From contig JAISUO010000061.1 in assembly GCA_031272035.1 (NCBI GenBank), positions 1 through 43,868 of the forward strand: a DNA stretch of 43,868 nt, read 5' to 3'. The notes under the pieces are model-generated. The model saw nothing but the letters and a program-made list of their open reading frames with translations. It was not told where the DNA came from and made no database searches. Source of the DNA: Synergistaceae bacterium (lineage in GTDB: Bacteria > Synergistota > Synergistia > Synergistales > Aminobacteriaceae). Below, one piece after another: positions 1-43,868 of this stretch (its first letter is position 1; the number at the start of each line of letters is the position of its first letter). A program made the translations under genes and the position numbers.

Positions 1-2
1 AC

Positions 3-46
3 AATGCTCAACGCACAGAAACTCGCACGTTGAGCATTATTTTTTC
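3..46 (+). terminator. Intrinsic terminator of an upstream plus-strand gene
   Basis: A perfect 11-bp inverted repeat (3-13 pairing with 28-38, 14-nt loop) is followed directly by a T-rich run. This is the layout of a rho-independent terminator reading left to right, so a plus-strand gene probably ends just outside the window. Confidence 0.75.
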
Positions 47-92
47 TATTCTTTTTTCAGCTATTCTTTTTTCAGATTCGGTCGTTCCTGAA

Positions 93-956
93 TTATTCTA
101 CGGTGAAAAGCAGCGTGCCGAAGGGATATTCGGCTTTGTATTCGCCGGGTTCGCCGGGAATCATCTTTCCCAGGGCGCCTGTCAGAAAATACTGTCCGGC
201 CTCGATTTTCTGGCCGTGAGCCAGGACGTTGTTGACCAGCCACAGAAGCGTTTTCCACTGACTGCCCAGCGCGTCCGCGCCCGTCCCCTCGTTGACGACG
301 GCTCCGTTTCGGGTCAGGGTGACTTTCATTCCGTCAAAAGCGCCGTCCACCGGCTGGGGCTTCCCGATGATGAAGGCCCGGCTGCCGATCACCGCCGCCG
401 TCAGGTCGAAGAAACCCAGCTTCGACATGTCCGTGAAGCGAACCTGAGGGACCTCAATGGCGGGATGTACGCTGGCGATAAGCTTTTTGAGCTCCGCCTC
501 GTCTTTCACCGGAGCGGTGACGGGGGCGGCCGTTTTGAAGGCGAATTCGGTTTCCAGCATGATGCCGCCGAAAGTTTTGACCTTTACGGGCGTTGCCGGG
601 TCGGTCACTTCGAGAAAACCGCTTTTGAAGAGGGGAGCGCTGGCGGGGTTGGAGGCTCCGAAACGCTTCATCTGAGCTTCGGCAGTCATGCCGCCCTTGT
701 AGCCGACAATGGTATCCTGCCTTTCAGACATCAGCTTATTCACCAGCAGAGCCTGAACTTCGTAAGCCCGCGCCTCCGTCTTTTCGGCCTCCGGCAGATC
801 AGCCAGAGGAAATGGAGCGTCATTTTTCATGGCCTGATAAATGGCATCACTCACAGCAGCGGCGTCGAAAGCTCCCGCTGCCTCTCCCCTTCGACACAAA
901 AAAACCGCCAGAACCACGAGTAAACACTTCCCATAAAAACCGCCGCGCAATAACAT
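93..956 (-). CDS. Exported fumarylacetoacetate hydrolase / 2-keto-4-pentenoate hydratase family protein
   Basis: The 287-residue product resembles the FAH/MhpD superfamily, which hydrates or hydrolyses 2-keto-enoate-type acids with a divalent metal. The family's E-x-E metal signature is visible in GGIMLETEFAF, and a third acidic ligand fits HPAIEVPQVRF. The unusual part is the N-terminus: a basic start, a hydrophobic stretch (CLLVVLAVFLC) and then a GEAAGA segment look like a cleavable signal peptide, whereas the family is normally cytoplasmic. The ATG at 956 was chosen because GAGAGGTG lies 8 nt upstream; the open frame continues upstream to 1283 but overlaps the MBL gene and has no better start. 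A 7-bp hairpin lies in the leader. The substrate cannot be deduced, and a non-catalytic periplasmic role is possible. Confidence 0.8.
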   Translation of the reverse strand: MLLRGGFYGKCLLVVLAVFLCRRGEAAGAFDAAAVSDAIYQAMKNDAPFPLADLPEAEKTEARAYEVQALLVNKLMSERQDTIVGYKGGMTAEAQMKRFGASNPASAPLFKSGFLEVTDPATPVKVKTFGGIMLETEFAFKTAAPVTAPVKDEAELKKLIASVHPAIEVPQVRFTDMSKLGFFDLTAAVIGSRAFIIGKPQPVDGAFDGMKVTLTRNGAVVNEGTGADALGSQWKTLLWLVNNVLAHGQKIEAGQYFLTGALGKMIPGEPGEYKAEYPFGTLLFTVE

Positions 957-981
957 GATCACATCACCTCTCTGCAAGGAT

Positions 982-999
982 ATGCCTGAAAACAGGCAT
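982..999 (-). promoter_or_regulatory. Hairpin in the leader of the FAH-family gene
   Basis: A perfect 7-bp inverted repeat with a 4-nt loop (ATGCCTG-TTTT-CAGGCAT read on the minus strand) sits 26-43 nt upstream of the start codon at 956. There is no T-run, so it is more likely an operator or an mRNA structure than a terminator. I could not see a convincing promoter around it, so the gene may be read from the upstream MBL gene. Confidence 0.3.
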
Positions 1000-1084
1000 T
1001 GCACTCCACAACCGGTGAATCCGCTCATACCTGCATATTGCCACTCTGTTCTCTGTTCGCCGCAGCCGGAACAACATCCCGAAG

Positions 1085-2026
1085 TTACGGACGGGTTTGC
1101 GGGCCGCCGCTGTTCAGATATCCTCGAACTCCCATGACGCTGTTTCGGATGAAGAGGCGTTCCCTCTCTCGAAGATCCTCCGGAAGGTGGGTGAACCCGC
1201 CCAGAAGAGGGTCGTTCTGAAGCAGGTATTCGGTGATTTCTTCCTCTGAGCGATCCCGCAGCCGTCCGGTGACGGCGATCCACTGCTCGATCTGTTCCTG
1301 GGCCAGCTCCACCATCCGCCGGGCTTTCCTCAGAGCTCCCCAGTGAGAGTAGCAGAACCAGTCGTCGTCCCGAAGATGGCAGTTCGTCTCGGTCAGAGAG
1401 GTTCGCGCCGCGTCCCCGTCGAACTTTGGAGGCGTGGTGGGGCGTAAATAGGGGAGTCCCGACTCCTGGCGCACCGGCAGAAAAAGCCCCGCCGCCTCGC
1501 CCGTGAAGAACAGGCGTTCTTTGCGGAACGAAATGATGAAGGAAAGATGGTGAGGGGCGTGTCCCGGCGTCTCCAGAACCGTGACGCCGGAGAGAGCCGG
1601 GCTCTCCAGCAGAGCGTCGGGCGGCGTCGGCAGCGGCGCGCCGTACATCGCGGCGATGTCCCCCAGAGTGTCGAGAGAGGCCTTCCAGAGTTTTTCCGGG
1701 TTCAGCAGGTGTTTTCTGCCTTTGGGGTGAACCAGGACCTTTGCTTTGAAGAGGTTGCAGAACTGACCCAGCCCGCCGGAGTGATCCAGGTGGATATGGG
1801 TCAGAAGGACGTAATCCACGCCGTCCGTGATTTTGGAGAGCTGTTCCGCGAGCAGCGGAATGGTGTCCGCCGGGCCGGGGTCGATTAAAATTCTCCTGCC
1901 CTGGTCATCCACAAAAAACCAGGCGGCGATAAACTGCTGAAATCCCCGTTTCGGCTGAGGCAAATCCAAAAGGTGGAGCCCCTCGGGAAGGTCGGGAAAC
2001 GGCGCGTCAGATTTGTCGGGATTCAT
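1085..2026 (-). CDS. MBL-fold metallo-hydrolase
   Basis: The 313-residue protein has the metallo-beta-lactamase fold signature H-x-H-x-D-H (THIHLDH, His77, His79, Asp81, His82), a downstream metal histidine in ETPGHAPHHL and a final histidine in SHWG. This is the COG0491 type of binuclear metal hydrolase; members cleave thioesters, lactones or phosphoesters, and the substrate here is unknown. The position that normally bears the metal-bridging Asp (T-G-D-A-A-G in relatives) reads TGEAAG, so Asp is replaced by Glu177. No signal peptide is seen, so it is probably cytoplasmic. Its ATG overlaps the stop of the L,D-transpeptidase gene by 4 nt (ATGA), which points to translational coupling and one transcript. 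Confidence 0.85.
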   Translation of the reverse strand: MNPDKSDAPFPDLPEGLHLLDLPQPKRGFQQFIAAWFFVDDQGRRILIDPGPADTIPLLAEQLSKITDGVDYVLLTHIHLDHSGGLGQFCNLFKAKVLVHPKGRKHLLNPEKLWKASLDTLGDIAAMYGAPLPTPPDALLESPALSGVTVLETPGHAPHHLSFIISFRKERLFFTGEAAGLFLPVRQESGLPYLRPTTPPKFDGDAARTSLTETNCHLRDDDWFCYSHWGALRKARRMVELAQEQIEQWIAVTGRLRDRSEEEITEYLLQNDPLLGGFTHLPEDLRERERLFIRNSVMGVRGYLNSGGPQTRP

Positions 2027-2826
2027 TCTTCGATAACCACTTTCATGCCTCTGGAGGCAAATTTTTTGACTTCTTCCAAATCGTCGTTCAACATGCGGAC
2101 ACAGCCCTCAGAAACCATGGTTCCTATGGATTCGGGAGCGTGGGTGCCATGAATGCCGATTCCTCGCCATTTTCCCGTTTTCAGGCGAATGAACCAGGGT
2201 CCGTAGGCTCCCTGAATCTCACCCTTTCCGTCCCGAAAATCGTGGGTCCAGGCGCTGGCGTTCTCAATGGACTGAACCTCGAAAATTCCCGTGGGCGTCC
2301 GGTTGTCGCCCCGCCGCTGCTTGTCGCCGCTGTTCCGTCCCACCGCGATCCTGTAGGAATGGTTGACGTTCTTCCCGCGATAGAGGTAGAGCATGTAGGT
2401 GCTCTTGTTGATGCGAATCCAGTTTTGGTCGTCCCTCACGCGCATTCTGCGGTCGATGGGGCCCGGAGCCGCGGGAGGAGGCAATTCGGGCAGGAGCGCC
2501 GCCTGAAGCTCGGAGGGAACCGCGTCGGGGGAAGCGGAAGGGGTTTGCGTCAGCGGCGCCGGAAATTTGCCCGCGTCCCCGTCCGGCTCGACGACGTCGC
2601 CTTCCCGGTGTTTTTCCTCCGTCACGGTTTCCTGCTCTTCGGCGGGGTAGAAAAAGTTGACCCCCAGCGAGATGGCCCCTGCCAGCGCCAGAAGCAGCAC
2701 GACGTAAAGCAGAGGATGAAATCGGCGCTTATACGCCCACTTTCCCTGCCCTCTGTCGACCCAGAAGCCCTCCACGCGAAAAAGGCTTTTGATCTGGTTT
2801 AAAATCCAATCCAGAAAATTTTTCAT
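2023..2826 (-). CDS. Membrane-anchored L,D-transpeptidase (YkuD domain)
   Basis: The 267-residue protein has a basic N-terminus, one membrane segment at about residues 36-58 (LYVVLLLALAGAISLGVNFF) and a Pro/Glu-rich linker. A C-terminal YkuD domain (about 130-267) carries the catalytic motif H-G-T...S-E-G-C-V-R-M with His226 and Cys242. YkuD enzymes form 3-3 peptidoglycan cross-links or attach proteins to the wall, using the cysteine as nucleophile. The topology puts the catalytic domain in the periplasm. The SD before the ATG is weak, but the start agrees with the N-in membrane anchor. A good promoter lies about 60 nt upstream, so this gene begins a small operon with the MBL hydrolase. Confidence 0.88.
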   Translation of the reverse strand: MKNFLDWILNQIKSLFRVEGFWVDRGQGKWAYKRRFHPLLYVVLLLALAGAISLGVNFFYPAEEQETVTEEKHREGDVVEPDGDAGKFPAPLTQTPSASPDAVPSELQAALLPELPPPAAPGPIDRRMRVRDDQNWIRINKSTYMLYLYRGKNVNHSYRIAVGRNSGDKQRRGDNRTPTGIFEVQSIENASAWTHDFRDGKGEIQGAYGPWFIRLKTGKWRGIGIHGTHAPESIGTMVSEGCVRMLNDDLEEVKKFASRGMKVVIEE

Positions 2827-2886
2827 TTCAAATCACGTCTCATTATTTTGCTCTAAAAAATCCCGTCTTCAGACATGGTTTCATAT

Positions 2887-2914
2887 ATTGTAGTATCTTT
2901 TTGCTCTTCTGCAA
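2887..2914 (-). promoter_or_regulatory. Promoter of the L,D-transpeptidase gene
   Basis: Read on the minus strand, TTGCAG (2914-2909), a 16-bp spacer and TACAAT (2892-2887) form a good sigma70-type promoter. The expected transcription start is near 2880, giving a leader of about 55 nt to the ATG at 2826. It lies between the antiporter stop and the transpeptidase start. Confidence 0.55.
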
Positions 2915-2932
2915 ATGCCTGTCTGTACGGTT

Positions 2933-4471
2933 CTACTCGTACCGGGGTTCATCGGGGTCGAGTTTCAATGGAGTTTTCGTCTCTTCCTGCGCGGCTTCGG
3001 GGGTGAATCTCCCGCTCAGAGAACGGCAGACGTCCTGCAGTTTTTCCTTGTCTCCGAAGATCAGCAGGGTATCTCCCGCTTCCAGCAGGGTGTGTCCCTT
3101 GGGGATGAGAAAGGATTCTCCCCGATGAATCAGCAGAATCGTCACTCCTTCAGGAACGTTCAGTTCATGGACCCTGTGTCCCACGGCGCGGGATTCCGGC
3201 AGCAGGTCCACTTCACGGGTTTCGTCCAGGCCGCTTTCCGGGGTTTTGGTGAACTCCAGAGGGTAGCGGGGAGGCAGCCGGAGGGGAGCGTCCACGCCCA
3301 ACAGCTGCGCCACGGTGGTCAGGGTCTTTCCCTGAATGAGCACGGAGGTCAGAACCACGAAAAAGACCAGGTTGAAAATGCGGCTCGCGTGGGGATAGTT
3401 GGCCAGAAGGGGATAGGTGGCGAGAATGATGGGGACCGCTCCCCTCAGCCCCGTCCATCCCACGAAGAGCTTTTCCCGAAGGTTGAACCCGCTTTTGATC
3501 AGCGAGACGAGAACGGCCGCGGGGCGAGCGATGAACATGAGGCCGAAGGCGATGAGAAACCCCCGCAGGAGGACGTCTTTGGTCAGAAGGTGCTCAGGCC
3601 TCACCAGAAGCCCCAGCACGAGGAACATGCTGATCTGCATGAGCCAGGCGAATCCCTCGTGGAACTTGGAGAGGGTCCTCTTGTAGAGATAATCTCCGTT
3701 GGCCATGATCATTCCGCAGATGTAGACGGCCAGATACCCGTTTCCTCCGATGGCGTCGGCCAGTCCGAAGGTGACCAGCACGATGCTGATGCCGAGGACG
3801 GGATAGAGTGCTTCGTTTTCCATGCGCATCCTCTGGACGAGGTGGCAGATGGCGTGTCCCAGGGCGAAGCCCACCAGCGCCCCCAGGAACATCTGGAGCA
3901 TGAAATTTTTCAGCATAAGCAGAATGGGGACGTTGGGTTCGATGATCCACTGGAGGGTTGCGGCGGTCAGGAAGATCGCCATGGGGTCGTTGCTGCCGGA
4001 CTCGAACTCCAGCAGCGGCTTGAGCGTCCCTTTCAACCCGCATTTTTGAGTGCGAAGGATGGTAAACACCGCGGCGGCGTCGGTGGAGGAAACGATGGAG
4101 CCAACCAGCAAACCGTCCGCGAAGGAAAAACCCAGGAACTGCCACAGGAAACAGGCCATGATGAGGGCGGTCAGAAGAACGCCGACGGTGGAAAGAACCA
4201 GACCCAGGGGAACCACGGGTCGAATTTCCTGCCATCGGGTGTCGAAGCCTCCCGAAAAAAGAATGAAAGCCAGAGCCAGAGCTCCGACGGTGTTGGCGCT
4301 CTGCGCGTCGTTGAACACCAGGCCCCCAGGACCGTCGGCCCCCGCCAGCATGGCCACCGCCAGGAAAAGAAGCAGCGCCGGAATCTTCGTTTTTTCCGAG
4401 ATGCGCCCGGCGATCAAACTTGAAAAGAAAAGAATTCCAACCACGAGATAGGGATTGAGATGTGTAAACAT
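2933..4471 (-). CDS. nhaP2: CPA1-type potassium (cation)/proton antiporter, NhaP2/CvrA-like
   Basis: The 512-residue protein begins with about 12-13 hydrophobic segments (roughly residues 5-390) typical of the Na+/H+ exchanger fold. Conserved-looking stretches include SSTDAAAVF in the unwound-helix region and ESGSNDPMA, the acidic Asn-Asp motif of CPA1 antiporters. A soluble tail from about residue 400 resembles a single TrkA-C/RCK-C domain (VHELNVPEG...LIHRGE...GDTLLIFGD), the arrangement of NhaP2/CvrA, which exchange K+ or Na+ for H+ at the inner membrane. Length is close to the family norm. GAGGA lies 9-10 nt before the ATG. The ion specificity cannot be read from sequence. An 86-nt gap separates it from mutS2 upstream. 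Confidence 0.85.
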   Translation of the reverse strand: MFTHLNPYLVVGILFFSSLIAGRISEKTKIPALLLFLAVAMLAGADGPGGLVFNDAQSANTVGALALAFILFSGGFDTRWQEIRPVVPLGLVLSTVGVLLTALIMACFLWQFLGFSFADGLLVGSIVSSTDAAAVFTILRTQKCGLKGTLKPLLEFESGSNDPMAIFLTAATLQWIIEPNVPILLMLKNFMLQMFLGALVGFALGHAICHLVQRMRMENEALYPVLGISIVLVTFGLADAIGGNGYLAVYICGMIMANGDYLYKRTLSKFHEGFAWLMQISMFLVLGLLVRPEHLLTKDVLLRGFLIAFGLMFIARPAAVLVSLIKSGFNLREKLFVGWTGLRGAVPIILATYPLLANYPHASRIFNLVFFVVLTSVLIQGKTLTTVAQLLGVDAPLRLPPRYPLEFTKTPESGLDETREVDLLPESRAVGHRVHELNVPEGVTILLIHRGESFLIPKGHTLLEAGDTLLIFGDKEKLQDVCRSLSGRFTPEAAQEETKTPLKLDPDEPRYE

Positions 4472-4557
4472 AACTTCAATTCCTCATTTCTTCACAAATT
4501 TACGATAAGGATGACCTCGCCCGGAAGTTCGACCGAAACGGCCGTTTTGCCCCCCCT

Positions 4558-6921
4558 TCATTTTCGAAAAGAGACGATGGTGACGCCATAACCGCCCTCG
4601 TCAACTCCGCCCAGATGGTAATCGGACACGTATTTCAGCCTCGAACAGAGAGCATGAACCTCCCGGCGCAAAATTCCCTCTCCCCGCCCATGAATGATCA
4701 TCACGCTGGAGTACCCCGCCCTGTAGGCCCGGTCGAGATAGCCGCCGGCCAAAGGGATGGCCTCGTCCACGTTCATGCCGCGGATCATCAGAGAGGAAGG
4801 GACGCTTTCCTGTCTCATTATAGAAGAAGTGTCAACGGGAGGCATGGCCACCCTGGCCGTTTTCTGCGTCTGGAGCAGCTGGTCCAGAGGGGCTTCCAGC
4901 CGCATGGGGCCGGCCACCAGAGAGGCCTTTCCGTTTCTGATGGACTGGATGACGCCCACCAGTCCGCTGCCGGCCACCTGAACCGTATCGCCCTCTTTGG
5001 GAACGAAGGTCTCCGGCCTTTTTTCCAGTTCCCGCTCGACGCGTCTGGCGTGTCGGGATTCGACCCCCCTGCGGATCTTCTGGAGACCCTGTCGTTTGAT
5101 GTTAAATTCCTTGTGAGCCGCCGATTTTGCCGCTTCCTCCAGCCCTTTTATCAAATCCCGGGACGTCGCCTCCGCTTTTGCCACGAGGTCGGAAGCCCGC
5201 TTATCCGCCACCTCCATAATTTTATCCCGCTGCCGGTCGATTTCCGCCACGCGGTCCTCGTAAAGTTTTTTCAGCCGCTCCATCTCGGAGCGTTCGGCGT
5301 CCAGGCGGCGCTCTTCCCGGTCCAGCAGCCTTCGACGCTCGTTCAGCTGCCCCATCAGTTCTTCGGCGGAAATTTCTCGGCCCTTCAGGGTGGACCGGGC
5401 CCGCTCCAGCACGTCCTCCGGCATTCCCCACCGGCGGGCGATCAAAAGCGCGTTGCTCTGGCCGGGGACTCCCATCAGAAGCCGATAGGTGGGGGCCAGC
5501 CTGTCGATGTCGAACTCCATGCTGGCGGTCTCCACGGATTCCGTGGTCAGGGCGTACTGTTTGATGGGGTTGTGATGGGTGGTGGCCAGGGTCAAAACGT
5601 GTTTCTCCCTCAGGGTCTCCAGAATGGCGATGCCCAGAGCCGCTCCCTCGTGGGGGTCGGTCCCGGCTCCCAGTTCGTCCAGAAGCACCAGGGATTTGTG
5701 CCCGGCCGTTTTCAGAATCGCGACGATATTTTTCAGATGGGCGCTGAAGGTGGACAGGTTCTGCTCGATGCTCTGTTCGTCTCCAATGTCCGCGTGGAGC
5801 TCGTCGAAGTTGCCCACGAGGGATCCGTCCCGGACGGGCAGGGGCAGACCGGCCCAGGCCATGGCGACGCAGAGCCCCGCCGTTTTCAGGACCACCGTTT
5901 TGCCGCCGGTGTTGGGGCCGGTCACCACCAGAGAGGTGAAGGCCGCGCCGCAGCGGATGTCCACAGGAACCGCCGACTCCTTCAAAAGAGGATGCCGGGC
6001 TCCCACCAGGCTGAATTGGGTTTTGCGGGACAGCTCCGGCAGGGTCCATCGCCGTTTTTTCATGACTTCCCTCATGGCGCAGAGCAGGTCCATCTCTCCC
6101 AGGACGGCTTCGGCCTCCGTTATGGCCCGTTCTCTCGCGATGATTTTACGGGTGATCTCCATGAGAATACGGGTCTCCTCCTCGAACTCGTCCTTTGTCT
6201 TCAGAATGGTTCGATTGTTGATGGAGGAGAGCATTCGGGGCTCCATGTACACGGAGTTTCCCGAGGAAGAGCGGTCCACCAGAAGCCCCGGGAAGCGGTT
6301 GACGTACTCCTGACGGACCAGAAGCAGAAAACGACCGTCCCGCCAGGCCAGGGAACGCTCCTGCAGCATATTCAGAATATTGGGGTCGTCCAGGAGGCGG
6401 GATGCCGTTTTGCGTCCGGCGCGTTTCAGGGCTTCCAGTTCTCCGCGAATTTCCTGAAGCTGAGGGGAGGCGCTGTCGGCCAGCCGTCCGGTGTCCTCGA
6501 CGATGGACAGAATTTCCAGCTCCGGGGCGAAATCCCGAATGCGCCGCTCCGGAAACTCAAAGACGGGGTATTCGGCCTTCAGCGCGGAAAGCGCCTCGCG
6601 GACGTTCATGGCCAGGCGCAGCAGGCCGCGAATTTTCAGCAAATCCTCCCCTGAAAGAATGCCGCTTTTCCGGGCGGAGGGGAAAAAGGGCGAGACGCAG
6701 ACCACGCCGGCGTCCCAGGGAATCTGCCGGTCTCCATAGCGGTCGGAGCAGTCCACCCAAGCCCTCAGCAGATTGTGACGTTTTTCCAGCTCTTCCATGG
6801 AACCGCACAGCGTCAAAGAGTTCAGAGCCTTCTCGCCGGGTTCGCCTCGCAGGTTTTCCTCAAAGGGAAAAAGGGATTTATAAAATTCGAGAAGCGTCAG
6901 TACGGAATCGGAAATGCGCAT
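4558..6921 (-). CDS. mutS2: MutS2 family ATPase/endonuclease with Smr domain
   Basis: The 787-residue length matches MutS2. It has core and lever regions (about 1-320), then an ABC-type ATPase with Walker A GPNTGGKT (335-342), Walker B LVLLDELGAGTDP and the H-loop region TTHH. A long charged coiled coil (about 505-620), a KOW-like segment (GDTVQVAGSGLVGVI) and a C-terminal Smr nuclease domain with the glycine-rich HGRGEG motif follow. MutS2 lacks the mismatch-recognition domain of MutS; in studied bacteria it suppresses homologous recombination or rescues collided ribosomes (RqcU). It sits 28 nt after cvpA in a zapA-cvpA-mutS2 order. AAGGA precedes the ATG. Confidence 0.95.
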   Translation of the reverse strand: MRISDSVLTLLEFYKSLFPFEENLRGEPGEKALNSLTLCGSMEELEKRHNLLRAWVDCSDRYGDRQIPWDAGVVCVSPFFPSARKSGILSGEDLLKIRGLLRLAMNVREALSALKAEYPVFEFPERRIRDFAPELEILSIVEDTGRLADSASPQLQEIRGELEALKRAGRKTASRLLDDPNILNMLQERSLAWRDGRFLLLVRQEYVNRFPGLLVDRSSSGNSVYMEPRMLSSINNRTILKTKDEFEEETRILMEITRKIIARERAITEAEAVLGEMDLLCAMREVMKKRRWTLPELSRKTQFSLVGARHPLLKESAVPVDIRCGAAFTSLVVTGPNTGGKTVVLKTAGLCVAMAWAGLPLPVRDGSLVGNFDELHADIGDEQSIEQNLSTFSAHLKNIVAILKTAGHKSLVLLDELGAGTDPHEGAALGIAILETLREKHVLTLATTHHNPIKQYALTTESVETASMEFDIDRLAPTYRLLMGVPGQSNALLIARRWGMPEDVLERARSTLKGREISAEELMGQLNERRRLLDREERRLDAERSEMERLKKLYEDRVAEIDRQRDKIMEVADKRASDLVAKAEATSRDLIKGLEEAAKSAAHKEFNIKRQGLQKIRRGVESRHARRVERELEKRPETFVPKEGDTVQVAGSGLVGVIQSIRNGKASLVAGPMRLEAPLDQLLQTQKTARVAMPPVDTSSIMRQESVPSSLMIRGMNVDEAIPLAGGYLDRAYRAGYSSVMIIHGRGEGILRREVHALCSRLKYVSDYHLGGVDEGGYGVTIVSFRK

Positions 6922-6949
6922 ACCTGTCCTTCGGCGTTTCGCGGAATTT

Positions 6950-7576
6950 TCACTGCCGGGGGCCTGCCGCGGGACCGGTGACGCCCGAATCCGGGGATTT
7001 CGGAGAGATGTCTTTCGAAAGAACGTCGGAGGAAAGAACCGACGTCGCCGTCACCTGCGGGGGAAGGGTCAGCCCCTTGAGGTCGAGCCAGCCGCGGTCG
7101 TTCATGATTTTCAGCACGGTGGGCCACACGACGGAAGCTCCCTTCATGGCGACGCTCTCCTTCATCCAGTCCGTCGGCAGGACGGGGGAAAAAATGGAGA
7201 AGGCGCCGTAGACGAACAGCACCACGCAAAAAGCCCGGGCTGCGCCGGAGAGGGTCCCCAGAAAGTGATCCAGCAGCGAAAGCCGCGCCGCCTGAACCAC
7301 CATTTGCAGAAGACGGCCCAGAAAGGCGAAAACGAGGGAAACGGCGATAAAAATCGCCACGGAGCAGATCAGCTCGGTGATGGTTCTGTCCCAGGCGGGA
7401 AAATATCCTAAAATCACTGCGCCGAGAGGCTTGGCGAAGGTCCATCCGCACACCGCGCTTGCGGCCAGCCCCAGCAGAGAAACGATTTCTCCGGTCAGGC
7501 CGCGGATGCCTCCCCGAACCACAAAGAACGCCAACAGGCAGGCCGCGCCAATGTCAAAGATGTGTGATACGGTCAT
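6950..7576 (-). CDS. cvpA: CvpA family membrane protein
   Basis: The 208-residue protein has four hydrophobic segments (about 8-28, 33-55, 67-90 and 103-125) and the CvpA-type pattern of a G-x-x-R-G loop after the first helix (VVRGGIRGLTGE). CvpA was named for colicin V production; related proteins affect envelope stress tolerance, and the molecular function is unsettled. The tail after about residue 150 is Ser/Pro-rich and probably disordered. Its ATG lies one base after the zapA stop, with GGAG inside the end of zapA as the likely ribosome site, so the two genes are translationally linked. Confidence 0.85.
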   Translation of the reverse strand: MTVSHIFDIGAACLLAFFVVRGGIRGLTGEIVSLLGLAASAVCGWTFAKPLGAVILGYFPAWDRTITELICSVAIFIAVSLVFAFLGRLLQMVVQAARLSLLDHFLGTLSGAARAFCVVLFVYGAFSIFSPVLPTDWMKESVAMKGASVVWPTVLKIMNDRGWLDLKGLTLPPQVTATSVLSSDVLSKDISPKSPDSGVTGPAAGPRQ

Positions 7577-7577
7577 T

Positions 7578-7841
7578 TCATTCGTCTCCGTTTTTCATTC
7601 GTTCTGTTTCCCGCAGCCGGTCCGTCAGCTTTTCGAGGCGCTGCGAGATCTTTTCCAGTGAATAAGCGAGCTGCAGACAGGTCAGCATCAAAAGCTGATC
7701 CTGATCCACGTTGTCTCCGGCGCTTGAACTCACGTCGGAAACGATGGAAACCACCCGATCCAGAGTCGGTTCGTCCAGAGCCGTCTGCATACGATAATTG
7801 CGTTTCCCGATGGGTATTCGTACTTCCCGCAGCTCAGCCAC
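7578..7841 (-). CDS. zapA: Cell division protein ZapA
   Basis: The 87-residue protein matches ZapA: an N-terminal beta segment (VRIPIGKRNYRMQT), a short helix region and a long C-terminal coiled coil (about 45-85). ZapA dimers or tetramers bundle FtsZ filaments at midcell. The start is GTG at 7841, with AGAGG about 10 nt upstream inside the end of the preceding coiled-coil gene (6-nt intergenic gap). The neighbourhood (small coiled-coil protein, zapA, cvpA, mutS2) supports the assignment. Confidence 0.88.
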   Translation of the reverse strand: MAELREVRIPIGKRNYRMQTALDEPTLDRVVSIVSDVSSSAGDNVDQDQLLMLTCLQLAYSLEKISQRLEKLTDRLRETERMKNGDE

Positions 7842-7847
7842 GACCCG

Positions 7848-8135
7848 TCAACCTCTGTGGCGGTCCTTCACCAGGGAGATCAGCCTGTCGTTCAGCCCCT
7901 GAAGTTTCGATTCGATGTCGGAGCGTTCCTGCTCCAGGCGCAGCGCGTCCATTCGGGCATTTTCAAGGGCGATCTGAGCTTCCTGAGCGGCTCTGACGGC
8001 GTCCCGATCCCGATCCGCCAGCTGCGATCGCAGTCCCGCTATCTCCGTCAGCAGCATCTCGCGCTCGTCCACAAACATTTGAACCTTTTCCATCAGGCCG
8101 TTAATCAGATTATCGATGTTTTCAAGTGTACTCAC
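7848..8135 (-). CDS. Small coiled-coil protein, ZapB-like in shape, function unknown
   Basis: About 95 residues, almost entirely predicted coiled coil (heptad-like Leu/Ile/Val spacing, many Glu, Arg and Gln) with no membrane segment. The position directly before zapA suggests a division-associated partner, but I do not recognise a specific family. The GTG at 8135 was chosen because GGGGA lies 8 nt upstream and the protein then begins VSTLENIDNLI. A TTG at 8156 would add seven residues but has a poorer ribosome site. Confidence 0.7.
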   Translation of the reverse strand: MSTLENIDNLINGLMEKVQMFVDEREMLLTEIAGLRSQLADRDRDAVRAAQEAQIALENARMDALRLEQERSDIESKLQGLNDRLISLVKDRHRG

Positions 8136-8172
8136 GGAATTATCCCCACTCTCCAACCCGTGTTTCAGGCGA

Positions 8173-8210
8173 CTTCAATTCTACATAACTTCAATTTTAC
8201 ATAACTTGAA
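8173..8210 (-). repeat. Tandem 16-bp repeat upstream of the coiled-coil gene
   Basis: Two adjacent 16-bp units (8173-8188 and 8189-8204) differ at one base, and a third partial unit follows (8205-8210). On the minus strand each unit reads AAGTTATGTARAATTG and contains a TARAAT that resembles a -10 box, so the repeat may hold promoter or regulator-binding sites for the gene starting at 8135. The rest of the 8136-8395 gap holds the inverted repeat at 8251-8286 and nothing else recognised. Confidence 0.5.
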
Positions 8211-8250
8211 TCCTGCATAACATAACACGAAAATTAAATTCCGGGGGACA

Positions 8251-8286
8251 GAGGCCGTCCGGTTTCACAAAAAACTCTCCGGCCTC
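8251..8286 (-). terminator. pheT: Inverted repeat downstream of pheT, possible terminator
   Basis: A perfect 7-bp arm pair (8251-8257 with 8280-8286, GAGGCCG/CGGCCTC) encloses a 22-nt loop that contains T6 on the minus strand. It lies about 110 nt after the pheT stop. The lack of a T-run after the stem makes it a weak intrinsic terminator candidate; the T6 could instead serve a shorter upstream CCGG hairpin. Confidence 0.3.
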
Positions 8287-8395
8287 CGTCCGGCAGATAA
8301 TCGACAATTCTCTTTTCAGCGTCTTTTTTCAGCGTTTCCTCGCTTCTATTTTAACGCATATTGTCGCCTTTTTGAGATGTCTCGTCTGTTTGCTT

Positions 8396-10837
8396 TCATT
8401 CGCCCCGCAGAGTTCCTCCCATTTGATGTTCCAGGCGTCGTTCCACGGCCCGGGCGGTCTTTTCGATTTCCTCGGAGGTGAGGGTTTTGTCGTCGGCTCC
8501 GATAATCAGCCGCAGGGTTATGGATTTTTTGCCCTGAGGAATTTGACGGCCCCGATATTCGTCCACGAAGGAAACGCTTTTCACGAGGTTTTGACCTTTG
8601 GAGGCCGCCTCCGAGACTTCCTGCCAGGTCACCTTTTCGTCGAAGATCATGGAGATGTCGTATTCCACCTGAGGGAACTCCGGCAGATGAGAAAATCGGT
8701 TCGTCCGGGAGTCCAGGGGCTTCAAGGCGTCCACGTCCAGTTCGAAGATGGCGACAGCGGCCTGTTTGATTCCGGCGGAGAGGGCCGATTTTTTCGACAG
8801 CAGGGCCACGCAACCCACGACGACGTCGTTTTTGGTTATGGCGAGGCAGGCCGTTTCGTCCGCCCAGCCCGGTCGGTTCCCCGGTTGGATTCCGGCGAAG
8901 GCGAGGGGCTCCATGTGGACGTTTCGGGCCATGTGTTCGACAATGCCCTTCGCGCTTCTGAAAAGCCGGGGGTATTCGTCCGCCCGGTCCGTTATGGCCC
9001 CGGCCAGGCTTCTCTTCTGGAGCGGCAGCTTTTCCCGGGGATCGTTTTTGGAGGTGTAATCCCGGCCGAAAAAGATCTGCGTCATTTCGTACAGGGCGAA
9101 GGCGTCGGCGAATCGCAGGTTCTTCGCCACGGCCTCCAGCAGGTTGGGCAGGTTCGACGTGCGGACGTATTTTTCGGTGGGAGCGGGAGGAGTGGCGATC
9201 TGAAGGGCGTCCTCCGTGGAAATCGCCGCCGCCGCGATAAATTCGTCCTTCATCCAGGGATAGGTGAAAATCTCTCTCATACCGCAGCGGAAGGAGAGGT
9301 ACTCCCGAATGCCGCGCTCCAGATCGTATTCTCTCTGGTTGATCGCGCGCTGAAAGGACGTGGTAATGGGAGTCGGCTCGTAATTTTCGTAACCGTGGAG
9401 GCGGGCCACCTCTTCCATGATGTCGTCCGGCAGGGAAATGTCCCCGGTGGACCGCCAGGACGGAGAGACCACCCGCAGCTCGTCGCCCTCAATGACGACC
9501 TCGAAGCCCAGACGCTTCAGCATTTTTTCTATGTCGCTTTCCGGAAGCCGTTTCCCCGTCCGGCGGGCCAGCCAGTCCAGCGAAACCGTCACGCGGGTTT
9601 GAGAGAGAGGTTTCGGGTAGTTGTCCGTCATGGCGGTGAGCTTCATCTCGGGAAATTCTTCGGCGAAGAGCGCCGCGGAAAGGCCGATGGCTCCGTCCAC
9701 CCTCTGGGGATCCATCCCTTTTTCGTAGCGTATGGAGGCCTCCGTCCGGACGTCGAATCGGGTGGAGGTTCTCCGGACGCCCAGAGACGTAAAATTGGCG
9801 ATCTCAAGGATGACGTTCGTTGTCTTTTCCAGAATGGAGTCCTTGCTGCCTCCCATGACTCCGGCCAGGGCCACGGCCTCCTCGTCGTCGGCGATGACCA
9901 GGTCCTCTCCGGTGAGGGTGAGCTCCCTGCCGTTCAGCAGGGACAGCTTCTCTCCGCTTCTGGCCCGGCGGACGGTGATTCCCCCGGCGATGTTGTTGAA
10001 GTCGAAGGCGTGGGTGGGCTGCCCCACCGCCAGCATGACGTAGTTCGTGATGTCCACCAGCGCGTTGATGGGACGCATCCCGACGCGCCAGACCCGGCTT
10101 TGTATTTTAAAAGAGGCCGGTTTAGTCGAGACGTTCTCGATTTTCAGTCCCAGATATCGCGTGCAGCGATCCGGGTCGTCGATCACGACCTTCAGCTTTT
10201 CCGGAACGGAGGCGGTGAAGACCGGAAGTTCCTTCATGGGAAGGTCGTAGAGGGCGGAAAGCTCCCGGGCCATGCCGTAGTGTCCCCACAGGTCCGGCCG
10301 GTTCGTGAGGGATTTGTTGTCGATTTCGAGGATGACGTCGTCCAGCCCCAGCGCTTTGTGGAGGGGAGTCCCGGGCGCCGCGTCGAAATCGGAGAGGTCA
10401 ATGATGGTGGCGTCCTCCTCAAAGGGGAACAGGTCGAAGAGCCCGATTTCGGAGGAGGCGCAGATCATCCCGTAGCTCTCCACGCCCCTCAGTTTCGCGT
10501 TTTTGATCTCCACCGGCTCGCCTTCCCCGTGCCAGCGCACCATGGCCCCCGGCTTTGCCACGGCGACCTTCATGCCGTCTCTCAGGTTGATTCCGCCGCA
10601 GACGATCTCTTTGATTTCGCCGCCGACGTCCGTGCGGCATACTTTAAGCCTGTCCGCGTTGGGGTGGGGAAGAACCTCGGAGATCTGCCCCAGAACCATA
10701 TGTTCGAACTTCTCCGACAGGTGCTCCGCGCCCTCCACCTCCACGGTGGACATGGTGAGGTCGTAGGCAATTTTCGATATGTCCAAATCTTCGGGAAGAG
10801 CCACGTAGTCCTTCAGCCAATCCAGTGAAATTTTCAT
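8396..10837 (-). CDS. pheT: Phenylalanine--tRNA ligase beta subunit
   Basis: The 813-residue protein has the full bacterial PheT layout. An N-terminal tRNA-binding (EMAP-like) domain at about 40-150 holds HPNADRLKVCRTDVG, followed by the B3/B4 editing domain (about 215-390), the B5 domain (about 405-475), a catalytic-like core and a C-terminal anticodon-binding FDX-ACB domain (about 720-812, EFPQVEYDISMIFDE). With PheS it forms the alpha2beta2 enzyme that charges tRNA-Phe and hydrolyses mischarged Tyr-tRNA. AGGAGG lies 8 nt before the ATG and overlaps the end of pheS, 12 nt away, so the two are co-translated. Confidence 0.96.
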   Translation of the reverse strand: MKISLDWLKDYVALPEDLDISKIAYDLTMSTVEVEGAEHLSEKFEHMVLGQISEVLPHPNADRLKVCRTDVGGEIKEIVCGGINLRDGMKVAVAKPGAMVRWHGEGEPVEIKNAKLRGVESYGMICASSEIGLFDLFPFEEDATIIDLSDFDAAPGTPLHKALGLDDVILEIDNKSLTNRPDLWGHYGMARELSALYDLPMKELPVFTASVPEKLKVVIDDPDRCTRYLGLKIENVSTKPASFKIQSRVWRVGMRPINALVDITNYVMLAVGQPTHAFDFNNIAGGITVRRARSGEKLSLLNGRELTLTGEDLVIADDEEAVALAGVMGGSKDSILEKTTNVILEIANFTSLGVRRTSTRFDVRTEASIRYEKGMDPQRVDGAIGLSAALFAEEFPEMKLTAMTDNYPKPLSQTRVTVSLDWLARRTGKRLPESDIEKMLKRLGFEVVIEGDELRVVSPSWRSTGDISLPDDIMEEVARLHGYENYEPTPITTSFQRAINQREYDLERGIREYLSFRCGMREIFTYPWMKDEFIAAAAISTEDALQIATPPAPTEKYVRTSNLPNLLEAVAKNLRFADAFALYEMTQIFFGRDYTSKNDPREKLPLQKRSLAGAITDRADEYPRLFRSAKGIVEHMARNVHMEPLAFAGIQPGNRPGWADETACLAITKNDVVVGCVALLSKKSALSAGIKQAAVAIFELDVDALKPLDSRTNRFSHLPEFPQVEYDISMIFDEKVTWQEVSEAASKGQNLVKSVSFVDEYRGRQIPQGKKSITLRLIIGADDKTLTSEEIEKTARAVERRLEHQMGGTLRGE

Positions 10838-10849
10838 CGTTCGTTCCTC

Positions 10850-11887
10850 CTATTTGAACTGGCTCAGGAATCTCAGGTCGGCGCTGTGGAAGAGTCTCAC
10901 GTCGTCGACGCCGTAGCGCATCATCACTAGGCGGTCCAGTCCGATGTTGACGTAAAATCCCGTGTATTCCGCCGGGTCCAGCCCCGCCGCCCGCAGAACG
11001 TTGGGGTGAGGCGTGCCGCCGGGCATGATTTCGATCCATCCGACGTTTTTGCAGACGCTGCAGCCTTTTCCGCCGCAGACGAGGCAGCTCATGTCTATTT
11101 CGTAACCGGGCTCCACGAAGGGGAAGAAGCCCACCCTCATGCGCACCGGAACGTCCCGTCCGAACACTCTGTCGAGGATGCTCTTCACCATGACCTTCCC
11201 CGCCGAGAAAGGCAGGTCCCGGTCCACAATCAGCGCCTCATACTGGAAGAAAGCGCGTTCGTGGCGCGCGTCGGTGGTCTCGTTGCGGTAAACCCGCCCG
11301 GGGTAGACGAAGCGGAAGGGCGGTTTATGGGTTTGCAGATAGCGCACGCTTCCGCCCGTCAGATGGGGCCGGAGACAGAGCCTGTCCCCGCCGCGTCCGG
11401 TTTCGTGTCCCGCCAGCCAGTAGGTGTCCATGCTCTCCCGCGCCGGGTGGTCCGGAGGAAAATTCAGGTTGTCGAAGGCATAAAGTTCGCTCGATATTTC
11501 GTCTTCCTGAAAAATTTCGAACCCCAGCGAGCGAAAGGCGTCGTCCAGGTCGTATCTCATTTGCGTTATGGGATGCAGGGCTCCGGCGAAAGGCGGAGTT
11601 CCGGGAATCGTGACGTCGAAATCGGACGGTACGGCGGAGCTGGCCATCCGCAGCGTCTCCTCCCGCTCCTCCAGCAGACGGCTGAGATGTCCCTTGAGCT
11701 CGTTCATGGCGCTGCCAAACTCGGGGCGAAGCGCCGGATCGAGCTTCGGGATTTCCTTCAGCAATTCCGTAACGGCCCCTTTTCGCCCCAAAAGAGAGCC
11801 CTTCACGACTTCGAGTTCGGCGATGGAAGCGCAGGAGCCTATTTTTGTCTCGCCCTCCCGCCGCAGTTCCTCCAGTTTATTCTTCAT
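10850..11887 (-). CDS. pheS: Phenylalanine--tRNA ligase alpha subunit
   Basis: The 345-residue protein has an N-terminal coiled coil (about 1-85) and the class II synthetase core. Motif 2 appears as FVYPGRVYRNETTDARHERAF split by a short loop, and motif 3 as the glycine- and Arg-containing NIGLDRLVMMRYGVDD. A CxxC-G-x-GC-xx-C cluster (CLVCGGKGCSVC) is of a kind seen in many bacterial PheS. It catalyses ATP-dependent charging of tRNA-Phe together with PheT. AGGAGG precedes the ATG by about 10 nt. The 221-nt leader separating it from rplT contains an attenuator-like hairpin, so pheST expression may be set separately from the ribosomal genes. Confidence 0.96.
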   Translation of the reverse strand: MKNKLEELRREGETKIGSCASIAELEVVKGSLLGRKGAVTELLKEIPKLDPALRPEFGSAMNELKGHLSRLLEEREETLRMASSAVPSDFDVTIPGTPPFAGALHPITQMRYDLDDAFRSLGFEIFQEDEISSELYAFDNLNFPPDHPARESMDTYWLAGHETGRGGDRLCLRPHLTGGSVRYLQTHKPPFRFVYPGRVYRNETTDARHERAFFQYEALIVDRDLPFSAGKVMVKSILDRVFGRDVPVRMRVGFFPFVEPGYEIDMSCLVCGGKGCSVCKNVGWIEIMPGGTPHPNVLRAAGLDPAEYTGFYVNIGLDRLVMMRYGVDDVRLFHSADLRFLSQFK

Positions 11888-11994
11888 TTCTTTCCTTTCC
11901 TCCTGAATAAAGCCCCTGAGGGGATATCGGGGGCAGCGGATCCCTGAAGGAGTGAACGAACTCCGCCCCCCGAGTCATAATTTCACCGGATACT

Positions 11995-12024
11995 AAAAAG
12001 TTCCTGCCGACAGCGACAGGAACC
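11995..12024 (-). terminator. Attenuator or terminator between rplT and pheS
   Basis: On the minus strand a 7-bp stem (GTTCCTG/CAGGAAC, 12023-12017 with 12006-12000) is followed by T5. It lies 85 nt after the rplT stop and about 110 nt before pheS, so it either ends the infC-rpmI-rplT message or attenuates pheST. No T-box signature or Phe-rich leader peptide was recognised beside it. A second GC-rich structure (about 11930-11970) lies between it and pheS. Confidence 0.6.
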
Positions 12025-12108
12025 TGCAAAAACTTACGGATCTTCGTCGCCGGGTGCGTGAAGGCGTCACGTTCGACCGCCTGTCGCCTCGGTTGGACTT
12101 GTATCAGA

Positions 12109-12462
12109 TCAGTGCAGCGCGGCCTTGGCCTGCCCCACCAGCTCCCGAAACGCGGGCATGTCGTGAATCGCCAGCTCCGAGAGCATTTTCCGGTTCATGA
12201 GAACGCCGGCTTTTTTCAGTCCGTTCATGAAAATGCTGTAGCTGAGACCCTCCGAACGGGTCGCGGCGCTGATACGGGTGATCCACAGCCTGCGGAAGTC
12301 GCGTTTTTTGCGCTTCCTGTCGCCGTAAGCCCGGGAAAGCGCGGCCAGATAGGCCTCTCGCGCCCGGCGGTACACGTTTTTATGCTGTCCCCGGTATCCT
12401 TTTGTAATAGAAAAAAGTTTTTTTCTTTTTTTGTTGCTGATGCTTCCACCTTTAACACGCAT
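12109..12462 (-). CDS. rplT: 50S ribosomal protein L20
   Basis: The 117-residue protein is a standard L20: a basic N-terminal extension (KKRKKLFSITKGYRGQHKNVYRRA), the RKRKKRDFRRLWI signature and the C-terminal SYSIFMNGLKKAGV...LSELA region. L20 binds 23S rRNA early in 50S assembly and in several bacteria represses its own operon by binding the leader mRNA. AAGGATG lies upstream of the ATG. It follows rpmI by 40 nt, in the conserved order infC-rpmI-rplT. Confidence 0.97.
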   Translation of the reverse strand: MRVKGGSISNKKRKKLFSITKGYRGQHKNVYRRAREAYLAALSRAYGDRKRKKRDFRRLWITRISAATRSEGLSYSIFMNGLKKAGVLMNRKMLSELAIHDMPAFRELVGQAKAALH

Positions 12463-12502
12463 TCGACATCATCCTTTCAGTAACGATTCTTCCCCTGTGC
12501 GT

Positions 12503-12706
12503 TCAGGCGTAAGGAAGCATCTTCTTCATCTGATCCATGAGGGTGGGGGACACGTAACCCGTTTTACGCATTCTGCGCGTGCGTTTTGCGCTTTTGTGCT
12601 CCAGAATGTGGGAACGTCCCGCCTTGCGGTAGGCAAGTTTGCCTTTTGCGGTGTACGAAAACCTCTTCTTCGCACCGGAGTGCGATTTCAACTTTAACTT
12701 CGGCAT
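12503..12706 (-). CDS. rpmI: 50S ribosomal protein L35
   Basis: The 67-residue, very basic protein has the L35 signature [12 protein letters not shown]...[14 protein letters not shown] and the C-terminal MKKMLPY. It is a structural protein of the large ribosomal subunit. GAGGAG precedes the ATG. It lies 27 nt after infC and before rplT in the usual operon. Confidence 0.97.
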
Positions 12707-12733
12707 AACATTCTCTCCTCTCGGTCGCCTGTT

Positions 12734-13387
12734 CTAGACCTGTTCCGCCGGAGCCGCTTCCGACATCTCGGCTGCGATCGGAACGGGCTCTTTTTCCTTT
12801 TGCGGTTTCGTTTTTTTGGACTCCGCGGGAAGCGCCGCCTCAGGGGCCTTCTTTGGCCTGGCCGAGGCAGAGGGAGTCATCATAATCCTCATGTAACGCC
12901 CTTCCATTTTGGGAGCGCCTTCATTTTTCCCCACGCCGTCGCACTCCGCGATAACCCGGTTGAGCACCTCTTCTCCCTTGGAGAGGAAAGACATTTCGCG
13001 CCCCCGGAAAAAGACGGAAACTTTGACCCTGTGCCCGTCTTCGAGGAAATTTTTTATGGCGCGCACCTTGAAGTCATAATCATGCTCGTCGATTTTCGGG
13101 CGCATCTTGATTTCCTTCAGGGTTTGCACCTTTTGTTTCTTTCGCGCGTCTTTCTCTTTTTTCTGAAGCTGATACCGGTATTTGCCATAATCCATGATAC
13201 GGCACACCGGAGGCTTTGCCAGCGGGGCCACTTCGACGAGATCCAGCATACGGCTTTCCGCCATTTTTACCGCCTCGGCCGTCGCCACCTGTCCAACTCT
13301 GACGCCGTTTTCGTCGACCAGCAGCACCTGCGGCGAGGTAATCTCGTTGTTGATCCTGTGTTCGTCTTCTTCTGTTCTTGGGACTAT
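12734..13387 (-). CDS. infC: Translation initiation factor IF-3, probable AUA start codon
   Basis: IF-3 blocks 30S-50S joining and checks the start codon-initiator tRNA pairing. The N-domain motif RINNEITSPQVLLVDENG and the C-domain PPVCRIMDYGKYRYQ and IKMRPKIDEHDYDFK identify it; an Ala/Pro/Glu-rich tail (about 170-217) is longer than usual. The conserved N-terminus extends upstream of the first ordinary start (GTG at 13327). Between that GTG and an in-frame TGA there is no ATG, GTG or TTG. The only sensible start is ATA at 13385-13387, with a perfect AGGAGGTG 7 nt upstream (13395-13402). This gives 217 residues. Rare AUU-type starts on infC are known to let IF-3 repress itself. Confidence 0.93.
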   Translation of the reverse strand: MVPRTEEDEHRINNEITSPQVLLVDENGVRVGQVATAEAVKMAESRMLDLVEVAPLAKPPVCRIMDYGKYRYQLQKKEKDARKKQKVQTLKEIKMRPKIDEHDYDFKVRAIKNFLEDGHRVKVSVFFRGREMSFLSKGEEVLNRVIAECDGVGKNEGAPKMEGRYMRIMMTPSASARPKKAPEAALPAESKKTKPQKEKEPVPIAAEMSEAAPAEQV

Positions 13388-13451
13388 AGCGCTTCACCTC
13401 CTGAATTTTTTGCGGACCTGAGCCCAAAATCGCGACCCGGTCTTTCCGCAC

Positions 13452-13476
13452 AAAAAAAGGGACCTTCTGAGGCCCC
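13452..13476 (-). terminator. infC: Leader attenuator upstream of infC
   Basis: On the minus strand a 7-bp stem (GGGGCCT/AGGTCCC with one G-T pair, loop CAGA) is followed by T7. It lies inside the leader, about 65 nt before the infC start and some 155 nt after the predicted transcription start. A premature terminator here fits ribosomal-protein or IF-3 control of infC-rpmI-rplT by attenuation, as known for L20 leaders in Firmicutes. I cannot show the antiterminator pairing. Confidence 0.7.
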
Positions 13477-13638
13477 TCGATCGTATACATATCTCTTTCG
13501 AATGTATCCGCAACGCTCGATTTTTACCCGGCAACTGCTCCGCTTTTGGCTGACTTTCGCCGGCCGCTGTTACAGGCGTCGCTCAGGTGAGAGGGGCTGT
13601 CCTCTGCTTTGCGCAAAACCGAATCTAAAACGGAGGCA

Positions 13639-13667
13639 ACTATAGCACATTTGCCCCAGGGGCGCAA
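13639..13667 (-). promoter_or_regulatory. infC: Promoter of the infC-rpmI-rplT(-pheST) operon
   Basis: On the minus strand TTGCGC (13667-13662), a 17-bp spacer and TATAGT (13644-13639) with an extended TG just before the -10 form a strong sigma70 promoter. The expected start is near 13632, leaving a structured leader of about 245 nt. The 13388-13786 gap is thus this leader, the promoter, and an AT-rich stretch (13671-13763) in which I saw GTATATTG repeats but no convincing plus-strand promoter. Confidence 0.75.
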
Positions 13668-13763
13668 GAGCCCGTATATTGTTGTATATTGGTGGAGTGT
13701 TGGTAAATTGTGGTAGTGTATAGGTCACGGTACAAAAGTTCGTTTCCGAACGGGAGAGTTTTT

Positions 13764-13797
13764 ATTATTATGTTGAAGGTATTATTATGTTGAAGGT
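13764..13797 (+). repeat. 17-bp tandem duplication at the start of the DMT transporter gene
   Basis: ATTATTATGTTGAAGGT occurs twice in perfect tandem (13764-13780, 13781-13797). Each copy carries an ATG; the first (13770) opens a 7-codon frame ending at TGA, and the second (13787) starts the transporter. The GAAGGT of the first copy becomes a ribosome site 6 nt before the second ATG. Confidence 0.8.
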
Positions 13798-14686
13798 TAT
13801 ATTGAAAAACAGGTCCGGAGTATTTGGCAGTTACCATTTCTATGCTTCGATAACGATCGTGTTTTGGTCCCTTGCGTACGTGCTGACGCGAATCGCGATG
13901 CGTTATACAACGGCGCTTCCGCTCGGCTTATTGCGGTACGCCGTCGCCTCGATTACACTGCTGATTGTCGTCTGCCTGCTGCGAATCAGGATGTTTTCGC
14001 CCAAAGACGTCTGGTGGTTTTTGCTTGCCGGAGCATCCGGATTCTTTGTTTATGTGTCCGCGTTTAACAAGGGAAACGAGTCGGTCGGCGCGGCGACAGG
14101 CAGCACAGTCATCGCGACCGTACCGATAATCACCGCTGTGATGTCAGGCGTTATTTACCGCGAACACCTGCGAGCCCTGCAATGGATTGGAATCGCAGTA
14201 TCATTTGTCGGAGTGGTGCTTCTGACTGTCATAAGCGGCGGATTCTCCGTCAATATCGGTTTGGCGTGGCTTTTTTGCGCCGCGATTTGTTTGAGTTTGT
14301 ACAACGTGCTGAACAGACGGTTAACAAAGACTTACAGCGCGATTCAGGTTACGGCGTTCAGCATTTTTGCGGGGACTCTCATGCTGCTGGTGTTTATTCC
14401 TCAAAGCCTGGAAACTATAGCGACAGCGCCGCCTGTGCTGTGGATTACCGTACTGGCGTTGGGAGTGCTGTCAAGCGCGGTTGCTTATTTGACCTGGGCA
14501 AAGGCGTTCTCGCTTACGACAAAAGCGGCCAATGTCAGCAACTATATGTACATAACTCCGATTCTGACCGCGCTGCTGGGATACGCGTCAATCGGAGAAG
14601 TTCCCGACAGGGCGACAATTGTCGGCGGGGCTGTAATTTTGATCGGGCTTGGAATATTCGCGTGGGGCAGAAAAAACCCTGCTTAG
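13787..14686 (+). CDS. EamA/DMT-superfamily transporter
   Basis: The 299-residue protein has ten hydrophobic segments in two five-helix halves, the hallmark of the drug/metabolite transporter superfamily (RhaT/YdcZ/EamA type); the second half begins near IGLAWLFCAAICLSLYNVLNRR. Such proteins usually export amino acids or other small metabolites across the inner membrane, and the substrate is not evident. Its base use looks somewhat less GC-biased than its neighbours (for example ATA, TTA and TAT codons), which could reflect later acquisition. The start at 13787 depends on a tandem duplication that supplies the SD. The ROK gene starts 43 nt downstream on the same strand. Confidence 0.85.
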   Translation: MLKVILKNRSGVFGSYHFYASITIVFWSLAYVLTRIAMRYTTALPLGLLRYAVASITLLIVVCLLRIRMFSPKDVWWFLLAGASGFFVYVSAFNKGNESVGAATGSTVIATVPIITAVMSGVIYREHLRALQWIGIAVSFVGVVLLTVISGGFSVNIGLAWLFCAAICLSLYNVLNRRLTKTYSAIQVTAFSIFAGTLMLLVFIPQSLETIATAPPVLWITVLALGVLSSAVAYLTWAKAFSLTTKAANVSNYMYITPILTALLGYASIGEVPDRATIVGGAVILIGLGIFAWGRKNPA

Positions 14687-14729
14687 AGCCGTTGGCTCTT
14701 TCCTGGAAAAAAGGCGAGGGATGGGGACT

Positions 14730-15623
14730 ATGAGAGCGACAGGCGTGGACCTTGGAGGTCATAAGGTGATGGTCGGCCTCCTGGAGGGGAATGTTATCCG
14801 GAACCGAATCGAGGAAAAAACGGAATCTTCCCGGACGCCGGAGTCCGTGCTCGCTCAGGTGGCCGACATGGTGCGCCGGGTGGGCGGCGGCGGAGATGTT
14901 CCCACGGGAGTCTGCATTCCGGGCAGTCTTGACGCCTCCCGGGAGAGGGTGCTGATGATGCCGAACTTCGCGGGGTGGAACGGACTGCCGATTCGTCGTA
15001 TGCTGGAAGAGCGCACAGGCGGATTCGTGGCCGTGGAAAACGACGCCAACGCCTTCGCGATAGGAGAGGGGTTTGCGGGGCTGGCCCGGGGCATGGAGGA
15101 TTTTATCGTTCTCACTTTGGGAACGGGAATAGGCGGCGGGATTGTGTCGGGGGGACGGCTTCTGACGGGGGCCCACGGAATGGCGGGAGAACCGGGACAC
15201 ATCGTTCTGGGGCAGGATGAACTCTGCGGCCCGGGCTGCGGGGGGCTGGGACACTTCGAGGCCCTTTGCGGCGCGGATGCGCTCGAACGAAAAGCCCTGG
15301 AGGCGGGACTGGGCTCTCCCCCCGATCTCAGGGCGCTCTGGCTGCGCAGGACGGAGCCTTCTGTGGCTCCTCTGTGGGATTTCGCTCTTTCCACCGTCGC
15401 CAGAGGTGTGGCGTCTCTGATTCATATTTTCGACCCGGAACTCTTTATCGTGGCAGGAGGGCTCTCCAGGGGAGAGGGATTTATAGACCTGCTGAAAGCG
15501 CGTCTTTCGCGGTATTTGGGGGAGGCTTTCCGGCGGGTGGCGGTTGTGCGGCTCTCTCTTCTGGGAACGGACGCCCCTGTGTTGGGCGCGGCGAAGGTGG
15601 CCCTGGAGCGAAGGGAGAAATAA
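14730..15623 (+). CDS. ROK family sugar kinase (glucokinase-like)
   Basis: The 297-residue protein has an N-terminal phosphate-binding loop (TGVDLGGHKVMVGLLEG), the sugar-binding/catalytic ENDANAFAIGE segment with Asp105, and LTLGTGIGGGIV. ROK proteins phosphorylate hexoses such as glucose or N-acetyl sugars with ATP; there is no N-terminal helix-turn-helix, so this is an enzyme rather than a repressor. The ROK zinc motif (usually C-x-C-G-x2-G-C-x-E) is altered to C-x3-C-G-G-L-G-H-F-E, with His in place of the last Cys. The start at 14730 was chosen for its position just before the first beta strand; ATG at 14721 is possible. Confidence 0.85.
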   Translation: MRATGVDLGGHKVMVGLLEGNVIRNRIEEKTESSRTPESVLAQVADMVRRVGGGGDVPTGVCIPGSLDASRERVLMMPNFAGWNGLPIRRMLEERTGGFVAVENDANAFAIGEGFAGLARGMEDFIVLTLGTGIGGGIVSGGRLLTGAHGMAGEPGHIVLGQDELCGPGCGGLGHFEALCGADALERKALEAGLGSPPDLRALWLRRTEPSVAPLWDFALSTVARGVASLIHIFDPELFIVAGGLSRGEGFIDLLKARLSRYLGEAFRRVAVVRLSLLGTDAPVLGAAKVALERREK

Positions 15624-15625
15624 CT

Positions 15626-16330
15626 TTGATCGTCCCGGAGTTCTTTTGTCCTTACACCCTCAAACGGAGTTCCCGCGCGCGCTATGTCCGGCTGGTGGTT
15701 TCCGCGGAGGGGCTGACGGTGGTGATCCCCAAAGGATTTTGCGTGGAGCGGGACCTGCCGTCGATTCTGGAGTCCAGACGGGCCTGGATTGAGAAAACTC
15801 TGGAAAGGGTGAAGGCGCGGATTCAGCAGCGGGAGGCCACCAGCGGGCTGCCCGAAACGATCCGCCTGTCCGCCCTGAATGAGACATGGCGGGTGACGGT
15901 GGCTCCCCTGACAGTAGATCGTCTCGTGGCGAAAGAAAGGACGATCACTCTGACGTCGGATTTCAGAGAAAGCGAGGCGCTGTCCGCCCTGAAGCGCTGG
16001 CTGCTTCTGAAGGGCCGGTTTCACCTGCCTCCGCTCCTGCGCGACGCGGCAAAATCCCATTCTTTCAAAGTCGCCGGCGTCACCGTGCGGGAACAAAAAA
16101 GCCAGTGGGGAAGCTGTTCTTCCAGGGGCAACATCAGCCTGAACAGCCGGCTGCTCTTTCTGCCCCCGAGCCTTGTGCGTCACGTCCTGCTGCACGAGCT
16201 GTGTCATCTGAAAGAAATGAATCATTCGAAAGCTTTTCATAAGCTGCTTGAGGCGCTCGATCCCGAGGCGAAGCGCCACGCCATAGAGCTGAAACAGGCC
16301 TGGTCGCTGGTGCCCGGCTGGGTCCTGTGA
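15626..16330 (+). CDS. YgjP/DUF45-type M48-like metallohydrolase
   Basis: The 234-residue protein belongs to the YgjP (DUF45, SprT-like) family. It has the N-terminal beta-rich part (RARYVRLVVSAEGLTVVIP), the diagnostic QKSQWGSCSSRGNISLNSRLLFLP and the metal site H-E-L-C-H (His190, Glu191, His194) followed by KEMNHSKAF with His200. These proteins are annotated as zinc peptidases; a nucleotide hydrolase activity has been proposed for the E. coli member. The start is TTG at 15626, 2 nt after the ROK stop, with GGGAG inside the end of the ROK gene, so the pair is co-translated. Confidence 0.85.
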   Translation: MIVPEFFCPYTLKRSSRARYVRLVVSAEGLTVVIPKGFCVERDLPSILESRRAWIEKTLERVKARIQQREATSGLPETIRLSALNETWRVTVAPLTVDRLVAKERTITLTSDFRESEALSALKRWLLLKGRFHLPPLLRDAAKSHSFKVAGVTVREQKSQWGSCSSRGNISLNSRLLFLPPSLVRHVLLHELCHLKEMNHSKAFHKLLEALDPEAKRHAIELKQAWSLVPGWVL

Positions 16331-16384
16331 CCCGGCAGGCGCGACGGAGGTGAGGCTTCAGGCTGGCGAGGCTTTGGGTTGGAC

Positions 16385-16414
16385 TTGACATCTGCCCTTC
16401 GGGACACGAAAATA
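16385..16414 (+). promoter_or_regulatory. Candidate promoter of the HPt gene
   Basis: A perfect TTGACA (16385-16390) is followed, 17-18 bp on, by GAAAAT/AAAATA (16408-16414). The -10 is poor, and the spacer contains a small CCC-TTC-GGG hairpin. It is placed about 40-65 nt before the HPt start codon. Confidence 0.35.
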
Positions 16415-16449
16415 TCGAAGAATCGTAAATTATTGTCGGGAGGTCCAAA

Positions 16450-16800
16450 ATGAACGACGAAGAACTGAAACGATATATAGATAAGGAAAAAGCGCTGGGA
16501 CGGATACGAAACAACACGAAACTTTTTAAAATGCTGCTGACGACTTTTCTGGGAGACACTCATTTCGAGCAGATGAAAAAGGAAATTGCGGCGGCCGACT
16601 ACGAGGCTGCGGCAAAGTCGGCTCATGCCATCAAGGGAGTGGCGGGCAACCTCTCTCTGACGGCGATTTTCGAGCTGAGTCAGGCCCTGGAAGCCTGTCT
16701 GAAGGCAAACTCCGGCGTGGAGGAGTCTCTCGCGACTTTTTCCGGCGCCTACGAAGAAACGGTCAAGGCCGTCAACATCGTGATGCAGGGGCTTGCCTGA
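16450..16800 (+). CDS. Stand-alone HPt (histidine phosphotransfer) domain protein
   Basis: The 116-residue protein is a single HPt four-helix bundle with the phospho-acceptor motif AHAIKGVAGNLS (His59). HPt proteins carry phosphate between hybrid sensor kinases and response regulators in multistep phosphorelays. No kinase or regulator gene lies in the window, so its partners are elsewhere. GGGAGG lies 6 nt before the ATG. No membrane segment is present. It is monocistronic in appearance, with a candidate promoter upstream and an AT-rich hairpin downstream. Confidence 0.85.
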   Translation: MNDEELKRYIDKEKALGRIRNNTKLFKMLLTTFLGDTHFEQMKKEIAAADYEAAAKSAHAIKGVAGNLSLTAIFELSQALEACLKANSGVEESLATFSGAYEETVKAVNIVMQGLA

Positions 16801-16915
16801 TCTGACGATCCCGCAGGGCGGACTGTATGGTCGTGCACTGAAAAAGACGCGCCGTATCTCTCAGAGGTGAAAGGAAAGACAGAGTATCCTCTAATGGTTG
16901 TTTTTTAAGTTTATA

Positions 16916-16943
16916 TGTTTGTTAAAACAAACAGTTTTTCTTT
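16916..16943 (+). terminator. AT-rich hairpin after the HPt gene, terminator or operator
   Basis: The palindrome GTTTGTT-AA-AACAAAC (16917-16932), extendable by one pair, is followed by G and T5. It could be a weak intrinsic terminator for the HPt gene, or an operator for the promoter that begins 20 nt downstream. Related CAAACAAA/TTTGTTTG words recur at 16992-16999 and 17021-17028. Confidence 0.45.
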
Positions 16944-16952
16944 CTAAACCCC

Positions 16953-16980
16953 TTGACATAGTTGAAATGTATTGTAGAAT
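16953..16980 (+). promoter_or_regulatory. Strong orphan promoter
   Basis: TTGACA (16953-16958), a 16-bp spacer and TAGAAT (16975-16980) form one of the best promoters in the window. It points right, toward a region with no protein gene on that strand before 19585. Confidence 0.65.
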
Positions 16981-16986
16981 GTTTTT

Positions 16987-17126
16987 AGAAACAAACAAAG
17001 GACAAATGACAATTCACCGTTTTGTTTGAGAGTTCCTTTTGTTAAGGTGTTTCAATACCCCCCCGAATAAGAAGAAGAGAGTTAGCGAGTCCCCTCCCGC
17101 GCTCTCTTCTTCTTTCTTCTTCTTTC
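16987..17126 (+). ncRNA. Candidate small RNA between the HPt gene and hisS
   Basis: The interval begins at the predicted start of the orphan promoter and ends at a perfect 13-bp stem (17069-17081 with 17102-17114, 20-nt loop) followed by a pyrimidine-rich tail. Inside it an 8-bp CAAACAAA/TTTGTTTG pair (16992-16999 with 17021-17028) encloses a 7-codon frame (17006-17029, MTIHRFV) preceded by AAAGGA. It may be a regulatory RNA of about 140 nt, or a tiny peptide mRNA. The terminal hairpin could also simply end hisS from the other side. Apart from this, the 16801-17152 gap holds only the palindrome and promoter listed. Confidence 0.35.
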
Positions 17127-17152
17127 ATAATTTATTGTTCGGAACGCGTATT

Positions 17153-18418
17153 TCAGCGCAGGCGCGCCGGGACCTCCGTCCAGGGAATGACGACCTGCTC
17201 ACCGGTACCCATGTTCTTCAGAACCACCGTTTCGCCGGCGAGTTCCTCCGGACCGATGATACAGACCCACTGAACGCCGGAGCTCCCCGCGCTTTTCATC
17301 TGGGCTTTGAAGCTGCGGTTCCATCGGGTGGCGTCTCCTCCGTCCTGGTCGGCGGCGATTCCCTCCATCCGCAGCCTGTGGGTCAGAATCTGGACTGCCC
17401 CCAGAGCCGATTCGTCCTGGGCGATGACCTGAACTTCCGTCCGGGGTTTTTCCCCGAAGGTCGCGCTCTGCTGCTCCATTACCATGACGATACGGTCAAT
17501 CCCCGCCGCGAAGCCCACGCCGTTCAGGTGAGGTCCTCCGACGGACTCCGCCAGGTTGTCGTAACGACCGCCGCCGCACACGGCGTTCTGGGAGCCCAGA
17601 TCTCCCGACAGAATTTCGTAGGCGGTTTTGGTGTAGTAGTCCAGCCCCCGCACCAGACGTTTATCGAGTTTGTAGGTGAAGCTCAGGCGCGTCAGGCCGG
17701 CTTTGACCTCCTCGAAATGGGAGGCGCATTCTTCGCAAAGATAGTCATAGACGGCGGGAGCTCCGTCGGCGATGGCTCCGCAGTCCGGAATTTTGCAGTC
17801 GAGGACACGAAGGGGGTTGCGGTCCAGACGTCCGAGGCAGGTTTCGCAAAGCCCCTCTTTTTTCGACGTGAAATAGTCCACCAGCGCCTGGCGGTAGCGC
17901 GGGCGGCAGTTGGGGCATCCGACGGAGTTCAGGACGACTTCCAGGTTTCTGAGCCCCAGCCGTCGAAAAATTTCCGCTGAAAGAGCGATGATTTCCACGT
18001 CGGCCACGGGACCGGGCAGCCCCAGGCACTCCGCATCTATTTGATAGAACTGACGGTAACGGCCCTTCTGGGGGCGTTCGTAGCGGAACATGGGACCCTG
18101 ACACCAAAGTTTCGCGGAGTTCCCCTGTCCGCAGAGATTATGTTCCACAGCCGCCCGCACCATGCCCGCCGTGGCTTCAGGGCGCAGGGTGATGCTCCGG
18201 TCGCCCCGGTCGAGGAAGGTGTACATCTCTTTTTCCACGATGTCCGTCGTTTCGCCGACGCCTCGGGAAAACAGCTCCGTCTGCTCGAAAATGGGAAGAT
18301 GGATTTCAGCGTATCCAAAATCGGCCATCGTCCTGGCCGTTACGTTCACCACGTAAGCCCACTTCCACGACTCGTCGGGAAGAATGTCCCGCACTCCTCT
18401 CGGCGCTTTGATATCCAT
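17153..18418 (-). CDS. hisS: Histidine--tRNA ligase
   Basis: The 421-residue protein is a complete class II histidyl-tRNA synthetase. It has motif 1 near the N-terminus (PRGVRDILP and FGYAEIHLPIFEQTELFSRG split), motif 2 (FRYERPQKGRYRQFYQ), the histidine-specific HisA (LVRGLDYYTKTAYEI) and HisB (GGRYDNL) motifs, motif 3 (GVGFAAGIDRI) and a C-terminal anticodon-binding domain (about 325-421). It charges tRNA-His in the cytoplasm. Length is normal. It has its own promoter upstream and lies after the HpcH/HpaI aldolase gene on the same strand with a 162-nt gap. Confidence 0.96.
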   Translation of the reverse strand: MDIKAPRGVRDILPDESWKWAYVVNVTARTMADFGYAEIHLPIFEQTELFSRGVGETTDIVEKEMYTFLDRGDRSITLRPEATAGMVRAAVEHNLCGQGNSAKLWCQGPMFRYERPQKGRYRQFYQIDAECLGLPGPVADVEIIALSAEIFRRLGLRNLEVVLNSVGCPNCRPRYRQALVDYFTSKKEGLCETCLGRLDRNPLRVLDCKIPDCGAIADGAPAVYDYLCEECASHFEEVKAGLTRLSFTYKLDKRLVRGLDYYTKTAYEILSGDLGSQNAVCGGGRYDNLAESVGGPHLNGVGFAAGIDRIVMVMEQQSATFGEKPRTEVQVIAQDESALGAVQILTHRLRMEGIAADQDGGDATRWNRSFKAQMKSAGSSGVQWVCIIGPEELAGETVVLKNMGTGEQVVIPWTEVPARLR

Positions 18419-18464
18419 TCGATCCGTCTCCTTTTAAATATAGATAACCAGATAACTCTAAACT

Positions 18465-18492
18465 ATCCTAACACGCAAATGAAGAGCGTCAA
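18465..18492 (-). promoter_or_regulatory. hisS: Promoter of hisS
   Basis: On the minus strand TTGACG (18492-18487), a 16-bp spacer and TAGGAT (18470-18465) precede hisS by about 47 nt. No T-box or His-rich leader peptide fits in the short leader. Confidence 0.55.
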
Positions 18493-18496
18493 TCAT

Positions 18497-18522
18497 CAAT
18501 AATTTTCATCAATAATTTTCAT
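18497..18522. repeat. Tandem 13-bp repeat upstream of hisS
   Basis: CAATAATTTTCAT is present twice in perfect tandem (18497-18509, 18510-18522), just upstream of the hisS -35 box. Two shorter related CCAATAA-x-TACC units follow. The placement would suit an upstream activating element or regulator site, but nothing further supports a function. Confidence 0.5.
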
Positions 18523-18565
18523 ACCAATAACTACCGTGCCAATAATTACCGGCGAGATTTTGGAC

Positions 18566-18590
18566 AAAACCCGTGAAGGGTCAGGGTTTT
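18566..18590 (-). terminator. Possible terminator of the HpcH/HpaI gene
   Basis: A 7-bp inverted repeat AAAACCC/GGGTTTT (18584-18590 with 18566-18572) overlaps the last codons and stop of the aldolase gene. The T-run is within the stem, so it would be a weak terminator. Confidence 0.3.
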
Positions 18591-19384
18591 ATGCGACCGA
18601 TCAGAGCCCGGCAGGCGTTCACGAGAAACATCGCGTCCATACCGAAGGCGACGGCGTCGAACCCGTCCGCAAAATGTCGCTTCGTTTCGGCCTCATCTCC
18701 CGAATAGATAAAAGAAAATTTTCCGGCATCTTTGCAGGCCTTCAGGATGCGGCTCAGGGCGGCGATATAGGCGGGGTTGTCGAACTGCGTGGGTTTTCCC
18801 AGCGCGACGGAAAGATCGTAAGGCCCGACGAAGATGCCGTCCACACCCTCTATCGCGGCGATTTCTTCGATATTCTCCAGACATTCGGCGGTTTCGCACT
18901 GAGGGATGATCAGAGTTTCCGCGTTGGTCCGGTCAAACCAGTCCTCGATATTTTTCAGTCCCGGCTCGAATCCGAAGCTGGCGACGCGGGTGGTGGCGAA
19001 GCCCCTCCGGCCCAGAGGGTAGTATTTGCCGTACTCCACCAGCCGCTGCACTTCATCCACGGTGCGGATGCAGGGAATGATGAGCCCCTGCGCTCCAATG
19101 TCCAGCATTTTTAAAATGGAAGAACGCGTGGCGTCCTTCACCCGAACCAGAGGGGCAATCTTTCGCAGCTCGGCGGCGCGGACGAAATCGAGGGCGCTTT
19201 CCACGTCGAAGGGACCGTGTTCCGTGTCGATAATGAAGAAGTGAAACCCGGCAAGTCCAAGACACTCCACCGTCGCGGCCCCTCCCAGTTCAAAAAAGGT
19301 TCCCAGAATTTTTTCTCCCCGCCGCATTTTCGCCTTCAGACCGTTTTTCGTTCCTTCTTCCATTTTTTCTATTTCCTTTTGCAC
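18581..19384 (-). CDS. HpcH/HpaI family aldolase
   Basis: The 267-residue protein matches the class II HpcH/HpaI aldolases (2-keto-3-deoxy-glucarate or 4-hydroxy-2-ketoheptanedioate aldolase types), which split 2-keto-4-hydroxy acids into pyruvate and an aldehyde using a divalent metal. Visible are GTFFELGG, the catalytic-region DTEHGPFD, LVRVKD, the metal-ligand glutamate in IIPQCETAE and VGPYDLSVALG. The exact substrate is unknown. The start shown is GTG at 19384 with GGAG 5 nt upstream; an ATG at 19363 preceded by AAAGGA is an alternative and would remove seven residues. It is divergent from the class V aminotransferase gene. Confidence 0.86.
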   Translation of the reverse strand: MQKEIEKMEEGTKNGLKAKMRRGEKILGTFFELGGAATVECLGLAGFHFFIIDTEHGPFDVESALDFVRAAELRKIAPLVRVKDATRSSILKMLDIGAQGLIIPCIRTVDEVQRLVEYGKYYPLGRRGFATTRVASFGFEPGLKNIEDWFDRTNAETLIIPQCETAECLENIEEIAAIEGVDGIFVGPYDLSVALGKPTQFDNPAYIAALSRILKACKDAGKFSFIYSGDEAETKRHFADGFDAVAFGMDAMFLVNACRALIGRIKP

Positions 19385-19439
19385 TTTATCTCCGCTCCAT
19401 TTCTGTTCAGGTTAAGTTTGTTTTTTGGAAATCCTGCTC

Positions 19440-19445
19440 ATTATA
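19440..19445 (-). promoter_or_regulatory. -10 element of the HpcH/HpaI promoter
   Basis: A perfect TATAAT on the minus strand lies about 55 nt before the aldolase start. The best -35 (CTGAAT, 18 bp upstream) is weak. Confidence 0.45.
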
Positions 19446-19512
19446 GGGCAGAACTCTTCGAACATTCAGCATAGACAGATGTAACTGGCAGAAATAATTG
19501 GGGAGAAAAGAG

Positions 19513-19521
19513 TGTTATACT
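19513..19521 (+). promoter_or_regulatory. Extended -10 promoter of the aminotransferase gene
   Basis: TGTTATACT is an extended -10 (TGn-TATACT) 64 nt before the aminotransferase ATG. No good -35 was found, which is tolerable for this promoter class. It faces away from the aldolase promoter. Confidence 0.45.
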
Positions 19522-19584
19522 CAAAAAATAAACAAAATACTCTGGCTCTGCCGGAATATCGAACTTAAAAGAGGAGGATTTTTC

Positions 19585-20748
19585 ATGATTCAAACACCCA
19601 GGCTTCTGATGATACCAGGCCCCACCCCCGTTGTTCGTTCCATTCAGAATCAAATGGCGCGTGAAACCGTGGCATTCGGCGACGCCGATTTTGTGGCCGA
19701 CTTCAGAGGCGTAGTGGCGGATTTGAAGTCGATGTGGCGGTGCGACGGGGAAATGTTCGTGGTGGCGGGCAGTGGAACTCTGGCCATGGAAATGGCGATC
19801 GCGAACGTGACGAAGCGGGGAGACGACGTGCTGGTCTGCACTCACGGATATTTCGGGGATCGTTTCGTGGACATGTGTTCCCGGAGGGAGCTGAAAACCG
19901 ACGTCCTGAAGGCGGAGTGGGGTTCTGTCTCCACGCCGGAGGAGATCGACGCCGCCCTCTCCAAAAAGAAATACACGGCGGTCACCGTCACTCACGTGGA
20001 CACCTCCACCGGAGCCATGATCGACCTGAAGGCCGTCTGCGACATGATAAAGTCCAAACATCCGGAGACTTTGCTGATCGTGGACGGAGTGGCCGCCACG
20101 GGAGGAGCGGAGTCCTGGATGGACTGGGGCATCGATCTTCTGCTGACCTGCAGCCAGAAGGCCTTCGGGGTCGCTCCGGGGCTTGCTCTGCTGTGGGCCG
20201 GCGCCCGGGCTGTGGCCAAACGGAAGGCCCTGGGTACAATTCCCGAATCTTATGTGGATTTCGAAAAATGGATTCCCATTATGCACGACCCGTCCAAATA
20301 TTGGGGGACGCCTCCGGTCAACATGATTTGGGCCCTGCAGGAAGCCGTTCGTATCCTTCGGGAAGAGGGGCTGGAGGAGCGTTACGCCCGCCACACCCGA
20401 CAGGCGGCGATCTTTGTTTCGGCCATGGAGGCGCTGGGTTTCAGACCCGCGGCGAAAAAGTCCTGCAGAGCTTCGACCTTGACGATCTTTCTTTATCCCG
20501 AGGGAGCGGGACTGGAGGACGGGGCCTTCCGGGCGCGTCTGGCGGAGGAAGGCGTGCAGTCCGCCGGATGCCTGGGAATTTTTGCGGGCAAGGGGCTTCG
20601 TCTGGGGCATATGGGAAACATCGACAAACACACGCTGGTGGGCACGGTAGCGGCCGTCGAGCGGGCCTGCATCGGCTGCGGCTGTGCAATCGCCCCCGGG
20701 AAGGGACTGGCGGTTCTGCAGGAAGGGCTTATCCGGGAGCGGGCGTAA
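19585..20748 (+). CDS. Class V pyridoxal-phosphate aminotransferase (alanine/serine-glyoxylate type)
   Basis: The 387-residue protein resembles serine/alanine-glyoxylate (serine-pyruvate) aminotransferases. It begins with the substrate loop PRLLMIPGPTPV, has GSGTLAMEMAIANV for phosphate binding, the cofactor Asp in LLIVDGVAATGG and the Schiff-base lysine in SQKAFGVAPG (Lys192), then the small C-terminal domain. The enzyme moves an amino group between alanine or serine and glyoxylate or a related keto acid in the cytoplasm. GAGGAGG lies 7 nt before the ATG. The 3' end is rich in cysteine and glycine (CIGCGCAIAPGKG), which I do not recognise. It is followed by the nucleoside phosphorylase gene after 34 nt, probably one operon. 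Confidence 0.88.
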   Translation: MIQTPRLLMIPGPTPVVRSIQNQMARETVAFGDADFVADFRGVVADLKSMWRCDGEMFVVAGSGTLAMEMAIANVTKRGDDVLVCTHGYFGDRFVDMCSRRELKTDVLKAEWGSVSTPEEIDAALSKKKYTAVTVTHVDTSTGAMIDLKAVCDMIKSKHPETLLIVDGVAATGGAESWMDWGIDLLLTCSQKAFGVAPGLALLWAGARAVAKRKALGTIPESYVDFEKWIPIMHDPSKYWGTPPVNMIWALQEAVRILREEGLEERYARHTRQAAIFVSAMEALGFRPAAKKSCRASTLTIFLYPEGAGLEDGAFRARLAEEGVQSAGCLGIFAGKGLRLGHMGNIDKHTLVGTVAAVERACIGCGCAIAPGKGLAVLQEGLIRERA

Positions 20749-20782
20749 GCGCCGGAGCGAGCGAAGGAAGGAGAGAGGACAC

Positions 20783-21640
20783 TTGAGCGATACGAGGCCG
20801 AAGGAGCACTGGGAGTCCAAAGACGCGGAGCGTCCGGTCATGGAGGGAAATCTCCAGTATCATATTCGCTGCGGGGACGGCGACGTCAGCCGGTACGTGC
20901 TGCTTCCGGGAGATCCCGGTCGAGTGAGCCTCATCGCTGAACAGTGGACGGAATCCCGTTTTGTCGCCAGCAACAGAGAACACTGCACCTGGACGGGAAA
21001 ACTGGAGGGAGTGCCGATTACCTGCTGCTCCACGGGGATGGGGGGAGGTTCCGCGTCCATCGCGCTGGAGGAACTGGCGGCTCTCGGAGCGGATACCTTC
21101 CTTCGCGTGGGGTCCTGCGGCGCCATCAGCGAGGCCGTGGAGTGCGGCGACCTCATCCTGTGCTCCGGCGCCATGCGTCAGGATGGAACCAGCCCTCAGT
21201 ACGTGGACGTTTCCTATCCCGCGCTGGCTCATTACGAGGTGACGACGGCTCTGGTGGAGGCCTGCGAACGGTTGAACCTGCCTTATCATGTGGGAGTGAG
21301 CTGCACCACGGCCTCTTTTTATTGCGGACAGGCCCGGCCGGGCTTCGGGGGTTACGTCCAGTCCTCCTTCGAGAACAAAGTAGAGGATCTGAATCGCGCG
21401 GGGGTCCTGGACTTCGAGATGGAGGCCGCCACAATTTTTACTCTTGCGGGTCTTTACGGCTTCAGGGCGGGAGCGGTCTTTGCCGTGGTCGCCCACCGGC
21501 TGCAGAACAAGTTTAAATATGAAGGGATAGATCGAAGCGTACTGGCCGCCAACGAGGCCGTAAAAATTCTGGCGGAGTGGGACGCGAAAAAGGCAGCGGC
21601 AAACAAGCGGTACTGGTTTCCCGGGCTTCTTCGCCCGTGA
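20783..21640 (+). CDS. Uridine phosphorylase-like nucleoside phosphorylase
   Basis: The 285-residue protein has the NP-I family marks: LLPGDPGRVSLIAEQ (phosphate loop), STGMGGGSASIALEEL, LRVGSCGAI and DFEMEAATIFTLAGL, the ribose-contacting E-M-E of uridine and purine nucleoside phosphorylases. It cleaves nucleosides with phosphate to a base and ribose-1-phosphate. The sequence is closest in feel to Udp-type enzymes, but base specificity is not certain. The start is TTG at 20783 with GGAGAGAGG just upstream; the open frame further upstream overlaps the aminotransferase and is not expected to be translated. Confidence 0.85.
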   Translation: MSDTRPKEHWESKDAERPVMEGNLQYHIRCGDGDVSRYVLLPGDPGRVSLIAEQWTESRFVASNREHCTWTGKLEGVPITCCSTGMGGGSASIALEELAALGADTFLRVGSCGAISEAVECGDLILCSGAMRQDGTSPQYVDVSYPALAHYEVTTALVEACERLNLPYHVGVSCTTASFYCGQARPGFGGYVQSSFENKVEDLNRAGVLDFEMEAATIFTLAGLYGFRAGAVFAVVAHRLQNKFKYEGIDRSVLAANEAVKILAEWDAKKAAANKRYWFPGLLRP

Positions 21641-21794
21641 CGAAACGAGCCCCGGGGTTTGGAAGCGGAGTTCAGAAGAGAGAATCCGCCTGTTTTTAGC
21701 ATTGAATGATAAAATTATTAAAAATAAAAAAAAAGATATGCACTGTGAAAATGATAAAATTTTTCTCAAATTTGTGTAGTTTTAGCGCAAGGGC

Positions 21795-21803
21795 TGTTAT
21801 AAT
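21795..21803 (+). promoter_or_regulatory. Extended -10 promoter P1 of the pil operon
   Basis: TGTTATAAT is a consensus extended -10 in the AT-rich gap before pilB, giving a start near 21810 and a leader of about 180 nt. A -35 with normal spacing is poor. The 21641-21990 gap otherwise holds P2 and no recognised riboswitch; in particular I did not see a c-di-GMP (GEMM) aptamer. Confidence 0.55.
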
Positions 21804-21825
21804 GCAAATTGGGATAAGCGATCTC

Positions 21826-21854
21826 TTGCGTTGTTGCCTTGCTTCCGTTATATT
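21826..21854 (+). promoter_or_regulatory. Promoter P2 of the pil operon
   Basis: TTGCGT (21826-21831), a 17-bp spacer and TATATT (21849-21854) form a second sigma70-type promoter, with a start near 21861 and a leader of about 130 nt to pilB. Confidence 0.5.
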
Positions 21855-21990
21855 ATATAAAATTTTTTGAGGATCATAATTATAAAAGTAGTATCATCAC
21901 TGTCGAGCGCACTGACAAGTGACAAGGTGAATGAGTATGAGCGTCTGAGGCAGATGATTGCAGGTAAAAGCCTGGTGGGAGGCTTATGGG

Positions 21991-24846
21991 ATGAGTGCGG
22001 CGAAAAAAAGAATAGGCGAAATTCTTCTGGAGGCAGGCAGTATTACGAAGGCTCAGTTGAATGAAGCCCTGAAAGCCCAGGTAAGTTCCAATAACCGGCT
22101 GGGAGAAATCTTTGTAGAAAAGGGAATCCTGACTCAGCAGCAGGTGATAGAAGCGCTGGCTCTTCAATTTATGATGCCTGTCGTGGATGTGAAAAACTAT
22201 CTCACGAACATATCGGCGATCAATTCACTTCCCAGAGGGTTGATGGAGCGCCTGGGGATATTCCCTCTGGAGTTGCAGAACGACGGAACCACTCTGGTGG
22301 TGGCGATTTCTGACCCCCTGAACCTTCCGGCGCAGGACGAGCTGCGGATGTCCACAACCCTTAATATCAAGCTGGCTCTGGCTACGGAGCAGAATATTTA
22401 CGCCGCTCTGGCGGCCATTGGCGGCGGCGGTCCCGGAACCGTTCCGGCGGATAACAAGCCGGCGGAGGCGCATTCTTCACCGGTGGCGCCGCCTGCCGCT
22501 CCGGCAGCTCATGCTCCTGTCCAGCCCTCCGGAACCCCGGCGCCTGGGATGGCGGCGGCTTCAACGCCTCCGGCGGCGCCAAAAACGGCTGTGACTCCTC
22601 CCGCGCCGCCCGTTCCGCCGGTTGCCGCAGCGGCGGCTCCGGTTCACTCCGCTCCCGAACCCGAGGCGGTTTTTACACCGGAAGATTTTCTTCCCTACAT
22701 GGGAAATCAGACGGCTCCGGCCGCGGGTGGAGGAGGATTTTCTCCCCTGCCCTCTCTTGATTCTCTGGGACTGGGAGGCCTGAAAAACAATAACGCGCCT
22801 CTGTCCGAGCCGACGGTGGAAAAACCTCAGGCCCCGATACGGCAGGAGCCCCTCCATCTTCAGCCTCAGCCCCAAATTCAGCCTCAGCCCGCTGCCATGA
22901 CGCCTCCTCCTCCTCAGACGGTTCCCTTCACCATGCCCCACGGAGGAGCCGCTCCCATGGGAGCCTCTCCGGCGGCGGCGGTAGCGCCTCAGACCTTCGG
23001 CATGGGGCATACGGCGGTGGCGACAGCGCCTTCCATCGTTCCGCCTCCGGTGCAGACCGGAGTGGTCAGCACGGAAAGAGGGATCGTGCCCGCGGCGGCT
23101 CCGGCGGCTCCGGTGCCTGCGGGCGGCGCCACGAGAGATGTGGCGGTTTCGGACGCGCCGTCGAAGCCCTTCCTCAGCATGATGAAATCTCAGCCCAAAC
23201 TGGGCGATATTCTGGTGCAGGCGGGAGTTATTACGGAGCCTCAGCTTATGGAGGCCCTGAAAAAGCAGAAACTGACGGGTAAACGTCTGGGAGAAATTCT
23301 CGTTTCCGAGGGGATCATCACGGAAATCCGGCTGGCGGAGTCGCTTTCCACTCAGCTGAAGCTGCCCATGTTTACTCTGACCCGCTACCGGCCCATGCCG
23401 GAGGCCATCAAATCGGTGCCGCGTCATGTTTCGGAGCGTCTGCAGCTCATTCCTCTTTCCATAGTGGAAGGGGATCTGCTGCTGGTGGCCATGGCCAACC
23501 CTCTGGACCTCCTTGCCCAGGACGAAGTGCGTATGCTTACGGGGCGGGACCTCAAGATCGGCATCACCACGGCCTCCGAAATTCAGGCCAATCTGGACCG
23601 GCTCTACAACCTTCAGGGGAACCTGGAAAACGCCATCGTGGAAATTTACGGCGATACGGAGCTTCCCATGGAGGAGAGCGGCATCATCGAGGCCAAGGCG
23701 GACGACGCGCCGGTCATTCAGCTCGTCAGCAACGTTCTGGATCAGGCCGTTCGCGAAGGGGCGTCGGACATTCACGTGGAGCCCTACGAAAAGAGCGCCC
23801 GCATTCGCTATCGCGTGGACGGCGCTCTGTACACCTCCTTCGACTACCCCGTGGGCCTGCACGCGGCCGTGTCGGCCCGTATGAAGATTATGGCGGGGAT
23901 GGACATCGCCGAAAGGCGGAAACCTCAGGACGGGCGTATTCTGATCAAGGTCAGCGGCAGGCGGGTGGACCTCCGCGTCAGCTCTCTGCCCACCCTGCAC
24001 GGTGAAAAAATCGTGCTGCGTATCCTGGACCAGGAGAACGCCTCGGTGGGTCTGGAGAAGCTGGGACTGGAGAACGACGATCTGGAAAAGATCGACGTCT
24101 TCTGCGGGACGCCCTGGGGAATTCTGCTGGTTACGGGACCCACGGGAAGCGGAAAATCCACGACGCTTTATTCCATGCTGGAAAAAATCAATCAGCCGGA
24201 CGTCAATATCGTCACGGTCGAGGATCCCGTCGAATACACGGTGGCGGGAATCAATCAGGTTCACGTCAACGAAAAGGCGGGCCTTTCGTTTGAGTCCGCC
24301 CTGCGCTCCATTTTGCGGCAGGATCCCGACAAGGTCATGGTGGGAGAAATTCGCGACCAGAAGACGGCCTCCATCGCCATCCGGGCGGCTCTGACGGGAC
24401 ACTTCGTCCTTTCCACGCTGCACACCAACGACGCCCCCAGTGCGGCCACCCGTATGGTGGATATGGGAGTTGCGCCCTTCCTCGTGTCCGCGTCTCTTTC
24501 CGGAGTGATTGCCCAGCGGCTGGTGAAAAAACTGTGCCCCTTCTGTAAGGAAGAATACGAGATGGATCCCAACCTGTGCGACGCGCTTCGCGTCCCCCAC
24601 GGTTCTCACGCCTGGAAGGCCCGGGGCTGCAACGAATGCCGGCAGGGTTACAAGGGACGGAAGGGCATTTACGAGATTATGATGGTGGACGACGATCTCA
24701 GGAAGATGATTCTGGAGGGCGTCAGTAATATTCAGCTTCGAACGGAAGCTATAAAACGTGGGATGAAGACGCTTCGGCAGTCGGGAATCAATGCCGCTAT
24801 GGTGGGCCTGACCAGTATAGAAGAAGTCTTTGCGTCCACCCTTTAA
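21991..24846 (+). CDS. pilB: Type IV pilus extension ATPase PilB with two MshEN domains
   Basis: This 951-residue PilB/GspE ATPase powers pilus assembly at the inner membrane. It is much longer than usual (about 560-580) because it has two MshEN domains, about 7-140 and 405-540, joined by a Pro/Ala-rich linker of some 250 residues. Both MshEN domains show two 24-residue motifs of the RLGxx...G...L..AL..Q type separated by five residues (VSSNN, KLTGK), the known c-di-GMP pocket. The ATPase has Walker A GPTGSGKS (716-723), Walker B VMVGEIRD (about 782) and a zinc tetracysteine (CPFC about 849-852, CNEC about 880-883). ATG at 21991 follows GGGAGG by 8 nt; TTG at 21958 is a less likely start. Confidence 0.93.
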   Translation: MSAAKKRIGEILLEAGSITKAQLNEALKAQVSSNNRLGEIFVEKGILTQQQVIEALALQFMMPVVDVKNYLTNISAINSLPRGLMERLGIFPLELQNDGTTLVVAISDPLNLPAQDELRMSTTLNIKLALATEQNIYAALAAIGGGGPGTVPADNKPAEAHSSPVAPPAAPAAHAPVQPSGTPAPGMAAASTPPAAPKTAVTPPAPPVPPVAAAAAPVHSAPEPEAVFTPEDFLPYMGNQTAPAAGGGGFSPLPSLDSLGLGGLKNNNAPLSEPTVEKPQAPIRQEPLHLQPQPQIQPQPAAMTPPPPQTVPFTMPHGGAAPMGASPAAAVAPQTFGMGHTAVATAPSIVPPPVQTGVVSTERGIVPAAAPAAPVPAGGATRDVAVSDAPSKPFLSMMKSQPKLGDILVQAGVITEPQLMEALKKQKLTGKRLGEILVSEGIITEIRLAESLSTQLKLPMFTLTRYRPMPEAIKSVPRHVSERLQLIPLSIVEGDLLLVAMANPLDLLAQDEVRMLTGRDLKIGITTASEIQANLDRLYNLQGNLENAIVEIYGDTELPMEESGIIEAKADDAPVIQLVSNVLDQAVREGASDIHVEPYEKSARIRYRVDGALYTSFDYPVGLHAAVSARMKIMAGMDIAERRKPQDGRILIKVSGRRVDLRVSSLPTLHGEKIVLRILDQENASVGLEKLGLENDDLEKIDVFCGTPWGILLVTGPTGSGKSTTLYSMLEKINQPDVNIVTVEDPVEYTVAGINQVHVNEKAGLSFESALRSILRQDPDKVMVGEIRDQKTASIAIRAALTGHFVLSTLHTNDAPSAATRMVDMGVAPFLVSASLSGVIAQRLVKKLCPFCKEEYEMDPNLCDALRVPHGSHAWKARGCNECRQGYKGRKGIYEIMMVDDDLRKMILEGVSNIQLRTEAIKRGMKTLRQSGINAAMVGLTSIEEVFASTL

Positions 24847-24869
24847 ATTTTTCAGGGGAGGGGTCTGTT

Positions 24870-25967
24870 TTGCCGGCAGATTTGAAAGTCTTACTGGGCG
24901 ATGTAATAAAAAGAAACGCCAGCGACCTGCATATCGGCGTGGGAGTGCCTCCGGCGATGCGAGTCGACGGCGGGCTGCAGTATATAGACGAGTGCGGCCC
25001 CCTGACGGGTTTCGACGTGGAACAGGCTCTGAAAACGATACTGACCAGCGAACAGATGGAAAAGTACAAGGAGTCCCATGAGCTGGACTTCAGTTTCACG
25101 TATAAAACGGACAATCTGGAAGCCCGGTTCAGAGGAAACTGTTATTACGAGTCCCGGAACATGGCGGCGGCCTTCCGTCTTATTCCTCTGCAGATTCGTT
25201 CCATCGACGACCTGAGCCTCCCTCCCGTTTTGAAGGACATCAGCAAGCGGAGACGGGGACTTTTTCTGGTCACCGGACCCACCGGCCACGGGAAAAGCAC
25301 CACCCTGGCGGCCATTTTGAACGAAATCAACAAGACCCGTTATGACCATATCATTACCATAGAAGATCCCATTGAGTACGTTTACAGATCGGACAAATGT
25401 CTGGTGCATCAGCGGGAAATCGGCACGGACACGGAGAGCTTTTCGGAGGGCCTGAGGCGGGCTTTGAGGCAGGATCCGGACGTTCTGCTGATCGGAGAGC
25501 TGCGGGATTTGGACACGATCAGCGCGGCCATTACGGCATCGGAAACGGGGCATTTGGTTTTCGGAACCCTGCACACTCAGGACGCGGCTCAGTCCATCGA
25601 CCGTATCATCGACGTTTTTCCGCCTCATCATCAGACGCAGATTCGCATACAGCTCTCGTCCGTTCTGGTGGGGATTTGTTCTCAGCAGCTGATACCCAAG
25701 GGAAAGGAAGGCGGCGGCGGGGGACGTATCTGCGTGACGGAGCTTTTGATCGCCAATCCGGCGGTGCGAAACTGCATTCGGGAGGGCAAAACCAACCAGA
25801 TCAAGACGTTGATTCAGACGGGCGTGAACGTGGGAATGCACACCATGGAGCAGAGCCTGGCGGTGTTTGTGAAAAGCAAAATTTTGTCGCTGGATGCCGC
25901 GCTGACCTATGCGTACGATCCGAAAGATCTGCAGCGCATTCTTCTGGAGCAGCAGGGGATGCGTTAA
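24870..25967 (+). CDS. pilT: Type IV pilus retraction ATPase PilT
   Basis: The 365-residue protein is a PilT-type hexameric ATPase that depolymerises pili during twitching. It has the N-terminal PAS-like domain (ASDLHIGVGVPP), the Asp box (IITIEDPIEYVY), Walker B VLLIGELRDLDTI, the His box (GTLHTQDAAQSIDRIIDVFP) and the PilT-specific retraction motif as VRNCIREGKTNQI (usually AIRNLIRE). Walker A reads GPTGHGKS (136-143), with His140 where most PilT have Ser. The start is TTG at 24870 with GGAGGGG 6 nt upstream. It lies 23 nt after pilB and 30 nt before pilC. Confidence 0.93.
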   Translation: MPADLKVLLGDVIKRNASDLHIGVGVPPAMRVDGGLQYIDECGPLTGFDVEQALKTILTSEQMEKYKESHELDFSFTYKTDNLEARFRGNCYYESRNMAAAFRLIPLQIRSIDDLSLPPVLKDISKRRRGLFLVTGPTGHGKSTTLAAILNEINKTRYDHIITIEDPIEYVYRSDKCLVHQREIGTDTESFSEGLRRALRQDPDVLLIGELRDLDTISAAITASETGHLVFGTLHTQDAAQSIDRIIDVFPPHHQTQIRIQLSSVLVGICSQQLIPKGKEGGGGGRICVTELLIANPAVRNCIREGKTNQIKTLIQTGVNVGMHTMEQSLAVFVKSKILSLDAALTYAYDPKDLQRILLEQQGMR

Positions 25968-25997
25968 ATTTAAATAGTACATTGAAGGGAGAGTACT

Positions 25998-27233
25998 ATG
26001 AATTTTCGATATAAGGCACGGGCCGCGGACGGCAAAATTGTCGAAGGGTTGCTGGAGGCGGACAACCAGGGAATAGCTCTGGAGTCTTTGAGGCAAAAGG
26101 GAATGCTGCCGCTGTCGGTGAATCAGGCCACTCGAACGGGCGCGGCCATGATCGCCAACAAGCGCACGATGACCATTTTCGACAAGATGCAGCGCATCGG
26201 AACGGTGCCGGCCAAGACGAAAATGGTGTTCTTCCGTCAGCTGGCGACCATGATTCAGGCGGGGCTGAGCCTGACGATGGCGTTGGACATCGTGACGGAA
26301 CAGGAAAAGAACCTGATTTTCCGGGATGCGGTCAACGCCGTGAAGAACGGCATCGATCAGGGTCTTCCCATGAGCCAGATCATGAAGCAGCAACCGGTTT
26401 TCAACTCCATGATGACCGCGCTGGTCCAGGCGGGGGAAGAGGGTGGTATTCTGGAGAACGCTCTCGACCGCGTCGCCAACCTGTTGGAAAAACAGCAGGC
26501 TCTCCGAAGCAAGATTCGTTCGGCCATGTTCTATCCCAGCTTTATCATCTGTTTCGCGATTTGTGTCGTCATTGTTTTCATCGCGTTCATCCTTCCCAAA
26601 TTCAAGCAGGTCTTTGACGGCATGAACATCGAGCTTCCCATGCTGACGCAGTTCATGTTCGCCATGGGAGATTTCTGCGAAGAAAACTGGAGGATGATCG
26701 CAGTGGTTACCCTTCTTACGATAACGGCGATCGTCTGGCTCTGCAAGAGCAAAACCACAAAACCCATGATGGACGTGGTCAAGCTGAAGGTGCCGATCAT
26801 CAAGAGCCTGGTGTTCAAGTCCACCATGGCGCGTTCCACTCAGACTCTGGCATCGCTGGTTTCCGCTGGCGTTCCGATTCTGCGGGGGCTGGAAATGGCC
26901 AGCGAGGTCGCCGGAAACAGCGTAGTGCAAAGAGGTTTTGACAATCTGCTGGAAGCTGCAAAACGGGGAACCAACCTGGGAGACGCGGCCCGGGGCGCGA
27001 AGATTTTCCCGGTTCTTGTGTGTCAGATGGTGCGTATCGGCGAAGAAACCGGCCACCTGGACGACATGCTGGAAAAGGTGGCGACCTGGTACGATCAGGA
27101 GCTGGACGAGCAGGTCAAGGCGATCACCTCCCTGATGGAACCCTTTATGATCGTCTTCGTGGGAGGCATCGTCGCCCTCATCGCAATGGCGATCTTTGGC
27201 CCCATCACCTCCGCAATCTCTCAGATGGGTTAA
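25998..27233 (+). CDS. pilC: Type IV pilus inner-membrane platform protein PilC
   Basis: The 411-residue protein is a GspF/PilC platform protein: an N-terminal segment (NFRYKARAADGKIVEG), two homologous T2SSF domains (about 75-200 and 278-400) with the F-x-R-Q-L-A-T-M-I-Q-A-G-L entry motif, and three membrane helices (about 176-198, 233-252 and 378-402). PilC links the cytoplasmic ATPases PilB/PilT to the growing pilus. GGGAG lies 6 nt before the ATG. It ends the pilB-pilT-pilC operon; a hairpin terminator follows about 140 nt on. pilD and pilMNOPQ are not in the window. Confidence 0.93.
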   Translation: MNFRYKARAADGKIVEGLLEADNQGIALESLRQKGMLPLSVNQATRTGAAMIANKRTMTIFDKMQRIGTVPAKTKMVFFRQLATMIQAGLSLTMALDIVTEQEKNLIFRDAVNAVKNGIDQGLPMSQIMKQQPVFNSMMTALVQAGEEGGILENALDRVANLLEKQQALRSKIRSAMFYPSFIICFAICVVIVFIAFILPKFKQVFDGMNIELPMLTQFMFAMGDFCEENWRMIAVVTLLTITAIVWLCKSKTTKPMMDVVKLKVPIIKSLVFKSTMARSTQTLASLVSAGVPILRGLEMASEVAGNSVVQRGFDNLLEAAKRGTNLGDAARGAKIFPVLVCQMVRIGEETGHLDDMLEKVATWYDQELDEQVKAITSLMEPFMIVFVGGIVALIAMAIFGPITSAISQMG

Positions 27234-27372
27234 ATGGGTTAAAAATTGGCGAGTTGATAATCGGATTAATAATCGGATTGATAATTCAGGAAAGCACGGG
27301 TCGCGGCAGGGTGACCCGGACAGGTTTTTCACCCATGGTGCATTTCCCTTTACGGAGATGACGGGGAAAGCA

Positions 27373-27423
27373 TAAGCGGACGATCGACGAAGAAACGAGT
27401 CGGGGTCGTTCGCTTAATTTTTT
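27373..27423 (+). terminator. Terminator of the pilBTC operon
   Basis: An 11-bp stem (27373-27383 with 27406-27416, one G-T pair), with an inner CGAC/GTCG helix in the loop, runs into T6. The rest of the 27234-27649 gap holds three ATAATCGGATT-like short repeats near 27255 and, further right, the first pilin promoter. Confidence 0.65.
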
Positions 27424-27517
27424 GTCGGTGAGGACCGGGGTCCGGTATTCAGCAGAATAAAAAAAGCGGGACAAAAATAAATATTTTATTTTAGAGAAAA
27501 GTTAGAATATATCGATT

Positions 27518-27533
27518 TAGGTCTTAAGTCCTA
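27518..27533. promoter_or_regulatory. Near-perfect palindrome abutting the pilin 1 promoter, putative operator
   Basis: TAGGTCTTAAGTCCTA is a 16-bp palindrome except for one symmetric position. It ends exactly one base before the -35 box of pilin 1. Almost the same sequence sits at the same place before pilin 3, and a degenerate version before pilin 2, so it is a candidate activator or repressor site. Confidence 0.5.
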
Positions 27534-27561
27534 TTGATATAGGGTAAAAGTGCCTTATACT
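27534..27561 (+). promoter_or_regulatory. Promoter of pilin gene 1
   Basis: TTGATA (27534-27539), a 16-bp spacer and TATACT (27556-27561) form a promoter repeated in the same position before all three pilin genes. The expected leader is about 80 nt. Confidence 0.75.
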
Positions 27562-27649
27562 TATCCGCACAGGTTCCAATTTGGATGGTAGAAACGAATT
27601 GGATGGCAGGAACAAATTCTGAAAGTAAATAACAAGGGAGGAATTGGTA

Positions 27650-28108
27650 ATGGTGAAAGTGCGGAAAGGTTTTACGTTGGTTGAGTTGTTGATCGTTATC
27701 GTTATTATCGGTATCCTGGCGGCGGCAATGCTTCTTTCCAGCGGCGCGGCGACGGCTTCGGCGGAGGCCTCCACGATCATCAGCGACCTGCGCAGCATGA
27801 AGGCGGCGGCTCTGATGCTCTACGCGGACAGCATGGATGTTTTTGAGAACACCACCTACAGCCTGACGGTCAACTATCTGACGCCCTACGTGGACAACCC
27901 GGCGAAGTACACGATTGCGGGCAGCCCTTATGGCCTTTCGGTGGACTCGAATGAGAGATGGTGGGTGTACTACAACCTGTCCAACAAGAGCAGCGAAGTC
28001 AAGTCCAAGCTGCAGGGCAGAGCCCAGACCACAGGACTGCTGAAGAGCACGAACCTGACGGACAGCTACACGACCGCCAGCAACACCGTGTGGATGGTCG
28101 CCCGGTAA
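27650..28108 (+). CDS. Type IV pilin, copy 1
   Basis: The 152-residue prepilin has a short basic leader ending in Gly (MVKVRKG), cleavage before Phe8, and the hydrophobic N-terminal helix FTLVELLIVIVIIGIL with the conserved Glu at mature position 5. PilD would cleave and N-methylate it; the helix packs in the pilus core. The globular part has no cysteines, so the usual C-terminal disulfide loop is absent. N-x-S/T sites occur at Asn67, Asn112 and Asn135. GGAGG lies 8 nt before the ATG. It is flanked by its own promoter and terminator. It differs from copy 3 by about eight substitutions and one inserted residue, and from copy 2 by about twenty. Confidence 0.93.
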   Translation: MVKVRKGFTLVELLIVIVIIGILAAAMLLSSGAATASAEASTIISDLRSMKAAALMLYADSMDVFENTTYSLTVNYLTPYVDNPAKYTIAGSPYGLSVDSNERWWVYYNLSNKSSEVKSKLQGRAQTTGLLKSTNLTDSYTTASNTVWMVAR

Positions 28109-28142
28109 GAAAACCCCGAAAATCTGAGAAAAATGTTTTACG

Positions 28143-28167
28143 GCCCCCCTTCGGGGGGCTTTTTTTT
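28143..28167 (+). terminator. Terminator of pilin gene 1
   Basis: GCCCCCC-TTC-GGGGGGC followed by T8 is a textbook intrinsic terminator 35 nt after the stop. Confidence 0.9.
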
Positions 28168-28239
28168 GTGCAAATTTCTCCCCTGGATTAAACGAGATTA
28201 AAAGAATATGAAAATATCAGTTTAGATTCTCAGGCCCTA

Positions 28240-28267
28240 TTGTCATGGAGTCGATGTGCCCTATACT
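28240..28267 (+). promoter_or_regulatory. Promoter of pilin gene 2
   Basis: TTGTCA (28240-28245), a 16-bp spacer and TATACT (28262-28267) match the promoters of copies 1 and 3. The palindrome before the -35 is degraded here (TAGATTCTCAGGCCCTA), so this copy may be regulated differently. Confidence 0.7.
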
Positions 28268-28358
28268 TGTGAGAAGCGGAGAGAGCGGGCGAAGGGCTTG
28301 CCCGAAGGTTGTAAGGTTGTCTGAAGTAAAAAGCGGATATTTTAAGGAGGAATGAGTG

Positions 28359-28817
28359 ATGATTAAAGTGCGAAAAGGCTTTACTCTGGTGGAGTTGTTG
28401 ATTGTTATCGTCATTATCGGTATTCTGGCGTCGGCGATGCTTCTTTCCAGCGGCGCGGCCACCGCTTCAGCCGAGGCTGCCACGATTATCAGCGACCTGC
28501 GCAGCATGAAGGCGGCGTCCCTGATGCTCTACGCGGACAGTATGGATGTTTTTGAGAACACCACCTACACCCTGACGATCACCTACCTGACGCCCTACGT
28601 GGACAACCCGGCGAAGTACATGATTACGGGCAATCCTTACGGTCTCTCGGTGGATACGAATGAGAGATGGTGGGTATACTACGACCTGACCCACAAAAGC
28701 AGCGAGGTCAAGTCCAAGCTGCAGGGCAGAGCCCAGAGCACGGGGCTTCTGAAGAGCACGAACCTGACGGACAGCTACATAAGCTCCGCCGGGACCGTGT
28801 GGATGGTGGCCCGGTAG
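28359..28817 (+). CDS. Type IV pilin, copy 2
   Basis: The 152-residue prepilin has leader MIKVRKG, cleavage before Phe8 and Glu at mature position 5 as in the other copies. It is the most divergent of the three (about twenty substitutions against copy 1, many of them Ser/Thr/Ala/Asn exchanges in the globular part). The site at Asn112 is lost (His-Lys-Ser), while Asn67 and Asn135 sites remain. There are no cysteines. AAGGAGG lies 8 nt before the ATG. It has its own promoter and terminator and so can be expressed independently of copies 1 and 3. Confidence 0.93.
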   Translation: MIKVRKGFTLVELLIVIVIIGILASAMLLSSGAATASAEAATIISDLRSMKAASLMLYADSMDVFENTTYTLTITYLTPYVDNPAKYMITGNPYGLSVDTNERWWVYYDLTHKSSEVKSKLQGRAQSTGLLKSTNLTDSYISSAGTVWMVAR

Positions 28818-28844
28818 CGCACGCGGCGGGGCGGGCAGTTTGCG

Positions 28845-28865
28845 ACCCCCTTCGGGGGGTTTTTT
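28845..28865 (+). terminator. Terminator of pilin gene 2
   Basis: ACCCCC-TTC-GGGGGGT followed by a T-run is an intrinsic terminator about 30 nt after the stop. Confidence 0.85.
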
Positions 28866-28912
28866 GTTTGTTGTTGTAAATTTTTAAAAAAATTCTAAGA
28901 ATGATATAGAAT

Positions 28913-28928
28913 TAGGTCTAAAGTCCTA
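28913..28928. promoter_or_regulatory. Palindrome abutting the pilin 3 promoter, putative operator
   Basis: TAGGTCTAAAGTCCTA matches the palindrome before pilin 1 at 15 of 16 bases and has the same position, directly before the -35 box. Confidence 0.5.
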
Positions 28929-28956
28929 TTGATATAGAGTAAATAAGCCTTATACT
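28929..28956 (+). promoter_or_regulatory. Promoter of pilin gene 3
   Basis: TTGATA (28929-28934), a 16-bp spacer and TATACT (28951-28956) are the same boxes and spacing as for pilin 1. Confidence 0.75.
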
Positions 28957-29036
28957 TTTCGCCAAAAGCTCCAGAGCGAATGAGCAGTTGGTTGATCCGG
29001 AGCGAAAAAGCAATATCCTTAAAGGAGGAATTGGTA

Positions 29037-29498
29037 ATGGTAAAAGTGCGTAAAGGTTTTACACTGGTTGAGTTGTTGATCGTTATCGTTATTATCGGTA
29101 TTCTTGCGGCGGCAATGCTTCTTTCCAGCGGCGCGGCGACGGCTTCGGCCGAGGCCTCCACGATTATCAGCGACCTGCGCAACATGAAGGCGGCGTCCCT
29201 GATGCTCTACGCGGACAGCATGGATATTTTCGAGAACAGCACCACCTACACCCTGACGGTCACCTATCTGACGCCCTACGTGGACAACCCGGCGAAGTAC
29301 ACAATTTCGGGCAGTCCTTACGGCCTCTCGGTGGATTCCACCCGCAGATGGTGGGTGTACTACAACCTGTCCAACAAGAGCAGCGAAGTCAAGTCCAAGC
29401 TGCAGGGCAGAGCTCAGACCACAGGACTGCTGAAGAGCACGAACCTGACGGACAGCTACACGACCGCCAGCAACACCGTGTGGATGGTCGCCCGGTAA
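29037..29498 (+). CDS. Type IV pilin, copy 3
   Basis: The 153-residue prepilin has the same leader, cleavage site and N-terminal helix as copy 1. Differences from copy 1 lie between about residues 49 and 103, including one inserted residue in FENSTTY; the last 50 residues are identical. N-x-S/T sites are at Asn67, Asn113 and Asn136. No cysteines are present. AAAGGAGG precedes the ATG. At the DNA level the 3' end and the sequence past the stop are almost the same as in copy 1, which indicates recent duplication or gene conversion. Confidence 0.93.
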   Translation: MVKVRKGFTLVELLIVIVIIGILAAAMLLSSGAATASAEASTIISDLRNMKAASLMLYADSMDIFENSTTYTLTVTYLTPYVDNPAKYTISGSPYGLSVDSTRRWWVYYNLSNKSSEVKSKLQGRAQTTGLLKSTNLTDSYTTASNTVWMVAR

Positions 29499-29531
29499 AA
29501 AGCCCCGAAAATCTGAGAAAAATGTTATACG

Positions 29532-29554
29532 GCCCCCTTCGGGGGGCTTTTTTT
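29532..29554 (+). terminator. Terminator of pilin gene 3
   Basis: GCCCCC-TTC-GGGGGGC followed by T7 is an intrinsic terminator 33 nt after the stop, nearly the same as that of pilin 1. Confidence 0.9.
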
Positions 29555-29584
29555 ATGGGGACGCGCCTGTTTTTTTCACAGTGG

Positions 29585-29593
29585 TGGTATAAG
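29585..29593 (+). promoter_or_regulatory. Extended -10 promoter of the glycosyltransferase operon
   Basis: TGGTATAAG (TGn-TATAAG) lies 39 nt before the glycosyltransferase start and just after the pilin 3 terminator. The -35 region is T-rich but poor. It would start the message that covers the family 2 enzyme and the GT-C array. Confidence 0.45.
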
Positions 29594-29631
29594 ATAGGTC
29601 TGTTCGAAAAATCCGTGTTGATGAACAGAGG

Positions 29632-30567
29632 GTGAGTATCCTGAGGAGAGTGCTGGTCATTCCCTGTTATAACGAAGAGCTTACCATCGCGAAGGTGGTG
29701 ACGGACTTCAAAAAAGAATTGCCCGCCGATTGCAGAATTGTCGTCATGAACAACCGGTCCACCGATAACAGCGCGGAACTGGCCTCCGCGGCCGGGGCGG
29801 AGGTTTTTTTTGTGGCGCGTCAGGGCAAGGGGGCCGTGGTTCGCGAAATTTTCCGCTCCATCGACGCCGACGTTTATATCATGGTGGACGGAGACGACAC
29901 CTACCCCGCCGAAGACGTTCATAAACTTCTGGCGCCCGTCGAGGCGGGAAACTCGGATATGGCCGTGGGGGACCGCATCTCCGGCGGAGCGTACGGCCAG
30001 GTGAACGACCGGCGCTTTCACGGTTTTGGAAATATACTGGTCAAAAAATTAGTAAACTTTTGTTTTAAAAGTGATTTGCGTGATATTATGACGGGGTACA
30101 GAGTTTTCAGCCGCTCTTTTGTGGAGAATGTTCCCATTTTATCGGATGGCTTCGAGGTGGAAACGGAGATGACGATTCGAGCTCTGGATCGTAAACTTTC
30201 TATTGTGGAAATTCCCATCGCTTACAGAAATCGTCCGGAGGGGAGTTTTTCCAAGCTGAACACCCTGCGTGACGGGATGCGGGTGTTGAAAACCATTTTT
30301 TTCATTTTGAAGGATTATCGGCCTCTGCTGTTTTTCGGAGCGCTGTCCCTCTTGTTTCTCCTGGCGGGGTGCGCCTCCGGGGTTCCGGTTTTGCTGGAAT
30401 TCATGCGGACGCGTTTCATCACCCGCGTTCCTCTGGCGCTGCTGGCGACGGGGCTTGTTTTGGTTTCGGCGGTTACGCTGAACTGCGCGCTGATCCTGGA
30501 TACCTTTGTGGCGCACGAGCGTCAGCGGAACGAACTCGAACGGGTTTGCCGGAAAAATAAAAGATAG
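29632..30567 (+). CDS. Family 2 glycosyltransferase, Dpm1/GtrB-like polyprenyl-phosphate sugar synthase
   Basis: The 311-residue protein has a GT-A domain (about 1-225) with VLVIPCYNEELTIAKVV, MNNRSTDNS and the metal/nucleotide-binding DGDDTYPAED (Asp86-Asp89). DIMTGYRVFSRSFVE and the SFSKLNTLRDG region follow. Two C-terminal membrane helices (about 228-252 and 265-290) complete it. This layout is that of enzymes which move a sugar from a nucleotide donor onto undecaprenyl or dolichyl phosphate on the cytoplasmic face, supplying GT-C transferases that act on the other side. It sits between the pilins and the GT-C array, 7 nt before member A. The GTG start at 29632 has AGAGG very close by, so the exact start is uncertain. 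Confidence 0.87.
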   Translation: MSILRRVLVIPCYNEELTIAKVVTDFKKELPADCRIVVMNNRSTDNSAELASAAGAEVFFVARQGKGAVVREIFRSIDADVYIMVDGDDTYPAEDVHKLLAPVEAGNSDMAVGDRISGGAYGQVNDRRFHGFGNILVKKLVNFCFKSDLRDIMTGYRVFSRSFVENVPILSDGFEVETEMTIRALDRKLSIVEIPIAYRNRPEGSFSKLNTLRDGMRVLKTIFFILKDYRPLLFFGALSLLFLLAGCASGVPVLLEFMRTRFITRVPLALLATGLVLVSAVTLNCALILDTFVAHERQRNELERVCRKNKR

Positions 30568-30574
30568 GAATCTC

Positions 30575-32752
30575 ATGTTTCAGGCGCAAATCGCTCCTCT
30601 GGCGGCAAAACGATCTTTTTCTTTTCTGCGGGCGGCGTTTTTTTTGATGTCGTACGTTTTTCTGCCCTCCTTTATTCTCTCCGTTTTTTTATTGCTGCGG
30701 GTGGGTTCACCGGCGTTGGCCTTTGGATGTTCCCACCTGGTTCTTCCGGGGATATTTTTTTATCTGCGCCGTGAGATTTCATGGAAGGAAATTGCCGTTT
30801 TCCTTCTTTTGATCGCCTTTTCCTATGGCGTTTCCTGGTGTTTTTTTGATTTTTTTCATGACGCTCTGGCTTATTTTCAGCCCGCGATCCGCCGGATAGC
30901 CGAAGGGTTCAGTCCGGCGTACGATGGATATATGGATTTCGGGCGTTCCCCCGACGTGTGGTCCGATGCCTCCACCTTTTACCCGAAGGCCGCGATGTAC
31001 TTTGCGGCCTGCGCGCTGGCGGCGCTGGGGGACATCCAGCCGGGAAAGACTTATCATATTCTTCTTCTGTTTTCCGCCCTGTTTTATGCGATCCATGTGA
31101 CGCGAAACGACGGGTTTCTGAAAAAATGCCTGTGGATTCTGGCCTGTCTGAATCCCATCGCCCTCACCCAGTGGACTTCCCTGATCATCGACGGAGCTTT
31201 GGCCTCGCTTTCGCTGATCGGACTTTTGTTTGCTAACGCCTTTTTCACTCAAAGATCCGTTTCCAGGCTGGAATACGCTCTGGGCGTCATGGCGCTGTCT
31301 TTTCTGTTCTGCGTGAAAACGACGGGATTTGCCTATGGAAGCGTTATTCTGTTTTTCATCTGTCTGCATCGTCTGTACGCGGTTTACCGGGAAAACGAAA
31401 ATCCTCCGGCGGGGCGGCGTTTCTTCGAAGCGTTTAAAAGCGCCACTGTGACCGGACTTCGCCTTGGAGGCACGGTGCTGCTGCTGAGCGCCGTCATCGG
31501 CTTCAATCCGTACCTGACCAATCTGCGCGAGGGAAGGCATATTTTTTATCCGCTGGTTCAGGGGAGCTCCCTGGAAAAAATGGATACGGCCGCCGGACTT
31601 GAAGATATGACCAATATCGTCTATCCCGAGGCCCATAATCGATTCACGCGATTTCTTTTTTCCATTTTTGCCCATCCAAACCCGGATCCCCGTCCGGCTC
31701 GGCTGAAAAACCCCTTCAGCGCCCCCCTGTCCGACTGGTGGATTTTCGGAAACGCCTACAACCTGTACGCGGGAGGGCTGGGGCCCCTGTTCGGGCTTCT
31801 GCTGTGCCTGGCCGTTCTGGCGCAGGTTCTTTCGTCGGGAAGGGGCAACCTCTGGCTGTGGCTCACTTTGCTGATGATGACGTTCATTCAGCCTCACGCC
31901 TGGGTGCTGCGGTACAGCCCCTTTGTCTGGCTTTTTCCCTTTCTGTGTCTGGACGCGGTTCCTCAAAAGAAATCGCGCTTTTTGATCGTCCCGCTGCTGA
32001 TCGCCCTGGTGAACTCGGGGGGAGTTTTTTATTTTCTCTGCGCCGAACAGTGGCGGGCTACGCGAATGACGACGGAGGATTTTGCGCCTCACTGCGGAGA
32101 AACTGTGTTTTTGGACCGGACGATATTCGAATTTGATGGCATTTTCAATCGATTTGATCTTAAACAAAAATATGTCAACCCGGAAGAAGCCTTTTTTTTC
32201 CGATATCCAGGGCTGAGGCGCCTGGGGCAGGACGCCTCTCCCATGGGAGTCAATTTCTTTTTTTCTGAAGATTTACCTCCTCTTCCGGACTTCCCGCTGG
32301 TGCTGAGCGAGGAGAAAGCCCTGCCCTGGCTGCGGATGTCGGAAGGGCTGTCGGCCGTCGACGAGTCCGGCGGAAAAATCTGGAGGTCTTCCGGCAACAG
32401 AATCAAATTTTACCTGCGGGTCGACGACGGGCCGGAAGGCGACCTGCGCCTGACCCTGCGGGGAAAACCGTACGATCTGTACGGCCCGAGGCCCGATCTG
32501 AGCGTTGGGGTGTTCGTCGGCGACCGGTGGGTGGGAACCTGGAAGGCGGGCTGTGAGAACGAAGCCGGGGGGACTTTTATCGTTCCCGCGCGGTTATTGA
32601 AAGAAGCCTTTGAAGCGGAAGGTCGTCTTTTGACGCTGATGCTGCGCATCCCCGCCGTTCCCTTCAGCCTTCCGAAGTGGGAAACGGCTTCCTTCGGACT
32701 GGAGCTGGAAAGGGTGGAACTTCTCCCCTGGCGGGAGAAACCGGCGTCCTGA
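30575..32752 (+). CDS. GT-C-like membrane glycosyltransferase with C-terminal beta-sandwich domain, paralogue A
   Basis: The 725-residue protein has about 12-13 membrane helices (residues 12-505) and a soluble C-terminal part. Directly after helix 3 comes FFDFFHDALAYFQPAI, with Asp92 and Asp96. The Asp in an HDALxYxxPA context resembles the first-loop catalytic acid of GT-C (ArnT/PMT-like) enzymes, which use lipid-linked sugars outside the membrane. The C-terminal region (about 510-725) ends in a pattern like the DUF7024-type beta-sandwich (VFVGDRWVGTW...FIVPARLLKEAF...LLTLMLRIP), likely sugar-binding. AGGA precedes the ATG, 7 nt after the family 2 gene. The fold call is from motif memory and hydropathy by eye; acceptor and sugar are unknown. 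Confidence 0.78.
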   Translation: MFQAQIAPLAAKRSFSFLRAAFFLMSYVFLPSFILSVFLLLRVGSPALAFGCSHLVLPGIFFYLRREISWKEIAVFLLLIAFSYGVSWCFFDFFHDALAYFQPAIRRIAEGFSPAYDGYMDFGRSPDVWSDASTFYPKAAMYFAACALAALGDIQPGKTYHILLLFSALFYAIHVTRNDGFLKKCLWILACLNPIALTQWTSLIIDGALASLSLIGLLFANAFFTQRSVSRLEYALGVMALSFLFCVKTTGFAYGSVILFFICLHRLYAVYRENENPPAGRRFFEAFKSATVTGLRLGGTVLLLSAVIGFNPYLTNLREGRHIFYPLVQGSSLEKMDTAAGLEDMTNIVYPEAHNRFTRFLFSIFAHPNPDPRPARLKNPFSAPLSDWWIFGNAYNLYAGGLGPLFGLLLCLAVLAQVLSSGRGNLWLWLTLLMMTFIQPHAWVLRYSPFVWLFPFLCLDAVPQKKSRFLIVPLLIALVNSGGVFYFLCAEQWRATRMTTEDFAPHCGETVFLDRTIFEFDGIFNRFDLKQKYVNPEEAFFFRYPGLRRLGQDASPMGVNFFFSEDLPPLPDFPLVLSEEKALPWLRMSEGLSAVDESGGKIWRSSGNRIKFYLRVDDGPEGDLRLTLRGKPYDLYGPRPDLSVGVFVGDRWVGTWKAGCENEAGGTFIVPARLLKEAFEAEGRLLTLMLRIPAVPFSLPKWETASFGLELERVELLPWREKPAS

Positions 32753-32784
32753 CGCGGAGCCGGTTATTTCAGGAGGGGTTTTCA

Positions 32785-35025
32785 GTGTTCCGCAAAAACG
32801 TGAAATTTTCTTTTATCGATGTTTCGCTGCTTCTTCTGCTTTACGTTTTTTTGCCGTCGTTTCTTCTTTCCGTCTTTTTGCTGCTGAGGACGGCTTCCCC
32901 CGCCGCGGCCTACGGGACATCTCTTTGTATTCTGGGCGGGCTGATTCTCCTCCGACGGAAGGAAACCGGCTGGAGGGAATGCCTGTGCTTTGTCGCCATT
33001 GTCGTCGTCAGCCACCTTGTTTCCTATATCTTTTTCGACTTTTTTCACGACGCTCTGGTCTACCATCAGCCGGCGATCAGCCGTATTGCCGCGGGCTTCA
33101 ATCCCGTGTACGACGGCTATATGAGCTTTGGGCGTCCTCACGATACCTGGAGCGACCAGGCGACGTATTTTCCCAGAATGGCCTGGTATTTTGCGGCATC
33201 GGTCACGGCGGTTTTCGGAGACATCCAGTGGGGAAAGGCCTATCACCTGATTCTGCTTTTTGCGACGGTTCTGTTCGTGTTTCATCACACCCGCGGAGAG
33301 TCTTTTCTGAGACGTTTTTTCTGGCTGCTGGCCGCTCTGAACCCCATAGCCGCGCTTCAGTTTACGGGGTATCTGGTGGACGGGGCGCTGGCCTCTCTGT
33401 CCACGATGGGGCTTTTTTACGCGTATCTTCATTTTTCAGAGAAGCCCCTGACCCGACTTTCGCATGTCATCGGGGTTCTTTGCCTGGCGATGCTCTTTTG
33501 CGTCAAAACGTCGGGGTTTGCCTATGGCGGCATCATCCTGTTCTGTATTGCTCTCCATCGTCTTCTGGAGACCTGGCGCGCCTCGTCGGGGAACTGGAAG
33601 GCCCGCGGGAAAACGGCTTTTATGCGGGCCGCGAAGCTGAGCCTGAAGCTGGGAGTTCCTCTTCTGTGCCTGGTGGTCGTGCTGGGGTTTTCTCCTTATA
33701 TCACCAATCTTCTGCAGGGAAAGAATATTTTTTATCCACTGATGGGAGTGGACGCTTCCGCCGACAGTAATGTGTCGCTGGCCTTGGAGGAACTGGCGCG
33801 GTCCGTTTTTCCCGACGCTCATAATCGTTTCACGAGGCTTCTCTTTTCCATCGCGTCCTACCCTGTGGTTACGGTTTATCCCGACACGCGCCTGAACGCT
33901 CTTTTCGCCTCTCCCGCCGAACTTAAAAACCCCCTGGGGGCTCCATGGATTGAATGGAAACTGTTTCGGGGAGGCGGACTTGCCGTGGCCGGAGGTTTGG
34001 GCCCCCTGTTTTTTCTGCTGTTCCTGTTGAGCTTCATTTACTGGATTTTTTCCCTGACGCTGAAAAACGGAGAGCGAAAGGGCTGGGTGTGGATGCTTTT
34101 CACTCTGGGATTGCTGCTTTTTATACAGCCTCACGCCTGGTTTGCGCGGTACGCCCCTTTTCTCTGGATGACGCCTTTCGTGTTTTGTCTGTCCCTTCCC
34201 CGAGAGAAGGATTATCTTCTTGTGGCGCCGATTATCCTCGCCCTGGCCAACATTGCGGGAACGACCTGGGTGTATGCGGACGATTCCTGGGAAAATACCC
34301 GGCGGATCGTCAGGGCTCTCGCCCCTTACAGCGGGCAGTATGTCCTTTTGGATAAAAGCGTTTTTCAGTGTGATGGATTTTTCGATCGATTTGGGATTAA
34401 ACAAAAATTTGCCAATCCGGAACAGACGACTTTTCCCGGGGCCTCTTTCTGGACGGAACGTCGGGAGCGTCACCTGGGCAGACCGGTGTTCGGCAGCAAC
34501 ATCGCCTTCGAAGAGGACATTCCCCCTCTGCCGGACTTTCCCGTTCTGCTGGCGGAGAAGGAAGCCGAGCCCTGGCGGAAAATGGCGGAGGGCATTATGC
34601 TGTACGACCCGTCGGAACAGCCCACGCTGATGACGATCTCCGCCTTCCCCGTTCCCAAAGGCTGCTGGAACTATTCCAACAAGGTCAAATTTTATGTGCA
34701 GGTGAAGGAACGGCCGGAGACGGACAGAAATTTCCTGCTTACCGCCTCCCCTCGGGTGGATGAAAAAGGAGATTTCGCGAAACAGTCGATTGAGATTTAC
34801 GCCAACAATCAGCGGATAGGGGAGTGGCTTTTCGACCGTCCGGAACCGGAGGAGAAAACCGTCCTTCTCCCTCGAAAAATTCTGGAGGAAAGTTATGAGG
34901 ATGAAATGCATTTGCTGACGGTGATGCTGCGGCTGACGAACCCTGATGTTCCCAAAGCCTGGCAGGAATTCAGCCTGATGTTCGAAAAAATGGAATTTCG
35001 CCCGATATTTCAGATAGATAATTAA
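32785..35025 (+). CDS. GT-C-like membrane glycosyltransferase, paralogue B (most divergent)
   Basis: The 746-residue protein has the same plan as A: helices, FFDFFHDALVYHQPAI with the D-x3-D pair, NPVYDGYMSFGR, and a C-terminal beta-sandwich (IEIYANNQRIGEWLF...VLLPRKILEESYEDEMHLLTV split over several strands). It is the outlier of the family. The first-loop motif has YHQP, closer to the YHLP of other GT-C proteins; the usual LNPI-x-LTQW is LNPIAALQF; and the loop before HNRFTRLLFSI and the domain near residue 630 are longer. GTG at 32785 follows AGGAGGGG by 6 nt and lies 32 nt after A. It may have a different donor or acceptor. Confidence 0.77.
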   Translation: MFRKNVKFSFIDVSLLLLLYVFLPSFLLSVFLLLRTASPAAAYGTSLCILGGLILLRRKETGWRECLCFVAIVVVSHLVSYIFFDFFHDALVYHQPAISRIAAGFNPVYDGYMSFGRPHDTWSDQATYFPRMAWYFAASVTAVFGDIQWGKAYHLILLFATVLFVFHHTRGESFLRRFFWLLAALNPIAALQFTGYLVDGALASLSTMGLFYAYLHFSEKPLTRLSHVIGVLCLAMLFCVKTSGFAYGGIILFCIALHRLLETWRASSGNWKARGKTAFMRAAKLSLKLGVPLLCLVVVLGFSPYITNLLQGKNIFYPLMGVDASADSNVSLALEELARSVFPDAHNRFTRLLFSIASYPVVTVYPDTRLNALFASPAELKNPLGAPWIEWKLFRGGGLAVAGGLGPLFFLLFLLSFIYWIFSLTLKNGERKGWVWMLFTLGLLLFIQPHAWFARYAPFLWMTPFVFCLSLPREKDYLLVAPIILALANIAGTTWVYADDSWENTRRIVRALAPYSGQYVLLDKSVFQCDGFFDRFGIKQKFANPEQTTFPGASFWTERRERHLGRPVFGSNIAFEEDIPPLPDFPVLLAEKEAEPWRKMAEGIMLYDPSEQPTLMTISAFPVPKGCWNYSNKVKFYVQVKERPETDRNFLLTASPRVDEKGDFAKQSIEIYANNQRIGEWLFDRPEPEEKTVLLPRKILEESYEDEMHLLTVMLRLTNPDVPKAWQEFSLMFEKMEFRPIFQIDN

Positions 35026-35037
35026 GAATGGGTTCCG

Positions 35038-35050
35038 GGGGGACGCCCCC
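35038..35050. other. GC hairpin between paralogues B and C
   Basis: GGGGG-ACG-CCCCC is a 5-bp perfect hairpin in the 71-nt spacer. It has no T-run, so it is not a clear terminator; it could be a REP-like element or an mRNA stability structure. Confidence 0.3.
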
Positions 35051-35096
35051 TGAGTTTGGTTGTATATCTGTGAAAAGTTTTCTGGAGGTGCAAAGC

Positions 35097-37307
35097 GTGG
35101 AACTGAGGGAAACGGAAGGACAAACAGAAGGACAGGGGCTTTTTTCCCCTCTGAATGTGGCGTTTTTTCTGGTGCTGTACGTGTTTTTGCCTTCGTTCAT
35201 TCTGTCTGTTTTTTTGCTGCTGCGGACGGGCTCTCCGGCTTTGGCCTTCGGATGTTCTCATGTCATCCTGCTGGGGACGGTTTTTTATCCGCGCCGGAAA
35301 ATGAACGGGCGGGAGGGCGTTCTTTTCGTCCTTTTACTCCTTGCCGCTTATGCCGTTTCCTGGTACTTTTTCGATTTTTTCACGGACGGACTGGCTTATT
35401 TTCAGCCCGCCATCCGCCGTATTGCGGCAGGTTTCAATCCCCTGTACGACGGCTATATGAATCTCGGCCGCCCGAAGGATCTCTGGTCCGAGGTGGCCAC
35501 CTATTATCCGAAGTCCATGGTGTACTTCGCGGCCTGCGCTACGGCCGCTCTTGGGGACATTCAGTTCGGAAAAGCCGGGCACGTTCTTCTTTTTGCGGCT
35601 GTGGTCCTTTATACCGCCCACGCCACCCGAGGGGAGTCCGCCGTCAAAAAGTGCGTGTGGTTCGCGGCCTGTTTGAACCCCGTCATCCTCACTCAATGGA
35701 CGACCACGATCATCGACGGGGACCTGGCGTCCCTCTGTTCGATCGGACTGCTGTTCGCGAACGCCTTTTTTACGGGCCGGACCCTCTCGAAGAGAGAATA
35801 CGCCTTGGGCGTTATGGCGCTGTCGCTGCTGTTCGGCGTGAAGACGACGGGTTTTCCCTATGGAAGCATCCTTGTTTTCTTTATTTGCGTGCATTGTCTC
35901 TGGAAGGCGTGGCGGAAGAAGGGTTTTTGGAACGCTCTGAGGCGGACCTTCAGGCCGGGACTGAAACTGGGCGGAACGGTGCTTCTCGTGAGCTGCGTTC
36001 TCAATTTTCATCCCTATATCACCAACCTGCGGGAGGGGAAAAATATTTTTTATCCCGTGATTCAGTCCTTCCACAGCCCTTCCCCTACCAATCTGGACGC
36101 GCTGGGGAACGATGTCTATCCCGACGCTCACAATCGTTTTACGAGGCTGTTTTTTTCCGTCTTTTCTCATCCGGAGGTCAAATCCGTCCCCGCGAAGCTG
36201 AAAAATCCCTTTGAAGCTTCCGTGGCCGACTGGAAGCCCTTTGAGGCCACCTACAACATGTACGCGGGGGGGCTGGGGCCCCTGTTCGGTCTTTTGCTGG
36301 TCATGGCGGTTCTGGCGCAGGTTTTTTCGAAGGGTCGGGGAAACCTTTGGCTGCTTCTGACGCTGCTGCTCCTGACCTTCATCCAGCCTCACGCCTGGGT
36401 GCTGAGGTACAGCCCCTTCGTCTGGCTTTTTCCCTTCGTCTGCCTGAGCGTCGTTCCCGAGCGGTGGAAACTCTTTCTGACCGTTCCTCTGCTGGTGGCG
36501 GTCCTTAACGTGGGAGGCATCCTGTTTTTCTTCTGGACGTACCAGTGGCGTTTAAGCCGGGATCTGAGAGAAATGCTGGAACCTTACCGGGGATCGGTGG
36601 TTTTTCTGGATGAAACGGTCTTCCAGTGGGAGGGTATTTTTGACCGGTTCGGCCTGAAGCGCAAATATGTGAACCCGGAGGAAACCGTTTTTTCCAGAGT
36701 TCCGGCTCTCGGACATCTGGCCCTGAGCCGCACTCCCGACGGAGTGAACCTGTTTTTCCCGGAGGACCTGCTCCCTCTGCCGGAGTTCCCGCTGGCCCTG
36801 AATCAGAGGGAAGCCTTTCCCTGGCTTCGCATGTCGGAGGGACTCTTTCCGGAGGAAATTTCCCTGGACGGCCAGCTCGACGTCGTCTGGCGTTCCTATG
36901 GCAATAAAATCAAATTTTTCATGCGAGTCGACCGTGCCCCGGAGAGAGACGGGGTTCTGACCCTGCGCGGAAATTCCTACTCCATCGACGGAGTTCCGCC
37001 CGACCTGTCTCTGCCGGTATTGATCGACAATCAGCCCGTTGGAGAGTGGAAAATTACTCCTGAGGCGGGGGAGCAAAAGTTTTCCATTCCCCGGAAGCTG
37101 CTGGAGGGGTCTTTTGAGGACGACGGGCATCTTTTGACGCTGATGTTGCGTATCCCCGCCGTTTCTCTCAAAATTCTGCCAACCGGGCGAATCGATCCCG
37201 CGACCTTCGGCCTGGAACTGGAGGGGCTGGAGTTCGGTTTGGGCGCGGAGAAAGCGGATGACGGAGACGCCGGCGGTGCGGAAGAAAAGGGGGAAACATC
37301 TCGATGA
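35097..37307 (+). CDS. GT-C-like membrane glycosyltransferase, paralogue C
   Basis: The 736-residue protein shares the family plan, with FFDFFTDGLAYFQPAI (Asp93, Asp97; the usual His before the second Asp is Thr), a Tyr-Pro-Lys segment (EVATYYPKSMVYFAACATAALGDI split), NFHPYITNLREGKNIFYP and the C-terminal beta-sandwich with VLIDNQPVGEW and FSIPRKLLEGSF. It has a short polar N-terminal tail of about 20 residues before helix 1. GTG at 35097 was chosen because GGAGGTG lies 6 nt upstream; the frame is open back to 35028 but that stretch has no ribosome site and covers a GC hairpin. The stop overlaps the start of D. Confidence 0.78.
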   Translation: MELRETEGQTEGQGLFSPLNVAFFLVLYVFLPSFILSVFLLLRTGSPALAFGCSHVILLGTVFYPRRKMNGREGVLFVLLLLAAYAVSWYFFDFFTDGLAYFQPAIRRIAAGFNPLYDGYMNLGRPKDLWSEVATYYPKSMVYFAACATAALGDIQFGKAGHVLLFAAVVLYTAHATRGESAVKKCVWFAACLNPVILTQWTTTIIDGDLASLCSIGLLFANAFFTGRTLSKREYALGVMALSLLFGVKTTGFPYGSILVFFICVHCLWKAWRKKGFWNALRRTFRPGLKLGGTVLLVSCVLNFHPYITNLREGKNIFYPVIQSFHSPSPTNLDALGNDVYPDAHNRFTRLFFSVFSHPEVKSVPAKLKNPFEASVADWKPFEATYNMYAGGLGPLFGLLLVMAVLAQVFSKGRGNLWLLLTLLLLTFIQPHAWVLRYSPFVWLFPFVCLSVVPERWKLFLTVPLLVAVLNVGGILFFFWTYQWRLSRDLREMLEPYRGSVVFLDETVFQWEGIFDRFGLKRKYVNPEETVFSRVPALGHLALSRTPDGVNLFFPEDLLPLPEFPLALNQREAFPWLRMSEGLFPEEISLDGQLDVVWRSYGNKIKFFMRVDRAPERDGVLTLRGNSYSIDGVPPDLSLPVLIDNQPVGEWKITPEAGEQKFSIPRKLLEGSFEDDGHLLTLMLRIPAVSLKILPTGRIDPATFGLELEGLEFGLGAEKADDGDAGGAEEKGETSR

Positions 37308-39517
37308 TGATTCAGAATAAATCTGCGGAACGGAGCTCTCCGGAGGCGGAGCGCCTTTTTTCTCCTTTGCTGATGGCGTTTTTTCTGGTGTTGTATGTCT
37401 TTTTGCCTTCGTTTATTTTGTCGGTATTTCTGCTGCTGAGAGTGGGGTCCCCGACGGTCGCTTATGGATGTTCCCACGCCGTTTTACTGGCCCTGGCTTT
37501 TTACCTGCGCCAGAGAATAAGTATGGAAATAAACTGGACGACAGTTCTCGTTTTTGCAGGGCTTCTGGTTATCGCCCACGCCGTTTCCTGGTATTTTTTC
37601 GACTTTTTTCACGACGGGCTGGCCTACTTTCAGCCGGCGATAAGTCAGATCGCGGGAGGCTTCAATCCGGTTTACGACGGCTATATGGACTTTGGCCGAG
37701 GGCCGGACATCTGGTCCGACGTGGCCACGTACTATCCGAAGTCGACAATGTACTTCGCGGCCTGTCTGACGGCGGCGTTGGGAGATGTTCAATTCGGCAA
37801 GGTCAGCCATATTCTTCTTTTTGCGGCCACGCTTTTTTACGCAGCGGAGACGACGCGAGGGGAGTCCCTCCTGAAAAAATGCGTCTGGTATCTGGCCTGT
37901 CTGAATCCCATCATTTTGAACCAGTGGACGTCGCTGATCGTGGACGGGGACCTTGCCTCTCTCTGCCTGATCGGGCTGCTGTTCGCGAACAGTTTTTTCA
38001 AAGGGAAAATGATTTCGGGCGTGGAGTACGCTTTGGGGATCATGGCGCTGGCGCTGCTGTTCGGCGTGAAAACCACGGGATTTCCCTATGGAAGCATCAT
38101 TATTTTCTTCATCTGTGTGAATCGGCTTTGGACGGAGTACGCGAAGCGACCGGACGAAAGAGCAGGGCCGCGTTTTTTCAGAGCCCTGGGAAATGCCTTC
38201 CGGCCGGGTCTGCGCCTTGGAGGGATGGTCCTGCTCGTGAGCTGCGTTCTCAATTTTCATCCTTATATCACCAATCTGCGTGAGGGAAAAAATATTTTTT
38301 ATCCTGCGGTTCAGTCTTTTCAGACGAATCAGCCCTCCTATTTGGATCAAATTGGAGACGCGGTGTACCCGACCCGGCACGATCGTTTCACAAGGCTGCT
38401 TTTTTCCATTTTTGCCTCTCCCATGTCGACTCTGTCTCCGGCCTGGATTCGCTCCCCCCTCAGCTCTCCGGCGCCGGACTGGCGGCACTTCGAGAACTCG
38501 TACAACATCTACGCGGGCGGGCTCGGCCCCTGGTTCGGTTTGCTGCTCTGCGCCGCCATCCTTCTGCAGGTCCTCCTGAAGGGCCCGGGAAATCTCTGGT
38601 TATTGCTTACGCTGCTTTTGATGACCTTCATTCAGCCTCACGCCTGGGTGCTGAGGTACAGCCCCTTCGTGTGGCTGTTCCCTTTTGTGTGTCTGGACAG
38701 CGTTCCCGAAAAGAAAAAAGTTTTTATCGCGCTCCCTCTGCTGCTTGCGGCCTTCAATGCGGGCGGGATCGCATTTTTTTCCGGAAGGTATCAATGGTAC
38801 TTCAACCTGTGGCTGCGGGATTTTTTTGAACCCTGCCGGGGGAAAATCGTTTTTATGGATCAGTCGATATTTGATTTCGACAGTATTTTTAAACGATTCT
38901 CCGTCACTCCGGAATATGTGAATCCGGAAGAGGTCGTTTTTCACAGAAATCCGGGATTTGGACGCCTGGCGCAGGATCGGGACGCGAAGGGCGTCAATAT
39001 CTTTCTGGCCGAGGACCTGCTTCCTCCGCCGGAGTTTTCGATGAACCTGAGTGACGAGGCGGCCCTGCCCTGGCTTTACATGTCGGAGGGACTCGTCCCC
39101 TCGGAGGAGTACCAGGAGGGACGTCGCGTGAGAATCTGGCGCTCCTACAGCAACAGGGTCAAATTTTTCATGTCTTTCGATCGAAAACCCGAAAACGACT
39201 GGCTTTTGACGCTGAAGGGAAAACTCTATACAAATTATGCGCTGATCTCGAATTTGTCTGTCGTGCCCTTTGTAAACGATCAGGCCATAGGGGTGTGGAA
39301 AATCGACCGCACGGGAAACGAACAAACTTTTGTCGTGCCCCGAAAATTGCTGGAAAAGGCCTTCAACGAGGAGGGACACCTTCTGAAGCTGATGCTGCGT
39401 ATGCCCGCGGTCTCTTCCGTGAGTCTGTCCCAGTGGAAGACGTCGGACTTCGGGCTGGAACTGGAAAGCCTGGAGCTGCGGCCAAAGATCGGAGACGACG
39501 ATGCCGATTCAAAATGA
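37304..39517 (+). CDS. GT-C-like membrane glycosyltransferase, paralogue D
   Basis: The 737-residue protein is close to C, E and F. It has a polar N-terminus, FFDFFHDGLAYFQPAI with the D-x3-D pair, FNPVYDGYMDFGRGPDIWSD, QWTSLIVDGDLASL, QPHAWVLRYSPFVWLFPF and a C-terminal beta-sandwich with VPFVNDQAIGVW and FVVPRKLLEKAF. Its ATG overlaps the TGA of C (ATGA), so translation is coupled; an in-frame ATG three bases later is also possible. A region of about 30 bp near 38290-38320 is identical to E, a sign of recent duplication or conversion. Confidence 0.78.
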   Translation: MMIQNKSAERSSPEAERLFSPLLMAFFLVLYVFLPSFILSVFLLLRVGSPTVAYGCSHAVLLALAFYLRQRISMEINWTTVLVFAGLLVIAHAVSWYFFDFFHDGLAYFQPAISQIAGGFNPVYDGYMDFGRGPDIWSDVATYYPKSTMYFAACLTAALGDVQFGKVSHILLFAATLFYAAETTRGESLLKKCVWYLACLNPIILNQWTSLIVDGDLASLCLIGLLFANSFFKGKMISGVEYALGIMALALLFGVKTTGFPYGSIIIFFICVNRLWTEYAKRPDERAGPRFFRALGNAFRPGLRLGGMVLLVSCVLNFHPYITNLREGKNIFYPAVQSFQTNQPSYLDQIGDAVYPTRHDRFTRLLFSIFASPMSTLSPAWIRSPLSSPAPDWRHFENSYNIYAGGLGPWFGLLLCAAILLQVLLKGPGNLWLLLTLLLMTFIQPHAWVLRYSPFVWLFPFVCLDSVPEKKKVFIALPLLLAAFNAGGIAFFSGRYQWYFNLWLRDFFEPCRGKIVFMDQSIFDFDSIFKRFSVTPEYVNPEEVVFHRNPGFGRLAQDRDAKGVNIFLAEDLLPPPEFSMNLSDEAALPWLYMSEGLVPSEEYQEGRRVRIWRSYSNRVKFFMSFDRKPENDWLLTLKGKLYTNYALISNLSVVPFVNDQAIGVWKIDRTGNEQTFVVPRKLLEKAFNEEGHLLKLMLRMPAVSSVSLSQWKTSDFGLELESLELRPKIGDDDADSK

Positions 39518-41720
39518 AACCGAAAGACTGATGCCGACCCAGCTGTACATGGCGTTTTTTCTGGTGCTGTACGTGTTTTTGCCTTCTTTCATTCTCTCGG
39601 TGTTCCTGCTGCTGCGCGTGGGGTCTCCCGCTCTGGCCTTCGGGTGTTCTCATGCCGTCCTGCCGGCGGCGGCGTTTTACCTGTACCGCCGCGGGAAAAT
39701 CTCCTGGCGGGACGTCGTTCTGTTCGTTCTCGTCATTGGAGCCGCATATGGCGTTTCCTGGTGGTTTTTTGACTTTTTTCACGACGGCCAGGCCTACTTT
39801 CAGCCCGCGATAAAGCGGATAGCCAAGGGCTTCAATCCGGTGTACGACGGTTATATGGACTTCGGCCGGGCCCCCGACGTCTGGTCCGAGGTGGCCACGT
39901 ACTACCCGAAGTCCATCATGTATTTCGCGGCGTGTCTGACGGCGGTTTTCGGGGATATTCAGTTTGGAAAAGCCAGTCATATTGTCCTCTTCGCGGCTTC
40001 AATCTTTTATACGGCGCATGTGACCCGAAGCGAATCCTTCCTCAAAAAATGCGTCTGGTATCTGGCCTGCCTGAACCCCATCGTCCTGACGGAGTGTACG
40101 ACGCTGGTCGTCGACGGGGATCTGGGTTCCCTCTCTCTGATCGGGCTCCTGTTTGCCGGAGTTTTTTTCAGAGGCGGAGTTCCCTCAGGCGTGGAGTACA
40201 CCCTGGGGATCGTGTCGCTGGCTCTGCTGTTCGGAGTGAAGACGACCGGTTGCCCCTATGGGAGCATCATTCTTTTCTTTATTTGTGTGAACAGGCTTTG
40301 GGTGGAGTACGTGAAAAGGTCGGGAGAATCGACGGGAAAGCGCCTTTTCGATGCCCTGGGAAGTTCGTTCCGGCTGGGCCTGCGGCTTGGAGGAATGGTC
40401 TTTCTGGTGAGCTGTGTCCTCAATTTTCATCCATATCTGACCAATCTGCGGGAGGGGAAGAATATTTTTTATCCTGCGGTTCAGTCTTTTCGTGTAAATC
40501 AGCCAACGGGCCTGGATCACGTTGAAGACGAAGTTTATCCCATGGCCCACAACCGTTTTACGAGGCTGCTTTTTTCCATCATGGCCCGTGCGGTTCCGGA
40601 CATCGAACCCGCCAGGATTCGGAACCCCTTCAGTTCGCCCTTTCCCGACTGGCGGCTGCTCGCCAACGGACCCAGCGTCCACGGGGGAGCTATGGGGCCT
40701 CTGTTCGGAATTTTTCTGTGCCTGTCCGTTCTGGCGGGGGTTCTGCTGCGTGATGAGGACAGGACCAGGGTCGGAGAAAACTTTTGGCTGCTGCTGACAC
40801 TGCTTTTGATGACCTTTATTCAGCCTTACGCCTGGACGCTGCGGTACGCTCCCTTCGTGTGGCTTTTCCCTTTTGTGTGTCTGGACGGCGTTTCCGGAAA
40901 AAAGGAACGGGTGCTGATCGTTCTCCTGCCGATTGCGGCGGTCAACGCGGGGGGCCTTTTATTTTTCTTCGGGGAAAATCAATGGAAAAGCAATTGGGCC
41001 ATGAGACAAAATCTCCAGCCCTATGAGGGAGAAGTCGTATTTTTGGACCGGTCGATCTTCGACTTTGCCGGCATTTTTGACCGGTTCCGCCTTCGGCAAA
41101 AATACATCAATCCGGAAGAGGTCCTCTTCCACAGATTTCCGGAAATCGGGCATTTGGCCTGGAGCCGCACTCCCGACGGGGTGAACGTCTTTTTCCCGGA
41201 AGATCTGCTTCCCCTGCCGGAGCAGCCCCTGACGCTCAACAGCGAAAAGGCTCTGCCCTGGCTGCGGATGTCGGAAGGACTTGTTCCCATCGAAATTTAT
41301 CGGGAAGGCATCGCGGAAACTGTCTGGAGGTCCTCCGGCAATAAGGTCCGGTTTTTCATGAAGGTCGATGAAAAGCCGAAAAGCGGTCTGAGCCTGATTC
41401 TCAATGGGGCGCTGTATCCCGCCTCCGCCGGGGACGGGAAGGAACTGCCGGTGGTGGTCTTTGTAAATCATCAGCCCCTTGGAGTCTGGAGCGTGAAGGC
41501 CGACGGCGGTGAAAAACGTTTCGTCATCCCACGGTCGCTGCTGGAAGAATCCTTTGAGGACGACGGGCATCTCCTGATTTTGTCGCTGCGCATTCCCTCC
41601 GTTTCTTTCATGACCTTACGCGATGCGGTGTCTCCCTTTGGCCTGAGGCTGGATCGTCTGGAGTTTCGGCCCGGCTCTGAAAATAAAAACGAAAATGACG
41701 GGCAGGTGGAGCTCCGATGA
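39501..41720 (+). CDS. GT-C-like membrane glycosyltransferase, paralogue E
   Basis: The 739-residue protein has FFDFFHDGQAYFQPAI, in which Gln replaces the usual Leu after the D-x3-D-G, and the other family blocks (KGFNPVYDGYMDFGR, NFHPYLTNLREGKNIFYP, FVNHQPLGVW, FVIPRSLLEESF). The loop before the helix near 40740 carries a short insertion (RDEDRTRVGEN). GGAG lies 6 nt before the ATG, which is 17 nt inside the end of D. Its stop overlaps the start of F by 4 nt. Confidence 0.78.
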   Translation: MPIQNETERLMPTQLYMAFFLVLYVFLPSFILSVFLLLRVGSPALAFGCSHAVLPAAAFYLYRRGKISWRDVVLFVLVIGAAYGVSWWFFDFFHDGQAYFQPAIKRIAKGFNPVYDGYMDFGRAPDVWSEVATYYPKSIMYFAACLTAVFGDIQFGKASHIVLFAASIFYTAHVTRSESFLKKCVWYLACLNPIVLTECTTLVVDGDLGSLSLIGLLFAGVFFRGGVPSGVEYTLGIVSLALLFGVKTTGCPYGSIILFFICVNRLWVEYVKRSGESTGKRLFDALGSSFRLGLRLGGMVFLVSCVLNFHPYLTNLREGKNIFYPAVQSFRVNQPTGLDHVEDEVYPMAHNRFTRLLFSIMARAVPDIEPARIRNPFSSPFPDWRLLANGPSVHGGAMGPLFGIFLCLSVLAGVLLRDEDRTRVGENFWLLLTLLLMTFIQPYAWTLRYAPFVWLFPFVCLDGVSGKKERVLIVLLPIAAVNAGGLLFFFGENQWKSNWAMRQNLQPYEGEVVFLDRSIFDFAGIFDRFRLRQKYINPEEVLFHRFPEIGHLAWSRTPDGVNVFFPEDLLPLPEQPLTLNSEKALPWLRMSEGLVPIEIYREGIAETVWRSSGNKVRFFMKVDEKPKSGLSLILNGALYPASAGDGKELPVVVFVNHQPLGVWSVKADGGEKRFVIPRSLLEESFEDDGHLLILSLRIPSVSFMTLRDAVSPFGLRLDRLEFRPGSENKNENDGQVELR

Positions 41721-43868
41721 CGACACGGCTTTCAGGTGAAATGGCGGTAAAAGAGGTTCCCAAAATTTTCTCGCCTCTGATGGTGGCGTTTTTTCTGGTG
41801 TTGTACGTCTTTTTGCCCTCCTTCATTCTGTCGGCGTTTTTATTGCTGAGAGTTGGCTCGCCGGCGGGCGCGTACCTGTGCGCTCACGCCGCTCTGCTGG
41901 GGACGGCCGTTTATTTGCGTCGGGAAATAACGTGGAGGGAAATCGTCGTTTTTATAATGATTCTTTTCGTCGCCCATGGCCTTTCCTGGTATTTTCTCGA
42001 CATGATGCACGACGGACTGGCCTACTTTCAGCCCGCGATACGACGGATCGCCGGAGGCTTCAACCCCGTATACGACGGTTACATGGACCTGGGCCGGGCT
42101 CCGGACGTCTGGTCCGAGGTGGCCACGTACTATCCGAAATCGGTCATGTACTTCGCGGCGTGCCTGACGGCGGCTCTGGGGGATATTCAGTTCGGGAAGG
42201 TCAGTCATGTTCTTCTTTTTGCGGCGACGCTTTTTTACACGGCCCATGTAAAGCGGGGCGAATCCCTTCTCAAAAAATGCCTGTGGTACGCGGCCTGTCT
42301 GAATCCCATCATTGCGCTGGAGTGGACGACTCTGGTCATCGATGGAGACCTGTCGGCTCTTTGTTTGATCGGCCTGTTGTTCGCGAATGGTTTTTTCCGA
42401 AAAAAAGTTCCGTCGGGCGTCGAGTTCGCCCTTGGGGTCATGTCGCTGTCCCTGCTGTTCGGGGTGAAGACCACGGGGTTTCCCTACGGGAGCATCATTA
42501 TTTTCTTCATCTGTGTAAATTGTTTGTGGGAGGAATACAGGAAACGACAAAAAGAAGGCTCGGGATCCTGTTTCGGAGCGCTGAGAAAATCCTGCGCGTT
42601 GGGGCTGCGGCTTGGAGGGATGGTGATTCTCGTGAGCTGCGTGATGAATTTTCATCCTTACATCACCAACCTGCGGGAGGGGAAGAATATTTTTTACCCT
42701 GCAGTGCAGTCTTTCCAGAAGGAAACGTCGTCGATTATAAGCGATTATGGAGACACCGTTTATCCTTTGGCCCGCAATCGCGTCACAAGACTTCTTTTTT
42801 CGATTTTTTCCCATCCGGGAGGGCAGCTTATTCCCGCAAGGCTCAGAAATCCTCTGAGTTCTCCCGTGGCCGACTGGAAAGTTTTCGAAAACGCGTATCA
42901 TACCCACACGGGAGGTCTGGGGCCTCTGTTCGGCCTTTTGCTGTGCGTCGCGATATTGCTGCAGGTGCTGTTGAGGGGTCGGGGAAACCTCTGGCTCTGG
43001 CTCACTCTGCTGCTGATGACCTTCATTCAGCCTTACGCCTGGACGCTGCGGTACGCGCCCTTTGTGTGGCTTTTTCCCTTTTTGTGTCTGGATACCCTTC
43101 CCGAAAGGAAAGGTCTGTTTTTAAGCGTGCCGTTGCTGCTGGCGCTTTTCAACACGGGAGGGATGGCGTTTTTCTTTTGCCGATACCAATGGAGTTTCAA
43201 CGGATGGATACGAGAGCTTCTGGAGCCTCATCAGGGAGAGACCGTTTTTCTGGACCGGTCGATCTTCGAGTTTGACGGTGTTTTTGATCGATTCCACATC
43301 AAACAGGAATACGTCAATCCGGAGGAGATCGTTTTTCACAGAAATCCGGGGCTTGGACATCTGGCGCAGAGTCGTACCGGGACGGGGGTCAATTTTTTCT
43401 TCGCGGAAGATTTGCTCCCCCTGCCGGAGTTTCCTCTGAGTTTGAGAGAGGAGCGGGCTCTGCCCTGGCTGAAAATGTCGGAGGGCCTCATTCCCGTCGA
43501 GGACTATCAGGAAGGCGCCGCCGTAACGGTGTGGAGATCCTACAGCAACAGGGTCAAGTTTTTTATGAAGGTCGATCGAAAACCGGAAGGCGACCAGATC
43601 CTGACGCTGACAGGAAAAGAGTATCCCGCAACCGCACTGTTGCCGGATTTGTCACTGGTGGTATTTGTCAATGATCGGTCGCTTGGGACATGGACGGTTC
43701 TCCGGACGGGAGATACGGAACGGGCTTTTGTCGTTCCCCGAAACCTGTTGGAAGAGGCCTTTGAGAGCGAGGGTCACCTCCTGACTCTGATGCTGCGCAT
43801 CCCCTCCATTTCTTCCGGAGCGCAGTCGGGCGGCCGGTCTTCCTGTGGTTTGGAGCTGAAAAGCATAG
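41717..43868 (+). CDS. GT-C-like membrane glycosyltransferase, paralogue F (3' end beyond the window)
   Basis: The frame starts at ATG 41717 (ATGA overlap with the stop of E, GGTGGAG 5 nt upstream) and stays open for 717 codons to the window edge; paralogues suggest about 20 more residues. It has FLDMMHDGLAYFQPAI (D-x3-D kept, Phe-Phe changed to Met-Met), GGFNPVYDGYMDLGRAPDVWSE, NFHPYITNLREGKNIFYP, QPYAWTLRYAPFVWLFPF and the beta-sandwich with VVFVNDRSLGTW and FVVPRNLLEEAF. The array may continue to the right. Confidence 0.77.
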   Translation, partial: MTTRLSGEMAVKEVPKIFSPLMVAFFLVLYVFLPSFILSAFLLLRVGSPAGAYLCAHAALLGTAVYLRREITWREIVVFIMILFVAHGLSWYFLDMMHDGLAYFQPAIRRIAGGFNPVYDGYMDLGRAPDVWSEVATYYPKSVMYFAACLTAALGDIQFGKVSHVLLFAATLFYTAHVKRGESLLKKCLWYAACLNPIIALEWTTLVIDGDLSALCLIGLLFANGFFRKKVPSGVEFALGVMSLSLLFGVKTTGFPYGSIIIFFICVNCLWEEYRKRQKEGSGSCFGALRKSCALGLRLGGMVILVSCVMNFHPYITNLREGKNIFYPAVQSFQKETSSIISDYGDTVYPLARNRVTRLLFSIFSHPGGQLIPARLRNPLSSPVADWKVFENAYHTHTGGLGPLFGLLLCVAILLQVLLRGRGNLWLWLTLLLMTFIQPYAWTLRYAPFVWLFPFLCLDTLPERKGLFLSVPLLLALFNTGGMAFFFCRYQWSFNGWIRELLEPHQGETVFLDRSIFEFDGVFDRFHIKQEYVNPEEIVFHRNPGLGHLAQSRTGTGVNFFFAEDLLPLPEFPLSLREERALPWLKMSEGLIPVEDYQEGAAVTVWRSYSNRVKFFMKVDRKPEGDQILTLTGKEYPATALLPDLSLVVFVNDRSLGTWTVLRTGDTERAFVVPRNLLEEAFESEGHLLTLMLRIPSISSGAQSGGRSSCGLELKSI

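Follow-up and report, generated by a model that had tools for sequence, protein, structure and literature searches.

A pilin-adjacent tandem array of six GT-C-like glycosyltransferase genes in a Synergistaceae bacterium

The window (the whole stretch of DNA analysed, 43,868 nucleotides) is the entire contig C61 of the source genome, G000, a Synergistaceae bacterium whose assembly is 98% complete. On one strand it holds, in this order, pilB-pilT-pilC, three pilins, one family 2 glycosyltransferase (GT2) and six large paralogous genes, denoted A to F. The pilus genes and their putative control elements are as follows.

21991..24846, + strand: pilB-like assembly ATPase, 84-86% identical to relatives at syntenic loci
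24870..25967, + strand: pilT-family ATPase (TIGR01420, 452 bits)
25998..27233, + strand: pilC/gspF-like platform protein (NCBIfam scan)
27534..27561, + strand: promoter-like site of pilin 1 (TTGATA-16-TATACT), part of a 70-nt block that recurs ahead of pilin 3
27650..28108, + strand: type IV pilin 1 (PF07963)
28142..28160, + strand: intrinsic terminator after pilin 1
28240..28267, + strand: promoter-like site of pilin 2 (TTGTCA-16-TATACT)
28356..28817, + strand: type IV pilin 2 (PF07963)
28844..28861, + strand: intrinsic terminator after pilin 2
28929..28956, + strand: promoter-like site of pilin 3 (TTGATA-16-TATACT)
29037..29498, + strand: type IV pilin 3 (PF07963)
29531..29548, + strand: intrinsic terminator separating pilin 3 from the glycosylation module (counterparts at L024:6956-6979 and L060:8186-8171)

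Positions 27534-29548 thus hold three pilin cassettes in tandem. Each measures about 700 bp and has a GC-rich terminator of its own, and the promoter-like sites of the three are similar. Identity to pilin 2 is 86% both for pilin 1 and for pilin 3. The GT2 gene starts about 80 nt past the third terminator. No promoter-like match was found on its strand just upstream, so the module may depend on read-through. In the PilB-like ATPase a long Pro/Ala-rich linker lies between two N-terminal regions that resemble each other.

The GT2 gene and the array were located as follows.

29632..30567, + strand: GT2, predicted polyprenyl-phosphate-sugar synthase of the GtrB/Dpm1/AglJ type with two C-terminal TM helices (PF00535; AglJ model; PDB 5mlz)
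30575..32752, + strand: GT-C paralogue A (AGGA 9 nt upstream of the start)
about 32785..35025, + strand: GT-C paralogue B, a separate, older subfamily (tree; modelled fold; start inferred from the ribosome site)
about 35097..37307, + strand: GT-C paralogue C (ORF, paralogy)
37304..39517, + strand: GT-C paralogue D (ORF, structure model)
37601..37615, + strand: Asp100-x3-Asp104 motif of D, within the modelled GT-C core's first large extracytoplasmic loop (invariant in 16/16)
39029..39499, + strand: CBM-like β-sandwich of D, residues 576-732 (Z 9-10 to CBM22, CBM35, CBM6 and related sandwiches)
39501..41720, + strand: GT-C paralogue E (ORF, paralogy)
41717..43868, + strand: GT-C paralogue F, 717 codons, open because the contig end cuts the gene

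The preliminary description of this DNA had noted six adjacent paralogous polytopic proteins after one GT2, and this stands: A-F are all on the + strand, in ORFs of more than 700 codons, and share 40-68% pairwise identity, so that a chance origin of their likeness is no issue. Its statement that the genes mostly overlap holds for half of the junctions (C/D by 4 nt, D/E by 17 nt, E/F by 4 nt); the other three are short gaps (GT2/A 7 nt, A/B about 32 nt, B/C about 70 nt). No seventh copy occurs elsewhere in the 98%-complete assembly and no contig in it overlaps the cut end of F, and the copy number in this assembly is therefore six. We attempted to reach the far side of the array through the gene that adjoins the array of G001; its sole match in G000 is 31% identical and does not lie at a contig edge.

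The first gene had been described as a Dpm1-like family 2 glycosyltransferase with two C-terminal helices. Indeed, the protein matches PF00535 in the Pfam scan, its closest entry in the PDB is the dolichol-phosphate-mannose synthase 5mlz (E 6e-13), and it scores 229 bits against the AglJ equivalog TIGR04182, under the curated cut-off of 325 bits; the C-terminal TM pair is read from the sequence. The enzyme probably makes a lipid-linked sugar of the polyprenyl-phosphate type. Enzymes of the GtrB/Dpm1 type load sugar onto polyprenyl phosphate, and this lipid-sugar serves GT-C enzymes as donor on the outer side of the membrane; systems combining GtrB with a GT-C enzyme (and a CBM) are already known (PMC11127046). 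The array locus encodes the GT2 synthase and no transporter, and no GtrA-type flippase (PF04138) was found in the G000 genome. A single GT2 implies a single donor, which fits different linkages or positions of one sugar better than the earlier suggestion that each paralogue adds a different sugar. The donor itself may differ from that of related loci, since the GT2 is only ∼ 26% identical to the GT2 at the pilin locus of G005 and falls in another subgroup than the GT2s at other pilin loci. Its closest relative (63%) is also in G005, on contig C147 (L065:7592-10038), where it adjoins a 478-residue membrane protein without a family match that may be another transferase.

Family searches with A-F gave no Pfam match at E < 1 for five of the six proteins and one match below the cut-off, CLN6, for paralogue E; the NCBIfam scan returned sub-threshold matches only, and the family profile matched none of the sequences of solved structures. 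DUF7024, which the preliminary description had proposed for a profile search, is absent from the Pfam scan of A-F. Kinship with ArnT/PMT_2 at the level of sequence was rejected (hhalign of the family against ArnT-like/PMT_2 proteins of relatives, 0.7% probability). Two copies were therefore compared as structure models, D (pLDDT 70, pTM 0.66) and B, the most divergent copy (pLDDT 71, pTM 0.69). The membrane part of D matches AftA (Z 12.6), Pmt4 (12.6), ArnT (12.3), AglB (11.9), Pmt1/2 (11.9) and ALG12 (11.3), and also STT3, over a Z range of about 9.4-12.6; that of B matches Pmt4 (13.7), ArnT (12.3), AftD (12.1) and AftA (12.0), together with Pmt1/2, AglB, AftB, PglB and DPY19. These values are moderate for helical proteins. 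The membrane-part matches in both searches were GT-C enzymes only, with no other membrane fold among them, and the two divergent models thus agree in assigning A-F to the GT-C glycosyltransferases by fold, as their first description as GT-C-like, and the comparison with ArnT proposed there, had anticipated.

The Asp-x3-Asp motif reported for the first loop is invariant: D100 and D104, together with K256, R364 and R451, are conserved in 16/16 family members (numbering of D), a set that includes 10 sequences from other genomes. In the model of D, the two Asp residues come after the helix that aligns with the first GT-C helices of Pmt4, ArnT and AglB, which would put them in the core's first extracytoplasmic loop, although both models have low confidence in the region of the motif. 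The C-terminal β-sandwich also appears in both models, as a domain matching carbohydrate-binding modules or related sandwiches. Some of its best Z values are to the binding components of bacterial toxins and to Cry proteins; we read these as reflecting the common CBM-type sandwich and not a toxin-like function. Judged by sequence searches and models together, A-F form a sequence family that is new, though its fold is known, and that has no Pfam or NCBIfam match.

Of 188 Synergistota genomes searched with a profile, 10 contain the family, and these all belong to the window's own taxonomic family (named records are Synergistaceae or Synergistales). G000 is the only genome seen with more than two copies, in line with the earlier remark that six are unusual. 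The gene neighbourhoods of relatives are as follows.

G005 (L024): pilB-T-C, pilin, GT2, GT-C; one GT-C copy
G108 (L060): pilB-T-C, two pilins, two CptA/EptA-like transferases, GT2, GT-C; one GT-C copy
G110: pilB-T-C, two pilins, two transferases, GT2 to the contig end; GT-C genes on other contigs
G010 (L022): GT-C immediately ahead of an O-antigen-ligase-like gene and a minor-pilin/prepilin cluster
G006 (L023): GT-C beside GT2, no pilins
G111 and G113: GT-C away from pilins

The pilin-accessory location first noted in the window therefore recurs in other genera, at the main pilin locus in G005 and G108 and at the minor-pilin cluster in G010; relatives of the array genes do lie near pilins, and the array is not in an O-antigen locus. 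Pilin linkage is thus seen at two pilus loci, the main locus in three genera and the minor-pilin locus in a fourth, and a terminator follows the last pilin at all three main-locus examples (the window, L024 and L060, from three genera). Most other Synergistaceae pilin loci have no module within the stretch read, and several end soon after PilC; this census rests on tblastn, codon-usage gene calls being unreliable at several loci. The module appears to be an optional addition to the pilus locus. In G110, one GT-C gene (L063:3218-5413) carries an in-frame stop and is probably a pseudogene. A second pilus cluster of G000, on contig C102 (L155:5767-19220), has an O-antigen-ligase-like gene followed by several prepilin/secretion-type genes, and homologous clusters occur in G010, G108 and G111; it is the same cluster as that of G010, without the GT-C gene. 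Neither viral contigs nor plasmids contained relatives of the array, and a viral or plasmid origin was discarded.

In the tree, B groups with proteins of G005, G006 and G057 (100/99), and A and C-F form one clade with G001 (100/100). The congener G001 has two copies or more, and the two compared are each other's closest relatives (77% identity over 124 residues), which indicates that each congener built up its array at least partly on its own. Such separate duplication, and the tandem arrangement itself, would fit redundant copies kept for dosage, or a stock from which recombination or phase variation could switch surface glycans. We regard this as quite improbable, since the paralogue pairs are old (dS about 1 or more), all copies are intact and constrained (dN/dS 0.22-0.39), no 120-nt stretch is more than 89% identical between copies, and all copies appear to be translated, to judge by their start sites and tight spacing. 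No simple-sequence repeats were found in the array region, which speaks against phase variation. The age and constraint of the copies favour a division of labour over dosage.

The layout resembles the pilin-accessory cassettes of Pseudomonas aeruginosa, in which an accessory gene follows the pilin and a Rho-independent terminator and two kinds of which encode pilin glycosyltransferases; TfpO and TfpW of these cassettes glycosylate pilin, and TfpW is reported to add homopolymers of D-arabinofuranose (PMC11841053). As in the TfpW and TfpO cassettes, the glycosyltransferase gene comes right after the major pilin and its terminator, and this arrangement is observed in the window, L024 and L060. 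The P. aeruginosa cassettes carry one transferase, whereas the window, from another phylum, carries six with a dedicated GT2; the likeness to TfpW is one of layout. Two further systems share the enzymology. GT136 (Citrobacter ORF12) likewise combines a GT-C core, a C-terminal CBM-like domain and a polyprenyl-phosphate sugar donor (PMC11127046), but its systems use a phosphoribose-synthase route, a MATE flippase and an O-antigen acceptor, in contrast to the GT2-type synthase and flippase-free locus described here. Shigella GtrA-GtrB-Gtr pairs a GT2 making undecaprenyl-phosphate sugar with a linkage-specific GT-C enzyme (PMC11127046); the window differs in its six transferases, a genome without GtrA and no viral relative found. 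Thus the GT-C family is new and the copy number unusual, while the kind of system is already known.

The preliminary interpretation is upheld in part, for the GT-C fold with its acidic loop motif, the type of the GT2 and the pilin-accessory location. By analogy with these cassettes, the locus most likely decorates pili, and six transferases would make that decoration unusually elaborate. Our preferred explanation, which we hold to be probable on balance, is a pilin-accessory GtrB/GT-C glycosylation module whose transferase has been amplified to six linkage- or position-specific enzymes. To the fold, conserved acidic motif, gene order and constraint on all copies observed here it adds what we infer, namely enzymatic activity, the sugar, the supply of all six enzymes by this one GT2, pilin as acceptor and a division of labour. 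On the cytoplasmic side the GT2 would load polyprenyl phosphate with a single kind of sugar, a flippase encoded outside the locus would turn the lipid-sugar over, and the six GT-C enzymes would transfer the sugar outside the membrane to pilins or to glycan on pilins. The GT-C gene would have duplicated long ago and its copies diverged, each now making a different linkage or acting at a different position of the glycan. The CBM-like domain, found also in GT136, points to a glycan acceptor, as would suit a C-terminal sugar-binding domain.

Such a domain would equally suit a polysaccharide, and the same enzymes might instead have a different surface glycan as target (LPS O-chain, capsule or S-layer), the pilin neighbourhood being incidental or a convenient site of expression. 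The best-studied GtrB and GT-C systems modify O-antigen (PMC11127046), and the gene lies away from pilins in G006, G111 and G113, so that the pilin as target stays a matter of inference. We consider this alternative rather unlikely, given pilin linkage at two different pilus loci in four genera in all, a terminator layout that matches pilin-accessory cassettes, and the position of the other O-antigen-ligase-like cluster of G000 on another contig with no array gene. The placement in these three genomes, the many pilin loci without a module, the lack of PF04138 in the genome, the low identity of the GT2 to that of the G005 pilin locus and the modest confidence of the models nonetheless count against the pilin-accessory module.

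Three pilins and six enzymes in one locus could also mean that each paralogue, though pilin-directed, serves its own acceptor site or its own pilin and is not a step in one glycan. The window pilins are the richest in Ser/Thr of 22 compared (24-28% after the N-terminal helix; others 10-21%), an enrichment that is only suggestive, the three paralogues counting as one event. This possibility appears doubtful: pilins about 86% identical offer few distinct acceptors, and other genera have one GT-C enzyme with one or two pilins. A single Neisseria pathway modifies up to five sites, and their number and choice are set mainly by the pilin sequence, so six sites need not mean six enzymes (PMC4569582).

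Several enzymes sharing one lipid-linked donor have a precedent among the glycosyltransferases matched by the D and B models. In mycobacteria, AftA, AftB, AftD and Emb are GT-C enzymes that use one lipid-linked arabinose to form different linkages. A-F resemble them in fold (Z about 12 to AftA in both models) and differ in that the mycobacterial acceptor is the cell wall and that A-F match none of the Pfam families. A bolder and less likely reading is that A-F form a six-enzyme extracytoplasmic line which, from one lipid-linked sugar, builds a branched or variably linked pilus glycan in the manner of mycobacterial arabinan synthesis, with enzymes of an undescribed GT-C family. If the pilin-accessory module is correct, that family would be added to the known ones and pilin-accessory glycosylation, on which the literature searched held nothing for Synergistaceae, would be shown in this group. 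It would also provide a natural copy series, from the single copy of G005 and of G108 through two or more in G001 to the six of the window, for following change in GT-C linkage or acceptor. The locus is modular, with pilins, a terminator and then phosphoethanolamine-transferase-like, GT2 and GT-C genes that can be exchanged, so that a comparison of relatives could test how pili are decorated.

Neisseria pilins carry both glycans and phospho-forms, and in that genus an oligosaccharide is moved en bloc by the O-oligosaccharyltransferase PglL. In G108 and G110, likewise, CptA/EptA-like transferases are encoded in the pilin locus; the window's genome has no such genes. Pairs of CptA/EptA-like phosphoethanolamine-transferase genes precede GT2 at L060:4578-8089, L066:5504-8868 and L067:1743-5262, and those in L060 and L066 stand between the pilins and GT2, where they may serve a phospho-form modification of pilin.
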